Source of the DNA: Pyropia yezoensis
Lineage: Eukaryota; Rhodophyta; Bangiophyceae; Bangiales; Bangiaceae
Length of the DNA: 64,000 bases
Reading direction: 5' to 3'
Assembly (NCBI GenBank): GCA_009829735.1
Contig: CM020618.1
Coordinates: forward strand, 40,477,030 to 40,541,029
Made by a program: the position numbers and the translations under genes. The notes beneath the pieces are model-generated. The model had not been told where the DNA came from and searched no databases. It was given only the letters and a program-made list of their open reading frames with translations. Shown here piece after piece: positions 1-64,000 of this stretch; the stretch's first letter is position 1; every line of letters starts with the position of its first letter.

Positions 1-210
1 ATGATTCGTGCAACACCAAGAGCACACGTCACTCTTACATAGCACTCAGGGTTGGGGATTTCGAGCCCTCAGACGCAGGGGGGTTCCCTCCCAACGCCTG
101 TCTCGGGTCGCCCCGAACAGGGGGCGACCCCTGTGACTCCCAACGAGGAAGCCACACCATTCTCGGTGGGGCTTTAGCCCTTCACGAGGGAGTCTCCCTC
201 GGAAACGCCG

Positions 211-1248
211 GTGGCTACACCAAGCTCGCCGCGGAAGACAACAGGCACTGCGGGTGAGCTCACCCCACTGCCTCAGCGGCTTTTTGCTCAACGTGAGGTG
301 CCGGCCAAGATCCAGGTAGCCAACGCGGTCTATCAGAGGATCTTTGACTGTGAGACCTACGCCCTCCACAACAAGTCGGTGGCGTATGGTCCTATTCAAG
401 CCCGAGCTATGGGCCGTGCCAAGAAGAATGCACTTCACTCTTTCGGGCACAAAGCGGAGAGGGATGGAACTCCCCCCCTCCGAGTCTTCGAGTTTCTACG
501 TCGTTTCACAAAAGCCTGTGACGACAATGCCATTAGTGAGGGCATGGCTTCTCATATGCTACAGAATTTTACCAAGGGCGACCTCCGGACAGAACTTATG
601 TCCGTCATGCCCAGTTCCTCAAGTGGAGGCGCTGGTGAGGTGACGTCCTATTTGGAGCTCGTCAACTGGTTGTTGAGAGCCATGGTTGATGAGGCAGCGT
701 TGGCTTCTCAAGTCGAAGAGTTTACGCAAGCCCATCAGGAAGAGGCGGAGGACGAGTTGCCCTTTGCGGAGCGAGTCCGTAAGCTCAACAATCTTTGTGG
801 GTTTCTTCATCCACAAGCTGTGAAGAAGAGTCGGTTTGTGGAGGGGCTCCATTGGTCAGTCCGGATGGAGACCCGGGAGCATAACACTGCCCGGGCGACC
901 CTGGCCGAGTTGGCTAGGTTCGCCTACCGCAGAGGCGAGGCCTACCGCAAGTTGCGGGAGGAACAACGCCAGGAGCGTCAGTCCGAGTTGGCCAAGGAAC
1001 GGGAGGAGGCGCGCCAGGCCAGAGAGTTGAGAGAGGCGCGCTGAATCCGCAAGGAGAGGGTGGTAGCTGCCGTGGGAACTTCCCAGGGTATCTCTTCGTC
1101 TTCCCCAGTTGGGAAGACCCCTCCGGGAACTGACAATCGGTGCTGGAACTGCAACTCCGATGGACACTGGGCATATGATTGCCCCAAGTTGAGTAAACGC
1201 ATTGAACAACTCGTTGAGAATGCGAGTAAAAAGTCGGCTACGAAATAA
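211..1248 (+). other. A1 gag region with CCHC zinc knuckle
   Basis: This is the structural (gag) region of a Ty3/gypsy element. The translation has a capsid-like helical domain, then a long Arg/Glu-rich helix, then a retroviral-type zinc knuckle starting CWNCNSDGHWAYDCP near 1,140-1,190 (C-x2-C-x4-H-x4-C), followed by a Ser/Asp-rich tail. It matches the gag of A2 closely. It is broken. Confidence 0.85.
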
Positions 1249-1388
1249 GTACGTTCACGCCGCGAGGGTGGGTCTCGACCGGTGGTGGCGGTCGCCACAC
1301 CCTCGACGAAGAGGGCGGACACGTCATCCTCGGACTCGTCGTCTTCCCCTTCGTCCTCGGACTCCGACGCCAAGTCGGCGGGAAAAGA

Positions 1389-4082
1389 ATGACTGTTGGA
1401 GCTCGCCGTCCTAAGCTCACAGCTGCAGCCTCGGCCAAGTGGGTTGAGAGGACGAACCAGCCCTGCCGGATACTGCGGCGACCTAAGGGAGTCGGCCCAC
1501 CTCGGGTAGGACTCCCCAAGAACGTAAACCCACTTCGGGTCATCGCGGTGCTGACGGGTGAGAACTTCCGGGTGGCTGGACGGGTGCAACTAGCCCCCGT
1601 CCGTGCCTGTTGTGCCCGTATCGTACTTGATACCGGGTCAGGAGCCTCCTTGATACGCAAGTCGCTATTACCAAAAGAGATGAAGCTCCAACGCTGGAAG
1701 TCTAAGGCTGACCATCTGATCGATATCAATGGCGGGGTACTTCCCATCGTTGGTGCCGTGACCCTACCAACTAGGTTGGGGACCCATGAGGTCGACGTGA
1801 CCTATGGTGTAGTTGAGAATATATCGGTACCCCTGCTTCTGGGTACCCCTTATGTTGTAACACAAGTGCCTCTGATTTGTGGCCCTGAGTACTGGGTCAA
1901 GTTGATGAATGGGGAGACTATCCCCATCCTTGGTAAGGGAAAGTCTGTGGCTCCTGTGACAGTCTCACAGTCGAAGCCTGTTTGGTCTGTGAGGGAAGGG
2001 TTTACTGCTACCCTGCGTTTAGCCCGTAAGGTCACGTTGCCCCCCAACTCGGTGGCGCACGTTAATGTTGTAACTGATTATACGGGGAACGGGTTGGTGC
2101 AGCCGTACCCCCGTCTTGCTCGCAAGCACCAAGTGCATGTTGCCCTTGGCACGATGGACTCCAAAGCCGGAGTCCTGTGGAGGATTCAGGTGATGAATCT
2201 GAGCTCTTCGCCCAAGTACTTCAAGTCGGGAGCCAGGTTCGGCTATATCGACCAATATGAGGGACCAGTAGTAGCGGTCACCCTCAACACGGGCGCGAGT
2301 AGCGACCCGAAGTCCGGAAAGGAGAAGCACCAAGCCAAGCCGGCTGCCTCTCCTCGACCCCATGTGAACATGAAGAATGTTCCACCCAGGTTGAGGGTTC
2401 ATGTTGAACGCCTCTTGGACCAATATCACGAGTTGTGGGATGGTCAGTTGGGACTCATGAGAGCCACCCAACACCGGATCGAGTTAAAACCCGGTGCACC
2501 CCCTATACGCCAACAACCGTATAGGGGAGGACCCCGTTGGAGGGCCCTTGTCAAGGAGCAAGTCGCTCGCATGGAGGCCCTCGATGTGATCGAGGCCAGC
2601 AACGCCGAGTGGGCGAGTCCGGTGGTCATTGTCCCCAAGGTTGATGGGACCCCACGGTTATATATCGACTATCGTAAGCTCAACGAGAGCACGGTGAAGG
2701 ATAGTTATCCCCTCCCTAGGATAGACAACTGTCTGGGCTCACTGGGGGAGGCAAACGTGTTCTCTACCCTAGACTGTATCGCGGGGTATTGGCAAATTCA
2801 CATCGCCCCGGAAGACAGGCAAAAAACTACCTTTACCTGTCACTGTGGTACCTACCAGTGCAAGCGACTACTGTTTGGACTGTGTAACGCGCCGGGAACT
2901 TTCCAGCGCGCCATGGACATGATTCTGGCCGGAGTACGGTGGCAGATCAGTCTGGTGTACCTAGACGATATCATTGTGTTCTCCCGAAGTCCGGAGGAAC
3001 ACATTGGCCATCTTGGCCAGGTGTTCAAGCTACTTGCTGACGCCGGTGTGTCACTGAAGGCAAGTAAGGGCCACCTCTTCATTCAAGAGGTGGAATACTT
3101 GGGACATGTTGTCCGTCCGGGGCGTCTCAGTGTCAACGAGAAGAACTTGAGGGCCATCCGTAAGGCTCAGTACCCCCGGACCCAGACCCAGATGAGGAGC
3201 TTCCTCGGGATGTGTAACGTGTACCGACGTTTCACCCAGGGCTTCGCCAAGGTGGCGAAACCGTTGAATGAGTTAGTGAGCTCAACGCTACCGAAGAACT
3301 TGCCTCCCCCAAGTCGAGTGGAGCAGGAATCCTTTGAGATTCTTTGGGACCTACTGCTGAAGCCCCCTATCCTGGCTATTCCCAGGTTGGGAGGCCACTA
3401 CATCCTGGATGTGGATGCTTGCTACGACCAACTTGGTTGTGTGTTGCTTCAGCAGCAGCCGGAAAGGGAGTACTTGCCGGTGGGATACTTCAGCAAGGGG
3501 CTGAACTCGGCCGAGAAGAACTACGGAGTCACCGAGTTGGAAGGACTCGCAGTGGTGTGGGCGGTGACGTCACTTCGTCACTACCTAGAAGGTGAGAAGT
3601 TCCTCATCCGCTGTGACCACCGCGCGTTACAGTTCATCTTTAAGACGGACTGTACGAACACTCGTCTCAACCGGTGGAGGGTGCGACTTGCACCCTTCAA
3701 CTTTGATATTGAGTACCGACCTGGCAGGCAACATGCCCTTGCCGACGGCCTTTCTCGGGTACCTACCGAGGGTCTGGATACTAACGTAGTCGATGATGAC
3801 ATCCCCACCGTGGGGGTAGTCACGCGCTCGGGTCAGGCGTTGAACCCCGAGGCGCCAGGGAACAAGAAGTATATGCCCCTGTCCACGGACGAGGTGGTGA
3901 AGGCCCAAGCTGAAGACTCCTTCTGCAAGTCGCAGAGGGACACGCTGGATACGGTGGCGGAGACGCGGTTCTTCATCGGAGACGATGGCCTTCTCGTGAG
4001 GAGGGGGGTAATCCAGGGGACCGAACAACTTGTCGTCCCCGCACGAACAGTATCATTGAGAGGGAGCGTAACGCTCCCATAG
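1389..4082 (+). other. A1 pol: protease, reverse transcriptase, RNase H
   Basis: The long frame has, in order, an aspartic protease (DTGSGAS near 1,630), the reverse transcriptase with IDYRKLN and the catalytic YLDD (near 2,960), the RT connection segment (SFLGMCNVYRRF), and a Ty3-type RNase H beginning near 3,400 (YILDVDA). The order protease-RT-RNase H-integrase is that of Ty3/gypsy elements. It is a fossil copy and broken. Confidence 0.9.
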
Positions 4083-4144
4083 GTGGACACCTGGGGTCTA
4101 GTAAACTGTACCAGACCCTGAGGACCAGGTACTACTGCCAGTCC

Positions 4145-5494
4145 ATGGTAGTGGACATCTACAGTTGGGTGGCTGCCTGCACAAGTTGTGCACAGAACCG
4201 TCTGATGGAACGGCGGCCTACTACGGCTATGCTATTGTTCCCGGCCAAGGAGCCCTTTGCCGCGTTGGCGATGGACATCCCTGGGCCCCTGTCAGTGACC
4301 GAAAAGGGCAACCAGTACCTCCTGGTCATCTGTGACCGCTTCACGAAACTTACGCGAGCGATCCCACTGGCAGAGATCACGTCCATGTCGGTCGTGTCAG
4401 CCTTCCTAGATCACTGGGTTGCCGTGTGTGGCATCCCGGACAGTACACTATCGGACAATGGACCGCAATTTGCGTCCGAACTGTTTCAGGGAGCGTTGGA
4501 TATGTTGGGGGTTAAGGCAAACTATGCCACCCCCTACCACCCACAAACTAACGGGCAGGTGGAGCGCTTCAACAAAACTATTGTTCGGCAGCTGCGCCAC
4601 TATGTGAGTGAGCACGTGAAGACGTGGGACCAATACATTTCTATTCTTACCACAGCCTACAATTCGCAGGTTCACTCTTCTACCGGGGAAGTACCCCTCG
4701 CTTTTGTGACCCCCCGTCGCGTGCGGTCTATCGCCGTGCGGCGGCCGCTCCCAACTAGGGAAAATGGTGGCAGTACGCCTACTCCTACTGAGAGTAAGGT
4801 GGAGTTCGCTGCTAGGCTCGAGAAACTCATCCTGAAAGTCAGGGCTGAGATGGACAAAGCGCAAAAGCGCCACAAACGTACTTTTAACAAGAAGGTGCGC
4901 AATGCCAAGCACGTCCCCGAGCAGGGTGACTTGGTGCGGGCACACTCACATACCCCAACTGGGGGTAAGTTGGTGTTCCAAACAAAGGGGCTGTACCAAG
5001 TCCTTCGTACGGATGGACGACGGTTTACCATCGAAAGCGCCGATGGGGTCCGCACAGAAAACAGACAGGACGTGGTAAACGTTGCACCACCTCCGGCAGG
5101 CGACCCGGCTTGGGCGCGTGCGCTGAAGGCGTGGCGCCTGCCTTCGCTACCTGCGACCAAAGAGGGCCCGCAGGAGTACGTGCTCGATAAGTTCATCGAC
5201 TACGTGTGGGATGAGGACACTAACCGCTCCATGTTGAGGGTTCGTTGGTTCGGCTATAAGGCCAAAAATGATACGTGGGAATACGTGGAAGACCTTCCTG
5301 CTGAGAAGGTCCGGGCGTACTGCGCCCGGAATGATATCGACCCTGACTGCCCGCCCTCAACCCTGAGGGAAGGCCAAGTGACGGTGCCAAGAGAGTGCTT
5401 CAAGTCGAAGTGGTACGCAAGGTGGCTATTGACTACAGCCCTAACCCACACACTCTCACAACAAAGGCAGCTGCCACCTAGGCACGCATGCTAG
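4145..5494 (+). other. A1 integrase with C-terminal chromodomain
   Basis: The region encodes a retroviral integrase: the end of the HHCC zinc finger (ACTSCAQNR), the DDE core (MDIPGPL; LSDNGPQFAS; HPQTNGQVERFNK) and the GPY-like region. At the end is a chromodomain-like segment containing LRVRWFGYKAKNDTWEYVE. A terminal chromodomain places the family among chromoviruses, whose integration is known to be guided by chromatin marks. Confidence 0.88.
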
Positions 5495-5693
5495 ACTCCC
5501 CAACACCACGACCCTCGCCCTCACGCGGAGGCGAGCGGCGAGACCCACGCCGATAACGTTCTCCACTCGTCGGAGGGGGCGGCGGCTCCAAGTTGGAACC
5601 GTCACGCCCCTCACGGTCGCGCAAGTGGCGACGACCGCGGCGAATAACCCGCTTGGTCTTGCGTACAAGTTGGCGACGCAGACGCCGTACAGA

Positions 5694-7844
5694 CTACGTC
5701 TCCGACGGGGTAGAGGACTCCGAGATGGAATAAGACAACTCGTCTTCCGACACGGAGGGAGACCGCCGCGAGTGACGGCGACGACGGCGAGGAGGCGAGT
5801 ATGATAGGCTTGCTCGACGCTTGCCGCGCCCAAGTGGGGCCGACTGGGGCACAAGCGACCCGATACGAGCCAACTCGGTCGTCATGAACCCCGCTAGCGA
5901 CTCGCAACTTGCGGTCGCCACAACAGCACAAACGCGCTCCTCAAGTTGAGGAGTCTCGGAAACTTGGAGTGTTGCAGCCGACGCGGCCAACCAAAAAATG
6001 GTGCGCACCAACGTGGTGATCATCATCTCGGATGTCAACGGCGTGGCCGGCAGTACCAACTTGGGGTAGACCGTGAGTAGGGTGGCCCCCACGTTAGGGG
6101 ACACCGGAGTGGACGACTCAACGGCAACGCCTATCAGGATGTCCCCGTGCGGCTGGAATGGGACAGGAGGAAGCGGAGGGGCTCGCCGCGTAGGCGGAGC
6201 CCGAGAGTAACTGCGACCCCTACTCGGGGCCTCCGCAGTGGGTTGAGCCATGTAGTCGTCGTGGGAGACCACGGCGTCCACGATTGCCTTGTCCGGGGGA
6301 GGGGCAGTGTGGCGTTCCAACCCCGGGGCGTCCGGGTAGTTCCCGATGCCCAACCCCTCCTTGAGCACCACGCGGCCGTCGTAAAGTCTACGGCCGACCC
6401 AGACGAACTGGCGCAGTGTGCCATCGTCCTTGGGCCCGCGGGAAGATCGGCGCAACTTGTGCTCGGTGCCCTCCCACTCGATGAGGTTGTGGAGACGCAG
6501 CATCTCCTCGAGTAGAGTGAGCTGTCCCGATGGGCACCCCTCAGAAACTAGATGAGGGGTGAGCTGCTCCAAACCTTGGAGAAGCCGGGGGGATAGATTC
6601 CAGAACATCCCCCGCCGCTGGGCACAACACACCCAGGTCGACATGACCTCAAGGAGCCACTGAGTTGCAAACATGGCGAACACAAGGTGGTCCGGGCTTG
6701 CCGTCAACATGACGGAGCCGAAGAGGTCGATCAACCGTGGTGGTAGCGCCTGGAACCCATTAGGAACCTCGACTTGAGGCCACCACTCGGGCTTCTTGGT
6801 GTAGTATTGCTCCTTGCTTGCAGGCGACAGCTGCGGAAGCTCGAGTTGAGACGAGGTCACCAAGTAGGGACCTCGCCGGTAGTCTTTCTCCATCCGCACG
6901 TCGAAGTGATGACTGTGCGGATCGAAGTCGCGTAGGTACTGGGGGCGAGTTGCCACCGCGTCCCAAGTGAAGGCCGGCACGTCGCCGGTGCCCGCGATAG
7001 TACCCCCGATGGCCAACAAGTTCGTGGCCCGCTGCACGTCGTCGACCTCGTCCTCATCCAAGAAGGCGAACTGGTCCGTCTTGAAGCTTGCAGGAAACCA
7101 GACCCTACGGGTGAACTCCTCCCGTAGGCGGTCCCATACGCGACTTATCGCTGTGCCAAGTCGGCCACAGCGGATAACCTTCAACCCCTCCTCGTACAGG
7201 GGCCAAGGGGGGTAGAACCACCTCCCCAACGCCTCCTGTGGAACAATGGGGCCTACCTCCAGGATAGATCCCGCCGCAAACCCAAAGCCGGGTGACGCGG
7301 GCCTCCCATCCCCCGGAGCGACCGTGAAGCCACCGCCGGAAGTCCCGGCGGGCGCTACATAGTAAGACATGTCCTCGATTCGCTCATCCAGGGAGTCAGT
7401 CTCCAACCCGGGGGTCACCATGGCTCTCCCCAAGTTAGGGAGAGAAGACTCGATTTCAGCCGTAAGAGACCCGCCTCGAGTTGAGGGGGGCTCCGATCGC
7501 GGGTAGACGGGTGGCTTCCCCAGCGTGGGGCGGCCCAGGGTTAGGTGAAGAAGATGTGTTGGTGGTGGTAAAGTGAGCACCGATAAGAGCAAGCTGCCAA
7601 GTGGGCAAGCTTGAGGAGAGGGGCGGTCGACGTAACCGCCTCCAAGTCCGCGTGACGTACCGGGGGGACAGCCAGTCGCGCCCCCAACGCCGCAATCTGC
7701 GTTTTTATGCCCCATCGCAGGGCCGACCGGGTCGGTCGGAACTGAGGAGAGGGGAGTGTGGCAGTATTGACCCCACGTAGGGGGGCAACACGCGCCATGG
7801 AAGAGGCGGCAGGCAGCTGGCCTGACCCGTTCTTCCCCCTGCAT
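5694..7844 (-). CDS. Antisense ORF of gypsy family A (A1 copy)
   Basis: A frame of about 716 residues lies between the end of pol and the 3' LTR on the strand opposite to gag-pol. It is not a mirror of pol, because the region codes for nothing on the plus strand. The first in-frame ATG lies inside the 3' LTR; a later start is possible. The protein has a Pro/Ser/Thr-rich N-terminus, a central folded-looking part with many Trp/Phe/Leu (for example GRWFYPPWPLYEEGL, PEWWPQVEVP, FGSV near 6,720), and a basic Arg/Ser tail (SYSPPRRRRRHSRRS) that could be a nuclear or RNA-binding tail. No known family is recognised. The same ORF is in A2 and A3, and a distant relative sits at the same position in element B. 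Confidence 0.8.
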   Translation of the reverse strand: MQGEERVRPAACRLFHGACCPPTWGQYCHTPLSSVPTDPVGPAMGHKNADCGVGGATGCPPGTSRGLGGGYVDRPSPQACPLGSLLLSVLTLPPPTHLLHLTLGRPTLGKPPVYPRSEPPSTRGGSLTAEIESSLPNLGRAMVTPGLETDSLDERIEDMSYYVAPAGTSGGGFTVAPGDGRPASPGFGFAAGSILEVGPIVPQEALGRWFYPPWPLYEEGLKVIRCGRLGTAISRVWDRLREEFTRRVWFPASFKTDQFAFLDEDEVDDVQRATNLLAIGGTIAGTGDVPAFTWDAVATRPQYLRDFDPHSHHFDVRMEKDYRRGPYLVTSSQLELPQLSPASKEQYYTKKPEWWPQVEVPNGFQALPPRLIDLFGSVMLTASPDHLVFAMFATQWLLEVMSTWVCCAQRRGMFWNLSPRLLQGLEQLTPHLVSEGCPSGQLTLLEEMLRLHNLIEWEGTEHKLRRSSRGPKDDGTLRQFVWVGRRLYDGRVVLKEGLGIGNYPDAPGLERHTAPPPDKAIVDAVVSHDDYMAQPTAEAPSRGRSYSRAPPTRRAPPLPPVPFQPHGDILIGVAVESSTPVSPNVGATLLTVYPKLVLPATPLTSEMMITTLVRTIFWLAASAATLQVSETPQLEERVCAVVATASCESLAGFMTTELARIGSLVPQSAPLGRGKRRASLSYSPPRRRRRHSRRSPSVSEDELSYSISESSTPSET

Positions 7845-8225
7845 TTGGGTCCCTATTCCCTAAGTTAAGGATAGTTAGCTTAGAAGTAAATCCAACGTGG
7901 ATTTGAGGGTTTTCTGCATTTTATCGTCATAAATTTTCGTGTGGCCCGGTGGGAAGGTGCTGGGGTGGGAGATTTCGAGTGGCGAGATTCTGAGGCGACC
8001 CTGCGGGGATAAGGGGAGGGACAGCGGGGCTTGGCCTCGCTTCCCCGTCCCAGCCAAGAAATTGTTGGATCACACACCATGTTCTTGTTTTGTCGTGGAG
8101 GGTTTGCCCCACAACAGGGACGGAGTGTGTGCAACTTGCACTTCTTCCGGTTCCCCCGACACGGGAGGCAGCCCTTGCGCACTGCTCCAGTTTGGGTGCA
8201 GTGTGTGCGAGTGGTTTTTGCCACA
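7757..8225 (+). repeat. 3' LTR of A1
   Basis: This 469-bp repeat starts TGTGGCAGTATTGACC and ends TTTTTGCCACA. It has the same length as the two LTRs of A2 (43,455-43,923 and 63,113-63,581) and aligns with them end to end. Confidence 0.93.
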
Positions 8226-8432
8226 GGGACCTACATAGGCTTCCAGGAGCGTCGGCGGGTGTACCTGGAGGAGCGGGAGCGTCCGGGGGCCACTAGTGCT
8301 GACCCGGTGGCGGAGGACGTCGAGGCGTCTCGGCCGCCTCACTTCGTTATCCCGTCATCCTCTCGGTCTTGTCGTGCTGCTGACGCGGCGCTGGAGGACG
8401 CTCCCGCGGCGCAGCGCGTGCGCCGGGAGTAA
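8226..8432 (+). other. Possible tail of element C's antisense ORF
   Basis: Directly after the A1 LTR a plus-strand frame runs for about 68 residues and ends at 8,432 (it contains RRRVYLEERERPG and ends AQRVRRE). It lies beyond the 3' end of the pol of element C (minus strand) and is antisense to it. This is the position where families A and B carry their antisense ORFs. I infer that A1 landed in the antisense ORF of C. No direct sequence match to the other antisense ORFs is visible. Confidence 0.35.
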
Positions 8433-8578
8433 CGCTTGAAGGAAAGGGGGGTAAGAGGCCAGGGAGAAGGGAGGAGGGAAGAGGCGGAGAGAAGAGTTGC
8501 TCGAGCGGGTGCTTGCTTGTCTGCTGGTAGTTCCATGCTTGTATTGCTTGCTTTCCTTGATACACCCGTTCTCATTTC

Positions 8579-11040
8579 TTAATCTTCTTGTTCCGCGTCC
8601 GTTGCGGCCCAGCTCGCCTCGTCCCGCAACCCGTGATCAGCTCCTTCCTTCTCGTCATCCTCCGAGTCCGACTCCAGGATCTTACCGGCTCTGGCTACTG
8701 GAGTGCCTTCAAACCCGTTCCCCCCGTGTGTAAGCGCAGACATCAGCAATGGACTACCGGTTGGAGGGTTCCCAGGTGTCATCAGCCGGCTTGAAGCCGA
8801 ACCAGCGTACTCGGAGGTACAGGCGTCACTCCCTCCAGGCACGGTCTACAAACTTGACGTAGACGTATTCTCGGCCTTCTTGTTGGGATAGCCAGGGTAC
8901 TGCGGCGCGCTTACGCCTGGTCAGGTCCCGCTTGCTTGGCGGTGGAGCTCGAGTGACGTGGTTGCTGCTCACCCGGCACGGGGAGCCATCCTAGTCTAGA
9001 AGGAATGTCCAGCCGTACGTACTCAGGACTTCATAGGGCCCGTCCGTCTTGGAGTCCAGCTTCCCCCGGGTCTTGCTGTGATTGTCCACGAAGACCCAGT
9101 CGCCACCACCCAGTTCCTTGTTCTTTTCCCGAACACCCTTGTCGTAGTCCCCCTTGTATCGCTCCTGGGTCTTCGCGATTGACTCCTTGACTTGTAGGAG
9201 AAGGAGCTTCAGTTGTTCCAGGAACTCATCTTTTGCCTTGGGGCCGGACTTTAGAACAGGATGGAGACCGTCCGGTATTCTGTCCAGAGAGGAGTTGGTC
9301 AGCCGCCCTGGGGTAACAAAGTCTAGTTGAGCTACCCCTGTTGTCCGGTGAACACGAGAGTTGTAGCCTAGGGTGAGGACGGCCAGGCGCTCGTCCCAGT
9401 CCTTTTGATGCTCTTCAACGTAGTGCCGAAGCATGTCCACCAGGGTCCGGTTGAATCGTTCCACTTCGCCATTCGTTTGTGGGTGATACGTCGTAGTAAA
9501 CAAGTTCTTGATACACATCAGGTCACAGACTCCTTGGAAGAGCAGGTATGCAAACTGGGGACTGTTGTCGGTTAAGACGGAGTCCGGAGGGCCGTAGTCA
9601 GCCATCCAGTACTCGCAGAAGGCCGACGTAATGTCCAGGGCCGTGATTGTCCTTAGCGGGATTGCTCGGGTGAACTTGGAGAATCGGTCACAGATAATGA
9701 GCTGGTATATGTTGCACTTGAATTTCTCAGGTAGGGGCCCCAGGATGTCCATACTGAAGCTTGCAAAGGGCTCCGACGCAGGGAACAGGCGTAGCTTAGA
9801 AGTCTTCTTCCTCTGGGTCGACCGGTTCCTTGCACAGGAAACAAAAGCCTCTAGATGCTTGTGGACGTCACTTGCCATGGTTTCCCAGTAGTAGTGCCCC
9901 CGCATCGAGGCATACATCCGGTTGATGCCAGGGTGTCCGGCCTGGGGAGACGAGTGTTCTTGGCGGAGGATATCAGCTCGTAGATTTCGGGGTACGTAGA
10001 CTCGAGTTGCCCCATCAAAGGGTGATACTCGTAACAAGAGTCCATCCGTGGACTCGGAGAAGTGCCTATTCCGGTTCAGGTCCATCTGGTGGCGAAGCTC
10101 TAAGCAATGAGGATCCTTGAGCTGTGCCTCCAGCATCCGGTGAGTGGTTATCGGCTGGTGAGCTTCAGGTGACTCGTACGAGGGAGCGTGCCAACCACGT
10201 CCGACATTCGGGAGGATGAAACAAGGTATTTTCTCCGGGATAGGGCCCGTATCGGCTGCAGGAGTCTCCAACCGGGACATGGTGTCGGCGCAGTGGTGCT
10301 CCTCCCCGGCTCTGGTGCACACCTTATACTTGAATTACGAGAGGCGTAGACGCCACCGGGCGACCCTTCCTTGGCTGCTGTCCATGCATAGCAGCCACCT
10401 GAGGCTGGCGTGGTCCGTCCGGATGAGAAACTCTTGTCCTTCTAGATAGGGGCGTAACAAAAAGCAAGCCCAGACGACCGCCAAGCACTCGCGTTACATC
10501 GTGGAATAGTTCTTCTCAGCAAGAGTCAAGACGCGACTGCAGTAGCCCGCCAGGAGGAAGTGCCCATCAGGCTGTTGCTGGAGTAGAGAGTCCCCCACCT
10601 AGACGCCACAGACGTCAGTCTCTACAAAAAACTGGCCCTCCCGTTTGGGTAGCGCCAGCACTGGAGTCGTAGTCAGGCGCTTCTTGTGCTCCTCGAAGGC
10701 AGCTGTCTGCTTCTCGACGAGCACCGGGAGCTGTGCGGGGAGCTTTTTGCTGGTAAGCTTTGTCGGCGGCCTGGAAATAAGGGCATAGTCCCGTACAAAC
10801 CGGCGGTAGACGTTGCACATACCCAGAAAGCTCTTGAGTTCCGTCTGGGTCTTGGGTTTCCGGGCTTGCCGAAGAGCCTTGATATTCTTCTCGTTGACCC
10901 GAAGCTTCTCCGGACTCAGCACGTGCCCCAGGTACTCCACTTCAGTCTCGAACAGGTGGCATTGTTCTGCCTTCAGGGTAGCTCCAGCTTTGGACAAGAG
11001 CTCCAGAACCTCTCTGAGGTGCCCTAGGTGTTCCGCCAGC
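8579..11040 (-). mobile_element. Ty3/gypsy chromovirus C (partial pol)
   Basis: This is the 3' half of a pol region on the minus strand. From right to left it has the RT thumb/connection (YLGHVLSPEKLRVNEKN, SFLGMCNVYRRFVRDY; 10,600-11,000), RNase H remnants (10,320-10,600), integrase (8,991-10,322) and a chromodomain segment containing LRVRWFGF and DDTWE near 8,765-8,825. It is distinct in sequence from families A and B. No LTR is seen. The right edge near 11,040 cuts the RT, and the left side is interrupted by A1. It is old, with many breaks. Confidence 0.85.
8991..10322 (-). other. Element C integrase core
   Basis: A long frame encodes the integrase: the HHCC finger (HSSPQAGHPGINRMY ... 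CARNRS), the DDE core (MDILGPLPEK; LTDNSPQFAYLLF; HPQTNGEVERFNRTL) and a C-terminal region rich in Lys/Glu. It closely resembles Ty3/gypsy integrases but is clearly a different family from A and B. Confidence 0.88.
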
Positions 11041-12831
11041 GTTTTTCTGATGCGAGCTAGAACTCCTTGGAGAAGGTGGGCTCGGCGCAGGCAGACTCGG
11101 CGCGCGCGTTCATATTGGACGTGATGGGCTCGTCCGACGAGGGAGGAGCTGCTGCAGCGGAACCGCGACGTGATGACAGTGCAGGCAGTGGCGACGGCGT
11201 CGGCGACGACGAGTGACGCGCTACATCCCCATAGTCCTGCGAGCTCCGCTACCTTCGCGAGACAGCCGGTATGTTTGTGGGCCCTTGATGGCGTTCTCTC
11301 TCCAAGCTCTTGTGCCGATATTGTCAGGCTCTGGTGATGATCTGAGATGGTCTGGGGTGCTCTGACGTGGCACGAACGCTTCCTTGCGCAGATGTGTTAC
11401 GTTATTAACGCGCGCGCATACGCTTTCTGTTTCGATGCACTGCGGGGGGAGAACGCCCGCCTTTTTGTCTGTGGCCCTGTGGTGTCTTTCTTGTCTGTGC
11501 GCTGTTTTGCTCTCGTACAGGCTGCTGATGGCCGCTGCCCCCTCGGACGGGGAGTACCCTTGGTTGCAGATGCCGACGCGCCAGCGTCGGGACGCGCACA
11601 TGTCGGTTCGTGCGCCGGTGCCGGTGGGACGACGCAAGGCCGCGACGCTCGCTCGTCGGCACGGCCATGCGTTGGTTTTTTTGTAAGTTGGGACCGGAAG
11701 AGTGGGTCACACAGGCCTGCCTCTGTGCGTGAGTGGAGCAGGCGGCGGCGCGGGGAGACGCCGACTGCGTCACACAGGTCTGCCTCTCTCTGTGTGTGAG
11801 TCTCGCAGCGCGGGGTCTCTCGGCGGCCGCGCGGGGACACGCGGCTGCGCACGGCTTTGTTGGCCGCATTGTCCGCATGGACGACGGTCTGACCATGTCT
11901 TCTCCTTGCACTTTTCACTTGTTTTCCAGTGAAGGTCCTGTACCTTGCGACTGCGTTTTCTACCATCTTGTAGTGTTCTCGTAGGCTCGGCTTGTGCCCT
12001 TGCGGGACGTCCCTTGACCGTGACTGTGGAATGCATTACAGCGCGAACGCCGGGCTTGGCGCTGGCGCGGCTATCTCCCCCCGGCCTTGCAATATCGTCT
12101 GCAATCCACATGAATCTTCCTCACTAAAGTACGGCGTTTAGCGCCGCGCTCCGCTTTGTGACGCGACGTAAACGAGATTTTAGTGTGCCTGTTTCAATTC
12201 TTAGGTTCATTCTCGAGCACCTTTTCGAAACTCTGCACGCGAAAACGTACCATATTGATATACAGCCAATTACCAATTCCGTCGGTGTTACTAAAACTCC
12301 ATTACCGCAGGACAATACAATGCTCGTCGTATTGACAATGGTCAAAAATATGCCAGTTGAACTAAGCTAAATCAAGAGGCCCTTATGAGCATCTTACACT
12401 CAATTCTTTTTTGGTCTTTACAGGGGTTTTCATGCTTTGACACTGGTCGTAGGAGTCATCTAGAGACCTTCAGAGCCTGCCAAGATTCCTCACAAGATCT
12501 GGCTCAGGGCGCAAGAACATGACCCTCGACGATGATGGGCGGTATAGCGCGCCAGGTGGCCCCGCCGCAGCTGCTCGGGCTTGGAATTGCCAGTCACGCG
12601 GACTGCAGCCAAAAACTCAACAGCTTGTTCATAAACGATGCACGCGGCCGTACAATATCCCGCATTGTCTGACACGCACGCCCAGTCCGACTCTTCGATC
12701 CACGCGAGTCCAGCTCGCTGCCTGTTCCCGACTCGGTCCCGTTCTTGGCCAGAGCATGCTCTAGGGAGCGCGCCGTAATGCGAAGGCCAACCTTGTTGGC
12801 CGTCTGGCCGCTCCCCACCGCCATTTCGTCC
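11041..12831. other. Stretch without a supported gene
   Basis: No convincing coding region is present. Around 11,706-11,802 a 30-bp motif beginning GTCACACAGG occurs twice, about 67 bp apart. The part 12,120-12,480 is noticeably richer in A+T than its surroundings. The other open frames are short, overlapping and low in complexity, as expected by chance in GC-rich DNA. Confidence 0.5.
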
Positions 12832-13062
12832 AGCGCAGTGCCCGTTGTTGCGGGATCCACCGCAAGCGCGTTCTGACCCCGGAACGCATGTTGAGACTTT
12901 GTGGAGACCATGTCAAGTAGCCCTCTACACCCCCCTCACACTCCGTTTCACCCGGGCGAGACGGCGCGGCGGCGCCCCTCAACGAGCTCTGACAGGGTCT
13001 CAACAAGCGTTCCGGGGTCAAAACGCGCTTGCGGTGGATCCCGCAACAACGGGCACTGCGCA
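12832..13062. repeat. Long inverted repeat, about 66-bp arms
   Basis: The segment 12,832-12,897 is repeated in reverse complement at 12,997-13,062 with only a few mismatches (for example CCCGTTGTTGCGGGATCC against its complement). The arms are separated by about 99 bp. A transcript could form a long hairpin. No flanking target duplication was found, so it may be a fold-back element or an inverted duplication. Confidence 0.75.
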
Positions 13063-13587
13063 GGGTGATTCACGCGGTCTCGGCGAACGCAAGCAGCTCC
13101 ACCGGGGAACAGGTCAAGTTCTTTCCACCTTTGCCCTTCTTGGGCGTCGCCTCGGACACGGCCTCCGGGGCCCGCGGGACGGTCTCACCACGCAACGGTG
13201 GGGATGCAGTGGGGGAGGTGGAAGAGGCCATTGTGGGAACGCGGTGGGGCGGGATCCCGGCCAGTAGGGGAGCGGAGCGGGAAAGATAAAAACAGTGGGC
13301 GTGACGGGATGGGGAGGGGACACATGGCACATGTGCACGCCGCCTCTTCCCGGCGAAGAGAGGTGCGATCCCAGAAGACCGGTGGCAAATATCCTTCAGC
13401 GTGGATTGCATTGGACTTAGATTCTGGGCTGGCCACTTTCTGCGAGAGACAGTTCATGCTCAGTATCGACAGGATTCCGACCGCGACACTGCAGACATCG
13501 GCCGATCGACGGCCTGCGTGCAGCAACCGGCCGCGCAACCGGTGACGACAACGAAGAGTCCGCCAGGCGATGGCAGTCGTTCTTGTT

Positions 13588-13985
13588 TGTAGCATATCCG
13601 CCCTTCGAACCAATTTTCGGCATTTACTGGCTAGTAGCCCCCCTGACTGGTGGTCCCGTCGGCTTTAGATGGGTACCGCTTGGGGCTCGCCCTTTTGGAG
13701 ACTACTTTTGTTTTCTATGGTATATCAGTCCTTGTCTTGGAGGGAACTCTTTATGGATTGCCATGCTCGGAGCAATCGCCCTTTGGGTTCCGCTCGGTCG
13801 ATCCACCAGCATGATGTTTCGCCCTTACCTTTGATGCCGGGGGCACGCCACCGTTGTCCGGCTGGCTTGTTCCCCATCGAGCGTTCGGGCGGTAAAGGAC
13901 TGTCTTATACGGTAATAGCTGTTGCTTTCCGCTCTGGCGACCGGTCGGTCCCATTTCCTCTATAACAGTCATCACTTACTCCACA
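13588..13985 (+). repeat. Probable LTR of element E (family unknown)
   Basis: The segment starts TGTAGCATATCC and ends ACTCCACA. One base later a 19-base primer-binding site follows that matches the PBS of elements A and B at 18 positions. TGTAGCA is also how the LTR of element B begins. No internal gag or pol and no second LTR are seen nearby, so this is a remnant. The start is chosen only from the TGTAGCA motif. Confidence 0.5.
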
Positions 13986-13986
13986 T

Positions 13987-14005
13987 TGGTGGAGAAGCAG
14001 GGGAC
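13987..14005 (+). other. tRNA primer-binding site of element E
   Basis: The sequence TGGTGGAGAAGCAGGGGAC starts with TGG, complementary to the CCA end of a tRNA. It differs at one base from the PBS of A2 (43,926-43,944) and B (62,307-62,325, minus strand). Confidence 0.6.
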
Positions 14006-14298
14006 GATGCTGCCGTACGGTCGTACGTGTTCGTTGTTGCGTTGTGGCAGCTGAGTGACGATCTGTTGATCGGGTGTCTCGCTGGGCGACGACACCGATC
14101 GGTGTAGGCTGGGCGACGCTGGGCGTCGTGCCGCGGGGATTTTCGGACCGGCAACGCCGGGCGCGCCGTGTCAACTACGCCGGGTTGCGATATGGCTCCG
14201 GGAGCACCTGAAGCCGCTCGGCGCGCGAGAGACAGCAACCAGCTCGCCGCGCGTTGCAACACCCTGCACGTAGTTCAATGCCCGGTAGAAGCACACGC

Positions 14299-14512
14299 TG
14301 TAGCAGAAGTCACCTTGATATCGCCGGAAAAATCGATGTTGGATGCCCGGAATCGAACCCACGCCATGGAACATATGTTAACCAGGCGTTGTGGACCACT
14401 GCGCCACGGGTTGAATCCTTGACATCTTGGGCCATATATGGGCTTTTCAGCCCAAATCCTTACAGCACCGATCGCTGGGTCCGTTATACGTGGCAGTCGC
14501 GAAACTGCCACA
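14299..14512 (-). repeat. TRIM 3' LTR carrying a tRNA-like unit
   Basis: The repeat is 214 bp and reads, in element sense, TGTGGCAG at its start and CTGCTACA at its end. The last ~110 bp hold the tRNA-like Pol III unit annotated separately. Its first 80 bp in plus orientation match the arms of the other LTR. Confidence 0.75.
14328..14412 (-). ncRNA. tRNA-like Pol III unit inside the TRIM LTR
   Basis: On the minus strand there is an exact A-box consensus, TGGCGCAGTGG (14,396-14,406), an exact B-box consensus, GGTTCGATTCC (14,349-14,359), and a run of five T (14,328-14,332) shortly after a tRNA-like 3' end GGGCATCCA. These are the internal promoter and terminator of RNA polymerase III genes. 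The acceptor and T stems pair only in part, so it is a degenerate tRNA or a tRNA-derived promoter rather than a functional tRNA. It is in the same direction as the element. Confidence 0.65.
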
Positions 14513-14722
14513 TATCCCCCTTCCGAAGGCTTGACCGCCCCGGTCAAGTAACGTTCCCGGCTACTTCCGCGACTACTCCGAGACGACTTCCACCGTGCAG
14601 CTGGAAATTCCGGTACTTCGGTAGACGGACGGCTTACGGCATACTGACTTCCACACGCTTCCTGGAACGTGCCTCCGGGGCCCCAACCGGAGGGTACCCG
14701 TCCGCCTCGCTGGTCACCGTAC

Positions 14723-14740
14723 TCCCCTGCTGCTCCACCA
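14723..14740 (-). other. TRIM primer-binding site
   Basis: On the minus strand it reads TGGTGGAGCAGCAGGGGA, two bases inside the 5' LTR. It is identical over 18 bases to the PBS of A2 and B. Confidence 0.75.
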
Positions 14741-14742
14741 AA

Positions 14743-14951
14743 TGTAGCAGAAGTCACCTTGAAATCGCCGGAAAAATCGATGTTGGATGCCCGGAATCGA
14801 ACCCACGCCATGGAACATATGTTACATACATATATGTTACATACATATATATATATGTTACATACATGTATACATATGTTCCATGGCGTGGGTTCGATTC
14901 CGGGCATCCAACATCGATTTTTCCGGCGATTTCAAGGTGACTTCTGCTACA
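14743..14951. repeat. TRIM 5' LTR: near-perfect palindrome
   Basis: The 209-bp LTR consists of two 80-bp perfect inverted arms (14,743-14,822 and 14,872-14,951) around a 49-bp A+T-rich centre of TACATA/TATATG repeats. Each arm carries one B-box and one T5 run, pointing in opposite directions. Ends are TGTAGCAG and CTGCTACA. Confidence 0.85.
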
Positions 14952-15530
14952 CACGCCGTCCACCGATGCCGCGCTATTGCGCAGCTTGTAGACAGTCCGC
15001 AGCATCTCGTCCTCTTTCACGTGCCCGGCAAGAAGATCATTAAGATGATCGCCGACGCGTCTTGCTCCTTCTCACCAGCTCCAGCCAGGAACACCACGCC
15101 AGAGCGCGCCACAATGGCGTCCACTGACACGTTGTGTAGCAGCGGGCTAGGCCCCTGGAAGCAAGGGGACTGAGGCGGGCGCCCGTACAGCGCCCCTATG
15201 GTGATGGAGCGCCACCCTGCGGGCCGCAAAGCCCGCGCGCAAGATATCCGGTGCTCCCAGCGGAGAAACAGCAGCTCCCATCCACACCAATCGTACTTGA
15301 CGGCCGCCCGGAGATTGTTGCCCTGGCTGTCCTTCTCGCCCTCTGTCGACACAGATGCTGAGCGGGTGAGGGCCCGGAGGGCACTCCATAGGCCGGAAGG
15401 TGAGGACTCGACATTGTCGTGCAGCGCGTGGAGTAGAACCAGGGGGATCGACCAAGCTGGAAGCAAACACCTGGTCAGCGGACGCAATGACCATCCACGG
15501 TGTCCGTTGCAGCATTTAACAGTGCTATTA

Positions 15531-15768
15531 GATAGACAACTTGTTCCCCTTATTGTACTTTCACAATTATTGCTGATCCCCAATGTTGATTTCACGGGAC
15601 TGGAACTGGAAGTGGATCGAGATCTCTCAACCAATCAGAGAGCCGTCTGGGATGGACGGTGTGCTCTCAGAGCCCGAAATCTCAAATTGCTCTTTCGTGC
15701 GAGAGGTGGACCAAGAACGTCCGTGGCTTGCCGTCGCTCTTTATCCTTCCCACCGCAGCCGATTCCTG
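15531..15768. other. Stretch without a supported gene
   Basis: This moderately A+T-rich sequence has no convincing frame, motif or repeat. Confidence 0.4.
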
Positions 15769-17651
15769 CAGTGCGGCTTAAAGCGGTGTCACGGAAACGG
15801 CCCGATTTCTTGCTCAGATCTGTTGACCATTTCTTGCAACCCCTCCGTATGGTATGCTGGAGGCCTACAAATCAGCTTTTTTTTTTGTATGACTTGTTCG
15901 GACAAGTTCCGCACGGAGGCCACGTGCTCACGATACACGACGTGAAGCGCCATCATCAGACCTCTCTGGTGATGTGCTTTGAGCACATGGCCGTCGTGCA
16001 ACTATACCGCTCGGCAAATTTAAGCAAGTAGACGAAAAGGGAGCTTGCACAAACGCGCAAAATGAAGTACAAAACCATGCAGCTTCGCGTAACTGTTTTG
16101 ACAATATCTCATTATTAAGGTAGTGCTTGTTGAAGACTTAGCAGTGATTGCTGACTCGCTGGCGATGAAGAATGCCGCGTTCTCATGTCTGCAGCGGCCG
16201 CGGCCGGTCAAGCGGAATCTGATAGCGTAGACTCATTGTCTCCAACTGTGACCTAGCATGTACAAATCTTTTTCCATTTCCAGAGTCTTCGAATGAGATG
16301 CGTACTTGCGCGTCAGCACCTGCCAGCTGCAGCTAGCTGCAGCCGCCTACTTGAGCTGCTTAATGGCTGTTGCTTCCGCTTGGTTTGTGAGTGATCAAGG
16401 TTCAGCTGCACGTCTGTGTGGGCCTCAGCGATGGCTGCTCAACCATTCTGCTTCTCCCTACAGGTAGTGCCGCCGTCCCCGCCAGGCACGGGGTGGCATC
16501 CTGGGAACTGGAGGGCAAGGCAATGACGCCAAGCCCGCCCGGCGTGGACCATGGCGACAGTACCACGACTGCCGCGACACCAGGAAGCACATGTGCCACG
16601 GGGCGACATGAAAATCGGCAGGAGAGCCGGGCCGTCGGGACTAGTGCACAGATCACGAACGGACAGGCGGACAAGACTGTCCAGACGGGCAGCATGATTA
16701 TTTTTGTAGACGAGGGAGAGGGACGACCGGGATGAGGTCCGGGAGCAACAAGACCACCCTTTCTCACACCTCGTACAGCTCAAGCTATGGATAGTGGGCG
16801 CAAGTGAATCGAACTCGGGGGGGGGTGCAGCCGACTACTCTTGTGGGCGGGTCGCTAGTTCGGGAGACGGGTGGAGTGCGGTGGGAAAGGGGGGGGGCTG
16901 TGCAATGGGACCTGTTGATGGTGGGTGCTTAGGACAGGGGGGTGTCTTTTTGCCCTTGAGGCGACGCGTCGGCATGGTTGTTCTTCGTGGAGAGTGCACA
17001 GTGTGAACCACAATTTGGTCACATGGGTCGTGTTCCTGCAGCAAACTATTTTCTCGGGACTCACTGAAGCCGAGAGTGACCCAGGAAGCAGCCTAACTAT
17101 GCCGATCATTCCATAACTCGTCCAAAGACGATTGGCACTTTCTCAGTTACAGTGCGACCCCTCACTTGCCCAGGGGTAGACCAAGGAGGTGGCCCCCCTT
17201 CCAGTGTCCGACAGTTGTCCTGAGATGTTCAGATTTCAGCGATCTGGACGGTATGAGCCAATCAGCGCCTGTCAATCGCCCGAATATGAGCCGCCCGGCC
17301 GGGCCACTTCACGCGTACCCCCCCCTCAGTTGTGCCGATCGGCACAACTGCGGGGCGGCCAAGTGAGGGGTCGCACTGTAATCTGTTGTCTTTGGATTTG
17401 TGTGACGTCCATGGCGGTACGTAGTCGTTTTGTGCAAGGACCTCTCATGATTTCATTGGGTGACAAGCCGTCGGAGATTTGCACTCTCGTGCGGGGACAA
17501 CAGCTTTTCTTGCGCGTTTGAGCAAGAATTCTGTTGGTTTTTACAGATTGACTTTCTCGTTCTTACAACTGTGCCTAGTCGACTGAGCACGTCTGAGCAA
17601 AGAAAAACAGGCCCGTGCAACGATTCCGTGACACCGCTTTAAGCCGCACTG
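15769..17651. mobile_element. Pair of 28-bp terminal inverted repeats, 1.9 kb apart
   Basis: The bases from 15,769 (CAGTGCGGCTTAAAGCGG..., 28 bp) recur in reverse complement at 17,624-17,651 without mismatch, with weaker similarity further inward (TTTCTTGCTCAGA-like on both sides). The arrangement CAGTG...CACTG is that of a DNA transposon. No transposase frame lies between them and no target duplication is visible, so it is either a non-autonomous element with decayed flanks or two opposed copies of a small element. Between the ends, apart from the MITE at 17,150-17,378, I see no gene. Confidence 0.5.
17150..17378. mobile_element. 229-bp MITE with TA duplication
   Basis: Terminal inverted repeats of at least 20 bp start CAGTGCGACCCCTCACTTG on the left and are exactly mirrored on the right, flanked by TA on both sides. 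TA duplication and CAG ends fit the Tc1/mariner/pogo superfamily. The interior contains a 24-bp perfect palindrome centred on GCCGATCGGC (17,328-17,351). It has no coding capacity. Confidence 0.85.
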
Positions 17652-17797
17652 CGCTGGGCTGACGCTCCAGAGGGTGCCCGAAAACTCTTGCGTCTTGGAA
17701 GGTTCTCTCAGAGCACCTTGCGCGTCGGCTTCTGCGCCGGCGACTAACGCCGCTGACCTCCCTACAACAACCCAACCGACAAACCAGCGGCGACAGG

Positions 17798-20788
17798 TCA
17801 AGCGGCATACCGGGCGGTGAGGGTGGCGAGGCCTGCGCGGTGGGCGTCCTCCTCCACCCCCCCGCCCCCCGGGTGGCCGCCGGTGGCCATGGCAGCGTGG
17901 ATGGAGGACAGCTCCGCCACCACTGCCGCAGAGGCCGCCGGGTGAGGCTCGCCGCCATCGCCGCCGCCAGTCATGCCAGCAGCTGCAAGACGCAGCAAGT
18001 GGCCCACCCACTGGGCCTGCGCGTCGCGGGCGAGGGCCGCCGTGGTCGCGTCCGCGCCACTGCCACGAGGACGACCACCGGCACCTCCACCTGGGACGGC
18101 GCCAGCGGGAGGGCCAAAGAAGGTGGCCGTCACCCGCGACAGCACAGCCGACACAGAGGGCCCCCCGCCCGCGCCGCTCCCCCCCACGGCCACCCGCACG
18201 TCAGCCACCTGTGCGAGGCGGGCGGGCGCCGTCAGGGCGTCAATGACGACGCCCCGGGCGTCCCGCCAGGTGGCCGCTACGTCCACCGCCGCCACGCCGA
18301 GGCACTGGTCGATCGGCGTGCCACGGCCGCCGCCAGAACACACCCGCTCAACACTGTACGGGCCGACCTGCGCCGCGGCGGCCGCGCCCAGCAGGCCGTT
18401 GCCGTAAGGGGAAAGCTCCCGGAGAATCAACCGCAGCGCGCGCTCCTGAGTCGCCGCGTCCACCCACATCACCGGAGGGGATGCAGCCGCCGCGGCGGCG
18501 CCGCCCCCGCCGCCACCGCTGGCCGCCCGCGACGGCACAACGCCGCCAATGTACTTGGTGGCGTATGCGACGGCGTTAGAAGCCGTCCGAAGGATGGCCA
18601 CCGCGTCGGCGGTAAAGTCCAGCCACGACCCGCCGGGAGTGCGGGCGCAGGCATCCAGGCCAGCGTCCAGTGCACGTCGCGCCACGGCCAGCACCTCCTC
18701 GTTATAGTCAAGGGGGGTGGCGCCCATATCCCCGTACGACGTCAGCGGGTCAATGCCGTCAGTGCTGGGCCCATCAATGTCAGTCGCAAACGCGTTGTCC
18801 CGGGCCACCCCCTGGGCCACCGCCAGGCGCTCCGTGTCAGACTGAAAGGTGGCGTAGCCGTACCGAATGGCCTCGACGTCGTACGTGCCGACCGTTGGAG
18901 AGTAGTAGAACGAGTGGTCGGCCGGGTCTGCCCGCACCAGGGCGGGCACATAGTCCATGACGCTCCCCGTCAGGCCGCTGGCGGCAACGTAAGCCGCGTC
19001 GGAAAGCTTGGCAAACGGCACGGCGGTCGACCCACGAAAGTTGTGCACTAACCCGAGGGTGTGACCCGTCTCGTGCATGATGAGGTGCCGCATCGCCTGC
19101 CGCACGTATGTGGCCACCCCTTTGTCGACCCGAGGGGTCGCACCGAGCGCGGAACTTGCATTAGTGCCGCCGATGGGTGCCCCTGCGGCCAGGCCGCCCC
19201 CTGCCCGGTGGAGCGCACGCACCAGCGCCGCCCCATCCGACAATAGCTGGGCCTCGACTGATGGGTCAGCTAGCCCGCGACGGCCGCGCTTGGCGCGCGC
19301 GTTGGCGGCGCCCTCCCCCAAGTAGGTGTCGGCACGTTGGGCGTAGGACTGCACAAACGTGGCGGGAATCAAAATGTCAGCGTTGAGGACCTCCCCGCTA
19401 CGCGGGTCCCAGTCGGATGGGCCGTACGCGGCTGGAGAGCCCACCGTTGGGGCCCATGTGATGCTGCTGTACCGAGAATCCCCAGCCGCATAGTCGGCCG
19501 GCCAGTCCCGGTCACCCGGGAGGAGCGCACGCACCGTGTTGGGCGGGTGGCCCGCGGCGACAAACGCCCGGTTCCACGCCTCCACCCCCTCCTTAACGGT
19601 CTGCCGCCACGCAGGGGGCACCGACGGGTCCACGTGGTAGGTGATGTGGCCGCGCCTAGACAGGTCCCACCGGTTGATGTACGTGCGCTTGAGCGACCCG
19701 CCGTCAACGGCGTCGACCGATACAAACGTCTGCCCATAGTACCCCACCCGCACGTCGGCCAGGCGGGGCTTCATCGGCGTCTCGGGCAGCGCAATGAGGC
19801 TGTAGTGGACGGCCCGCGCAAAGTAATTTTCTGGCGACAGGGTGGAGGTGCCGAGCGACGGAACGCTCCGCGTCCGCACTTGCACGTCAAGCTCCACGTT
19901 GCGTGGGTAGGCCGCGCCCTTGACCAGCCGGTGCTCCTCCTCCCACCGCTGCCAGCCCGGCCGCCCGTCATCGTCTGTGATGATGAAAAAGCCCGCGTCC
20001 ACCCACGGCTTTGCGTCAAAGAGGTACGACCCCTCCGCCGAACCGGGGCGTGCGGGGAAGGTGTGGAGCCAGCCCGGGAAGTAGCCCTCCCGCAGGGCCT
20101 CGGCCGCCGACCCGTTGCTCCCCGCCTCCACCGTCGACCGCAGCGCCATGAGCGGGCGATAGAGGTCGAGCGCTGCCGCCGCGTTGTCCCCCCCCCCCGG
20201 CGCCTTCCGAAAGGCAAACACATTTGGCCAGTACCACGGCTGCGCCTGCTCCCCGGCGTGGGACTGCTCCGCGTCGCCCGCCGAGGTGAGCGCCGTAACG
20301 ACAAACGGTACGTCCAAGGCAGCAGCGGGTACCTCGAGCATCACCCGCCCAGCGGCGAGACCCCGCCCAACGTGTAGGGTGAAGTAGCCGCGGTGGCTGG
20401 TAAAGAGCGACGGCACGGGCAGCGGGGGCATCGTGGCGAGGCGGCCCGCCGCGAGCGCCGCCTCAAACGCCACCGTCGCGGGGTCGTCGCGCCCGCTGGG
20501 CGCGGCGGCCGCCGCGGCGGCGGCGGCCACGCCGAGGTCGCCCACGTCCAGATCCACGTCCAGATCCACGTCAGTCGCCGTGGCCACCCGGGCGGTTGCC
20601 ACGCGCACGTCCCCGCCGACAGCCCGCGACGCGGCGGTGGCGCCCACACCCGCCACCGCTGCGGCAGCAGCCACCACAGTAGCCACGCCCACCACAATCT
20701 TGCCGACGAGGCGGCTGGCCGGCCGAGCCACTGCCGCCACCGTCACCACGCTCACAGCAGGGCCGGTCATGTCGGTGGGCCCTCCCAT
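17798..20788 (-). CDS. Zinc metalloprotease, DUF5117/DUF4953 (met-zincin) type
   Basis: A single frame of 996 residues without introns. The N-terminus has a hydrophobic Ala/Val-rich segment (about residues 30-52), a likely signal anchor or secretion signal, so the enzyme is probably membrane-bound or secreted. Family features known from bacterial members are visible in order: FTSHRGYFTLHVG near 130 (DUF5117), then HYSLIALPETPMKPRLADVR, WRQTVKEGVEAWNRAF and RYSSITWAP, then the zinc site HETGHTLGLVHNF with His572, Glu573 and His576 plus third ligand His582, and a Met-turn SVMDY about 35 residues later (DUF4953). All catalytic residues are present, so it should be an active peptidase; the substrate is unknown. 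The family is chiefly bacterial, so transfer from bacteria is possible. Ala/Gly-rich stretches reflect the high-GC genome. Confidence 0.88.
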   Translation of the reverse strand: MGGPTDMTGPAVSVVTVAAVARPASRLVGKIVVGVATVVAAAAAVAGVGATAASRAVGGDVRVATARVATATDVDLDVDLDVGDLGVAAAAAAAAAPSGRDDPATVAFEAALAAGRLATMPPLPVPSLFTSHRGYFTLHVGRGLAAGRVMLEVPAAALDVPFVVTALTSAGDAEQSHAGEQAQPWYWPNVFAFRKAPGGGDNAAAALDLYRPLMALRSTVEAGSNGSAAEALREGYFPGWLHTFPARPGSAEGSYLFDAKPWVDAGFFIITDDDGRPGWQRWEEEHRLVKGAAYPRNVELDVQVRTRSVPSLGTSTLSPENYFARAVHYSLIALPETPMKPRLADVRVGYYGQTFVSVDAVDGGSLKRTYINRWDLSRRGHITYHVDPSVPPAWRQTVKEGVEAWNRAFVAAGHPPNTVRALLPGDRDWPADYAAGDSRYSSITWAPTVGSPAAYGPSDWDPRSGEVLNADILIPATFVQSYAQRADTYLGEGAANARAKRGRRGLADPSVEAQLLSDGAALVRALHRAGGGLAAGAPIGGTNASSALGATPRVDKGVATYVRQAMRHLIMHETGHTLGLVHNFRGSTAVPFAKLSDAAYVAASGLTGSVMDYVPALVRADPADHSFYYSPTVGTYDVEAIRYGYATFQSDTERLAVAQGVARDNAFATDIDGPSTDGIDPLTSYGDMGATPLDYNEEVLAVARRALDAGLDACARTPGGSWLDFTADAVAILRTASNAVAYATKYIGGVVPSRAASGGGGGGAAAAAASPPVMWVDAATQERALRLILRELSPYGNGLLGAAAAAQVGPYSVERVCSGGGRGTPIDQCLGVAAVDVAATWRDARGVVIDALTAPARLAQVADVRVAVGGSGAGGGPSVSAVLSRVTATFFGPPAGAVPGGGAGGRPRGSGADATTAALARDAQAQWVGHLLRLAAAGMTGGGDGGEPHPAASAAVVAELSSIHAAMATGGHPGGGGVEEDAHRAGLATLTARYAA

Positions 20789-22529
20789 TATCTCGCAAAA
20801 AAAAACAGCGGGGATGGGGGGCGGGGGGGGGAGGTGGCGCCGAGCTTGTGTCCGCGCGTGCTAGGACGGCAGAACCGCCGAGCGCCTGGCCACCTGCCAG
20901 CCAGGGCGGGCGGAAGGCCGCCCGCAAGGGAGAGAGGCCACCCTGGTGGAGTAGACGGTGTGAGAGTGGCAAGGTCCCGGTCAGCGGCGCGACCGAGGGC
21001 ACACGCCTTTCTCTCTCAACCCTGTCACGACGACGACCACCACAAACATACCACCGTCCTCGAATCGCCGCCGACGCACCCCGCAGAACACCCCCCCTCC
21101 GTCCTCCCATCAGGTTAGGTGACGGGCGCACCCCCCCCCCTGCGTGTCAGGGGGTGCACACGGCCGCCCCACAGTCGCCGCCTTGTCGCCGTTCGGGGCG
21201 GTGCGGCGCCGGCACGAGGCTGCCGTCACACGGAGAGAGCACGGGCGACTTCAATACAGCGGGCAAGGCCGCTGCGTATGTGCAGTACAGTACATGGATG
21301 CTACGGACGTGCAGCGCGCGCCGCCTGCTCGCGAGAGCAGTGGCCCGGCGCGGGCGTCCGCCAGGCTGCAGAGTCGCTGGGGGCCGGTACAGCATGATGC
21401 ACCAGCAGAGGCCGGGTCGAGCCGCTCTGGGACGCGGGCCCGCAAAGCGCCACAAGTGCCGTGCTCAGGAACGCAGCTGTCCAAAATCCATTCCTGTTGA
21501 ACGCGACGTCGACAACATCGCAGCCAATGGGTGGCGCAGATCTGCGTGATCCGGCCCCAGGTCCACTGTTTGACGCTCACGTAAAGGGGTGCCCGTGGCT
21601 CCACAGACGTGGGTCGATAGGGCCCGACGCTGGAGCCCTGTCTGCTGTCATGGAACACGGGGAGCGGCGACTGTCCTTCTTATTCTTGCTTTTATGGGCC
21701 GTCGAGGCCTGTCGCGGCGATGGTGTGTTCTCGCCCCAAGACATGCGTAACCGTATGTATTGCATGTATGTACAGTACTGTACATACGTACGTACTGTAT
21801 GTACGAGCACAGCGTATTGTGCAGTACTGTACTGCACTGCACCTTGCCCCTCCTGCGCTCTACAGTATTGCAAGGTGGCTGCAAGGTGGCTCGAAGGAGC
21901 TTCCACCCACCTCTGCACATTCTGTAGATATTTCGGCGCGGTCTCCACCCGCCCCCTGTCCCCCTCGTGAGCTCATGGCAGAGGCCAAACCGCAAGATGA
22001 ATGGTGGCCATCCCGGCCACGGGGTGCCAATGGGGGGGGGTGGGCGCGACGGCCGGGAGCGAGCTGGCCGCGCGAGGGAGCGGAAGCGAACGTCGAGGAG
22101 GGGCGGAGTGCACGCCCACGGGAGATATCCGCGCCGGTACAGTAATCATGCGAGGGGACAGTGCTGTCCCTTGCGCCTCTGCCCATGCCGTGCCGTCCAG
22201 TGCTGTCAGGGTGGCAGAAAAAAAAAGCAAGAAACCCTCACGTTGGGGCGGCGCTTCCCACTTGTCGGGCAGCGGCCACCCCCCCGTCAAGATGACCCCG
22301 TGCACGGGCCAAAGGCACCTGGCATGCTACATACCCCTCCACCACATCGCCAGCGGTGGCCCACCCGCTACTGACACCTCCGGGCCGTCGCAGGGCCGCC
22401 CCACAACCCACCCCTCCGTTGTGTGTCCCACCGCCACAGCCGGGCCCACCCGGGCGACGACTGGCGGCCGTCGAGCCGCGCCCGCGGGAGCCCGGCGCCA
22501 ACACGCCCGCACACGCGCGGGTGGGCCAC
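20789..22529. other. Intergenic region with palindromes
   Basis: No supported gene is present. It contains the upstream region of the minus-strand metalloprotease and the 3' side of the COX7a-like gene. A cluster of perfect palindromes lies at 21,766-21,837. Confidence 0.45.
21766..21837. repeat. Palindrome cluster built on GTAC/TGTACA
   Basis: A 22-bp perfect palindrome (21,766-21,787, centre ACAGTACTGT) is followed by alternating GTAC/ACGT steps. A second hairpin has 9-bp arms and one central base (21,819-21,837, GTGCAGTAC). A related GTACAGTACATG sequence occurs near 21,283. Confidence 0.7.
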
Positions 22530-23077
22530 TCAGTAGCCCTCCTTCTTCCCCCAGTCGTACAGCAGCTGGTGCGCTCCGCGGACGGCCTGGCCGGCGGTCA
22601 TGAGGATGAGCGACGCCGCCACCAAATTGGTCACCTGGTCGGCTCTGTGGGCGTCGTCCGCCCCCTCGCAACCACACAAACACAACACACCAAAAACAGC
22701 AACAACAACCGAAAAAAAAAAAAAAGGGGGGAGGGGGTGCGCAAGCAGACCAAAACGAGCGCCAGGCGACGGGACCGCCCCGGCGGCGGCGGCGTCAGCA
22801 GCCCCACCCATGGGCACGTTGATCCTCCCCCCCTGCGCCAAACCATCCATCGACCTCGTCGTGACACGCACACCCCCTTCCTCCCCCCGTCCCACCGCAC
22901 ATCCCCCCCCAGGCATGGAAATGCGGAACCGTCGCCCCGCGGTGCGTGAGCAAGGCGCCCGCGCCCCCCCCCCCCCCTCCCCGTCCGCACATACCTGCCC
23001 GCCTGGAAGGTGAACTTGCCCGACCGCGCGGCGCGCGCAAAGTGCTCAATCGCGGCGGGGACCTTGTTGGCAAACAT
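22530..23077 (-). CDS. COX7a-like cytochrome c oxidase subunit (two exons)
   Basis: Exon 1 (22,995-23,077) encodes MFANKVPAAIEHFARAARSG... and ends at a GTATGT donor. Exon 2 (22,530-22,644) follows a CACAG acceptor and joins in phase, giving a 65-residue protein. The intron is 350 bp. The product has a short matrix-side N-terminus with KFTFQAG, one membrane helix (about TNLVAASLILMTAGQAV) and the end WGKKEGY. The pattern FQ...D-x-(I/V)-T...G-x-G/A...GKKE resembles the plant COX7a-like subunit of mitochondrial complex IV, which ends GIGKKE, and the length matches. Such small subunits sit in the inner mitochondrial membrane. Both splice sites are inferred from sequence only. It is transcribed away from the haloperoxidase-like gene to its right. 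Confidence 0.6.
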
Positions 23078-23102
23078 GCTAGGTGGGCTCCTGCTGTTGC
23101 TT

Positions 23103-23393
23103 GGGGGGGGGGGGGGGGGGGGGGAGGAGGGGTGATGTGCTTACGTTGATTTACCGCCGCGGATGAGGCGGAAGGGGGCGGGGGAGGGCAGGGAGGGGTG
23201 AGCGTCGAGGGAGGATACGCGGGGCTGGCTGCGTCGTCGACCCGGCGAGCACGCGTCGGAGGGGGGCAGCTGCGCGGCCCATGCGCTGGTCGGGTGGGGG
23301 TCGCGGGCGCCATATGCGAACATGCAGGGGAGGGGGGGGGGTGGGGGGCAGGCACAACGTAGGGGACGTGGGGGGGGGGGGGGGGGGGGGGGC
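23103..23393. other. Cluster of long G runs between divergent genes
   Basis: Three uninterrupted G tracts lie on the plus strand near 23,103-23,125, 23,330-23,342 and 23,371-23,392, with shorter ones between. They are in the intergenic space between the COX7a-like gene (minus) and the haloperoxidase-like gene (plus) and could form G-quadruplexes. Their exact lengths are uncertain, because homopolymers are error-prone. No gene is supported from 23,394 to 24,703. Confidence 0.6.
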
Positions 23394-24703
23394 GCCCTTC
23401 CCCACGGGAGCGTCCAGACGTCCCCCGGGTGCGCTCTCCGGGGGGCTCTCCCGGGCACCCCACCGTGCATGCGTGCACCCAACGCAGCCACCGCCACAGG
23501 GCTTTCAGTGCTGGAAGCTCCTCCCCGGCGTCCAGCCCGCAGAGCTCACGGGCGGCGCCTCCCCCCCCCTTTCCCGGGCCCCCGCCGCGCCACCCGACAT
23601 CATGGGGCATGCGGCCACGCCAGCAGCGTCCACCCAGTCAGCCACCAGTGCATGGCATTCGTGCCAGGGCTGCCCTCCTGGCCACGCCTCTACACATTTT
23701 TTTTCTTTTGTCCTTTGCCGGGTGGCAACCAAGCCAGGGACATCTGGTCTCTCCCCGCTCCGCATGTGTTTCTCTTTCCCGCAACGGACGCGACACTGGG
23801 GGCTGCACCCCCCCCGCCACGCGGCCGGTGCGGTGCCCGCCATGACGGATCACCACTCCTGCGGGACGCGCCGCCGTCGGTGCACGCGACACCCCCGCAG
23901 GCGCGGGCGGCGATGCCCCCGCAGCGGGGCCGTCTGCCCGCCCGCGGGACGGCCGCTGCCAATGGGCGGGGGGGCCGAGCGCGGGCAGGGCGGACACGGC
24001 AGCCGGCAGGATTGGCCGCGGCCATTGTTGGCCCCACCCGCCCCACCGGCGGGCGTGTGTCCCACCCTATGTCTCCGGGCTGGCCCTCTTCCACAGAGTG
24101 CCGCGGTGCGTGGGCGCCTTGTCCTCCCCCGGCCGACGGCGCCGCTCTGTTCCCCCGGGTACATGTCACCAGCCGCCTTTTGCCAGTGCGCTGGCGCCGC
24201 CCTCTCCTCCCCTCCTCCCGGGGGGCCAAGGCAAAGGCGGCGCCAGCGGGGGAGGCGGCGGCGCCATTGGGGGAGGGGGCAGCGCCAGCGCACTTCTTGT
24301 CGGCGTCGGCCAGGGTGGAGGGGGAACGGGGGGAGGGGGCAGCAGGGGGGGGACATACCGACGGCCATAGGCGTCTGTTTGCTCGGGCGGCCCGCCGTCG
24401 ACCCGTTGTGCTGGCTGGTGGGCTCTCTCCCCCCCACGGTGGCGCCGCGTGCGCGCGCGAGCTGCCGCCCCCGCGGGAGCAGTCGGCGGCGCGCATAAAG
24501 AGACGGCGGGCTGGTGGTGGGGGGCCTCCTCCCCGGCAACCACCACCCCAACAAGGTGTCTGGTGTGCCGACCACGGTGCCGTCCATCCATCCCCCCGGC
24601 GGGTTGCTCCACGCTGCACCCCCACCACACCCCTCTTCCATCCCCCCGTCTCCATACCCGCTCCCCCTCTGCTCTGCTCGTTGTCTCTGAGAGCGGCTGC
24701 ACC

Positions 24704-26293
24704 ATGGCGCCACGGCGGCCCACCCGGTCGGTCGTGACGGCCGCCGCTGTACTGGTGGCGGCCACCGCCGCCGCCGTCACCCCCAGCGGCGCGCACGTGA
24801 CGGCCGCCGCCGCCGCACCGGCGCCGACCACCTTTCCGCGGGTGTGGCTGGCCACCCTCTTTGCGGGACTGCCCCTCTTTGCGCGCTCCACCATCGAGGC
24901 GCCCTTTGAGTTTCGCCTCAACGCCGCCGCGCTGACGTCCGCCTTTGACTGTGTGGGCGTCTACTCGTCCACCGACCGGCGGTACACCACGTGGGATGGG
25001 CGGCGGGTCGCCCGGCGGGCCCCCCCGCCCCTCCGCACCGACGACGCCATGGGCACCTGCGCCGCCGCCGCGGCGGCGGCGATCATCGACCACCTGTACG
25101 GGGATGGGGACGCGGGGCCGCTGTACGCGGCCGCCGCCGCGGCGGGGGCGGTGCTGCCCCGCCTCAACGACACGGCCGCGTGCGGCGGCGGCCGCCGGGA
25201 GGTGGACATCACCGCCACCCCCGGCTGCGTGGGCGTTGCCGCCGCCCGGCGGTACGTGGCCACCCACCTGGACCGGGACGGGATGAATGCCGACGGCACG
25301 GCCGGGGTGCCCCCCGGGGGCATCCGCCGCCCCTTCTTTGACGCCGTCTCGGGGTACGCGCCCGTCAATGGGCCCGCCGCGGGGGTGACTGCCCTGACCC
25401 GGTGGGTGCCGCTCGTCGAGGACGTGAACGGCGCCGGCACCTACGCCACCCAGACGGTGACGGCGGCGCACGCGGGGTCCGCCCGGCCGGTGCTCGTCCC
25501 CCCCCGCACCCTCCGCCGCCTCACCGTGCCGCCGCCGTACCGGTCGCCGGGCGCCTACGCGCCCGACTTTACGTGCGACCATGTGAAAGAGCGGGGCGGC
25601 GCCGGCGGTGGGCACGCCGACCCCGACGACCTGTGTGGCAAGGCGCGGGCGGTGGTGGCGGCGGGCGGCGACGCGCTGACGGAAACGCAGCGCGTGGCAC
25701 TCCGCTTCTTTGACAGAAAGTCCACGTCCATCGCGGCCATCCCGCTGGGACTGGTCACCCAGCTGGCCACCCCCTTTGCCGACTACCTGACCGCCGAGCT
25801 CGCCGTCAACGCCTTTACCTGGGACGCCCTCATCGCCACGTGGGCGGAGAAGGTGCGCCACGACGCGGTGCGGCCGGCGTCGCTGATCCCCGCCATCCTC
25901 CCGGCGGCGCGCGGGCGGTGGGCACCGGCCATCCGGACGATGCCCCACCAGGAGTACCCGTCCGCGTCGGCGGCCATCTGTTCCGGGTTTGCGGCGGTGC
26001 TGGGGCCCCTCGGGGGGGACCGCCTCAACCTGTCCGTCCCGCTCGCCGCGGGGTCGGTCGGCGGGGGGCTCCCCGGGGGGCCCCTGACGCTGACCTGGCC
26101 ACACCTGGACGCCATGGCCGCCGCGTGCGGCGACAGCCGCTTGTGGGGGGGGCTCCACTTTCGGGACGCCATCAAGGCGGGTGACAGCCTCGGCCGCCGC
26201 GTGGCCAAGGAGGTCCTTGCCGTTGTTGCGTGCCGCGCGCCGGGCACGCCGGGCCTGCCGCCGTGCAAGGAGGGGGGGGGCGTGGAGGCGTGA
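24704..26293 (+). CDS. Vanadium-haloperoxidase-like secreted protein
   Basis: One frame of 529 residues; the start ATG lies in a good context (CACCATGG) and opens a signal peptide (residues 1 to about 30: RR, then an Ala/Val-rich core). Haloperoxidases of this type use vanadate and peroxide to oxidise halides and share the vanadate site with PAP2 acid phosphatases. Motif 1 is KVRHDAVRP (Lys383, Arg390), motif 2 is EYPSASAA (417-424) and motif 3 is SRLWGGLHFRD (Arg479, His485, the residue that binds vanadium). The spacings K-x6-R and R-x5-H match known enzymes. In motif 2 the usual PSGH histidine, the acid-base residue, is Ser422, so halide oxidation may be weak or a different reaction may be catalysed. 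No intron is needed. It is divergent from the COX7a-like gene upstream. Confidence 0.82.
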   Translation: MAPRRPTRSVVTAAAVLVAATAAAVTPSGAHVTAAAAAPAPTTFPRVWLATLFAGLPLFARSTIEAPFEFRLNAAALTSAFDCVGVYSSTDRRYTTWDGRRVARRAPPPLRTDDAMGTCAAAAAAAIIDHLYGDGDAGPLYAAAAAAGAVLPRLNDTAACGGGRREVDITATPGCVGVAAARRYVATHLDRDGMNADGTAGVPPGGIRRPFFDAVSGYAPVNGPAAGVTALTRWVPLVEDVNGAGTYATQTVTAAHAGSARPVLVPPRTLRRLTVPPPYRSPGAYAPDFTCDHVKERGGAGGGHADPDDLCGKARAVVAAGGDALTETQRVALRFFDRKSTSIAAIPLGLVTQLATPFADYLTAELAVNAFTWDALIATWAEKVRHDAVRPASLIPAILPAARGRWAPAIRTMPHQEYPSASAAICSGFAAVLGPLGGDRLNLSVPLAAGSVGGGLPGGPLTLTWPHLDAMAAACGDSRLWGGLHFRDAIKAGDSLGRRVAKEVLAVVACRAPGTPGLPPCKEGGGVEA

Positions 26294-27505
26294 GGTGCCT
26301 CACGGGCAACGGCCTGGGGCGGGGAGGGGGGGGGGGTCGGCCGCACCGGGGCGCGCCGTGGATGACGGCGCCCGCTGGGTCGCCCGCCTCCTCCCACCGT
26401 CGCTGGCGCATCCATCAGCGTGGAGTGAGTAGGGAGGGAACAACACCAATGCGTAACATGATAGGGAAGCGGTGTGGCGACGGGGCCTTCTGGCGGTGGG
26501 GCTTGACTGATGCGGGCCGGTATGTACATATGTATGTAGAAGCACATGTGCTGCAGCCTGCCGCCGAGTCTGACAATGTCATTGAATTCACTACATACAC
26601 CGCCTCCCCAACCTCCCCCACTCCCCCACACCACCCTACAATCCCACCCCCACAACCGCGGCCCTCGCCGCCAGACGCCACCCTTTTTCCCCCCTCTGCC
26701 CCCACCCCCCCCCCACCGCCACTGCCGTCACTCACCGACGGGTACGCCTAAACGTCCTCGTTCACCAAGTCGCGTCCGTGTCGCGGGGGGGGCGGGCAGC
26801 CAACGTCGACCCGTCGTCCGTACTGACACCATCACCGCCGCTGCCGCGACACCGTCACCGCCACGGCAGGGTTGCGACGGTGATGGGGGTAGCAGCAGAG
26901 GCGGCCGCTCCCACTGTCAGGGAACGAAACGAGAGCGGGGGGTTTGGCGGCGTTGGCCGCCGCCGCACAAGCCGCCTCGGCGGGTGCCGCGGAAGGAAGA
27001 CCGGCGGCCGCCAAAAGCGGGGGCCGCTGCTCTCGCCCGCACCAGCGCGTTCCCGCCGGCGACCACCGCCCACCCCCAGACGCGCGAGGAGAGAAGCGCA
27101 GCGCCCCCCCGCCGCCACCGCCGCCACCGTCCTCCCATCCCGGCCAGCCACCCCTCCCCCACACGCCCCCATCGCCCGCATAGGCGAAGGGCTGCTCACC
27201 CACTCATCTGGAGGGACGGCGCGCGCGCGCCCCTTCTCGTGTGCGTTGGTGCAGCCGCAGTGAGGCCCAGGTCATAGAGTCCCCGCAGCGGCAGCCGCGA
27301 TCCCCCCTCACGGAGCGGAGGCGGAATGCCCGCGGGCATAAAAACAGGGGCAGCCCCCCCGCTTGCCGGCGGCGCGTCAGCAGCCCCGCGCCGCACACCC
27401 CGCACCCCCCCCCGTCCCCGCCAGGGACCCCGCGCGCGCGCGCGCGTGCCCGCGCGGCAGAGCAATGTCAGGAATCTCCCCCCGGCCACTACCCCCCCGT
27501 GACGC
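26294..27505. other. Stretch without a supported gene
   Basis: This is the 3' side of both the haloperoxidase-like gene and the helicase (convergent). It has long C and G runs and Arg/Pro-rich chance frames, plus a 12-bp palindrome AGCACATGTGCT near 26,541 beside alternating TATGTACATATG. No protein family is recognisable. Confidence 0.4.
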
Positions 27506-27851
27506 TCACCCCCTCCCCCCCACCCCCCCCCCGTCCCCCCCCGCCTGCTCGTCGTCAGCGAACCCCACGCGCACCTGCTCCACCGCGGTGGGGGCGCCGA
27601 CGAGGAGCTCCCGCACAAACGCCGCCGGCTCTGCGACTGGGTAGGATACTGCCAGGTGCGACTGTGCGCGCGACAGCGCCACGTACACCAGCCGGCGGTT
27701 CTCCTCGACGCTGCGGGGGGTGCTCTGCGGGTGATTCGTCGGGTAGGCGGTCTCGGAGAGGCGGGCGACAATGACCGCCGGCCATTCCAGGCCTTTGGAG
27801 GCGTGCACCGTCGTGACAGTTACGGCGTCGGGGGGCGGGGGGGGGGTGGGG
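27506..27851 (-). CDS. Helicase C-terminal part with motifs V and VI
   Basis: This minus-strand frame carries TVHASKGLEWPAVIVARL (motif V, near 27,760-27,815), the conserved ENRRLVYVALSRA and AQSHL (motif VI, near 27,650-27,710), and then a short tail to 27,506. These are the last motifs of UvrD-type helicases and belong to the gene on the right. No AG dinucleotide occurs between the last codons of the main frame's DDEW segment and motif V, so an ordinary GT-AG intron there is unlikely unless its acceptor is the AG just before TGGGG. A shift in the C-runs explains it more simply. If the shift is real, the gene is broken. Confidence 0.75.
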
Positions 27852-30800
27852 AGATGGTGAGCACGCGCATAGGCGGGGGAGGGGGAGGTGGGGGGGGTCG
27901 GGGGGGGACGCCCCACTCGTCGTCGGCCGAGTCGCCCGCCGAGTCGGTCGACGCGTCGTCAGACCAGCCGCTGCCGTCGCTGTCGATTGCGTCATCGGCA
28001 AACCCATTGCGGATGCAGCGCCCGCCGCCGTCGGCGGAGGCGGCGGCGGCCGCGGCGACGGCGGCGGCCGGCCGAGGGCGCAGCAACGGCGCGAGCAGCG
28101 CCTGCAAGCGCAGCGTGCCCGCCGGCACGGCAGCGACGTGGCCGCGACCGAGAGCAGCGCCGGCTACTACGCCGGCGCCGGCGCCGGCGCCCGAGACGCA
28201 CCCCTGGCGAGCCGGAGGGGAGCGAACGACCAGGCTCGGCAAGGGGGAAGGAGGGCGGTCGAGGGGGGAGAGGCGCAGGCGCTTGGCGCCACCTGCACGA
28301 AAGGCGGTCAAGGACGGCGGCGACAACGACCGCGCCCGTTGCCTCGGCAGGTGAGCGGCGACCGCGCCGCCGTCGCCGCTGCTACCACCACCACTGGCCG
28401 CCACGGGCGTCGCTGGCAACACCGGCTTGATCGGGCGCGTGGGCGACGGTGTCACGGGCTCGTCAGCAAAGTCCGCCACGACGGCAGGGTCCTTGGCGCC
28501 GTACGGGTCGTCGGTGTCGGTGGCGTCGCTACCGCCATCGGGAGGGTCTTGCGAAAACTCCGCCACGACGGCCGGGTCGTTGACCCCGTACGGGTCGTCG
28601 GTGTCGGTGGCGTCGCTACCGCCATCGGCAGGGTCTTGCGAAAACGCCGCCACGACGGCCGGGTCGTTGACCCCGTACGGGTCATCATCGGGGGCAGCCG
28701 CTGCCACCGCACTCAGGCCAGCTGCTGCCACCGCGTCGAGGGCAGCCGCCACATCGGCCAGGTCAGCCGCCGCTCGGTTGATGTCCACTTGCCTCCACAA
28801 ACGGCAGCCCCCCGCTGGACGCCCTCCCGCCAGCACCCGAGCCGCCAGGGCCACCGCCGCCTGCGCCGTCAGGTCCGCGCCAGACACGGCCACCTGCATA
28901 CGTAGGGCAACAATCGCCCAGCCCAGGCCTAGCCCACCCACCTTTGCCGCTGCCGCTGCCGCCGCTGCGACTCCCGCAGACGCTCGCCACGGCCCCCAGC
29001 CGGGTGCCAGCCCGACCCACGCGACCGTCCCGCCGACCTCGGCCAACGGAGGGGCCCCCGCCACATCGCCGTCGGCACCGTCGGAGGCCGCGGTACACAT
29101 TACCCCCAACAGGGCGGCGGCGAGGGGAGTCATGCCGCCAACGGCTGCCACAAGGGCGGCCATGGAAGCCAGAGGGGCGGCCAGAGCCGGAGCGTCGGCG
29201 TCAGCAGCCTCGGCAGCGGCCGCAACCCCCTGGCGCTGAACCCCAGCGTCCCCCCTGCGCCGCGGTCGACGTCCCCGCCCTCCCCCAGGGGCGGGACGAT
29301 TCGAAGGGGCCCGCGGCCGCGCCGCCCGACTCACGACGGGGATACCCGTGGCGATAAGCGCAGCCGCTACCTCCTTGCGTGTCTGGTGGCACCGCGTCAG
29401 CACCGCCACATCGCGATACGCCAGGTCTGGGCCGTGGTCGACCGTGGGTGGTGAGGGTATGGGTTGGGACGCCTCAACCTTGACCGTTAAAGAACCTTGG
29501 AGGGCGATGGCTGGGGGCGCCGACGCATCCTCGACTGGAAAGGAACTGGCAGGGGCAGCGGCACACGCGCGGGTCAGCGGCGCCTCAAGCTTGACCCCCC
29601 CCACCGCCCCCCGCCCCAAGCTGCCACCGGCACCACGACCGCCGCCGACCTCGCCGTTGTCCCTGCCACCACCGCCGCCATCGCAAGGCGCACCGCCGCC
29701 ACCATCGCCGCCACCGCCCGCCACCCCGCCCAAACCGCCAACCAACGACTGCACGGTGGATACCCACCAGGACGCCTCGTCGTGATAGGTGCGGCAAGCA
29801 GCGAGGATGACACGTTGACCGGGTTGATTGGCCGTCCACACCTCCTTGGGGATACGGTAGGTGTTGTGGCGAATGACGGCCGCCCCTGCCGCCACGATCC
29901 GTCCGCTGCTGCGGTGGTTTTGAGCCACTACCAAACAGGTGTTTGGGAGGGGGGAAAGCGGGGAAGGTACCCAGCCATTACGTCCAAAACCGGCCCCGCC
30001 ATCACCTCCATCGTCTCCACCACCGCAGACGCCCGCACGCGGATGGCCAGCCAGATGAGTGAAGAAGTGGGTCGTCGCCTTCGGCGACGCGCCACGCCAC
30101 TCATAGATTACTTGGTCGTCGTCCATCGCGACGGTCAAACCAGGTCGTGGAGACGGCCGACCCCCCAGTTCCCCCCCTGGGGAATGAGTAAGGAGCTTAA
30201 CGAGGAGAATGCTGTGCGGACACACATCTTGAAACTCATCCACCATGATGTGGGTGTACGCGGATGACCAGTGCGCGTGCAATCGCGGGTTCAGCAACAA
30301 CAGCTGCACCGCCAAGATGACCAGGTCGTTAAAATCCAGAAGATTCTCTGTCGCCTTGAGCGCCTCGTACGCGGCGAGCACCCGCCGGAGCTGGTCGTCT
30401 ACGGTCGACTCCACCACCGCCCTCTCCTTCGAGGCTGCGTCCGCGGCCGCCGCCGCCCGCGTGGCTGTCACGTCCACAGCCTTGCGCAGCTCCTCTCCAC
30501 AGACACCTGCGGCGGCCGCCACCGCCGCCGCCACCTCCGCTGTGTCTGCCGCCGCCGCCGCGTCTTCCGCCACCCTTGACGCGAGCCACACCTCGGCATC
30601 CCGGCCACGGGCCACCGCGATGAACGTCTGGTACTTGCGCGCCCGCCGGCGCCAGTGGAGCCCCCGCGGGTCCCCGCCGGGGTGGGGGCGCAGCGGCGGG
30701 AGCCCCGCCTCGACGCACGCGTCGGCAATGGCCGCCAGGCGGGCGGCGCCGCTGCCCAGCAGCGTCGGCCGCGGGCGGCGGCAGACGCGGCTCAGCTCCT

Positions 30801-31239
30801 CCGGCAACGCGCTGCGGAGGATGCGCCAGCCAAGGGCGTGGAACGTATGCACGTCGGCCGCAGGGGCGCCGCCGGGCGGAAGGGCCCCCCCCCAGCTCGA
30901 GCCCCACCCAACCCCCCCTCCATCCCACGCGGGCGTTGGGGCGGTCGATGCCGCTGCCGTCGGCAGACGGCCGAGGCGCTCGCGGAGCTCGTCGGCGGCG
31001 GCTCGATTGAAAGTCAATAGCAGCAGCGGGCGGGGGAGGGGGAGGGGGCGCAGCGGGCCCGCCGCGGGCGGCGCCGCCGCCGCCTCTGCCGCCGATGCGC
31101 TTGCCGCCGCTGCGGCCACCGCCACCGCCCGTGCTAGCAGTACCCGCGTCTTGCCCGCGCCGGCGCACGCCACCACAGCCAGGGGGGTGGAGGGGGGGTA
31201 CGATACCACCTTGGCCTGCTCGGGCGTTAGGCCCTCCAT
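27820..31239 (-). CDS. UvrD/PcrA-like superfamily 1 DNA helicase (main part)
   Basis: A frame of 1,139 residues starts at MEGLTPEQAKVV, the usual opening of UvrD/Rep/PcrA helicases (Q motif); an in-frame upstream ATG at 31,464 adds only low-complexity sequence. Motifs in order: Walker A AGAGKT (26-31), Ia LLTFNRAAADELRERL, II VDEFQD (about 331), III MDDDQVIYEWRG (about 370), IV QNHRSS (about 440). These enzymes unwind DNA 3'-5' with ATP in repair and recombination; the cellular target here is not evident. After motif IV comes a very long Ala/Gly/Pro-rich insertion, including three 29-residue repeats (DPYGVNDPAVVA...). Motifs V and VI are not in this frame but follow at once in another (27,506-27,851). 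The frame change falls in long C runs, so a homopolymer miscount in the assembly is likely. Confidence 0.85.
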   Translation of the reverse strand: MEGLTPEQAKVVSYPPSTPLAVVACAGAGKTRVLLARAVAVAAAAASASAAEAAAAPPAAGPLRPLPLPRPLLLLTFNRAAADELRERLGRLPTAAASTAPTPAWDGGGVGWGSSWGGALPPGGAPAADVHTFHALGWRILRSALPEELSRVCRRPRPTLLGSGAARLAAIADACVEAGLPPLRPHPGGDPRGLHWRRRARKYQTFIAVARGRDAEVWLASRVAEDAAAAADTAEVAAAVAAAAGVCGEELRKAVDVTATRAAAAADAASKERAVVESTVDDQLRRVLAAYEALKATENLLDFNDLVILAVQLLLLNPRLHAHWSSAYTHIMVDEFQDVCPHSILLVKLLTHSPGGELGGRPSPRPGLTVAMDDDQVIYEWRGASPKATTHFFTHLAGHPRAGVCGGGDDGGDGGAGFGRNGWVPSPLSPLPNTCLVVAQNHRSSGRIVAAGAAVIRHNTYRIPKEVWTANQPGQRVILAACRTYHDEASWWVSTVQSLVGGLGGVAGGGGDGGGGAPCDGGGGGRDNGEVGGGRGAGGSLGRGAVGGVKLEAPLTRACAAAPASSFPVEDASAPPAIALQGSLTVKVEASQPIPSPPTVDHGPDLAYRDVAVLTRCHQTRKEVAAALIATGIPVVSRAARPRAPSNRPAPGGGRGRRPRRRGDAGVQRQGVAAAAEAADADAPALAAPLASMAALVAAVGGMTPLAAALLGVMCTAASDGADGDVAGAPPLAEVGGTVAWVGLAPGWGPWRASAGVAAAAAAAAKVGGLGLGWAIVALRMQVAVSGADLTAQAAVALAARVLAGGRPAGGCRLWRQVDINRAAADLADVAAALDAVAAAGLSAVAAAAPDDDPYGVNDPAVVAAFSQDPADGGSDATDTDDPYGVNDPAVVAEFSQDPPDGGSDATDTDDPYGAKDPAVVADFADEPVTPSPTRPIKPVLPATPVAASGGGSSGDGGAVAAHLPRQRARSLSPPSLTAFRAGGAKRLRLSPLDRPPSPLPSLVVRSPPARQGCVSGAGAGAGVVAGAALGRGHVAAVPAGTLRLQALLAPLLRPRPAAAVAAAAAASADGGGRCIRNGFADDAIDSDGSGWSDDASTDSAGDSADDEWGVPPRPPPPPPPPPMRVLTISPPPPRPPTP
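28460..28690. repeat. 87-bp tandem repeat inside the helicase gene
   Basis: About 2.7 copies of an 87-bp unit (for example GGTGGCGTCGCTACCGCCAT at 28,519 and again 87 bp later) encode 29-residue Asp/Pro-rich repeats in frame, so the copy number can vary without disturbing the reading frame. Confidence 0.85.
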
Positions 31240-33780
31240 GGGAGTGCCGCGGGGGGGGGAAGGGGTGGGGGGGAGGCGCGGGGAAGGTAGGTGCCGCGAT
31301 AAGAGGCCGGAGGGGGGAAGGAAGGTCGGCGAAATGACGACGGTCGGGCACCTGAAGGTGGGCGCCGCCACCTCCCACGCTCGCACCACAGCCGCGGCGG
31401 CGCACGCACGCGGATAGCCGCCGTGGGCTGTGCAGGGCGCCCCGACGAGGGAGAGCACGCGCACGACAGGTGCAAGGCGGCTCTGCGGCTTCGACCCAAG
31501 GGGGTGATGTGCAAGGGATACAGACGATGCGGATCATCGGCTTGTGATCGCGTACCCGATGTGCGGTGCGCCTGGCGCAGTCTCGCGTTTCGGCCCGTTT
31601 CGTTGGGCACAGGTCTGACTATCGTAATTTTTCAGAAACGCCATGGACTTGGTTAAGAGCTAAACACCGAGTGATTGACACCACTGCCGCTCGCGCGTGA
31701 CGCAGATGAACCTTGAGCTCAGGGCGCCCTGCAGGCAAGGGAGCTGTGGCTCGCGCTGCGTCCACCTGCGCTCGCACCCTGCCCGTCACGGGCAGGGTGC
31801 ACGACGTCGTTTCCCGGGCCCCTGTGGGCATCGCCGCTCACCTCGCCAGAGTGCCGGGGCATCGCCGCCCACCTCGGCAGAGTGCCGAGGCGGGCGGCGA
31901 TGACCATTGCCCCGCCGCCGCTTTGTTCGTCTTTGCTTCATTTCATCCCTTCCCCGTGACTCCACGTCTCGGCTCCGGCTCTTTTCGCGGCCACCTCTTC
32001 TTCACCCTGCCGCTGCCGCTCGACAACGGCGCCGCCGACGAGAATGATGTTGGCGGCGCCGGTGGGCCGCCGCCGCAGAAGGGATCGAAGAAGGAGGGGA
32101 ATAACCGCAGAGCATCTGGGGGGTGCACCACTCTCTGCCAGGGAGACACGATGATTCGCATCTGGGAGTGTATGTACATTCGCATTGACACTTGAGTCGT
32201 CTGCCCCAGGTCCCCCCACGAGTAGATGGGGTACTCTTAGCACGGGAGCTGCGCCTCTTTTTGCTGCATGCTGCACAGCATTGTGCTCACCACATTACGT
32301 GCTCCAGGCTCATGCCTTTTTTCTTGGGGAAAAACATACATTGACCATGTGGTAAATAACTTCGGCCGTGTGCCATTCCTGGTACTTACGGATCGGTCGG
32401 TTGTCCCGAGATCATCAGCCTCGTGTACGGAAAACGAAACACAGTAGCAGCTTCCGCAACACGCCTTCATTAGGTCTATGCAGAAAACGAGGTGTGTTTA
32501 TCAGGCTTGTAGCCCCAGAGAGCGTCTGTTCTGTTTTCTTGGTGGGAACTGCCTTTGTCTTTGGGGAACGTCCCTCCTCCTCAGAAGAAAGGCGAACAAT
32601 GAGCACTGCTGAGGTCCAGGCTGTACCTCAGCATCCCTTCGTGCATCCCAGAATGCGTATGTGGTTCTCTCGGTGTTCCAGCATGTGGCCATGGGCTCTG
32701 TCTGGGACACCCCGCGAAGAGCCCAAAACAAAGAAAAACGGGACGACCGGCATATGAACAAAGAGGCTCTCTCCGTCTTATGTATGGGCTTCCCTGAAGT
32801 GCCGTGAGGATCTGCGCTGAAAAAACGGTTGTCAATGAACGTACTGAAAATATGTACAATACAGTTTGAAGGCACAGCCGGGGCCTTGCGGCCCAGGCAT
32901 ACTGAATTCTCATTGGCCAGTGCTTAAGTCCTGTGTGACATGCCATTGGTCATCTGCTGTTGCTCCCGTTTCCGTCCAGTTAGGCCAAAACTTATTTAAA
33001 AAAGTGGGAACACTGCGATATATGCATACAGTATGCGTAAGCCGCTCACAGTCGAATACTCAATTGTACTGAACTGTCCTCCTTGCACCCACTTGTGATG
33101 ATCGTACGGTGGACGTGGCGCCCGCATAAGAGTGGATTTTTTCGCCCCGCTGGGCACGGCACTCCCTCTGACCCATCGTCCCCTGATGTGGTGGCCAGTG
33201 CTGTCGCTCTGGAGTGAAGTGGATCGGTGTGGGGGCAGGAGACTCGGAAGATGGCCAGCCGCAGCGCAAACAGGGAGAGGACGTGCATCGGAGCGTGGAG
33301 GACCGCTTCGCAGCGGTGGCGCCAGTGGACGCATGGACCTCCCACGTGGCCCGGTCCCTGCTGGGAGCAGGCCCAGCGGGGCGGCCGCCAATGAGTCCGG
33401 CCCCCTTGTGGGGAGCAGTGCGGTGGCCACTCTGGACTGTGGTGGAGAGATGCGTCAGCGAGGACAGAGGTGCAGCACAGACTGACGGCGGCTGCACTTG
33501 GATGGGTCTAGCGAGGGGGGACCACGAGGACGCCCGCAGAAGAGGCCAAGGGAGCGGATCCCGTCAAGCGGGCCCATCAAAGTTCCCGCCGCCATGCTGC
33601 CGCCACTCCTTATTAGAAGATGTACTGCCCGCTCCGCAGCGCTGGCCCACCCTTGCCAGTTTGCAGCACCCCCAGTCCCGCCCGCACCCCACCCGCCTCT
33701 GCATGCAGTGCGCCTGGTCCATCCTGCCCCCTCGCGCCCATCCCTTGCTCCCCCGCCCCTACCACGCCCTTTTGCCCACC
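31240..33780. other. Intergenic region between divergent helicase and propeller genes
   Basis: It holds a 27-bp hairpin at 31,774-31,800 (arms GCACCCTGCCCGT) and two tandem 31-bp copies beginning GGGCATCGCCGC at 31,826-31,887. The part 32,220-33,070 is richer in A+T than the flanking DNA. No convincing gene was seen. Confidence 0.5.
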
Positions 33781-35109
33781 ATGCGCCGCCCGGTGAGCAC
33801 CCTCCCCGCTGAACTACCCTCCCCCTTCCCACCTGAGGCGTCGACACGGGGCCAGCGGCGGGCCGTGGCTGCCACAGCGTTGGCCGCCGCCACCCTCGGC
33901 GTCCTTGGCACCTTTCTTGTCGTGCAGATGCGCGCTGCGGGCGCCGGCCATGGCCCGACGGCAGCGTCAGGCAGCTTGCCCCACTTCATGTCGGCAGTGC
34001 GACAGGTAGAGGAGCCGCGCACCATTGCGGGTCACGACGTCGACTGCGCAGCGGGCAACTACAGCACCAAGACACTCAAGCTGATCGCGGAGCAGCCGCT
34101 GGCGGGGCTGCTGGCCGGGCCGCCGCCCGCCAACGGGCGGCAGAGGAAAGAGGTGCTTCCCCCGCCGAGCCGCTTCGAGGCGTCCGATGTGACGGGCGTC
34201 GCGGGTAGCAACGAGGTGTTCATCGTCTTTGACAACACCTTCCGCATTGGCCACGTTGCGACTGGCGTGCCGTACATGGCCGCCGCAAGTGGCGACAAGG
34301 GAGCTGATCGGAGGAGGGAGGTCACCCCAAATCGCCTCCTCACGTGGCCCAACGATGATGGGGCCGAGTCGGAATTCGAGGGCCTTGCCTACAACGCCAC
34401 GTCTGGGCGCTACCTGGTCGTTCAAGAGACCGTCGTCAATGGCACCGGCACGCTGGTGCCCCGCATTCACGAGGTCTCCCTCGACGGTGGCGAGGCAAAG
34501 GTGCACTCGACGTGCGACGGGGCCATGGCGTTTGAGTCGGAAAAGAAAGGCATGGAGGGCGCCGCGATCGCCACCGCCGCGGACGGCACGTTCTACTTGC
34601 TGGCCCTGTGCGAGGGCAACGGTTGCGCCAAGGGCGACGCTGGCCGCGAGCCCGGCGGCGGGCGGGTGCTTGTGATGGAGCGCGAGGCCACGGGCCCCCG
34701 CGGCTGTTCGTGGGTGGTTGTCCAGACGGTGGCCATCCCGCCCAGGGCCGCCTTTCAAGACTACGCTTCGATCAGCATCTATGAAAACCGCCGGGTGGCG
34801 GTGGTGTCGCAAGAAAACGCGGCGGTGTGGGTGGGGGAGTTGGACCTCCTTGACGGCCGCACCGACCAGGCAACCGGCCAGCGATCGCTTTTTGGCCTAT
34901 CGGGGGGCGAACTGTACGACTTTCCCCGCAATGACCACTGCGCGCGCATCTTCTGCAATGTGGAGGGCGTCCACTGGCTGACGGCGGACACGCTCATTGC
35001 CGTGAGTGACGAGATGAAGTCGGGGGGGCGGCAGCCGTTTGTGTGTCGCGAGCACGACCAGAGCATCCATACCTTCCAGGTGCCCGCCCCTGTCCCAGAG
35101 GCAGCGTAA
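33781..35109 (+). CDS. Membrane-anchored phytase-like/SdiA-regulated-like propeller protein
   Basis: A frame of 442 residues starts at an ATG in good context (CCCACCATG). An open frame continues upstream but codes for low-complexity sequence. A basic N-terminus is followed by a membrane helix (about 28-50, AVAATALAAATLGVLGTFLV), suggesting a type II membrane or secreted protein. The rest has short beta-strand repeats: SDVTGVAGSNEVFIVFDN, then EFEGLAYNATSGRYLVVQE (near 198), then MEGAAIATAADGTFYLLALC, and near the end VEGVHWLTADTLIAVSDE. The pattern of Glu-Gly-Leu/Ala followed by 'V.E/SDE' blades resembles the 'esterase-like activity of phytase' and SdiA-regulated propeller families. Substrate and activity cannot be told. 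No intron is needed. Confidence 0.5.
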   Translation: MRRPVSTLPAELPSPFPPEASTRGQRRAVAATALAAATLGVLGTFLVVQMRAAGAGHGPTAASGSLPHFMSAVRQVEEPRTIAGHDVDCAAGNYSTKTLKLIAEQPLAGLLAGPPPANGRQRKEVLPPPSRFEASDVTGVAGSNEVFIVFDNTFRIGHVATGVPYMAAASGDKGADRRREVTPNRLLTWPNDDGAESEFEGLAYNATSGRYLVVQETVVNGTGTLVPRIHEVSLDGGEAKVHSTCDGAMAFESEKKGMEGAAIATAADGTFYLLALCEGNGCAKGDAGREPGGGRVLVMEREATGPRGCSWVVVQTVAIPPRAAFQDYASISIYENRRVAVVSQENAAVWVGELDLLDGRTDQATGQRSLFGLSGGELYDFPRNDHCARIFCNVEGVHWLTADTLIAVSDEMKSGGRQPFVCREHDQSIHTFQVPAPVPEAA

Positions 35110-35119
35110 AGGAGTCGGG

Positions 35120-35222
35120 GCGGGGGCTCTGGGGAGAGGGGGCGTGGAGAACGGGGGGCTCTTGGGGGGGGGCGTGGAGAAGGGGGGGGGCTCTGTGGGG
35201 GGGGGCGTGGAGAATGGGGCGG
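35120..35222 (+). repeat. G-rich minisatellite after the propeller gene
   Basis: Three copies of a unit of about 31 bp, each containing GGGCGTGGAGAA between runs of G, directly follow the stop codon. It probably lies in the 3' UTR and could fold into G-quadruplexes. Confidence 0.75.
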
Positions 35223-35279
35223 GGCTGTGACGCGGTGTCAATGACAATTCATTGAGTATGAAATAGAAAAGTTCAAAGT

Positions 35280-37740
35280 TCAGTGTAAAGAAGAAGTTCG
35301 GTCATGCTCGCAGAGAACTAAAGCCCCGCCCTTTGATTTGGGAAGCAGGAAGCCCCGGCGCTTCAGCTTGGACCCCGCCGCGTTGTTCGCCGCCCCCAGG
35401 GGCAACCCCCGCATTTTGCTGTGGCGGCCGCCACGCCACCGGCGCATGGCGGTGGGGGGCATAGTAGCAAAGACCACGGCGACGAAGACCGCCGTGAGGC
35501 ACACCGCCGCGCCAAGGGAGGGACCACTACGCGCTTCGCACGAGGCGCCACGCCGCAGAGGCGACGGCGCACCGGCGGGAGCGTGCTCGCGCGGACGTTC
35601 AGGCAGTCGGCGCCCCAGCGGAGTGGGCCCAATCCGGGAGCCGCACGCAGTACGTCGGCGTCGAACCTCCCCACCTTCCCCGCCCCCTCTCGATTCCCGC
35701 GCCCCGCGTTAATTTTGAGGACGATGCGTGCAAGGATGGCCAGTGGGATGGCCCGGCCAAAGCGGTTGCCCTTGACCGACGACAAGGAAACGGCCTCTCC
35801 CATTGCCGCGTTGGGCAGCGTCAGCCCGACGGCCGTCCCGAGCGCCATCGTCTGTGCGCGACGGCGGACGCCAGCATTGTCGGCGGCAGCGGCTGCGGCG
35901 CCTGCAGGCAGCTGCCCCCCTGCTGTCGATCCCCACGAGCATGACCACCCCTCCCTCTGGGGGCAGCCGCCCCCGCCTTGCGGACCTTCCCCTCCGCCCC
36001 CCCCTTCAGCGCTGACACGTCCGAGTCGGCACACAGCACGCCTTGATGGCCGCCACGTGCGCTGCGCCAACAGTGGTCGACCACCCCCACCGCTTGGGCG
36101 GCGCGTCGCGACGGCGTCCGACAGCAAGAAAAGCACTGAAACGATGAGCGTGAGAAGCCCACCGCGGCGGCATGCCGGTGCCGCAGCCGCAACCAGCAGA
36201 TGTCGGCGTAGCGGGTGATGACAAGGCTTGCGAGACCGGTAACCCGGTCCGTACTGGTCGACAGCAGCAGCAACAGAAAGAGGGATGGCCAACGTACCCA
36301 CGCTGGTGGGGGGGGTGGGCGGGAGGTGGTGGCTCGCCGCCGACGCTGATGTCGCGGCCGCCGCTGCCGCCCCCGCCGCCGCCGCTGCCCTACACCGAAC
36401 TAACCTAGCCCCACGGGGACGATTGGCGTCGGTAGCCCCCCTCCCGTGCCCCGCCCCCATGTTGGTCCCTGTCCCCCCCTGTTGACGGACGCAGCCCAGA
36501 TTGTGGGGCAGTTCATGGACGTGGAGGTGGCGGCAGCGCCGCCGCGGCCACCGCGGCCACGGCCGTGAACGCCGGATGGTGCGCGTGACGAGCGGGGACC
36601 GCCAGCAGCTACTACCTGCACCCGCCCCCCGCGCGAGGAAAAGACCGCGTAGCGCGGCCGGTGTGGTGCGGGAGGGACGGGCAGCGGCGGCGGCGGCGTT
36701 CACCCGCCACCCGCCAGCTCAATAGTGACTGATACATTGACATTGACATTCCTCTGCCCTGACCTCTGCTTTGACTTTTTTTCTCATTAAATTCTCTTTC
36801 GGGGGGTTTCCCGGCGGAGGGGTCTGGCCGCTTCTCACCAGCCACCGCACGGCTGGCCCCCATGGCGCCATAGCGGCGCCGTCCGCCTTTTCTTTTCCTA
36901 CGCTCCGACCCCTCCCCCCCCCTGGGCCCGCTCCTGACTTGTCCCGCTGGGCATTCTCGCTCAGGCCGCTGGAGGACGCACTCTGCTGAGGTAATGACAA
37001 TGGCCCGGCGGAGCATGCAACGAGCGGCGGCTAGGAGCCGCGCCCCTGCGGACTGGCCCCCCGCAGCGGAACAAACGGCCGTTGCCCCCCCCCCCCTCCC
37101 ACCCGCCCCAAGACTTCTACTGCCTCCGCACCGCCACCGGCGCCACCGCCATGCCACCGCCATCATCAACGCCCCCGAGTGAGTCCGCACGAGCACGCCA
37201 GATGGCCCCCGCGCACAGCAGGTGGGCTGCCACCCCCCTCCGTAAAGTTGCCAACCGCACCTGCATGCCGTCACGGGCACCCGCCGCGGCAGGAGCGGTC
37301 AACGACCGCGGCAGCCGCCGCGAGCATCCGCCCGCCCACTACAAGTGGGGCCCGGTCCAAGGCAGCCGCGGACAGAAGCCGCGCCGCTACCGCCGCCCCC
37401 ATCCGCGTCTGCCATACCCCTCCCCCACCCCGCCGCCACGGCCCGCCGCGGCGAAGGGCTGGTCTCCCGAAAATGAAGAACACGCGGGGTGCGGCGCAAG
37501 CGCCCGCCCGCCCTCGTCGGTGGGCGCCGCCCTAGCGACGTGCCAGCCGGCAAAGCCGCCGCGCCGGCGGGCGGACCCGCGGCAAACCCCCCGCACAGCG
37601 ACGACAGGGCGCCCAGCGGCACGGACACGAGGGGCCGCTCCCCCTTCCGCCATATGCGCGTCTGCCGCCTGGCGCCGCACCCCCTCCGCGCACCCTTTGT
37701 CCCTGGCAGCGCCACCGCCCACGCGGAGTGGCAGTGCAAT
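35280..37740 (-). other. Possible multi-exon membrane-protein gene, unresolved
   Basis: The minus strand holds several separate stretches that look like membrane protein rather than chance GC-rich translation: LGAAVCLTAVFVAVVFATMP (near 35,470), MALGTAVGLTLPNAAMGEAV followed by GRAIPLAILARIVLKIN (35,720-35,880), LLTLIVSVLFLLSDAVATRR (near 36,110-36,170) and LVSVPLGALSSLCGGFAAG (near 37,600). They are in different frames, so introns would be needed. I could not place a consistent set of splice sites or name a family. The plus-strand frames here are Pro/Arg/Ala-rich and look like shadows. Confidence 0.25.
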
Positions 37741-38233
37741 GCGTATTCAGCGGGCGGTTCTCCTCGACGCTTGCGTGGGGTACTGTGCGATTTGTCTGTC
37801 AGGTGCGCCGCTTCTGGCCCTTACGTGTCCTCTTCCGCGCTTTTGTGGCGACGGGAGGCGGAGAGGGAGAGGGAATCTCTTTTGATCGTGTCCTCTGAGC
37901 CCCTTTTTACGCTGCCACGCCCCCCACAGGTGTCACAGCGCGCAAAGAGAGAGATAGTGAGCGATATCGTTCAGCTCAGAGCGATTCTTACTTGGCAGCG
38001 ACCCGGGAGGGTGTGGGGCCAAGGGGTGACGATTCACGATTCCGATGTGCGCATGCGCAAGGAGTGTCCGGGGGGTACTCAGATGGATGGATGTAGCCGA
38101 GAAGGATAGATTCAGCTGTCGCAGGCGTGGCGCGCACAGCGCGTTGGTTGCACGATTTGATCGCGGGCAAGCCGTCTGTCAGGGCGGGGCTGGGTCGAAA
38201 GCATTCACCAATCATTGACGTCCACAAAGGTGT

Positions 38234-38497
38234 TTAGTGTTGATGAAGGAGTGGGCACGTTGCCTGCGCCCACTTGAGGTTACAGAGCTCACGGTCCGTC
38301 AAAACCTTGGGGCGACCGCGCTTGTCCACCCTGGCGCGGGCGGACTCCGTGCGGATGTCCATAGCTGCGTAGGCGATGGTGCTCTTGGAGCGCCCCAAAT
38401 CCGTACCGATGGCCCGGAAGGACTTCTTCTGTTGGAGAAGGCCAGTGATGACCGCGCGCTCACCGTCGGACAGAGGGCGACGCGATGAGCCCGCCAT
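38234..38497 (-). pseudogene. Tc1/mariner-like transposase N-terminal remnant
   Basis: An 87-residue frame starts MAGSSRRPLSDGERAVITG and has the paired helix-turn-helix layout of Tc1/IS630 transposases: FRAIGTDLGRSKSTIAYA as the first recognition helix, then the GRP linker (RGRPKVLTDRE). It stops after the linker. No DDE/DDD catalytic domain follows in any frame, so it is a truncated plain DNA transposon. No terminal inverted repeats were found around it. Confidence 0.6.
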
Positions 38498-39423
38498 GGT
38501 GCCTGCCGACCACGGCGGGGTCCTGGGCGCTGAGCTGTGGGCTCACATACACGGACGGTGCTGTGGCACTTGGGCGCGATCACGCGCCGAATGGGGCAAT
38601 CTGGTGCCATAAGCCGCATCGGGCAGCCGGATCTGGCACCTCTAATTGTTTCCAAAAGCGTACGGAGATAATATTGGGTACCGACTGTACACGGCGCCCC
38701 CTCGTATGGGTGCCAACGGGGCGTTAGCCCCCTACCGAATCCTGACCGCCCTGGTCCCATCAGGTCGATCGATACCCCAGCACCCGCTGCAAATATCCTC
38801 CCAACAATACAGACACGCTGTCCCACCAAGTAAATGGGGACAAGACGTGGCATCGGGGCCGTACGACCCCAGACCCACCGATAGGCAGGCGGAGAGGACC
38901 ATTGCACATATCCACACAACATGGAATACAGTGCACTGAACGGAACAGGGCGAGTCTTGACACTCGCGCGAATCGAAGAATACTGAGGGCACTGTACATG
39001 TGTTTGTACTGTATTTCCAATCATACGAACGCATGATCGTGGCACGATTTTGTCACAACACCGGCTGCCACCAAGCGGTGCGCACGACGTTCGATGGTTG
39101 CACGATCTCCGAGGCGGAAACGAAAGGTGTAAGGGAGAAGAAATCGCACGCTCTGCCGCCCGTCTCGATGAGGACGGACTATACGTCCGCGCCGCCATGT
39201 GCTTTCCCTGACACAAGTCAAGGCCATACAGTACCCAGACGTACGAACCGTCTTCCTGTGTATCGACGCCGAGCTTTGTGCTGGGCGCCTGTCGCTGCGC
39301 ATGTGTACCATGCAGCCGGCGACGTTGAGCAGCCATTCCCCGACCCGAATAAATGAATATGTATGCCGGGTCCGGCCAGACTTAGTTTGTCCGCACGGGA
39401 TCACTGCCGACTTGTGTAGGCCA
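38498..39423. other. Stretch without a supported gene
   Basis: It has mixed composition and only frames without recognisable motifs. It may include an upstream exon or the promoter of the two-TM gene. Confidence 0.35.
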
Positions 39424-40470
39424 ATGTCGGGTGGGTGCGGGCTCCTTCATGCCACGTACGCCGGGTCTTCATGGGAGGGCAACGCCAGGCCTTTCAACCA
39501 TCTCCTTTGCGACTTTTTTGTGCCTATAGCGGCCATCGTGTTGGCTTACCTGTCGGCGTGCGCGGCAGCAAAATGCCTGGCCCGCCTGGACTCCGACCCT
39601 CAGGAGTTTGACGTATGAAAGCGCGGAACGCACTGCTTCCTCTTCCTGGCAGAGCCCCCATAGTGCTGGTGGAGGGCGTCGTCGGCGCCGTCGCCCCCGC
39701 ATCGGCCAGTGCTCCCCACGGCATCCGCACCCCCTTTTGCTGTGCAGACGCGAGGCAGCATGGCCTGTCTGACGCGAGTTTTGACCTCCACGGCTGTAGC
39801 GGCCTGTGGCCAACCAACACAGAATTGTGTGTCTACGCGGGCAGCCAGGAGGAGTGCACCTTCACGGCCATGGTGGCATACCTCCCCAACGTCAAGAAGC
39901 CGGACCACCCGGCGTATGGGATGGCGCTGGCCACGGCGGGTATGATCGTGCAGGTGGACAAGCGGCTCAATTTGGCCGTTCCGTCCATACCCGTTTACGA
40001 GGTACGTTCCGTCCTGGCCGTCTGCTCGGGATGCTGGGGAGCCACTGTGGAAGAGACGGGTCGCATAAACCTCTGTTTTTGGACAGCTCTCCTGGCCCCG
40101 TCGATACTACCAGCGTCGAGGACACCTCGTTCCTCGCTCACTCACAATCACGTCGTGCTGCAAGGACTGAATGCGCTGACCCAGCTTGCTGTGCTGTGGA
40201 ATTTGGTGGAATTCCTGTTCTCGCTCCGATACTTGCTTCTCCCAGGATCGGCTCTTCCTCGTGCAACGCAAAATGGAGAGTAAAGCCGCTCGTGGCATGC
40301 GTCAGGTTACTCAGCCGCTCCACAGGGAGGCGTGGCAGGCTGTGGGGCTTGCCTTTTTCGTACTCTACGTCGTCATGGCTGTTGTGTCCTTCCGCTATCC
40401 CTACAAACTCAATGACGGCGGGAACCGAGGGAGCAACTGCAAGCTCTGGTTCTTCAACATGTACGTGTAG
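39424..40470 (+). CDS. Two-TM membrane protein with Cys-rich loop (three exons)
   Basis: The proposed exons are 39,424-39,612, 39,759-40,001 and 40,246-40,470, giving about 218 residues. Intron 1 (GTATGA...GGCAG, 146 bp) and intron 2 (GTACGT...CCCAG, 244 bp) are both in phase 0. TM1 is about residues 31-52 (FFVPIAAIVLAYLSACAAAK). A loop with several Cys follows (LHGCSGLWPTNTELCV, QEECTFTAMVAYLP), then a weaker hydrophobic stretch, and TM2 near 174-193 (GLAFFVLYVVMAVVSF) before a short tail ending KLWFFNMYV. The start is uncertain: a pyrimidine-rich TATAG at 39,526-39,530 could be an acceptor, with more exons upstream. Two TMs with a Cys-rich loop recall tetraspanin-like proteins, but no family is recognised. 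Confidence 0.55.
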
Positions 40471-40606
40471 TGCAATAGTCCACTCTTGGTCCGCCCTTTG
40501 TCTCGCCTATGTGTGTGTCCCAGTGATAGGCGGAATGCCCTACCACACATCTGCCAACTCTCACTCGGTGGCCCTGACCCTTGTCCGTCTCCCTCCTGGT
40601 CTCTCC

Positions 40607-42181
40607 TGTTGAGGGAAGCGGCCCCAGCAACGGGGGCCACCCCACGTGGCCTGGCAGTACCCCCGCCGACGGGTCTTATTCATCTCAGGGGGCGGGGGGA
40701 ATGGGCCGAGGATGGGTGGACGGGCAACCGGCGCGCGCTGCGGGTCGCGGCTGCGGGCGGCGGGCTGGCCGAGGGGGCGTGGGAGCCGCGCCGGGCGGCG
40801 AGCGGCGCGACCGGCAGGGAGGGCACGTGGTGCCAGACGCGGGACCGATCGGGCTGGCGGCGTGGCCTCCCTTGGATGAACAGGGGGCGGGCCGCGGTGG
40901 TCGCGGCGCGAGAGCTGCGGCGCGGAGGACGCGGCGGAAGAGCCGCGGCGCGCATGGCCGAGGGACTGGACGGAACGAGCGGGCCCACCCACCCCGGGAC
41001 CCGGGGGGGGGGGGGGTTGGGGGCGGCGAGGGGAATCAAGCTGGCCCCGCCACCGGGCAGTGGCCGGCGGGAGGCAAGTCGGGCTGGCGATTGAGCGGCG
41101 CCGACACCGATGCCATCCCATGCGGCGGGAAAGTGATCGGAGCCGACCGCTGCCCACCACGGGGAGCCGGCCGATGGGGGAGGCGACCGGCGCCGACGCC
41201 GATGCCGCTCTCTGTGGCGGGGAGGCCGCGGGTCTGCACTGGCCGCTGCCCTCTACCGGGGAGCAGGTCGAGCGGGGCGGCGTGTGGCGCTTGGTGTGGC
41301 GGGAGCGTGTGGTGAGGCCGCGGCGTGCGGGGGAGCAGCCGGCCTTGCATAGTTTGGAGGGGCCAAGTACTGCCCTGGGCGGGATGCGTGAGTGGGGGAT
41401 TGAGGATGAGGACCGCGGCCGCCGAGGTGGTACATAACACTAAGGGCGGGGGCGCCGGGGAGAAGCAGGTGCAACACATGGACTTTACTCTCGCCCACTT
41501 GCCGAAGTGGGGGACCACGCGTGACGGCTAACAGCTACGCGGCGCGCGTTGGGTGATCTTCGAAGAATTTATGGGCCCAGGCCATCCCTATGGGTTGACC
41601 ACCAGTGCTTTGGATTTCTTGAGGCGGCTGGACGCCCTGGTGCTTGGGGCGCTGGTGGAGCAGCTGAGCGATGGCGCTGCGGGGGAGATCCTCCTGCGTT
41701 TGCCATTGGACGCCATTACCTGCCCACTCTGCGGGCGGCCGAGGCCCTGAGGCAGCAGCGGGCCCCCCCAGACGGGGGTGCTGACCAAGACTACCATCTT
41801 CCCCGACGGCGGAGTGCTGGTTGAGATCGATTGACGCGGAGCGGATTGCCGCGGCCGCGGGGAGGACGGACGAGAGACGGGCGGGAGTTGGCGGGGCTGC
41901 TCACGGCGAAGCGGCGTACACCAAGACGGCTAGAGAGACGCGGGGCGACGAGCGCCCAGGTAACAAGGCAGCAGGGCGGAAGAGGGGCCCACCGACGTGA
42001 GGGGTGGCAGTACCCGCAAGGCGCACCACGGCAGCAGCCGCACACTACCGGAGCAACAAGAGGCGGACAAAGGACATATGACAGGTGACGCGCGACAAGG
42101 CGCATTGGTCCACGGCAGCGGGGCAAGAAGCGGGGCACAAGGGGCGCGCGGACAAAATCGGCGGGCAAGATGGGGGGCGCC
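40607..42181 (+). other. Possible 5' LTR and leader of copia element D
   Basis: TGTTGAGGG at 40,607 resembles the start of many copia LTRs, and the gag of D begins at 42,182. The interval is very G-rich and has no convincing gene. The LTR end and a PBS could not be fixed and the second LTR is outside the window, so the boundaries are tentative. Confidence 0.3.
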
Positions 42182-43454
42182 ATGAAGGTGACGCAGCTGG
42201 GGGAGTCCCACCACCTCTCCTGGCTTGCTGACATTGAGCGGGTATGCCAAATGAAGGACTGCTGGGACGCGGTAATCGGCCCCATCCCCACGGCTGACCA
42301 GGTGCTGCTGGACGCGCTGGTGACGATCCCGACCAAGACGGCACTCACCCTCACAATGTCCAACACGACCGCCTCGGAAGACGACAAGAAGGCGGCGACC
42401 GGCCTGCTCTGCGCCTTGGAATGGCGGCGCAAGGACCAACTGGCGCAGGCCATCATGAAGCTCAACTTCGATGGCAAGCACGATGCGCTGAAGGAGGGCC
42501 GATACGCGCATGCCGTGTACACCCAGGTTGTCGACTCCTTCACCGCCCGCGGGGAGACGGGGCGGATGGAGCTCCTACGACGACTGAGCAATATGCAGAA
42601 GGCGCCTAAGGAGGCGATGGCAACGTACATCAACCGGGCATCCATGCTAAGGATCTAGATGAAACGCATGGGCGTGAGCACCCCTGAGAAGGAGCTCGTG
42701 GCGGCGCTCCTGGCGGGGCTGCCTGCGGCGTAGGCTGGCACAGTGGAGCTGCTGCAGAAACACCGCCCTAAAGACCTCCCGGGCGTCACCCGTCAACTGT
42801 TGGCGGCAGAGCTCAAGAGACGGCGTCTGGAGTAGGACGAGGACGAGGAATTGGTTCTGTCGGTGGCCGCGCAGCGCGCGGTTCCCAAACCGCTCAGCGT
42901 GCCCACCGCCAGCCCGCCCGCTCCGTCAGCCCCACGTACCAGTAGATGCCGCAGCTGCCTCTGCCGTACGGAGCCGCGCCGCCGCAGACGCACATGCAGC
43001 AGTACGACCACATGGCGCCGCCGCCCTACTACATTGGCAGCCCGTACCCGATGCCCACTGTGGAGACACCGGCGGGAGAAGCAACGAGGCTTCCCCGACG
43101 GTGCTGGGGATGCGGGCTGAGGGGGCACCTGCGCCGCAGCTGTGCCACCCACCCGCCGGCGACGGCGCAACCGCCCCTGCAGGACGGGCGACCGGCGAGG
43201 CCCATGATGGGCCTGATGCCCACGGTACCCACGATGCCCGTGATGGGCGCGGCGCGCGCGGGGGGACTGCCCCCCCACGGGTACGTGCTGCCATGGGATC
43301 TGCCCCGGCAGGCACGTGCCCCCCCTGCGGGAGCACCACACTACGCACAGGCGGCAGCGGCAATGGGGCAGCCGTGCCCCTCTGCGCCTCCTGACGAGCA
43401 GCTCTCCCGCTCGCCGGCCACGCCCGCCGGAGCGGGAGGACTGCCGCTCATGGC
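42182..43454 (+). mobile_element. Ty1/copia element D, gag part (split by A2)
   Basis: The frame beginning MKVTQLGESHHLSWL encodes a copia-type gag (UBN2-like): about 158 residues with LDALVTIPTKTAL and MATYINRASMLR, then ELVAALLAGLP, and further on a zinc knuckle CWGCGLRGHLRRSC (near 43,103-43,145). The next copia part, the protease, lies at 63,582 after the inserted gypsy elements. D is the oldest layer of the nest and broken, with several interruptions. Confidence 0.8.
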
Positions 43455-43923
43455 TGTGGCAGTATTGACCCCCAGGTAGGGGGGCAACACGTGCCATGCA
43501 AGGGGCGGCAGGCCACTAGCCTGATCCGTTCCTCCCCCTGCATTTGGGTCCATATTCCCTAAGTTTGGGATAGTTAGCTTAGTAGTAAATCCAACTTGGA
43601 TTTGAGGGTTTTCTGCATTTATCGTCTTGAATTTTCGTGTGGCCCGGTGGGCAGGTGCTGGGGTGGGAGATTCTGAGTGGCGAGATTCTGAGGGGACCCT
43701 GGGGGGATAAGGGGAGGGACAGCGGGGCTTGGCCCTGCGTCCCCGTCCCGACCAAGAAGCTGTTGGACCACACACCATCCTCTTGTTCGTCAGTGGGGGG
43801 TTTGCCCCACAACAGGGACAGAGTGTGTGCGACTTGCACTTCTTCCGGTTCCCCCGACACGGGAGGCAGCCCTTGTACACCGCCCCAACTTGGGTGTCGT
43901 GTGTGTAAGAGGTTTTTGCAACA
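43455..43923 (+). repeat. 5' LTR of A2
   Basis: 469 bp, starting TGTGGCAGTATTGACC and ending TTTTTGCAACA. It matches 63,113-63,581 at all but 5 sites. Confidence 0.96.
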
Positions 43924-43925
43924 TT

Positions 43926-43944
43926 TGGTGGAGCAGCAGGGGAC
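43926..43944 (+). other. A2 primer-binding site
   Basis: TGGTGGAGCAGCAGGGGAC lies two bases after the 5' LTR. TGG pairs with the CCA end of a tRNA. The same site is found in B and the TRIM, and with one change in E. Confidence 0.85.
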
Positions 43945-44042
43945 AGAGGTAAACTTTACCTCCGGGTACACCCGGGTGTAGGGGGCCCTCTGTCTCAAAG
44001 GAACGGTGGACTTGGACCGTGTCATACGGATCGTCAGCCAAC

Positions 44043-45988
44043 ATGGCTAGTTCGGACCCCCCGTCGTCCGGGGAGTACACGGGTGACGCACGTACTTCAG
44101 TGCCTTTGAATACTGGTGAGGCACAGGTGGGTTTACCTGGGGTCGCAGAGGGACTGGAGGTCCCTCAAGCCAGCAGTACTGGAAGTGCGGGCGGGCAACA
44201 GGCCACCCCGACTCAGTCGGGAGTTCGCTCGGGTGACACTTCTGATGTGGGTGGGCCGAAGTCTGGCCACCGTGTGGTATACTCAACGGGAACGTCCCAA
44301 GGGGTGAGGACTGTCCCCGCGGGTTCCACTCGGGTTGGAGCCAACTTTGGCTTGGAGCCGTCGCCAACTAGGCTTTCGGGGGACGGCGGACCTCCGTTGG
44401 TCGGCGATGGGCTCGCGCCCATGCCCCGGTTGAGACCCCTGAGGAACGTGGTTACCCCTCAGGTGGACTTCCGGAGGCGGACCGAGACTCAACTGGAGTC
44501 GTCAATCCACTCCTCGCGGAAACTGTCCGTCGGGAGGCGACCAATGTGTTGCGGCAGACTTTGCCGGACCTGGTGGTCACGATGACGAATACTATTCTGA
44601 ATCAGATTGTGGCGAGTTTGCCAGATGGCCTTCATGTCCGGACCGGATCGGGGCTTTCGAGCCCGCAGGCGCAGGGGGAATCCCTCCTCACGCCTATCTC
44701 GGGTCGCCCCGAACAGGGGGCGACACCTGTGACTCCCAACGAGGGAGCCACACCATACTCGGTGGGGCGTACGCCCTTCATGGGGGAGTTCCCCCCGGAA
44801 ACGCCGGCGACTACACCAAGCGCGCCGCGCCAGACCATGGGCACTGAGGGTGAACTTGCCCCAGTGCCACAGCGGCTGTTCCCTCAACGTGAGGTGCCGC
44901 CCAAGATCCAGGTAGCCAACCCGGTCTACCAGAGGATCTTTGATTGTGAGACCTACGCCCTCCACAATAGGTCGGTGGCGTATGGTCCTGACCAGGCCCA
45001 AGCCATGGGCCGTGCCAAGAAGAATGCACTTCACTCTTTTGGGCACAAAGCGGAGTGGGATGGAACTCCCACCCTCCGTGTCTTTGAGTTCCTACGTCGT
45101 TTCACAAAAGCCTGTGACGACAACGCCATAAGTGAAGGCATGGCTTTCTACATGCTACAGGAGTTTACGAAGGGAGACCTGCGGACAGAACTTATGTCCG
45201 TCATGCCCAGCTCCTCAAGTGGAGGCGCTGGTGAGATGACGTCCTATTTTGAGCTCGTCAACTGGTTGTTGAGAGCCATGGTTGATGAAGCGGCGCTGGC
45301 TTCTCAAGTCGAGGAGTTTACGCAAGCCCATCAGGAAGAGGCGGAGGACGAGTTGTCCTTTGCGGAGCGAGTCCGTAAGCTCAACAATCTTTGTGGGTTT
45401 CTTCATTCACAAGCTGTGGTGAAGAGTCGGTTTGTGGAGGGACTCCATTGGTCAGTCCGGATGGAGACCCGGCTGCATAACGCTGCTCGGGCGACCCTGG
45501 CCGAGTTGGCTAGGTTCGCCTACCGCAGAGGCGAGGCCTACCGCAAGTTGCGGGAGGAACAACGCCAGGAGCGCCAGGCCGAGTTGGCCAAGGAGCGGGA
45601 GGACGCGCGCGAGGCCAGAAAGTTGAGAGAGGCACGCCGAATCCGCAAGGAGAGGGTGGTAGCTGCCGTGGGAACTTCCCAGGGTACCTCTTCGTCTTCC
45701 CAAGTCGGGAAGACCCCTCCCGGAACAGACAATCGGTGTTGGAACTGCAACTCCGATGGACACTGGGCTTATGATTGCCCCAAGTTGAGTAAACGCATCC
45801 AACAACTTGTTAGGAATGCGAGTAAGAAGTCGGCTACGAATGAAGTACGTTCACGCCGCGAGGGTGGACCTCGACCGGTGGTGGCGGTCGCCACACCCTC
45901 GGCGAAGGGGGCGCACACGTCGTCCTCGGACTCGTCGTCTTCCCCTTCGTCCTCAGATTCGGACGCCAAGTCGGCGGGAAACGAATGA
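44043..45988 (+). other. A2 gag region
   Basis: From MASSDPPSSGEYTGDA an N-terminal Pro/Ser/Gly-rich region leads to a capsid-like helical part (about 44,900-45,430), an Arg/Glu-rich helix (REEQRQERQAELAKERE) and the zinc knuckle CWNCNSDGHWAYDCP (near 45,742-45,780), with a Ser/Asp-rich end. It is homologous to the A1 gag. Confidence 0.85.
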
Positions 45989-46143
45989 CCGTTGGAGCTG
46001 GTCGTCCGAAGCTCACAACGGCAGCCTCGGCCAAGTAGGTCAAGAGGACGAATCAACCGTGCCGGATACTGCGGCGATCTAAGGGAGTCCGCCCACCTCG
46101 GGTAGGACTCCCCAAGAACGTAAACCCACGTCGGGTCATCGCG

Positions 46144-49100
46144 GTGCTGACGGGTGAGAACTTCCAGGTGGCTGGACGGGTGCAACTTGCCCCCGGCCGC
46201 GCCTGTTGTGCCCGTATCGTACTTGATACCGGGTCAGGAGCCTCCTTGATACGCAAGTCGCGATTACCAAAGGAGATGAAGCTCCAACGCTGGAAGTCTA
46301 AAGCTGACCATCTGATCGATATCAATGGTGGGGTACTTCCCATCGTTGGTGCCGTGACCCTACCAACTAGGTTGGGGACCCATGAGGTCGACGTGACCTA
46401 TGGTGTAGTTGAGAATATATCGGTACCCCTGCTTCTGGGTACCCCTTATGTCGTAACACAAGTGCCTTTGATTTGTGGCCCTGAGTACTGGGTCAAGTTG
46501 ATGAATGGGGAGACTATCCCCATCCTTGGTATGGGAAAGTCCGTGGCTCCTGTGACAGTCTCACAGTCGAAGCCTGTTTGCTCTGTGAGGGAAGGGTTTA
46601 CTGCTACCCTGCGTTTAGCCCGTAAAGTCACGTTGCCCCCCAACTCGGTGGCGCACGTTGATGTTGTAACTGATTATACGGGGAACGGGTTGGTGCACCC
46701 TTACCCCCATCTTGCTCGCAAGCACCAAGTGCATGTTGCCCTTGGCACGATGGACTCCAAAGCCGGAGTCTCGCGGAGGATCCAGGTGATGAACCTGAGC
46801 TCGTCGCCCAAGTACTTCAAGTCGGGAGCCAAGTTCGGCTATATCGACCAACACGAGGGACCGGTAGTAGCGGTCACCCTCAACGCGGGCGCAAGTAGCG
46901 ACCCGAAGTCCGGAAAGGAGAAGCATCAAGCCAAGTCGGCCGCCTCTCCTCGGCCCCATGTGAACATGGAGGGTGCTCCACCCAGGTTGAGGGTTCAAGT
47001 TGAACGCCTCTTGGACCAATATCACAGGTTGTGGGATGGTCAATTGGGACTCATGAGAGCCACCCAACACCGGATCGAGTTGAAGCCCGGTGCACCCCCT
47101 ATACGCCAACAACCGTATAGGGGAGGACCCCGTTCAAGGGCCCTTGTTAAGGAGCAAGTTGCTCGCATGGAGGCCCTCGATGTGATCGAGGCCAGTAACG
47201 CCGAGTGGGCGAGTCCGGTGGTTATCGTCCCCAAAGTTGATGGGACCCCCCGGTTCTGTATCGACTACCGTAAGCTCAACGAGAGCACGGTGAAGGACAG
47301 TTATCCCCTACCTAGGATGGACGACTGTCTGGACTCTCTGGGGGAGGCAAACGTGTTCTCTACCCTGGACTGTAACGCGGGGTACTGGCAAATTCCCATT
47401 GCCCCGGAGGACAGGCATAAAACTACCTTTACCTGTCACTGTGGTACCTACCAGTGCAAGCGCCTACCGTTTGGACCGTGTAACGCGCCGGCAACTTTCC
47501 AGCGCGCTATGGACATGATTCTGGCCGGAGTACGGTGGCAGATCTGTCTCGTGTACCTAGACGATATCATTGTGTTCTCCCGAAGTCCGGAGGAACACAT
47601 TGGCCATCTTGGCCAGGTGTCCAAGCTACTTGCTGACGCCGGTGTGTCACTGAAGGCGAGTAAGTGCCACCTCTTCACTCAAGAGGTGGAATACTTGGGA
47701 CATGTTGTCCGTCCGGGGCGTTTCAGTGTCAACGAGAAGAACTTGAGGGCCATCCGTAAGGCTCAGTACCCCCGGACCCACACCCAGATGAGGAGCTTCC
47801 TCGGGATGTGTAACGTGCACCGACGTTTCACCAAGGGCTTCGCCAAGGTGGCGAAGCCGTTGAATGAGCTAGTTAGCTCAACGCTACCGAAGAACCTGCC
47901 TCCCCCAAGTCGGGTGGAGCAAGAATCCTTTGAGACTCTTCGGGACCTTCTGCTGAAGCCCCCCATCTTGGCTATTCCCAGGTTGGGAAGCCACTACATC
48001 CTGGATGTGGACGCTAGCTACGACCAACGTGGTTGTGTGTTGCTTCAGCAGCAGCCGGACAAGGAGTACTTGCCGGTAGACACTTCAGCAAGGGGCTGAA
48101 CTCGGCCGAGAAGAACTACGGAGTCACCGAGTTGGAAGGACTCCCAGTGGTGTGGGCGGTGACGTCACTTCGTCACTACCTAGGGGGTGAGAAGTTCCTC
48201 ATCCGCTGTGACCACCGCGCGTTGCAGTTCATCTTTAAGACGGATTGTACGAACACTCGTCTCAACCGGTGGAGGGTGCGACTGGCACCCTTCAACTTCG
48301 ATATTGAGTACCGACCTGGCAGGCAACATGCCCTTGCCGACGGCCTTTCTCGGGTACCTACCGCGGGGCTGGACACTAACCCAGTCGATGAGGACATCCC
48401 CATCGTGGGGGTAGTCACGCGCTCGGGTCAGGCGTTGAACCCCGAGGCGCCAGGGAACAAAAAGTACTTGCCCCTGTCCCTGGACGAGGTGGTGAACGCC
48501 CAGGCCGAGGATCCCTTCTGCAAGTCGCAGAGGGATACACTGGACACAGTTGCGGAGACGCGGTTCTTTCTGGCAGACGATGGCCTCCTCATGAGGAGGG
48601 GGGTATTCCAGGGGACCGAACAACTTGTCGTCCCCGCATCTCTCAAGGACATTTTCCTTGAGAGGGAGCATAACGCTCCCACAGGTGGACACCTGGGGTC
48701 TAATAAACTGTACCAGACCCTGAGGACCAGGTACTACTGGCCGTCCATGGTGGTGGACATCTACAGTTGGGTGGCTGCTTGCACAAGTTGTGCGCAGAAC
48801 CGCCTGATGGAACGGCGGCCTACTACGGCTATGCTATTGTTCCCGGCCAAGGAGCCCTTCGCCGCGTTGGCGATGGTCATCCTTGGGCCACTGCCAGTGA
48901 CCGAGGAGGGCAACCAGTACCTCCTGATTATCTGTGACCGCTTCACGAAACTTACGCGAGCGATCCCACTGGCAGAGATCACGGCCATGTCGGTCGTGTC
49001 AGCCTTCCTAGATCACTGGGTTGCCGCGTATGGCATTCCGGATAGTACACTATCGGACAATGGACCGCAATTTGCGTCTGTACTGTTTCAGGGAGTGCTG

Positions 49101-49967
49101 GATATGTTGGGGGTTAAGGCAAACTATGCCACCCCCTACCACCCACAAAATCATTGGCAGGTGGAGCGCTTCAACAAAACTATTGTTCGGCAGCTGCGCC
49201 ACTATGTGAGTGAGCATGTGAAAACGTGGGACCAATACATTTCTATTCTTACCACTGCCTACAATTCGCAGGTTCACTCATCTACCGGGGAAGAACCCCT
49301 CGCTTTTGTGACCCCCCGTCGCGTGCGGTCTATTGCTGTGCGGCGGCCGCTCCCAACTAGGGAGGATGGTGGCAGTACGCCTACTCCTACTGAGAGTAAG
49401 GCTGAGTTCGCTGCTAGGCTTGAAAACCTCATCCCTAAAGTCAGGGCTGAGATGGACAAAGCACAAAAGCGCTACAAGCGTACCTTTGACAAAAAGGTGC
49501 GCAATGCTAAGCATGTCCCCGAGCAGGGTGAATGGGTGCAGGTACACTCACACACCCCAACTGGGGGTACGCTGGTATTCCAGACGAAGGGGCCGTACCA
49601 GGTCCTTCGTACTGATGGGCGGCGCTTCACCATCGAAAGTGACGATGGGGTCCGCACAGTGAACGGACAGGACGTGGTCAAAGTTGCACCACCGCCTGCA
49701 GGCGACCCAGCTTGGGCGCGTGCGTTGGAAGCGTGGCGCCTCCCCTCGCTGCCTGCGGCCAAACAGGGCCCGCAGGAGTACGTGTTCGATAAGTATATCG
49801 ACCACGGCCGGGATGAGGACACTGACCGCCTCATGTTGAGGGTGCGTTGGTTTGGCTACAAAGCCAAGAATGATACGTGGGAGTATGTGGAGGACCTTCC
49901 CGCTGAGAAGGTCCGGGCATACTGTGCCCGGAACGAGATAGACCCTAACAGCCCTCCCTCAATGTGA
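46144..49967 (+). other. A2 pol: protease, RT, RNase H, integrase, chromodomain
   Basis: Domain order: aspartic protease (DTGSGAS near 46,228), RT (FCIDYRKLN near 47,254; YLDD near 47,557), RT connection, RNase H (YILDVDASYDQ near 48,000; LIRCDHRALQF), integrase zinc finger (HNAPTGGHLG ... CTSCAQNR), DDE core, and the chromodomain-like end containing LRVRWFGYKAKNDTWEYVE (49,840-49,890). Gypsy order with a chromodomain makes it a chromovirus. It is nearly whole as a fossil. Confidence 0.93.
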
Positions 49968-50078
49968 GGGAAGGCCGAGTAACCGTGCCAAGAGAGTGCT
50001 TCAAGTCGAAGTGGTACGCAGAGTGGCTTTTAACTACAGCCCTAACCCTCGCACTCTCACAACAAAGGCAGCTGCCAA

Positions 50079-51942
50079 CTAGGCATGCATGCAAGACTCT
50101 CCAACCCCACGGCCTTCGCCCTCACGTGGAGGTGAGCGGCGAGACCCACGGCGATAACGCTCCCCACCAGTCAGCGGGGCCGGTGGCTCCAAGTCAGAAC
50201 CGCCGCGCCCCTCACGGTCGCGCAAGTGGCGACGACCGCGGCTGCCCTTCTGATTAGTCTTGCGCGCAAGTTGGCGACGCGGACGCCGGACCGACTCCGA
50301 CTCTGACGGAGTCGAGGACTCCGAGACGGAGTAAGACAGCTCGTCTTCCGAAACGGAGGGAGAGCGCCGCGAGTGTCGGCGACGACGGCGAGGAGGCGAG
50401 TATGCCCGGCTCGCGCGACGTTTGCCACGCCCAAGTGGGGCTGGCTGGGGCATAATAGCCCCAATGCGAGCCAACTCGGCCGTCATAAACTCCGCCACCG
50501 ACTCGCAACTCGCGGTCGCCACTGCAGTACGAACGCGCTCCTCAAGTTGAGGAGTCTCGGAAGTTTGAAGGGTTGCGGTCGACGCGGCCAACCAGGATAT
50601 GGTGCGCACCAACGTGGTGATCATCATCTCTGAGGTTAGAGGCGTGGGCGGTAGCACCAACTTGGGGTATACCGTCAGGAGGGTGGCCCCCAAGTTGGGG
50701 GACACCGGGGTGGACGACTCAACGGCCACGCTAATCGGGATGTCCCCGTGCGGCTGGTAGGGGACAGGAGGAAGCGGAGGGGCACGCCGAGGTGGCGGGA
50801 CCCGGGTGTAACTGCGACCCCGACTTGGGGCCCCCGCAGTGGGTTGAGTCATATGGTCATCATATGAGGGCACGGCCATAACTATGGCCTTGTCCGGGGG
50901 TGGCTCAGTGTGGCGATCCACTTCCGGGGCATACGGGTAGTCCCCGATGCCCAACCCCTCTCGTAGGACCACACGGCCGTCGTGAAGTTCAGGAGCGACC
51001 CACACGAGCTGGCGAAGTGCGCCATCGTCCTTGGGCCCACGAGTGGGGCGGCGCAACTTGTGCTCAATGCTCTCCCACTCGATAAACTTGTGGAGGCGGA
51101 GCATCTCCTCAAGTAGAGTGAGTTGTCCTGATGAGCACCCCTCAGCAACTAGCTGAGGGGTGAGCTGTTCCAAACCTTGGATAAGCCGGAGGGGGAGATG
51201 CCAGAGCATCCCCCGCCGCTGAACACAAGACACCCAGGTCGACATGACCTCGAGGAGCCACTGGGTGGCCAACATGGCCCACACCAGGTGATCAGGGCCA
51301 GCCGTCAACATGACGGCGCCGAAGTGGTCAAGCAACCGTGGCAGCAACGCCGGGAACCCGTAGGGGACCTCAACTTGAGGCCACCACTCGGGCTTCTTCG
51401 GATAGTACTGCTCCTTACTGGCAGCAGACTGCTGAGGGAACTCAAGTTGAGCCGAGGTCACCAAGTAGGGACCTCGCCGGAAGTCCTTCTCCATCCGCAC
51501 ATCAAAGTGATGAGTGTGCGTATCGGCCTCGTGAAGGTACGGGGGGCGAGTTGCCACCGCGTCCCAAGTAAAGGTCGGCAAGTCGCCGGGACCCGAGATA
51601 GTTCCCCCGCGGTCCACCATGGCCTTGGCCCGCTGTATGTCTTCGACCTCCTCGTCGTCCAGGAAGGCAAACTGGTCCGTCCTGAAGCCGGCAGGGAACC
51701 CGACCCTACGGGGATAATTCTCCCGTAGGCGGTCCCATACCCGACTCATCGCTGCGCCAAGTCGGCCACAGCGAAGAACAGTCAACCCCTCCTCATATAG
51801 AGGCCAAGCGGGGTAAAACCACCGCCCCAAGGCCTCACGCGGGACAACTTGTCCCGCCTCCGGGGGAGATCCCGCCGTCAACCCAAAGCCGGGTGACGCG
51901 GGAGTCCCATCCCCCGGGGCGATCGCGGAGCCCCCGCCGGAG
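50079..51942 (-). CDS. Antisense ORF of family A (A2 copy, split by B)
   Basis: Same protein as the antisense ORF of A1: GRWFYPAWPLYEEGL, TFTWDAVATRPPYL, PEWWPQVEVPYGFPALLPRL, FGAVMLTAGPDHLVWAML and a basic tail (PPRRRRRHSRRSPS). It lies between the end of pol (49,967) and the 3' LTR, opposite to gag-pol, with only about 110 bp between the two convergent stops. B is inserted at its right end; the rest of the coding-like sequence continues beyond B, from 62,695 into the 3' LTR. Confidence 0.82.
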
Positions 51943-52305
51943 TGTAGCACAATAGGTATCCGTCGCACGTCCACTCTCAGGGAACACTCACCAAGGGGGA
52001 TCGGCACCAACGTCACCGGGAGGCCAAGGTTGCTGTCCTTGGAGCGCAAGCCACGGGACCAAGATGGGAGCCCAAATGGGAGGGGTTTGTTGTTCTGCCT
52101 TGGCCGGCGGTGGATTCGCCGCCGGCCCCCTCGTTATAAACCCTCGGAGACACTACTAACTACCCTCCACCCCAAGATGCGAGTCCCTCTGGTCATACGT
52201 AACTCATAGATACCGTGACCAGTATGGACTCTCAAATTGAAAGTCACGGGTTAGAAGTAGCCCCCCTAACATTAGGGTCACAATACGGCCAACCATATTG
52301 CTACA
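51943..52305 (-). repeat. 3' LTR of B
   Basis: 363 bp with TGTAGCA and TGCTACA ends, almost identical to 62,327-62,689. On its inner side (52,306-52,318) the minus strand has a polypurine tract, AAGGGGGGGATA, the start point for second-strand synthesis. Confidence 0.95.
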
Positions 52306-52574
52306 TATCCCCCCCTTAGATTCGGCCCGTCCTCGGGTCGAGTTGCATTCGGGTTTCCGAATGTAAGTGGGTCGCGTGACCGTTTACCAGTCGGGTGGGG
52401 CTTTGCGCCCTGTCGCGACAGACACCCCTTTTCGAGGTTGTCTGAGGGGGGTGCCCCCCTTTGTGTGGTACACACACGATCCGTTTTCCGGACCGTTAAT
52501 TTCCCGATGCGGGTTTCTGTTCACGACCCCCCTTTCCGAGGGGTGGTGCAAGCGGATCCGCCACCAGGTGCCTG

Positions 52575-55265
52575 GTGGTAGGGGAGACCTCTCGTGAGGC
52601 GATTGAGGGGGGGGCGGGGGTTGCCCGCGTTGCGTGGGGGCGGTTGGGGGTGACCCCCCTGGTTACCCCGTGTGGGGGGGGGAAGGGCGTGGCTCCGGTC
52701 CAGGTGCCTGGGTGGAGCGCCCTCGTAGCTCGGCTGGCGCGGGTCGTCCCGCGCTGCCGTATCGCTCGTGCTGATCTGTGTGGTTATAAGCACGGGTACC
52801 CGCGCTTCCCTGGCTCGTCCGTGCGAGCGTTCCTCGTACCGGGTCGAGCCGGCCTCGGCTTTTCTGCACGGGGCGCCCCTGCTACCCCGGTTATCATGTC
52901 GGACCCCCAGGTACCCGGGGGCGAGGACGACCTCCTGCTTGAGGAGGAGGAAGAGGTGATGGTGGACGACGTTCCCGTCTCTGCCACCGCCGCCGAGTGC
53001 TTCCTGGCGAGCTCGTCGGAAGACGAGGGCGGCCGGGTGACCGTTCGTGTGGCCCCGGACGGCGCGCCGGGCGGGTTGTCGTCCGTGTGTAGCGGCACGA
53101 CGGCTCCGTCGGGTGGCGGGCAACCGCGTGTCGCGGCTGCCTCTGCCCCTACTCCTCCGGCGGCCCGGATGGCTTCTGTCGCCGGTGCCGGCGCGGTTCT
53201 ACCCCAAGACGGCGTCGCTGGCGTGTCGGAGGGTCGTGGCGGCACCCCGGCCGGGACGGCGGGTCAAGACGGCGCGGGTGCCCGCCCGGTTGATGCACCC
53301 GCGGCGGCGGATAGCGGGTCTACCCGTGCTGCCCTCGTGGTACCCACGTCGGGCCCGGGTGGCGGCGATGCTTTGCCCGCGGTGCCGCGGACTCTCGGTG
53401 GTCAAGAAGTATCTACCCCGATGGCTGTTGACTCCGGGAGCTACTCCGGGCGGGTGCCCGCCCTTCTTCTTTCTCCTCGGCCTCGTGCACCTCCGGCGCC
53501 GGCCCGGCTGCCGGTAGGGCGTCCCCCGGCGCCCCCGATTCTTCCTGGTCCTGCCCGGGTTGCCCCGTTGGGTGGCGGCGTCGCCTTGGCGGCGGGTCAA
53601 CCCGCCCTGTCGATGTCCGACTTGGTGGCTCGGGTTCGAGGCATGACTGTGCAAGGGTCAATGGAGTCCGCTGGGCGGATGCGGGTGGATTTCCACCAGC
53701 CGCGTCTCCCTGGAGAGACCTCCCGGCGCGTCAAGGTGGACCCGAGTTGGGAGCGGGAGTTGGTGCGGCTGGTCAACCAGCCGAACGCGGTGCGAGTGGA
53801 GCATCATTGGATCCTGAGCCAGCCGGACGACCGGCATGCACAGCTCTGGCGCACCCGGATTGGGCGGGGTGAGGTCTACCTCGACTCCGCCTTCGGGGTA
53901 TGCGACTTGATTGTCCCCGCGTTGCCGCGGGACGTCGACTACCCGGCTAGTGCTCGGGGGATTGCGGCGGCGGCGGAGCCGGTGGCGTTTGGGGAGACGG
54001 TGGGCGACACCGGCCGGTATCCCGGCTTTGAGTATTTCCCGGGGGTATCCCCGTACCTGACGTTGACGGCTCCCTACCCGCCTATGGCGGGGCTGAAGTC
54101 AGCGTCGAGCTGGCGACGCAACCATGGTGTCATGGCGGATGCGTTCCGCACCGATATAACGTGCGCGTTGCAGACCGGTAACGGTCGCGCGCCGGTGTAC
54201 ACTGCCGTGCGCCCGCCTCTGTGGCAGGAGGGGTGGGAACCCGCCCCTGCTTTCCGGTTTGACACCGGCTCCTGCCTCCGATACTTCGGGAGTGTGTTGG
54301 CCTCCCGGCCGGTCCACCCGCTGCAGGGTACCTTCACCCTTGAGGTTACCCTCGGGCAGGCTTCCTCCTTCTTGCTGTCCGTCCGCCGGCAGGGGCGCCT
54401 GTTTCATCTTCCGACGGGTGTCCGTCGGCACATCGCGCAGTTGGGCGTGGACATGATAGCTGCCAAGACCGGGTTGGCCCGGGAGTTCGAGGGTCTGCTG
54501 GCTGTTCACGATGCCGTGAACTGGGCTGGGGTGTTGGCCCTTCCCCCGTACCGGGACCCGCAGGCTGGGGCTTCCCCCTTGCCTCGTCACTCGTTGCGTA
54601 TCCGGCGTACTCAGCCGGGTGAGCCCAATTGCCATGGGTGGGCGTCCACCGAGGCTGTTGCTGACCTGGGTATTCCCATGGTTATTCATGACCCTCTTCA
54701 GGTCCTTGCCCCGTGGTTCGGTAACCCGATACCGGCGGCGGTTGGCCGTCGTCCCCGAGAGTGGGGCTCTGCGGGTGGGGAGCGTGAGGTGTCCCGTCGT
54801 CGGGCGGAGTCCCGCCGAGGTTACGGTGGAGCCCCTTCGGTGGGGTCCTACCGGGCCTCATATCAGGCGCCACCGGCTCCGGTGGTGGCCGTGTCGGCTC
54901 CTGTGGCTCCTCTGGCTGCGCCAGTGTCACCTCCCGCCCCTGTCCTGCATGACGGGGGTCCCCGCCTCTGGTATGAGGGCGTTGACGCCCTTGTTGCCCG
55001 CGCAATGCGGGAGGGTCTCTCTGTTAGCTGGGGGGATATCCCCCCAGGTGCTGCGCTGGTTGGGTCAGCACGTTGCTTCGGTGGTGTGCTTGACCGCCTC
55101 CAGACAGCTCTGGAGGACGTGGAGGCTGGCCGAAGCACTCTCGTCCAGCTCTGCACCGAGGTAACTCGGGTGATTGACCGTCGTGAGATTGCCGACCGGT
55201 GGAGCACGGAGGTATACGCGCTTACGCGTGAGTGGCCTCCCTCGGGCAGTGGGTCTACCCACTGA
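52575..55265 (+). CDS. Antisense ORF of gypsy element B
   Basis: A frame of 896 residues lies opposite to gag-pol of B, between the end of pol and the 3' LTR. An in-frame ATG at 52,896 (MSDPQVPGGEDDLLLEEEEE) is a likely alternative start. The protein has an acidic N-terminus, a Pro/Ala/Gly-rich region (about 200-340), a central folded-looking domain of about 330 residues from MSDLVARVRGMTVQG, and a C-terminal Pro/Ala and Arg-rich part. Core features PLWQEGWEPAPAF, FGSVLASRPVH, LLSVRRQGRLFHLP and LLAVHDAVNWAG align in order and spacing with the antisense ORF of family A. No known family is recognised. Being intact in a young element suggests it is maintained. Confidence 0.82.
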   Translation: MVGETSREAIEGGAGVARVAWGRLGVTPLVTPCGGGKGVAPVQVPGWSALVARLARVVPRCRIARADLCGYKHGYPRFPGSSVRAFLVPGRAGLGFSARGAPATPVIMSDPQVPGGEDDLLLEEEEEVMVDDVPVSATAAECFLASSSEDEGGRVTVRVAPDGAPGGLSSVCSGTTAPSGGGQPRVAAASAPTPPAARMASVAGAGAVLPQDGVAGVSEGRGGTPAGTAGQDGAGARPVDAPAAADSGSTRAALVVPTSGPGGGDALPAVPRTLGGQEVSTPMAVDSGSYSGRVPALLLSPRPRAPPAPARLPVGRPPAPPILPGPARVAPLGGGVALAAGQPALSMSDLVARVRGMTVQGSMESAGRMRVDFHQPRLPGETSRRVKVDPSWERELVRLVNQPNAVRVEHHWILSQPDDRHAQLWRTRIGRGEVYLDSAFGVCDLIVPALPRDVDYPASARGIAAAAEPVAFGETVGDTGRYPGFEYFPGVSPYLTLTAPYPPMAGLKSASSWRRNHGVMADAFRTDITCALQTGNGRAPVYTAVRPPLWQEGWEPAPAFRFDTGSCLRYFGSVLASRPVHPLQGTFTLEVTLGQASSFLLSVRRQGRLFHLPTGVRRHIAQLGVDMIAAKTGLAREFEGLLAVHDAVNWAGVLALPPYRDPQAGASPLPRHSLRIRRTQPGEPNCHGWASTEAVADLGIPMVIHDPLQVLAPWFGNPIPAAVGRRPREWGSAGGEREVSRRRAESRRGYGGAPSVGSYRASYQAPPAPVVAVSAPVAPLAAPVSPPAPVLHDGGPRLWYEGVDALVARAMREGLSVSWGDIPPGAALVGSARCFGGVLDRLQTALEDVEAGRSTLVQLCTEVTRVIDRREIADRWSTEVYALTREWPPSGSGSTH

Positions 55266-55743
55266 GGGATGCTATGGTTTGTGAGCGAGAGGGCCCCGGT
55301 AACCCTTATGGTGGCCGGGTAGTAGTGAGTATAAACTCATCCCCTTTGGGGGCATTGCTTGCCTCTGTTTGCTGCCCTGGGGAGTACCCCTTCTGGCTCA
55401 GTGGTGCCTTGCTTCCCGTCCAACTTCTTCCGGTTGGTTTATGCTTGAAGAGGTCATCCTCCCTCACTTTGTGTCTTGGCTTGGGGAGGTCATCCTCCTT
55501 CGTAGGCCCCCTAGTTACTTCGATATTATCGGAGTTAGCCTCTACCTTTAAGTTAACTTATTAAGGTTCAGGTTTTACTTAGTTACCTAAGCTCGGCTCT
55601 ACTTAGTCACCTAAGTCTGATTTGACTTAGAAGCCTAAGTCTGATTTGACTTAGAAACCTAAGTCTGCCGTATCCATGTCACACCCTACTTAGTAGGTAT
55701 AAGCCTCACCCCCCAACAGCCGAAGTCGGTGTCGGTTGGGTTG
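55266..55743. other. Convergent region between antisense ORF and pol of B
   Basis: Non-coding spacer where the sense and antisense reading directions meet. It contains the four-fold palindromic repeat at 55,576-55,671 and is more A+T-rich than the flanking ORFs. Confidence 0.7.
55576..55671. repeat. Four tandem 24-bp palindromic units
   Basis: Four units of the form (T/G)ACTTAG-NNN-CCTAAG-(C/T)(C/T)... follow each other every 24 bp. Each unit contains CTTAG...CTAAG, a short hairpin, and the last three share CCTAAGTCTG. Their place between convergent ORFs suggests a role in ending or processing transcripts. Confidence 0.8.
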
Positions 55744-57063
55744 TTACAGTAGGCGTCGTCGGCTCATGTAAGGCATGAGGAGTTGGCGGGGTATATTCGC
55801 CGCCTGTTCCCAGGTGGGTGAGTCGTATCCGACCCACATAACCTTGACGTACCAGGGTCCTGGTAGGTCCGGGTCGGTGTGTCCGACCACGCTCTCTACT
55901 TGGTATGGAATCCCATCCGGTCCCACCGGGTCATCTGACCGGTGGGTTGTAAGAGCTTCATGTAGCAACCCAGCCGGTACCGGCTGAGGCTGTTCCGGCT
56001 TCGGAGCAGGTGTGACATCATTGAGGTTGATGCGTTGTATCTCCGTATCGGAGTGCAGTATGACAGAGTGATCATCTCTGTGTAAGATCTGGTACGGTCC
56101 CTTGACCGGTTGCATAAGCTTGTTCCCTCGGAACTTCTGGTGTCTGATGTAGACCCAGTCACCTGTCATCAGGGTTGCGTTGCGCGCCCGTAGCCGGGCG
56201 TCAAAGTTCTTCTTGTATCGAAGATGAGTTCGGTCAAGGGCACCCTTGAGCTTAGGAATCATCCACGACAGCTTGGCCAACCAAGCTAAGTGGATCCGTT
56301 CGGCCGGTCGGCCCTTCGGTATATCATACCGAGTGCATCTGCCTGGAGGCAGCGTCAGGTTACCGACGCCTAGTGGCATGACCCACTCCAGTGGCGCGAT
56401 GTTCGTGCTCCGATGTGGCCTGGCATTGTATGCCAGGGTGAGTACGGACAGAAGCCTGTCCCAAGTGTTCGTGTGCTCGGCCACGTAGCATTGTAGCATC
56501 TTAACGATGGTGCGGTTGAACCGCTCCACTTTCCCGTTGGACTGCGGGTGGTAGTCGGATGCCCGACGGCGTTCGATACCGAACATGCCCAGGACCTCAG
56601 TGCAGAATGCTGACGTAAGGTTTGCTCCGTTGTCGGAGAGGAGTTGCTTCATTACTCCGTAAGCACTGATCCAGTGGTCAACCACTGCGTTCATGATGGT
56701 GTAGGCCGTATCGTCCGGGATTGCTGCTGCCCGTGACAGCTTAGTAAAGCGGTCCGACATGACCAGGATGTACCTGTTTCCTTCTTCCGTTACCGGAAGT
56801 GGCCCAAGTATGTCGATAGCGACTTGCTCGTTGGGCCCATCGGGTGGGAATAGCTTCATGGCAGACGCCTGCCTATGTAGACTCATGTGGTTACGTGCAC
56901 AGGGGTGGCATCCCCTGACGTGGTCGACCACGTCGACGGCCATTGCTGGCCAGTAGAAGAACCTTCGCATTGCTGCGAACATACGTGAACCCCCCGGGTG
57001 TCCGGCTGTGGGGTTCTCGTGTTCTCGTTCCATGACGGCTTGCCGTAAGGACACGGGAACCAC
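55744..57063 (-). other. Element B integrase
   Basis: HHCC finger (HENPTAGHPGGSRMF ... CARNH), DDE core (VAIDILGPLPVTEEG; LLSDNGANLTSAFC; HPQSNGKVERFNRTI) and a C-terminal chromodomain-like segment (YVKVMWVGYDSPTWEQA near 55,830). It is clearly a different family from A. Confidence 0.9.
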
Positions 57064-57225
57064 GACTTGATGTCGTCCGTCGGCGGGTGCCCGCCGGTAT
57101 ATGAGTCCGTCTTCATTCTCGGAGAAGATGCCGGCCGTACCGGCCAGGAGGTTAGCGCGATGGCGTCTACAGTCGTCGTCATTGGCTTGTGCCTCGCGGA
57201 AGTCCGCGAGAGTCAGTGGGCATGC

Positions 57226-59910
57226 TCAGTGTGCCATGGTATGGTCAACCATACCTTGGGTGGCGTCACCCACCATGCAGACCGGTACCACCGGGATGTC
57301 CTTGCCCACCGGGCGGGTATCCCCGCTTGGGGTATTGAGTCGCGACAACGCGTCTCCGAGGTGGTGGGTTGACCCAGCCTTATACACGGTGCGGTAGTCG
57401 TGCTCGGCCATCTTCAGCCTCCATCGGGCTAGCCTCCCATGGCTATCGGAATCCTTGTCACCAAGGTTGAGGAGCCATCGTAGGGGTTCGTGGTCGGACC
57501 TCACGATGAACCTGGAGCCCTCCAGGTATGGGCGGAGCAGTTGCACTGCCCATATAACCCCGAGGCACTCACGCTCGGTGGCACTATAGTTACGCTCAGC
57601 CGGGTTGAGTGTCCGGCCGAAGTACCCTACCGGACGTAGGTCCGGGATAACGTTTTCGGAACCGATCAACGTCTCTCCCTGTAACAGGGTGCACCCCACT
57701 TGTGTATCACACGCATCGACATCGATGACGAAGGTACCCCGTCTGTGCGGTAACGCAAGGACGGGTGGGGATAGTAGGGCTCGCTTCAGCGACTCGAATG
57801 CCTCCTCTTCACTGGGCGAAGGGGGTTGGAGTACCTTGGGCAAGGTACTGCTCGTAAGAACCGTTAACGGTTTAGCTATCCGAGCGAAGTCCTTGACGAA
57901 CCGTCGGTATACGTTGCACATTCCCAGGAAGCTCTTGAGCTGCATCTGGGTGTTAGGGAACCGGGCATCCCGGAGTGCTCGGGTATTGGCTTCGAGTACC
58001 CCTAGTTTACCAGGGGTTATCTGGTGGCCTAGATACTCGACCGTCTGTTGGAAGAAGGCGCACTGCTTCAGACGCAGGGTTACCCCGGCGTTCCGCAAGA
58101 GGGTGAGTACCTCGTCAACATGTTGCACATGGTCATCCATGTTACGCGAGAAGACGATGACGTCATCGAGGTACACTAGGCAGTTACGCCACTTCACCCC
58201 CGACAGTATAATGTCGATAGCCCGCTGGAATGTAGCGGGGGCGTTGGACAATCCGAAGGGCATCCTTAGGAACTCGTACACTCCACTGTGACAGACGAAC
58301 GCCGTCTTGGGGATATCCTCGTCCGCCACTGGGATGTGCCAGTATCCGGCATTGCAATCGATGGTGGTAAACACCGTAGCTTCCCCCAGGGAGTCGATGC
58401 ATTCATCCATCCTTGGTAAAGGGTATGAGTCTTTCTTGGTAACCAAGTTGAGGCGTCGATAATCGATGCAAAACCGAGGGGTTTGATCCTTCTTCGGTAC
58501 GATAACGACTGGGGCACCCCACTCTGACATCGAAGGTCGTATCACCTTCGCTTCGCTCATTCTCTTCACTTCTCCATCAACGATCTCTCGTTGCATAGGT
58601 CCCGCTCGGTGCGGTTGTGACCGGGCGGGGCGGGCGCCTGGTATTAGGTCTATACGATGTTGGGTTGCCCCAATGGTACCCAAGGCCCCGCCTGTCCACA
58701 TGACGTCATGCTTTCTTAGCATCCGTCGTACCCCTTCGGCTACCGAAGGGGGAAGGTGGTCGAGGTCAGCCTCGGCGAGGGCCTTCAGTGCTTCTTGGTC
58801 CTTTGGCGGCATGTCCGCCGAATGCGCCGATGGGTTAGGCTTCCCGTCATCGGGTTGCTGTCGCTCGGTGGTCTCGGCGACCGCTAGCACCTCAAGTGGT
58901 TCCACTTGACCCTCCTTGCCAGGGGTAAGGATATCTCCTTCGTAGAGCTCGGCAATCCCGAGGATAGTTCCCTTCGGGAGGGTGACTGCCTTACGGCGAT
59001 AGTTCGCCATCACTAGGAGGGACGACCCTCCTGCTGGGAGGTCTATGAGACCGTTGGCCATGGTCAACCCATGGCGCTTGTACGTCCGCAGGTTGGACTG
59101 GACTCTGCAGATGCCTGCGAGGTCGCAGTTAACCGGGAGGACTGTCTCCGACAACGGCTCAAAGCGAGTTCGCTTGGCCAACCGAAGTGTCTTCGGCTCG
59201 ACGCTTGCGTACACCTCAGCCACGCTAACGTGGCTCCCTTGTAGCGTCAGGTCCCTGACGATAGCCGTATGTCCTCGCTTCGTCCCGTCGGCTTCTTGAA
59301 GCTCGACGGTACTCCGGCCTGGCCGGATTGCATCCACATGAACGTTGATGAAGGTGCACCCCAGTATGCAGGGCACCGATAGGGTCTCACACACCAGGAA
59401 GTCGACTTCCGTGGTGAGTTCCCCGATGGTAACCCGCAGCGACATCGCTGCGGTCTTACGAATGAGGCGACCATTCGCGTCCTTGATGGTGGGTCCCCGA
59501 GTCACCCTGACTCGGAGAAGCCACTTGTCCGGGAGGGTATCCTTCCGGATAAGGTTGGGTCCAGCCCCTGTATCTAGTACAGGGTAGTACGATCGTGTCG
59601 ACTGGGGGTCAACCCCCAGTGTGGCTGATACCTTGAAGTTCTCCAAGGTAAACAGCACATGTCCTACACCGATATCCGGTGTTCCTCGGGCATCCTGGCC
59701 AGGGCCCTTGGCTGGTTCCATGTGACGGGGCTTCCCGTCCTCTCCTCCCAACCTTGGTGGTTTGTCATCAATCCCCTGACGCCGTGTCGTCGGGGCCGGA
59801 AGGTGTACCCGGGGATTGATGCGGCGTCGGCTCAACCGCGCTCGCCGTGGGGCTTTCCCCGCGGTACTCCGGGGTGGCTTACTTGGGTTACCCCAGCGCC
59901 CCCCTGTCAT
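57226..59910 (-). other. Element B pol: protease, RT, RNase H
   Basis: Aspartic protease (VLDTGAGPNLIRK near 59,570), RT (FCIDYRRLNLVTKKDSYPLP near 58,440; YLDDVIVF near 58,165), connection (SFLGMCNVYRRFVKDF), RNase H (FVIDVDACDTQVG near 57,710; FIVRSDHEPLRW). Gypsy type. Confidence 0.92.
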
Positions 59911-59918
59911 CCTTCCTC

Positions 59919-62107
59919 TTACTCGTTTCCCGCCCTTGGTAGGGTGCTGTCCGCCGGGACATCCGGCTGAGGAGGTGCCTCCTCGACGGCCAGTACTCCA
60001 CCTGGAGCTGGCTGCCTACCCGGTGCGGGTCCGGGTGCTCTGGCGGTATACCCCCCGGTGGATGCCTTGCGTTGCGCCGCTGCCCGCCGAGACTCCTCGG
60101 GGATGAGTGGGCAGGAAGACACCCAGTGCTGGGGATCCCCACACAACATACATCCGGACGTGCCGGTCCCCCCTTGAGTTCGCATCGGGGTAGCCCCGTA
60201 GCTGCGGTTGCCTCCCTCGGGCGCCCGAGTGCCTGCTCCCTGGTAGGCCTTGGGTCCTTGGGTCAACCGGAACATGGACTCCCCCAACCGGTTGGGTCGG
60301 CCCGCAATCTGCGGAGGTGCCTCCGTGCGCACCGCCCATGTGGGCAAGGGTTGGTGAGGGTTACCCGTCACCGGGGAAAACCCCGTAGTCCGTACGTACG
60401 GGACGCGACGTCCCGTGCCCTCGCTGACCTGGAACTGGGTCCCCGCCGGAGCGATGTACGCTACCGTACCTTGCTCATCAATCACCGGCATAGCCGGTAA
60501 CAGCAGGTGGCCCTGCTGGTCAACCAGTGGTTCCTCCTCACCGGTAGGGGGATGTTCGGTCGCCACCAGTACTGGTGCGGCCTTACGTTCCATCTTGTCT
60601 TGCCTCGGTACCGGGGTAATATTGAGCTTGCTCCCCTCACCCTTGGGCTTTGAGGCAAGAGCACACTCCGGGTGAAGCACCCGGTAGGCGTCCCCCAGGG
60701 ACTTGCACATATGCATCAGTCGACTGAAGTTCGTCCGTGCCGTGTTGGCGCCCCGTGCGGATATCCGCACGTAGTTGGGTAATCCTGCGAACAGGACGGC
60801 CCGTAGCTCCCCTTCTCCGAGGAGCTTCCCCAGCTCGTAGTCGAGCTCTTGAATCCGTCGTCCGAACATCTCCTCATCCTCCCAGCTCTGGGCGGTGGCA
60901 GTGCGCAGGGCCCGGTAGTGGTCCTCGCATTTGTCCTCACTGAGGTAACTGCTCAGCAGCTCCTTGAGAATCCCACGGTAATCCATGGGGGTGGCCGCAA
61001 CCCTCATTCCCGGCATCGGGGATGCCTGGCGAAGGATGCCTCGCACCCGTTCATCAACAAAGAACGGAGGATCTCCAGTGCCAGCCCCTCGTTAACGAGG
61101 GCCTTGTCCGCGGCTGCCTTGAAGCTAGTCAAGAAGCCGATGACTGCCAACGGGCGTCCGTTCGGCCCCCCGAACATAGGGACTCCCTTCATAAGGGTCT
61201 GCATAGAGCGGATCGCCCGATGTGACGTATTACGCATCGATTCCGATACGGTAGTAGAGCGGTCCTCCAAACGATAACGTTCCGGAGTAAGAACCGACCG
61301 GAAGACCTCGTTGACGATCTCCGTGTCAGCGTCCTGGATATCCAGTCGCTTAGCCAGTTGATGAGCAAACTCATCGGACTCCATCCGCTTCAGTAGGCTC
61401 GCAGTTACCTGCGCGGTCATAGCTTCCACCACTGAAGATGGTACTTCAGGCGTCGGCACCTCGGGAACCCGAGTTGCCTGGCCTCCTTCGTCGTGGGGAT
61501 ACTGTGAGAGGGTACCCCCTCCCCCAATAACCGACTCTCCACCGGCGTAAGTATCCGCCGGGTCGTGTCCGCGGAGTCCGCTTCGGGTGCTCCGAGCGTA
61601 TCGCTCCGTGTGACTCCGTTCCAACTCTGCCGACGAGTCGGATCCATACCCCATTGTGTCCGGGGGCTGTCCGGGAGTTGCTGCGCCGGGGTCGACCCCG
61701 GTGGACTCCGAAAGTAGTCCGGCCGGTCCAAACCGTACCGGTGTGGGAGGAACACGACGGGGTCCCGTCGTGTGGCGTGTTGACATCAACACTGCCATTG
61801 CGTCCTCCGTCCGATCCTGGCGATTGTCGAGTCCGGAAAACCGGGCCTCGATGCAGGCCAATGATGCCATCAGGGAATCCCCTGGTGAAGGCGGCGGCGG
61901 AGTGAGGTCGGTCGATGACAGTTGAGGCGGGCCCCCGCCTCCTGCCGTCCGAGCCGTGCCAAACGTCGATCCGGCACCGGAAAGCATTGGCGTCTCAATG
62001 TTGTCGATCGGGTTCCCGATCCCGGTTCCCGTAGTCACCTCCGGAGTCGGCGTCGGCGCCGATCCGTCATCTTGCACGTTCCCCGTCTCTCGGGTAGACA
62101 TAGTCAC
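59919..62107 (-). other. Element B gag region
   Basis: It starts near 62,107 with a Pro/Ser/Thr-rich N-terminus. A capsid-like part follows (VPMFGGPNGRPLAVIGFLTS near 61,140; RALRTATAQSWEDEEMFGRR near 60,880), then a Pro/Gly-rich linker and a zinc knuckle CMLCGDPQHWVSSCP (near 60,100-60,145). It is a fossil with about one break. Confidence 0.85.
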
Positions 62108-62306
62108 AATCAGTCAACCGACGTAACAATCACCACGAATAAGAGAGCGAGGGGGTAGATTGGGGAGAGTAACAGTAGATAACAGTCAAAGGTAAAAACT
62201 CAACACAATCGATCAGGTCGCAACACCACGAGTACAAGAAAAGGACCGGATCCCTATCCGTGTGCCAGGGCCGAAGACGGCGTCACCACTAAGGTGACGG
62301 AAACCC

Positions 62307-62325
62307 GTCCCCTGCTGCTCCACCA
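62307..62325 (-). other. B primer-binding site
   Basis: On the minus strand it reads TGGTGGAGCAGCAGGGGAC, one base inside the 5' LTR and identical to the PBS of A2, although the LTRs of the two families are unrelated. Confidence 0.85.
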
Positions 62326-62326
62326 A

Positions 62327-62689
62327 TGTAGCACAATAGGTATCCGTCGCACGTCCACTCTCAGGGAACACTCACCAAGGGGGATCGGCACCAACGTCAC
62401 CGGGAGGCCAAGGTTGCTGTCCTTGGAGCGCAAGCCACGGGACCAAGATGGGAGCCCAAATGGGAGGGGTTTGTTGTTCTGCCTTGGCCGGCGGTGGATT
62501 CGCCGCCGGCCCCCTCGTTATAAACCCTCGGAGACACTACTAACTACCCTCCACCCCAAGATGCAAGTCCCTCTGGTCATACGTAACTCATAGATACCGT
62601 GACCAGTACGGATTCTCAAATTGAAAGTCACGGGTTAGAAGTAGCCCCCCTAACATTAGGGTCACAATACGGCCAACCATATTGCTACA
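62327..62689 (-). repeat. 5' LTR of B
   Basis: 363 bp, almost identical to 51,943-52,305 and ending next to the second copy of CGGAG. Confidence 0.95.
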
Positions 62690-63112
62690 CGGAGGTCCCG
62701 GCGGGCGCTGCACCGTAGGAGGTGTCCTCCATTCGTTTGTCGAGAGAGTCCGTCTCCACTCCCGGGGTCGCCATGGCTCTCATCAAGTTGGGGAGAGACG
62801 CCCTGGCTACGGCGGCACGAGACCCGCCTCGAGTTGAGGGGGACTCGGATCATGGGTAGACGGGTGGCCTCCCCAGCGTGGCGCGGCCCCGTGGAAGGTC
62901 AAGGGGAGGTGGTGGTGAAGGTGAAGTGTGAACCGGGGAGAGCAAGCTGCCGAGTGGGCAAGCTTGAGGAGAGGGGCGGTCAACGTGACCGCCTCCACAT
63001 CCGCGTTACGTACTCAAGGGGGGACAGCAAGTCGCGCCCCCAACGTCGAGACGTGTTTTTACGCACCCCCTCACAGGGCCGACCGGGTCGGTCGGAACTG
63101 AGAAGAGGGGAG
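62690..63112 (-). other. Right part of A2 antisense region
   Basis: After the B insertion the A2 sequence resumes with the duplicated CGGAG. It corresponds to the N-terminal, Pro/Ser-rich part of the antisense ORF as seen in A1 (7,330-7,757) and leads into the 3' LTR. The coding-like sequence on the minus strand is broken. Confidence 0.7.
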
Positions 63113-63581
63113 TGTGGCAGTATTGACCCCCAGGTAGGGGGGCAACACGTGCCATGCAAGGGGCGGCAGGCCACTAGCCTGATCCGTTCCTCCCCCTGCA
63201 TTTGGGTCCATATTCCCTAAGTTTGGGATAGTTAGCTTAGTAGTAAATCCAACTTGGATTTGAGGGTTTTCTGCATTTATCGTCTTGAATTTTCGTGTGG
63301 CCCGGTGGGCAGGTGCTGGGGTGGGAGATTCTGAGTGGCGAGATTCTGAGGGGACCCTGGGGGGATAAGGGGAGGGACAGTGGGGCTTGGCCCTGCGTCC
63401 CCGTCCCGACCAAGAAACTGTTGGACCACACACCATCCTCTTGTTTGTCAGTGGGGGGTTTGCCCCACAACAGGGACAGAGTGTGTGCGACTTGCACTTC
63501 TTCCGGTTCCCCCGACACGGGAGGCAGCCCTTGTACACCGCCCCAACTTGGGTGTCGTGTGTGTAAGTGGTTTTTGCTACA
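63113..63581 (+). repeat. 3' LTR of A2
   Basis: 469 bp ending TTTTTGCTACA, followed by the second copy of ATGGC. It differs from the 5' LTR at five sites. Confidence 0.96.
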
Positions 63582-63795
63582 ATGGCCGTCGGCACCGGCA
63601 GCCCGTCGACAATGAACGACGCCGACTGGATCATCGACAGCGGCGCGTCCCACCATATGGCGCCCACCACGGATAAACTCAGCAACTTGCGCAGCACTGA
63701 ACTCTTCGCATCACGATGGCCCGGGGGCAGACCGTGTCGGCCAACCAGGCGGGCGACGCCGCGACCGCCCTCAACGGCGATAGCGGCCCCTTTCC
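63582..63795 (+). mobile_element. Ty1/copia element D, protease part (right of A2)
   Basis: Directly after the A2 target duplication the frame reads MNDADWIIDSGASHHMAPTT, the start of a copia protease (W-I-I-D-S-G-A-S-x-H-M). This shows that A2 split copia element D between gag and protease. The copia sequence ends near 63,795, where family A sequence begins. Confidence 0.85.
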
Positions 63796-64000
63796 GTCAA
63801 GGAAGGCAAACTGGTCCGTCTTGAAGTCGGTAGGGAATCCTGGCCTACGGGGGAACTTCTCCCGTAGGCGCCCCCAGACCCGACCCATTGCTGTGCAAAG
63901 TCGGCCGCAGAGGATAATCGTCAAGCCCTCCTCGTATACGGGCCAGGGTGGGTAGTACAACTTCCCCAGGGCCTCCCGTGAAGTGACGGGGCCTACCTCC
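63796..64000 (-). mobile_element. Fragment of a third family A element (A3)
   Basis: The minus strand encodes YYPPWPVYEEGLTIILCGRL and TDFKTDQFAFLD, matching the antisense ORF of A1 (near 7,080-7,220) and A2. It joins D abruptly without an LTR and runs off the window, so it is a truncated or recombined copy. Confidence 0.8.

Follow-up and report, generated by a model that had tools for sequence, protein, structure and literature searches.

An apparently new protein family encoded antisense to gag-pol in a Ty3/gypsy clade of the red alga Pyropia yezoensis

Introduction

In plant Ty3/gypsy elements of the Retand lineage (Retand, Grande with its gene23, and RIRE2), an ORF antisense to gag-pol lies in the interval between pol and the 3′ LTR, is retained in many copies and across the whole lineage and, in most cases, encodes the TRP28 domain (PF04195), as outlined in PMC11963269 and PMC7264820. 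The Grande antisense protein is described as nuclear and as having its own promoter (PMC7264820), and DNA binding is predicted for TRP28 (PMC11963269). Beyond plants, the Boty-like elements of the fungi Botrytis and Sclerotinia are described as carrying an antisense gene, brtn, behind pol (PMC7264820), and HBZ of HTLV-1, presented in PMC11963269 as a nuclear protein expressed from the 3′ LTR side, is antisense-encoded as well.

Here, we analyze a 64,000-nt stretch of P. yezoensis DNA (hereafter, the window) in which two copies of a retrotransposon family (A1 and A2) and an element of another family (B) each harbor a long ORF opposite to gag-pol. These ORFs resemble the Retand-type ones in their Ty3/gypsy carriers, in their orientation and position, and in being retained in many copies and across a lineage; they differ from them in that the host is a red alga rather than a flowering plant and that no TRP28 domain was found in 18 red-algal members. 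With the Boty-like elements they share the location of the antisense gene, behind pol, and a carrier from outside the plants, a likeness at the level of description. As to HBZ, it serves as a working model only: no sequence relation is claimed, and the red-algal proteins have neither a bZIP nor any other Pfam match.

Results

The Carrier Elements Are Divergent Relatives within One Ty3/gypsy Clade

The features of the window are listed in table 1. A2 (43455-63581) and B (51943-62689) are nested elements, the insertion site of B being the antisense ORF of A2, and both display the paired LTRs and 5-bp target duplication expected of Ty3/gypsy LTR retrotransposons. Gag comes first in each, and the Pfam domains RVT_1, RT_RNaseH, Integrase_H2C2, and rve follow in that order above their cut-offs; the protease is matched below its Pfam cut-off only. 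At the end of the integrase, a chromodomain scores 17.8 and 18.5 bits in A against a cut-off of 25.1, and none is detected in B at E<=0.1.

Table 1. Features of the Retrotransposon Copies A1, A2, and B in the 64,000-nt Window.
Feature	Position	Strand	Remark
A1 gag frame, partial	178..1044	+	254/288 identical to A2 gag
A1 pol, RT + RNase H + integrase	1230..5494	+	two overlapping frames, 1230-4082 and 3914-5494
A1 antisense ORF	5694..7859	-	721 aa open frame; first codons within 3′ LTR
A1 conserved core, from FGSV through W-E-G, as aligned to B	6465..6725	-	coordinates computed from BLASTP alignment
A1 3′ LTR	7757..8225	+	matches A2 LTRs
A2 5′ LTR	43455..43923	+	98.9% identical to 63113-63581; target duplication ATGGC
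A2 gag with CCHC knuckle	44372..45988	+	ORF list and Pfam
A2 pol	46039..49967	+	two overlapping frames, 46039-48099 and 48018-49967
A2 antisense ORF	50079..51942	-	cut at 51942 by element B; remaining 5′ part resumes at 62690
A2 conserved core aligned to B	51066..51335	-	coordinates computed from BLASTP alignment
A2 3′ LTR	63113..63581	+	LTR pairing with 43455..43923
B 3′ LTR	51943..52305	- (element B on - strand)	99.2% identical to 62327-62689
B antisense ORF	52500..55265	+	921 aa open frame; likely start codon 52896
B conserved core aligned to A	54273..54533	+	coordinates computed from BLASTP alignment
B pol, protease-like + RT + RNase H + integrase	55744..60015	-	frames 57226-60015 and 55744-57225
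B gag region	59919..62113	-	two overlapping frames, 61004-62113 and 59919-61091; CCHC knuckle by eye
B 5′ LTR	62327..62689	-	target duplication CGGAG flanks B on both sides

The original prediction had called A and B unrelated, a point on which it has to be corrected: their reverse transcriptases are 56-63% identical, they have the same 20-nt primer-binding-site sequence and, in both RT and integrase trees, they group with two further families, C and D, in one clade (100% support) apart from families E and F. A and B are thus divergent relatives. Carriers of this kind are numerous and young in this cultivated seaweed, with at least 150 reverse transcriptases of the B type found at >=99%.

Homologous Antisense Genes Occupy the Same Place in Four Families

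As predicted, a long antisense ORF lies between pol and the 3′ LTR in A1, A2, and B. In A1, comparison with P0004 places the likely start codon at 7421, and in A2 the open frame extends to 52133, inside the LTR of B. The antisense gene is convergent with pol and does not overlap it, the two stop codons being separated by 47-478 nt in A1, A2, B, C, and D.

The core that had been aligned by eye is the very region that BLASTP aligns, with 24/90 identical residues between A2 and B (E=4e-7) and 39/189 between A1 and B (E=2e-6). The proposed homology between the antisense proteins of A and B also held when family alignments were compared (by hhalign, 23% identity over 217 columns at E=1.6e-5, with a probability of 79%) and when Smith-Waterman scores were set against 150 local shuffles, none of which reached the observed score (z=7.0 for A1-B and z=8.1 for A2-B), whereas z did not exceed 1.6 in 10 control pairs, in which A2 or B was matched to the two gags or to three long, GC-rich ORFs from the window.

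Families C and D carry homologous antisense genes too. The C and D proteins match each other at E=4e-10 (BLASTP) and 4.5e-19 (profile), and A2 matches D at E=2.7e-7 with z=9.6, the A and D profiles at 2.7e-4. Other links are looser: A2 matches C at E=7e-5, yet with a shuffle z of 1.0; A1 reaches z=2.2 with D and z=2.7 with C; no direct homology was seen between B and C, and B meets D at 0.007 and off-register. A profile built from C and D recovers A2 at 2.6e-7, A1 at merely 0.018, and does not recover B. Taken together, the alignments show that at least four lineages (A-D) of one Ty3/gypsy clade carry homologous genes at this position, which in C and D is defined relative to pol. Among seven loci of the D clade, two keep only remnants of the gene, and at another two no antisense homologue belonging to the locus itself was seen. 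At six loci of E and F, the other gypsy clade, the homologue is absent. Beyond P. yezoensis, relatives at 33-50% were found in Pyropia vietnamensis.

The Antisense Frame Bears the Marks of Purifying Selection

Within the antisense frame, dN/dS lies well below 1, at 0.28 in A, 0.35-0.53 in B (four pairs), and 0.18 in D, to be compared with 0.28-0.30 for gag and pol of A. A third-position excess is seen in this frame, and the remaining frames contain 7-38 stop-bearing codons where the antisense frame is open. Pooling 29 copies of A gives a pN/pS of 0.19, a value in which pN is lowered by the choice of these copies on protein score. These substitution patterns indicate that the antisense frame is a protein gene under purifying selection in the A, B, and D pairs tested. 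Its integrity varies between families: no stop occurs in 55 of the 65 scored A copies, and one or more stops interrupt the frame in 44 of the 49 scored B copies. In both of the interrupted B copies that were read, the stops fall at codons 475 and 823, after the core begins or in the C-terminal part. Judging from the number of stops and their positions, many B copies may lack the full protein.

Layout of the Antisense Product and Searches for Known Domains

The antisense product has a conserved core, an arginine-rich stretch, and a C-terminal part predicted to be helical; an RS domain is not a trait of the family. No Pfam match above a curated cut-off was found. The suggestion of an old, conserved family encoded by retroelements is supported: neither of the two outcomes that would have spoken against it, a profile comparison lacking significance and a dN/dS near 1, was obtained. 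TRP28 has no match at E<=10 in the 18 members, and C, D, and D2 are likewise without one at E<=0.1. This agrees with the earlier impression of no visible relation to the Grande/RIRE2 type; a very remote one may exist. Fold prediction was uninformative, for a nuclear and a particle role alike. Among the titles and abstract openings listed from open-licence papers, none reported antisense ORFs of red-algal retrotransposons. The protein family appears to be new, antisense ORFs in retrotransposons being an already known kind.

Discussion

Retention under selection and occurrence in related elements suggest that the gene is of use to its carrier. The reading that we favor, and consider probable, is that of an ancestral, selected, protein-coding accessory gene acting for its element, whatever its exact biochemical role. 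Since A and B belong to one clade, descent from a common ancestor is the simplest account of the distribution, and we consider it likely that the ancestor of the A-D clade already had the antisense gene, which was then inherited together with pol. We can also sketch, far more tentatively, how such a gene might work. A promoter in or beside the 3′ LTR would drive antisense transcription separately from gag-pol; the product, with its core, arginine-rich stretch, and probably helical C-terminal part, would enter the nucleus, bind nucleic acid or chromatin partners, and act in trans on transcription of the element, on RNA handling, or on escape from silencing. The nuclear and regulatory part of this scheme is drawn by analogy with the Grande antisense protein and TRP28.

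A competing account of the origin of the gene, compatible with an accessory role, is that of a shared module, captured from or later passed to another mobile element or host genes. Related cores do occur at low-copy loci (groups G and H) where gypsy pol was not seen in the stretches read (1.3-12.6 kb). G resembles C (26% over 290 aa, E=6e-11) and H resembles D (27% over 273 aa, E=1e-10), the C and D profile recovers both (4e-14 for G, 1e-8 for H), and the 12.6 kb around one G copy contain no pol-like match. Moreover, three of the five H copies adjoin an ORF of a Ulp1-protease family in convergent orientation. However, both groups could represent gypsy relatives that have decayed or are non-autonomous, the stretches are short, pol was sought by similarity to A-F only, and just one G copy was read widely, so that we regard this origin as possible but rather unlikely. 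These homologues nonetheless raise the possibility of a factor that travels between mobile-element classes. In its boldest and more doubtful form, one red-algal family would serve two classes of selfish elements, one being the gypsy clade and the other an element that bears a Ulp1 protease. Its gene would run convergent to the main coding strand in either class and encode a portable trans-acting factor, for instance an antagonist of host silencing, that moved between classes or gave rise to host genes.

We find it improbable that the protein is instead a structural component of the particle, such as a second capsid-like, matrix-like, or envelope-like protein, rather than a nuclear regulator. 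Env-like genes do occupy the position behind pol, and the C-terminal part is predicted helical, as such a role would allow, but the gene is antisense to gag-pol, Pfam gag and env matches are absent, and the proteins are unlike the gags of A or B (z of at most 1.6 with A2 or B, and of 2.5 when D is compared with the gag of A). Antisense non-coding transcripts are described in micropia, TART, and IAP elements (PMC7264820), and one might accordingly imagine an RNA regulator with an incidental reading frame; dN/dS values of 0.18-0.53 in the sole open frame and its third-position excess make this very improbable. Chance similarity between spurious frames is scarcely credible in view of the shuffle and ORF controls, the selection in one frame, and the recurrence in four families, even in a window rich in long spurious frames and with a GC content of 61-67% over the antisense ORFs.

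Antisense genes behind pol are already on record from gypsy elements of plants and from the Boty-like elements of fungi, and the question is what they do. A separate red-algal family at the same place, present in four lineages and, in A, about as constrained as pol, would make it harder to dismiss these genes as accidental. It would also point to more than one origin of a convergent accessory gene. The numerous young carriers in a cultivated seaweed make the question testable.

Organization of the elements

Two copies of gypsy family A (A1 and A2) and one of gypsy family B (B) lie in the window, each with RT, RNase H, and integrase matches and with a long antisense ORF downstream of pol; B is inserted into the antisense ORF of A2, the two elements being in opposed orientations. 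A CCHC knuckle is present in gag, by profile match in A2 and by eye in B. Just inside the 5' LTRs, A2 (43924-43945) and B (62306-62326) carry an identical 20 nt, TTGGTGGAGCAGCAGGGGAC, which occupies the position expected of a primer-binding site.

Gypsy elements and antisense ORFs in the window, and low-copy homologues elsewhere in the genome
Feature	Position	Strand	Remarks
A1 element	3' end at 8225		5' LTR beyond the window
A1 antisense ORF	5694-7859	-	downstream of pol; likely start codon 7421, by comparison with predicted protein P0004 from another source, which begins there
Degraded gypsy-like element	8991-12035	-	directly after A1
A2 element	43455-63581		LTRs 98.9% identical; target duplication ATGGC
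A2 antisense ORF	50079-51942	-	downstream of pol, cut by B
B element	51943-62689		opposite to A2; LTRs 99.2% identical; duplication CGGAG
B antisense ORF	52500-55265	+	downstream of B pol; likely start codon 52896, a guess (first methionine ahead of an acidic stretch)
Remnant of another A-like element	63682-63999		extends past the window
G/H homologues	L062, L063, L065, L069, L070; C1:30.71 Mb, C2:6.12 Mb, C2:26.36 Mb		low-copy loci without recognized gypsy pol

Between A1 (54-7340) and A2 (44650-51941), identity is 91-95% over 654-4853 and drops to 83-86% from about 4854 on (integrase end and antisense ORF), a step suggestive of a mosaic between two subfamilies. The degraded element after A1 retains integrase-like and RT-like frames with distant matches to A and B. 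At the far end of the window, an antisense-strand frame matches the antisense profile significantly (34 bits) and adjoins a stretch 79% identical to A1 7062-7260.

An antisense protein shared by related gypsy families

The original prediction that A and B carry homologous antisense ORFs was right. By BLASTP, the protein of B matches that of A2 (24/90 identical, E = 4e-7) and that of A1 (39/189 identical, E = 2e-6), and the A and B profiles match at E = 1.6e-5 over 217 columns, or 4e-6 over 208 columns for the trimmed cores. Local shuffling gave z = 7.0 (A1-B) and 8.1 (A2-B), with 0 of 150 shuffles attaining the score and with z no higher than 1.6 in 10 control pairs. The motif string first read by eye is the best-conserved portion of this alignment. 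The two families had, however, been called unrelated, which is wrong: RT identity between them is 56-63%, pol identity is 42% in a 664-aa alignment and 36% in one of 492 aa, and both 5' LTRs are followed by one and the same 20-nt sequence.

Reading the pol-downstream regions of further abundant families revealed an antisense ORF in the same place in families C (L047, 995 aa) and D (L048, 608 aa), whose proteins match each other by BLASTP (26% over 340 aa, E = 4e-10) and by core profiles (4.5e-19). The other BLASTP matches are A2-D (2.7e-7), A2-C (7e-5), A1-C (0.001), and B-D (0.007), with no match listed at E ≤ 1 for A1-D and B-C; core profiles gave 2.7e-4 for A-D, 1.8e-3 for A-C, 0.12 for B-C, and 0.007, off-register, for B-D. 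Because of these pairwise results, B is joined to the group via A and the proteins of P. vietnamensis rather than directly to C and D.

In an RT tree of 18 rows (L005 and L059 being one copy), A-D are split from the other gypsy clade, E/F, with 100% support, and C and D join at 93%, the placement of A versus B having 64% support only; a tree of integrase pieces is the same (supports 100, 99, and 69). Among seven D-clade loci read downstream of pol, L048, L053, and L055 have a long antisense ORF and L052 and L060 have remnants; in the stretches fetched for L054 and L061, no D-type homologue was recognized, and a B-type insertion or its LTR is present. None of the six E/F loci (L045, L046, L056-L059) has an antisense homologue. 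This distribution argues that the common ancestor of A-D most likely already had the antisense gene, the protein having diverged much faster than RT (26% vs 78% identity for C-D).

Selection on the antisense frame

Comparison of A1 with A2 yields dS 0.42 and dN 0.117 (ratio 0.28) for the antisense frame, whose changes number 78/45/143 by codon position (1/2/3); the corresponding ratios are 0.30 and 0.28 for the two pol frames and 0.29 for gag. Six-frame counts were made for six pairs: A1-A2, B against four of six fetched B copies, and D against a second D copy, D2. The antisense frame has no stops, except one in one pair, and dN/dS is not near 1 (A 0.28; B 0.41, 0.35, 0.53, and 0.47; D 0.18); the other frames have 7-38 stop-bearing codons and ratios of 0.96-2.45. 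The exception is frame -1 (0.33-0.62, with 14-27 stop-bearing codons), which shares its third codon positions with the antisense frame. Across 29 A copies (406 pairs), chosen by protein score and hence biased to conserved copies, pooled pN/pS is 0.19. The matched stretch is free of stops in 55 of 65 scored A copies.

What counts against selection is that just 5 of 49 scored B copies are free of stops; in two interrupted copies that were read, the stop lies inside the protein, at codons 475 and 823. Of the B-type RTs across the genome, at least 150 are 99% or more identical, yet the 48 other best B antisense ORFs share just 85-92% identity with the one carried by B in the window, 44 of the 49 scored having stops. 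The antisense part of the B family may thus be undergoing exchange or decay.

Homologues apparently outside the gypsy clade and in other genomes

When the genome was searched with the C core, 119 candidates were scored and 65 of them matched; six are C copies, many others are of D type, and some belong to neither. A search with G recovered two groups of antisense-core homologues, G and H, at five places each, H being 31-32% identical to G. G matches C (26% over 290 aa, E = 6e-11) and H matches D (27% over 273 aa, E = 1e-10); a C+D profile finds G at 4e-14 and H at 1e-8 (for 100,000 sequences), A2 at 2.6e-7, and A1 at 0.018, and does not find B. In 12.6 kb around one G copy, pol pieces of A-F have no match.

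As to the neighborhoods, one G copy has an AAA_11 helicase ORF at a distance of about 2.5 kb. A Ulp1 (Peptidase_C48) ORF family occupies 11 places at 83-100% identity, and a member lies 5.0-5.9 kb from three of the five H copies, convergent in each, one such ORF with the Ulp1 domain having 1215 aa; for the remaining 8 of the 11 places, no H match is listed nearby.

Three protein searches, each scoring the best 8000 candidates by shared words, gave one relative for A (96% identical), four for B, of which three are P. vietnamensis gene models (33-50% identity), and 12 for C+D. Two of these 12 are from P. vietnamensis, with 47-48% identity: MMPV_005735, which stands for a cluster of 74 sequences, and MMPV_008440. 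Another two are from JGI, one is from EukProt, and the other seven possibly include P. yezoensis itself.

Possible role and novelty

The antisense ORF codes for a protein and is convergent with pol; some members of the clade that carries it are present in high copy number. It would be transcribed separately, from the 3' LTR side. Its product could be a nuclear accessory factor associated with nucleic acid, as suggested by stretches rich in arginine that are visible by eye in the A-D proteins, by the lack of similarity to gag, and by precedents: the Grande antisense protein is described as nuclear, with its own antisense promoter (PMC7264820), DNA binding is predicted for that of Retand, and HBZ is cited as a precedent for an antisense-encoded protein (PMC11963269). 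Predicted structures have mean pLDDT 34.5 for A2 (13 sequences) and 44.5 for a P. vietnamensis D-type protein (18 sequences), the latter having helices of moderate confidence at roughly 300-365 and 485-570; fold comparison of these structures gave no informative match.

Carrying an antisense ORF in the pol-3' LTR interval, as A-D do and as Grande, RIRE2, Retand, PvRetro13, and Boty also do (PMC7264820), is an arrangement already known in kind. The searches made place the red-algal protein outside the TRP28 type, and no Pfam family matches it above cut-off. The view of an old, conserved protein that possibly constitutes a new family is supported.
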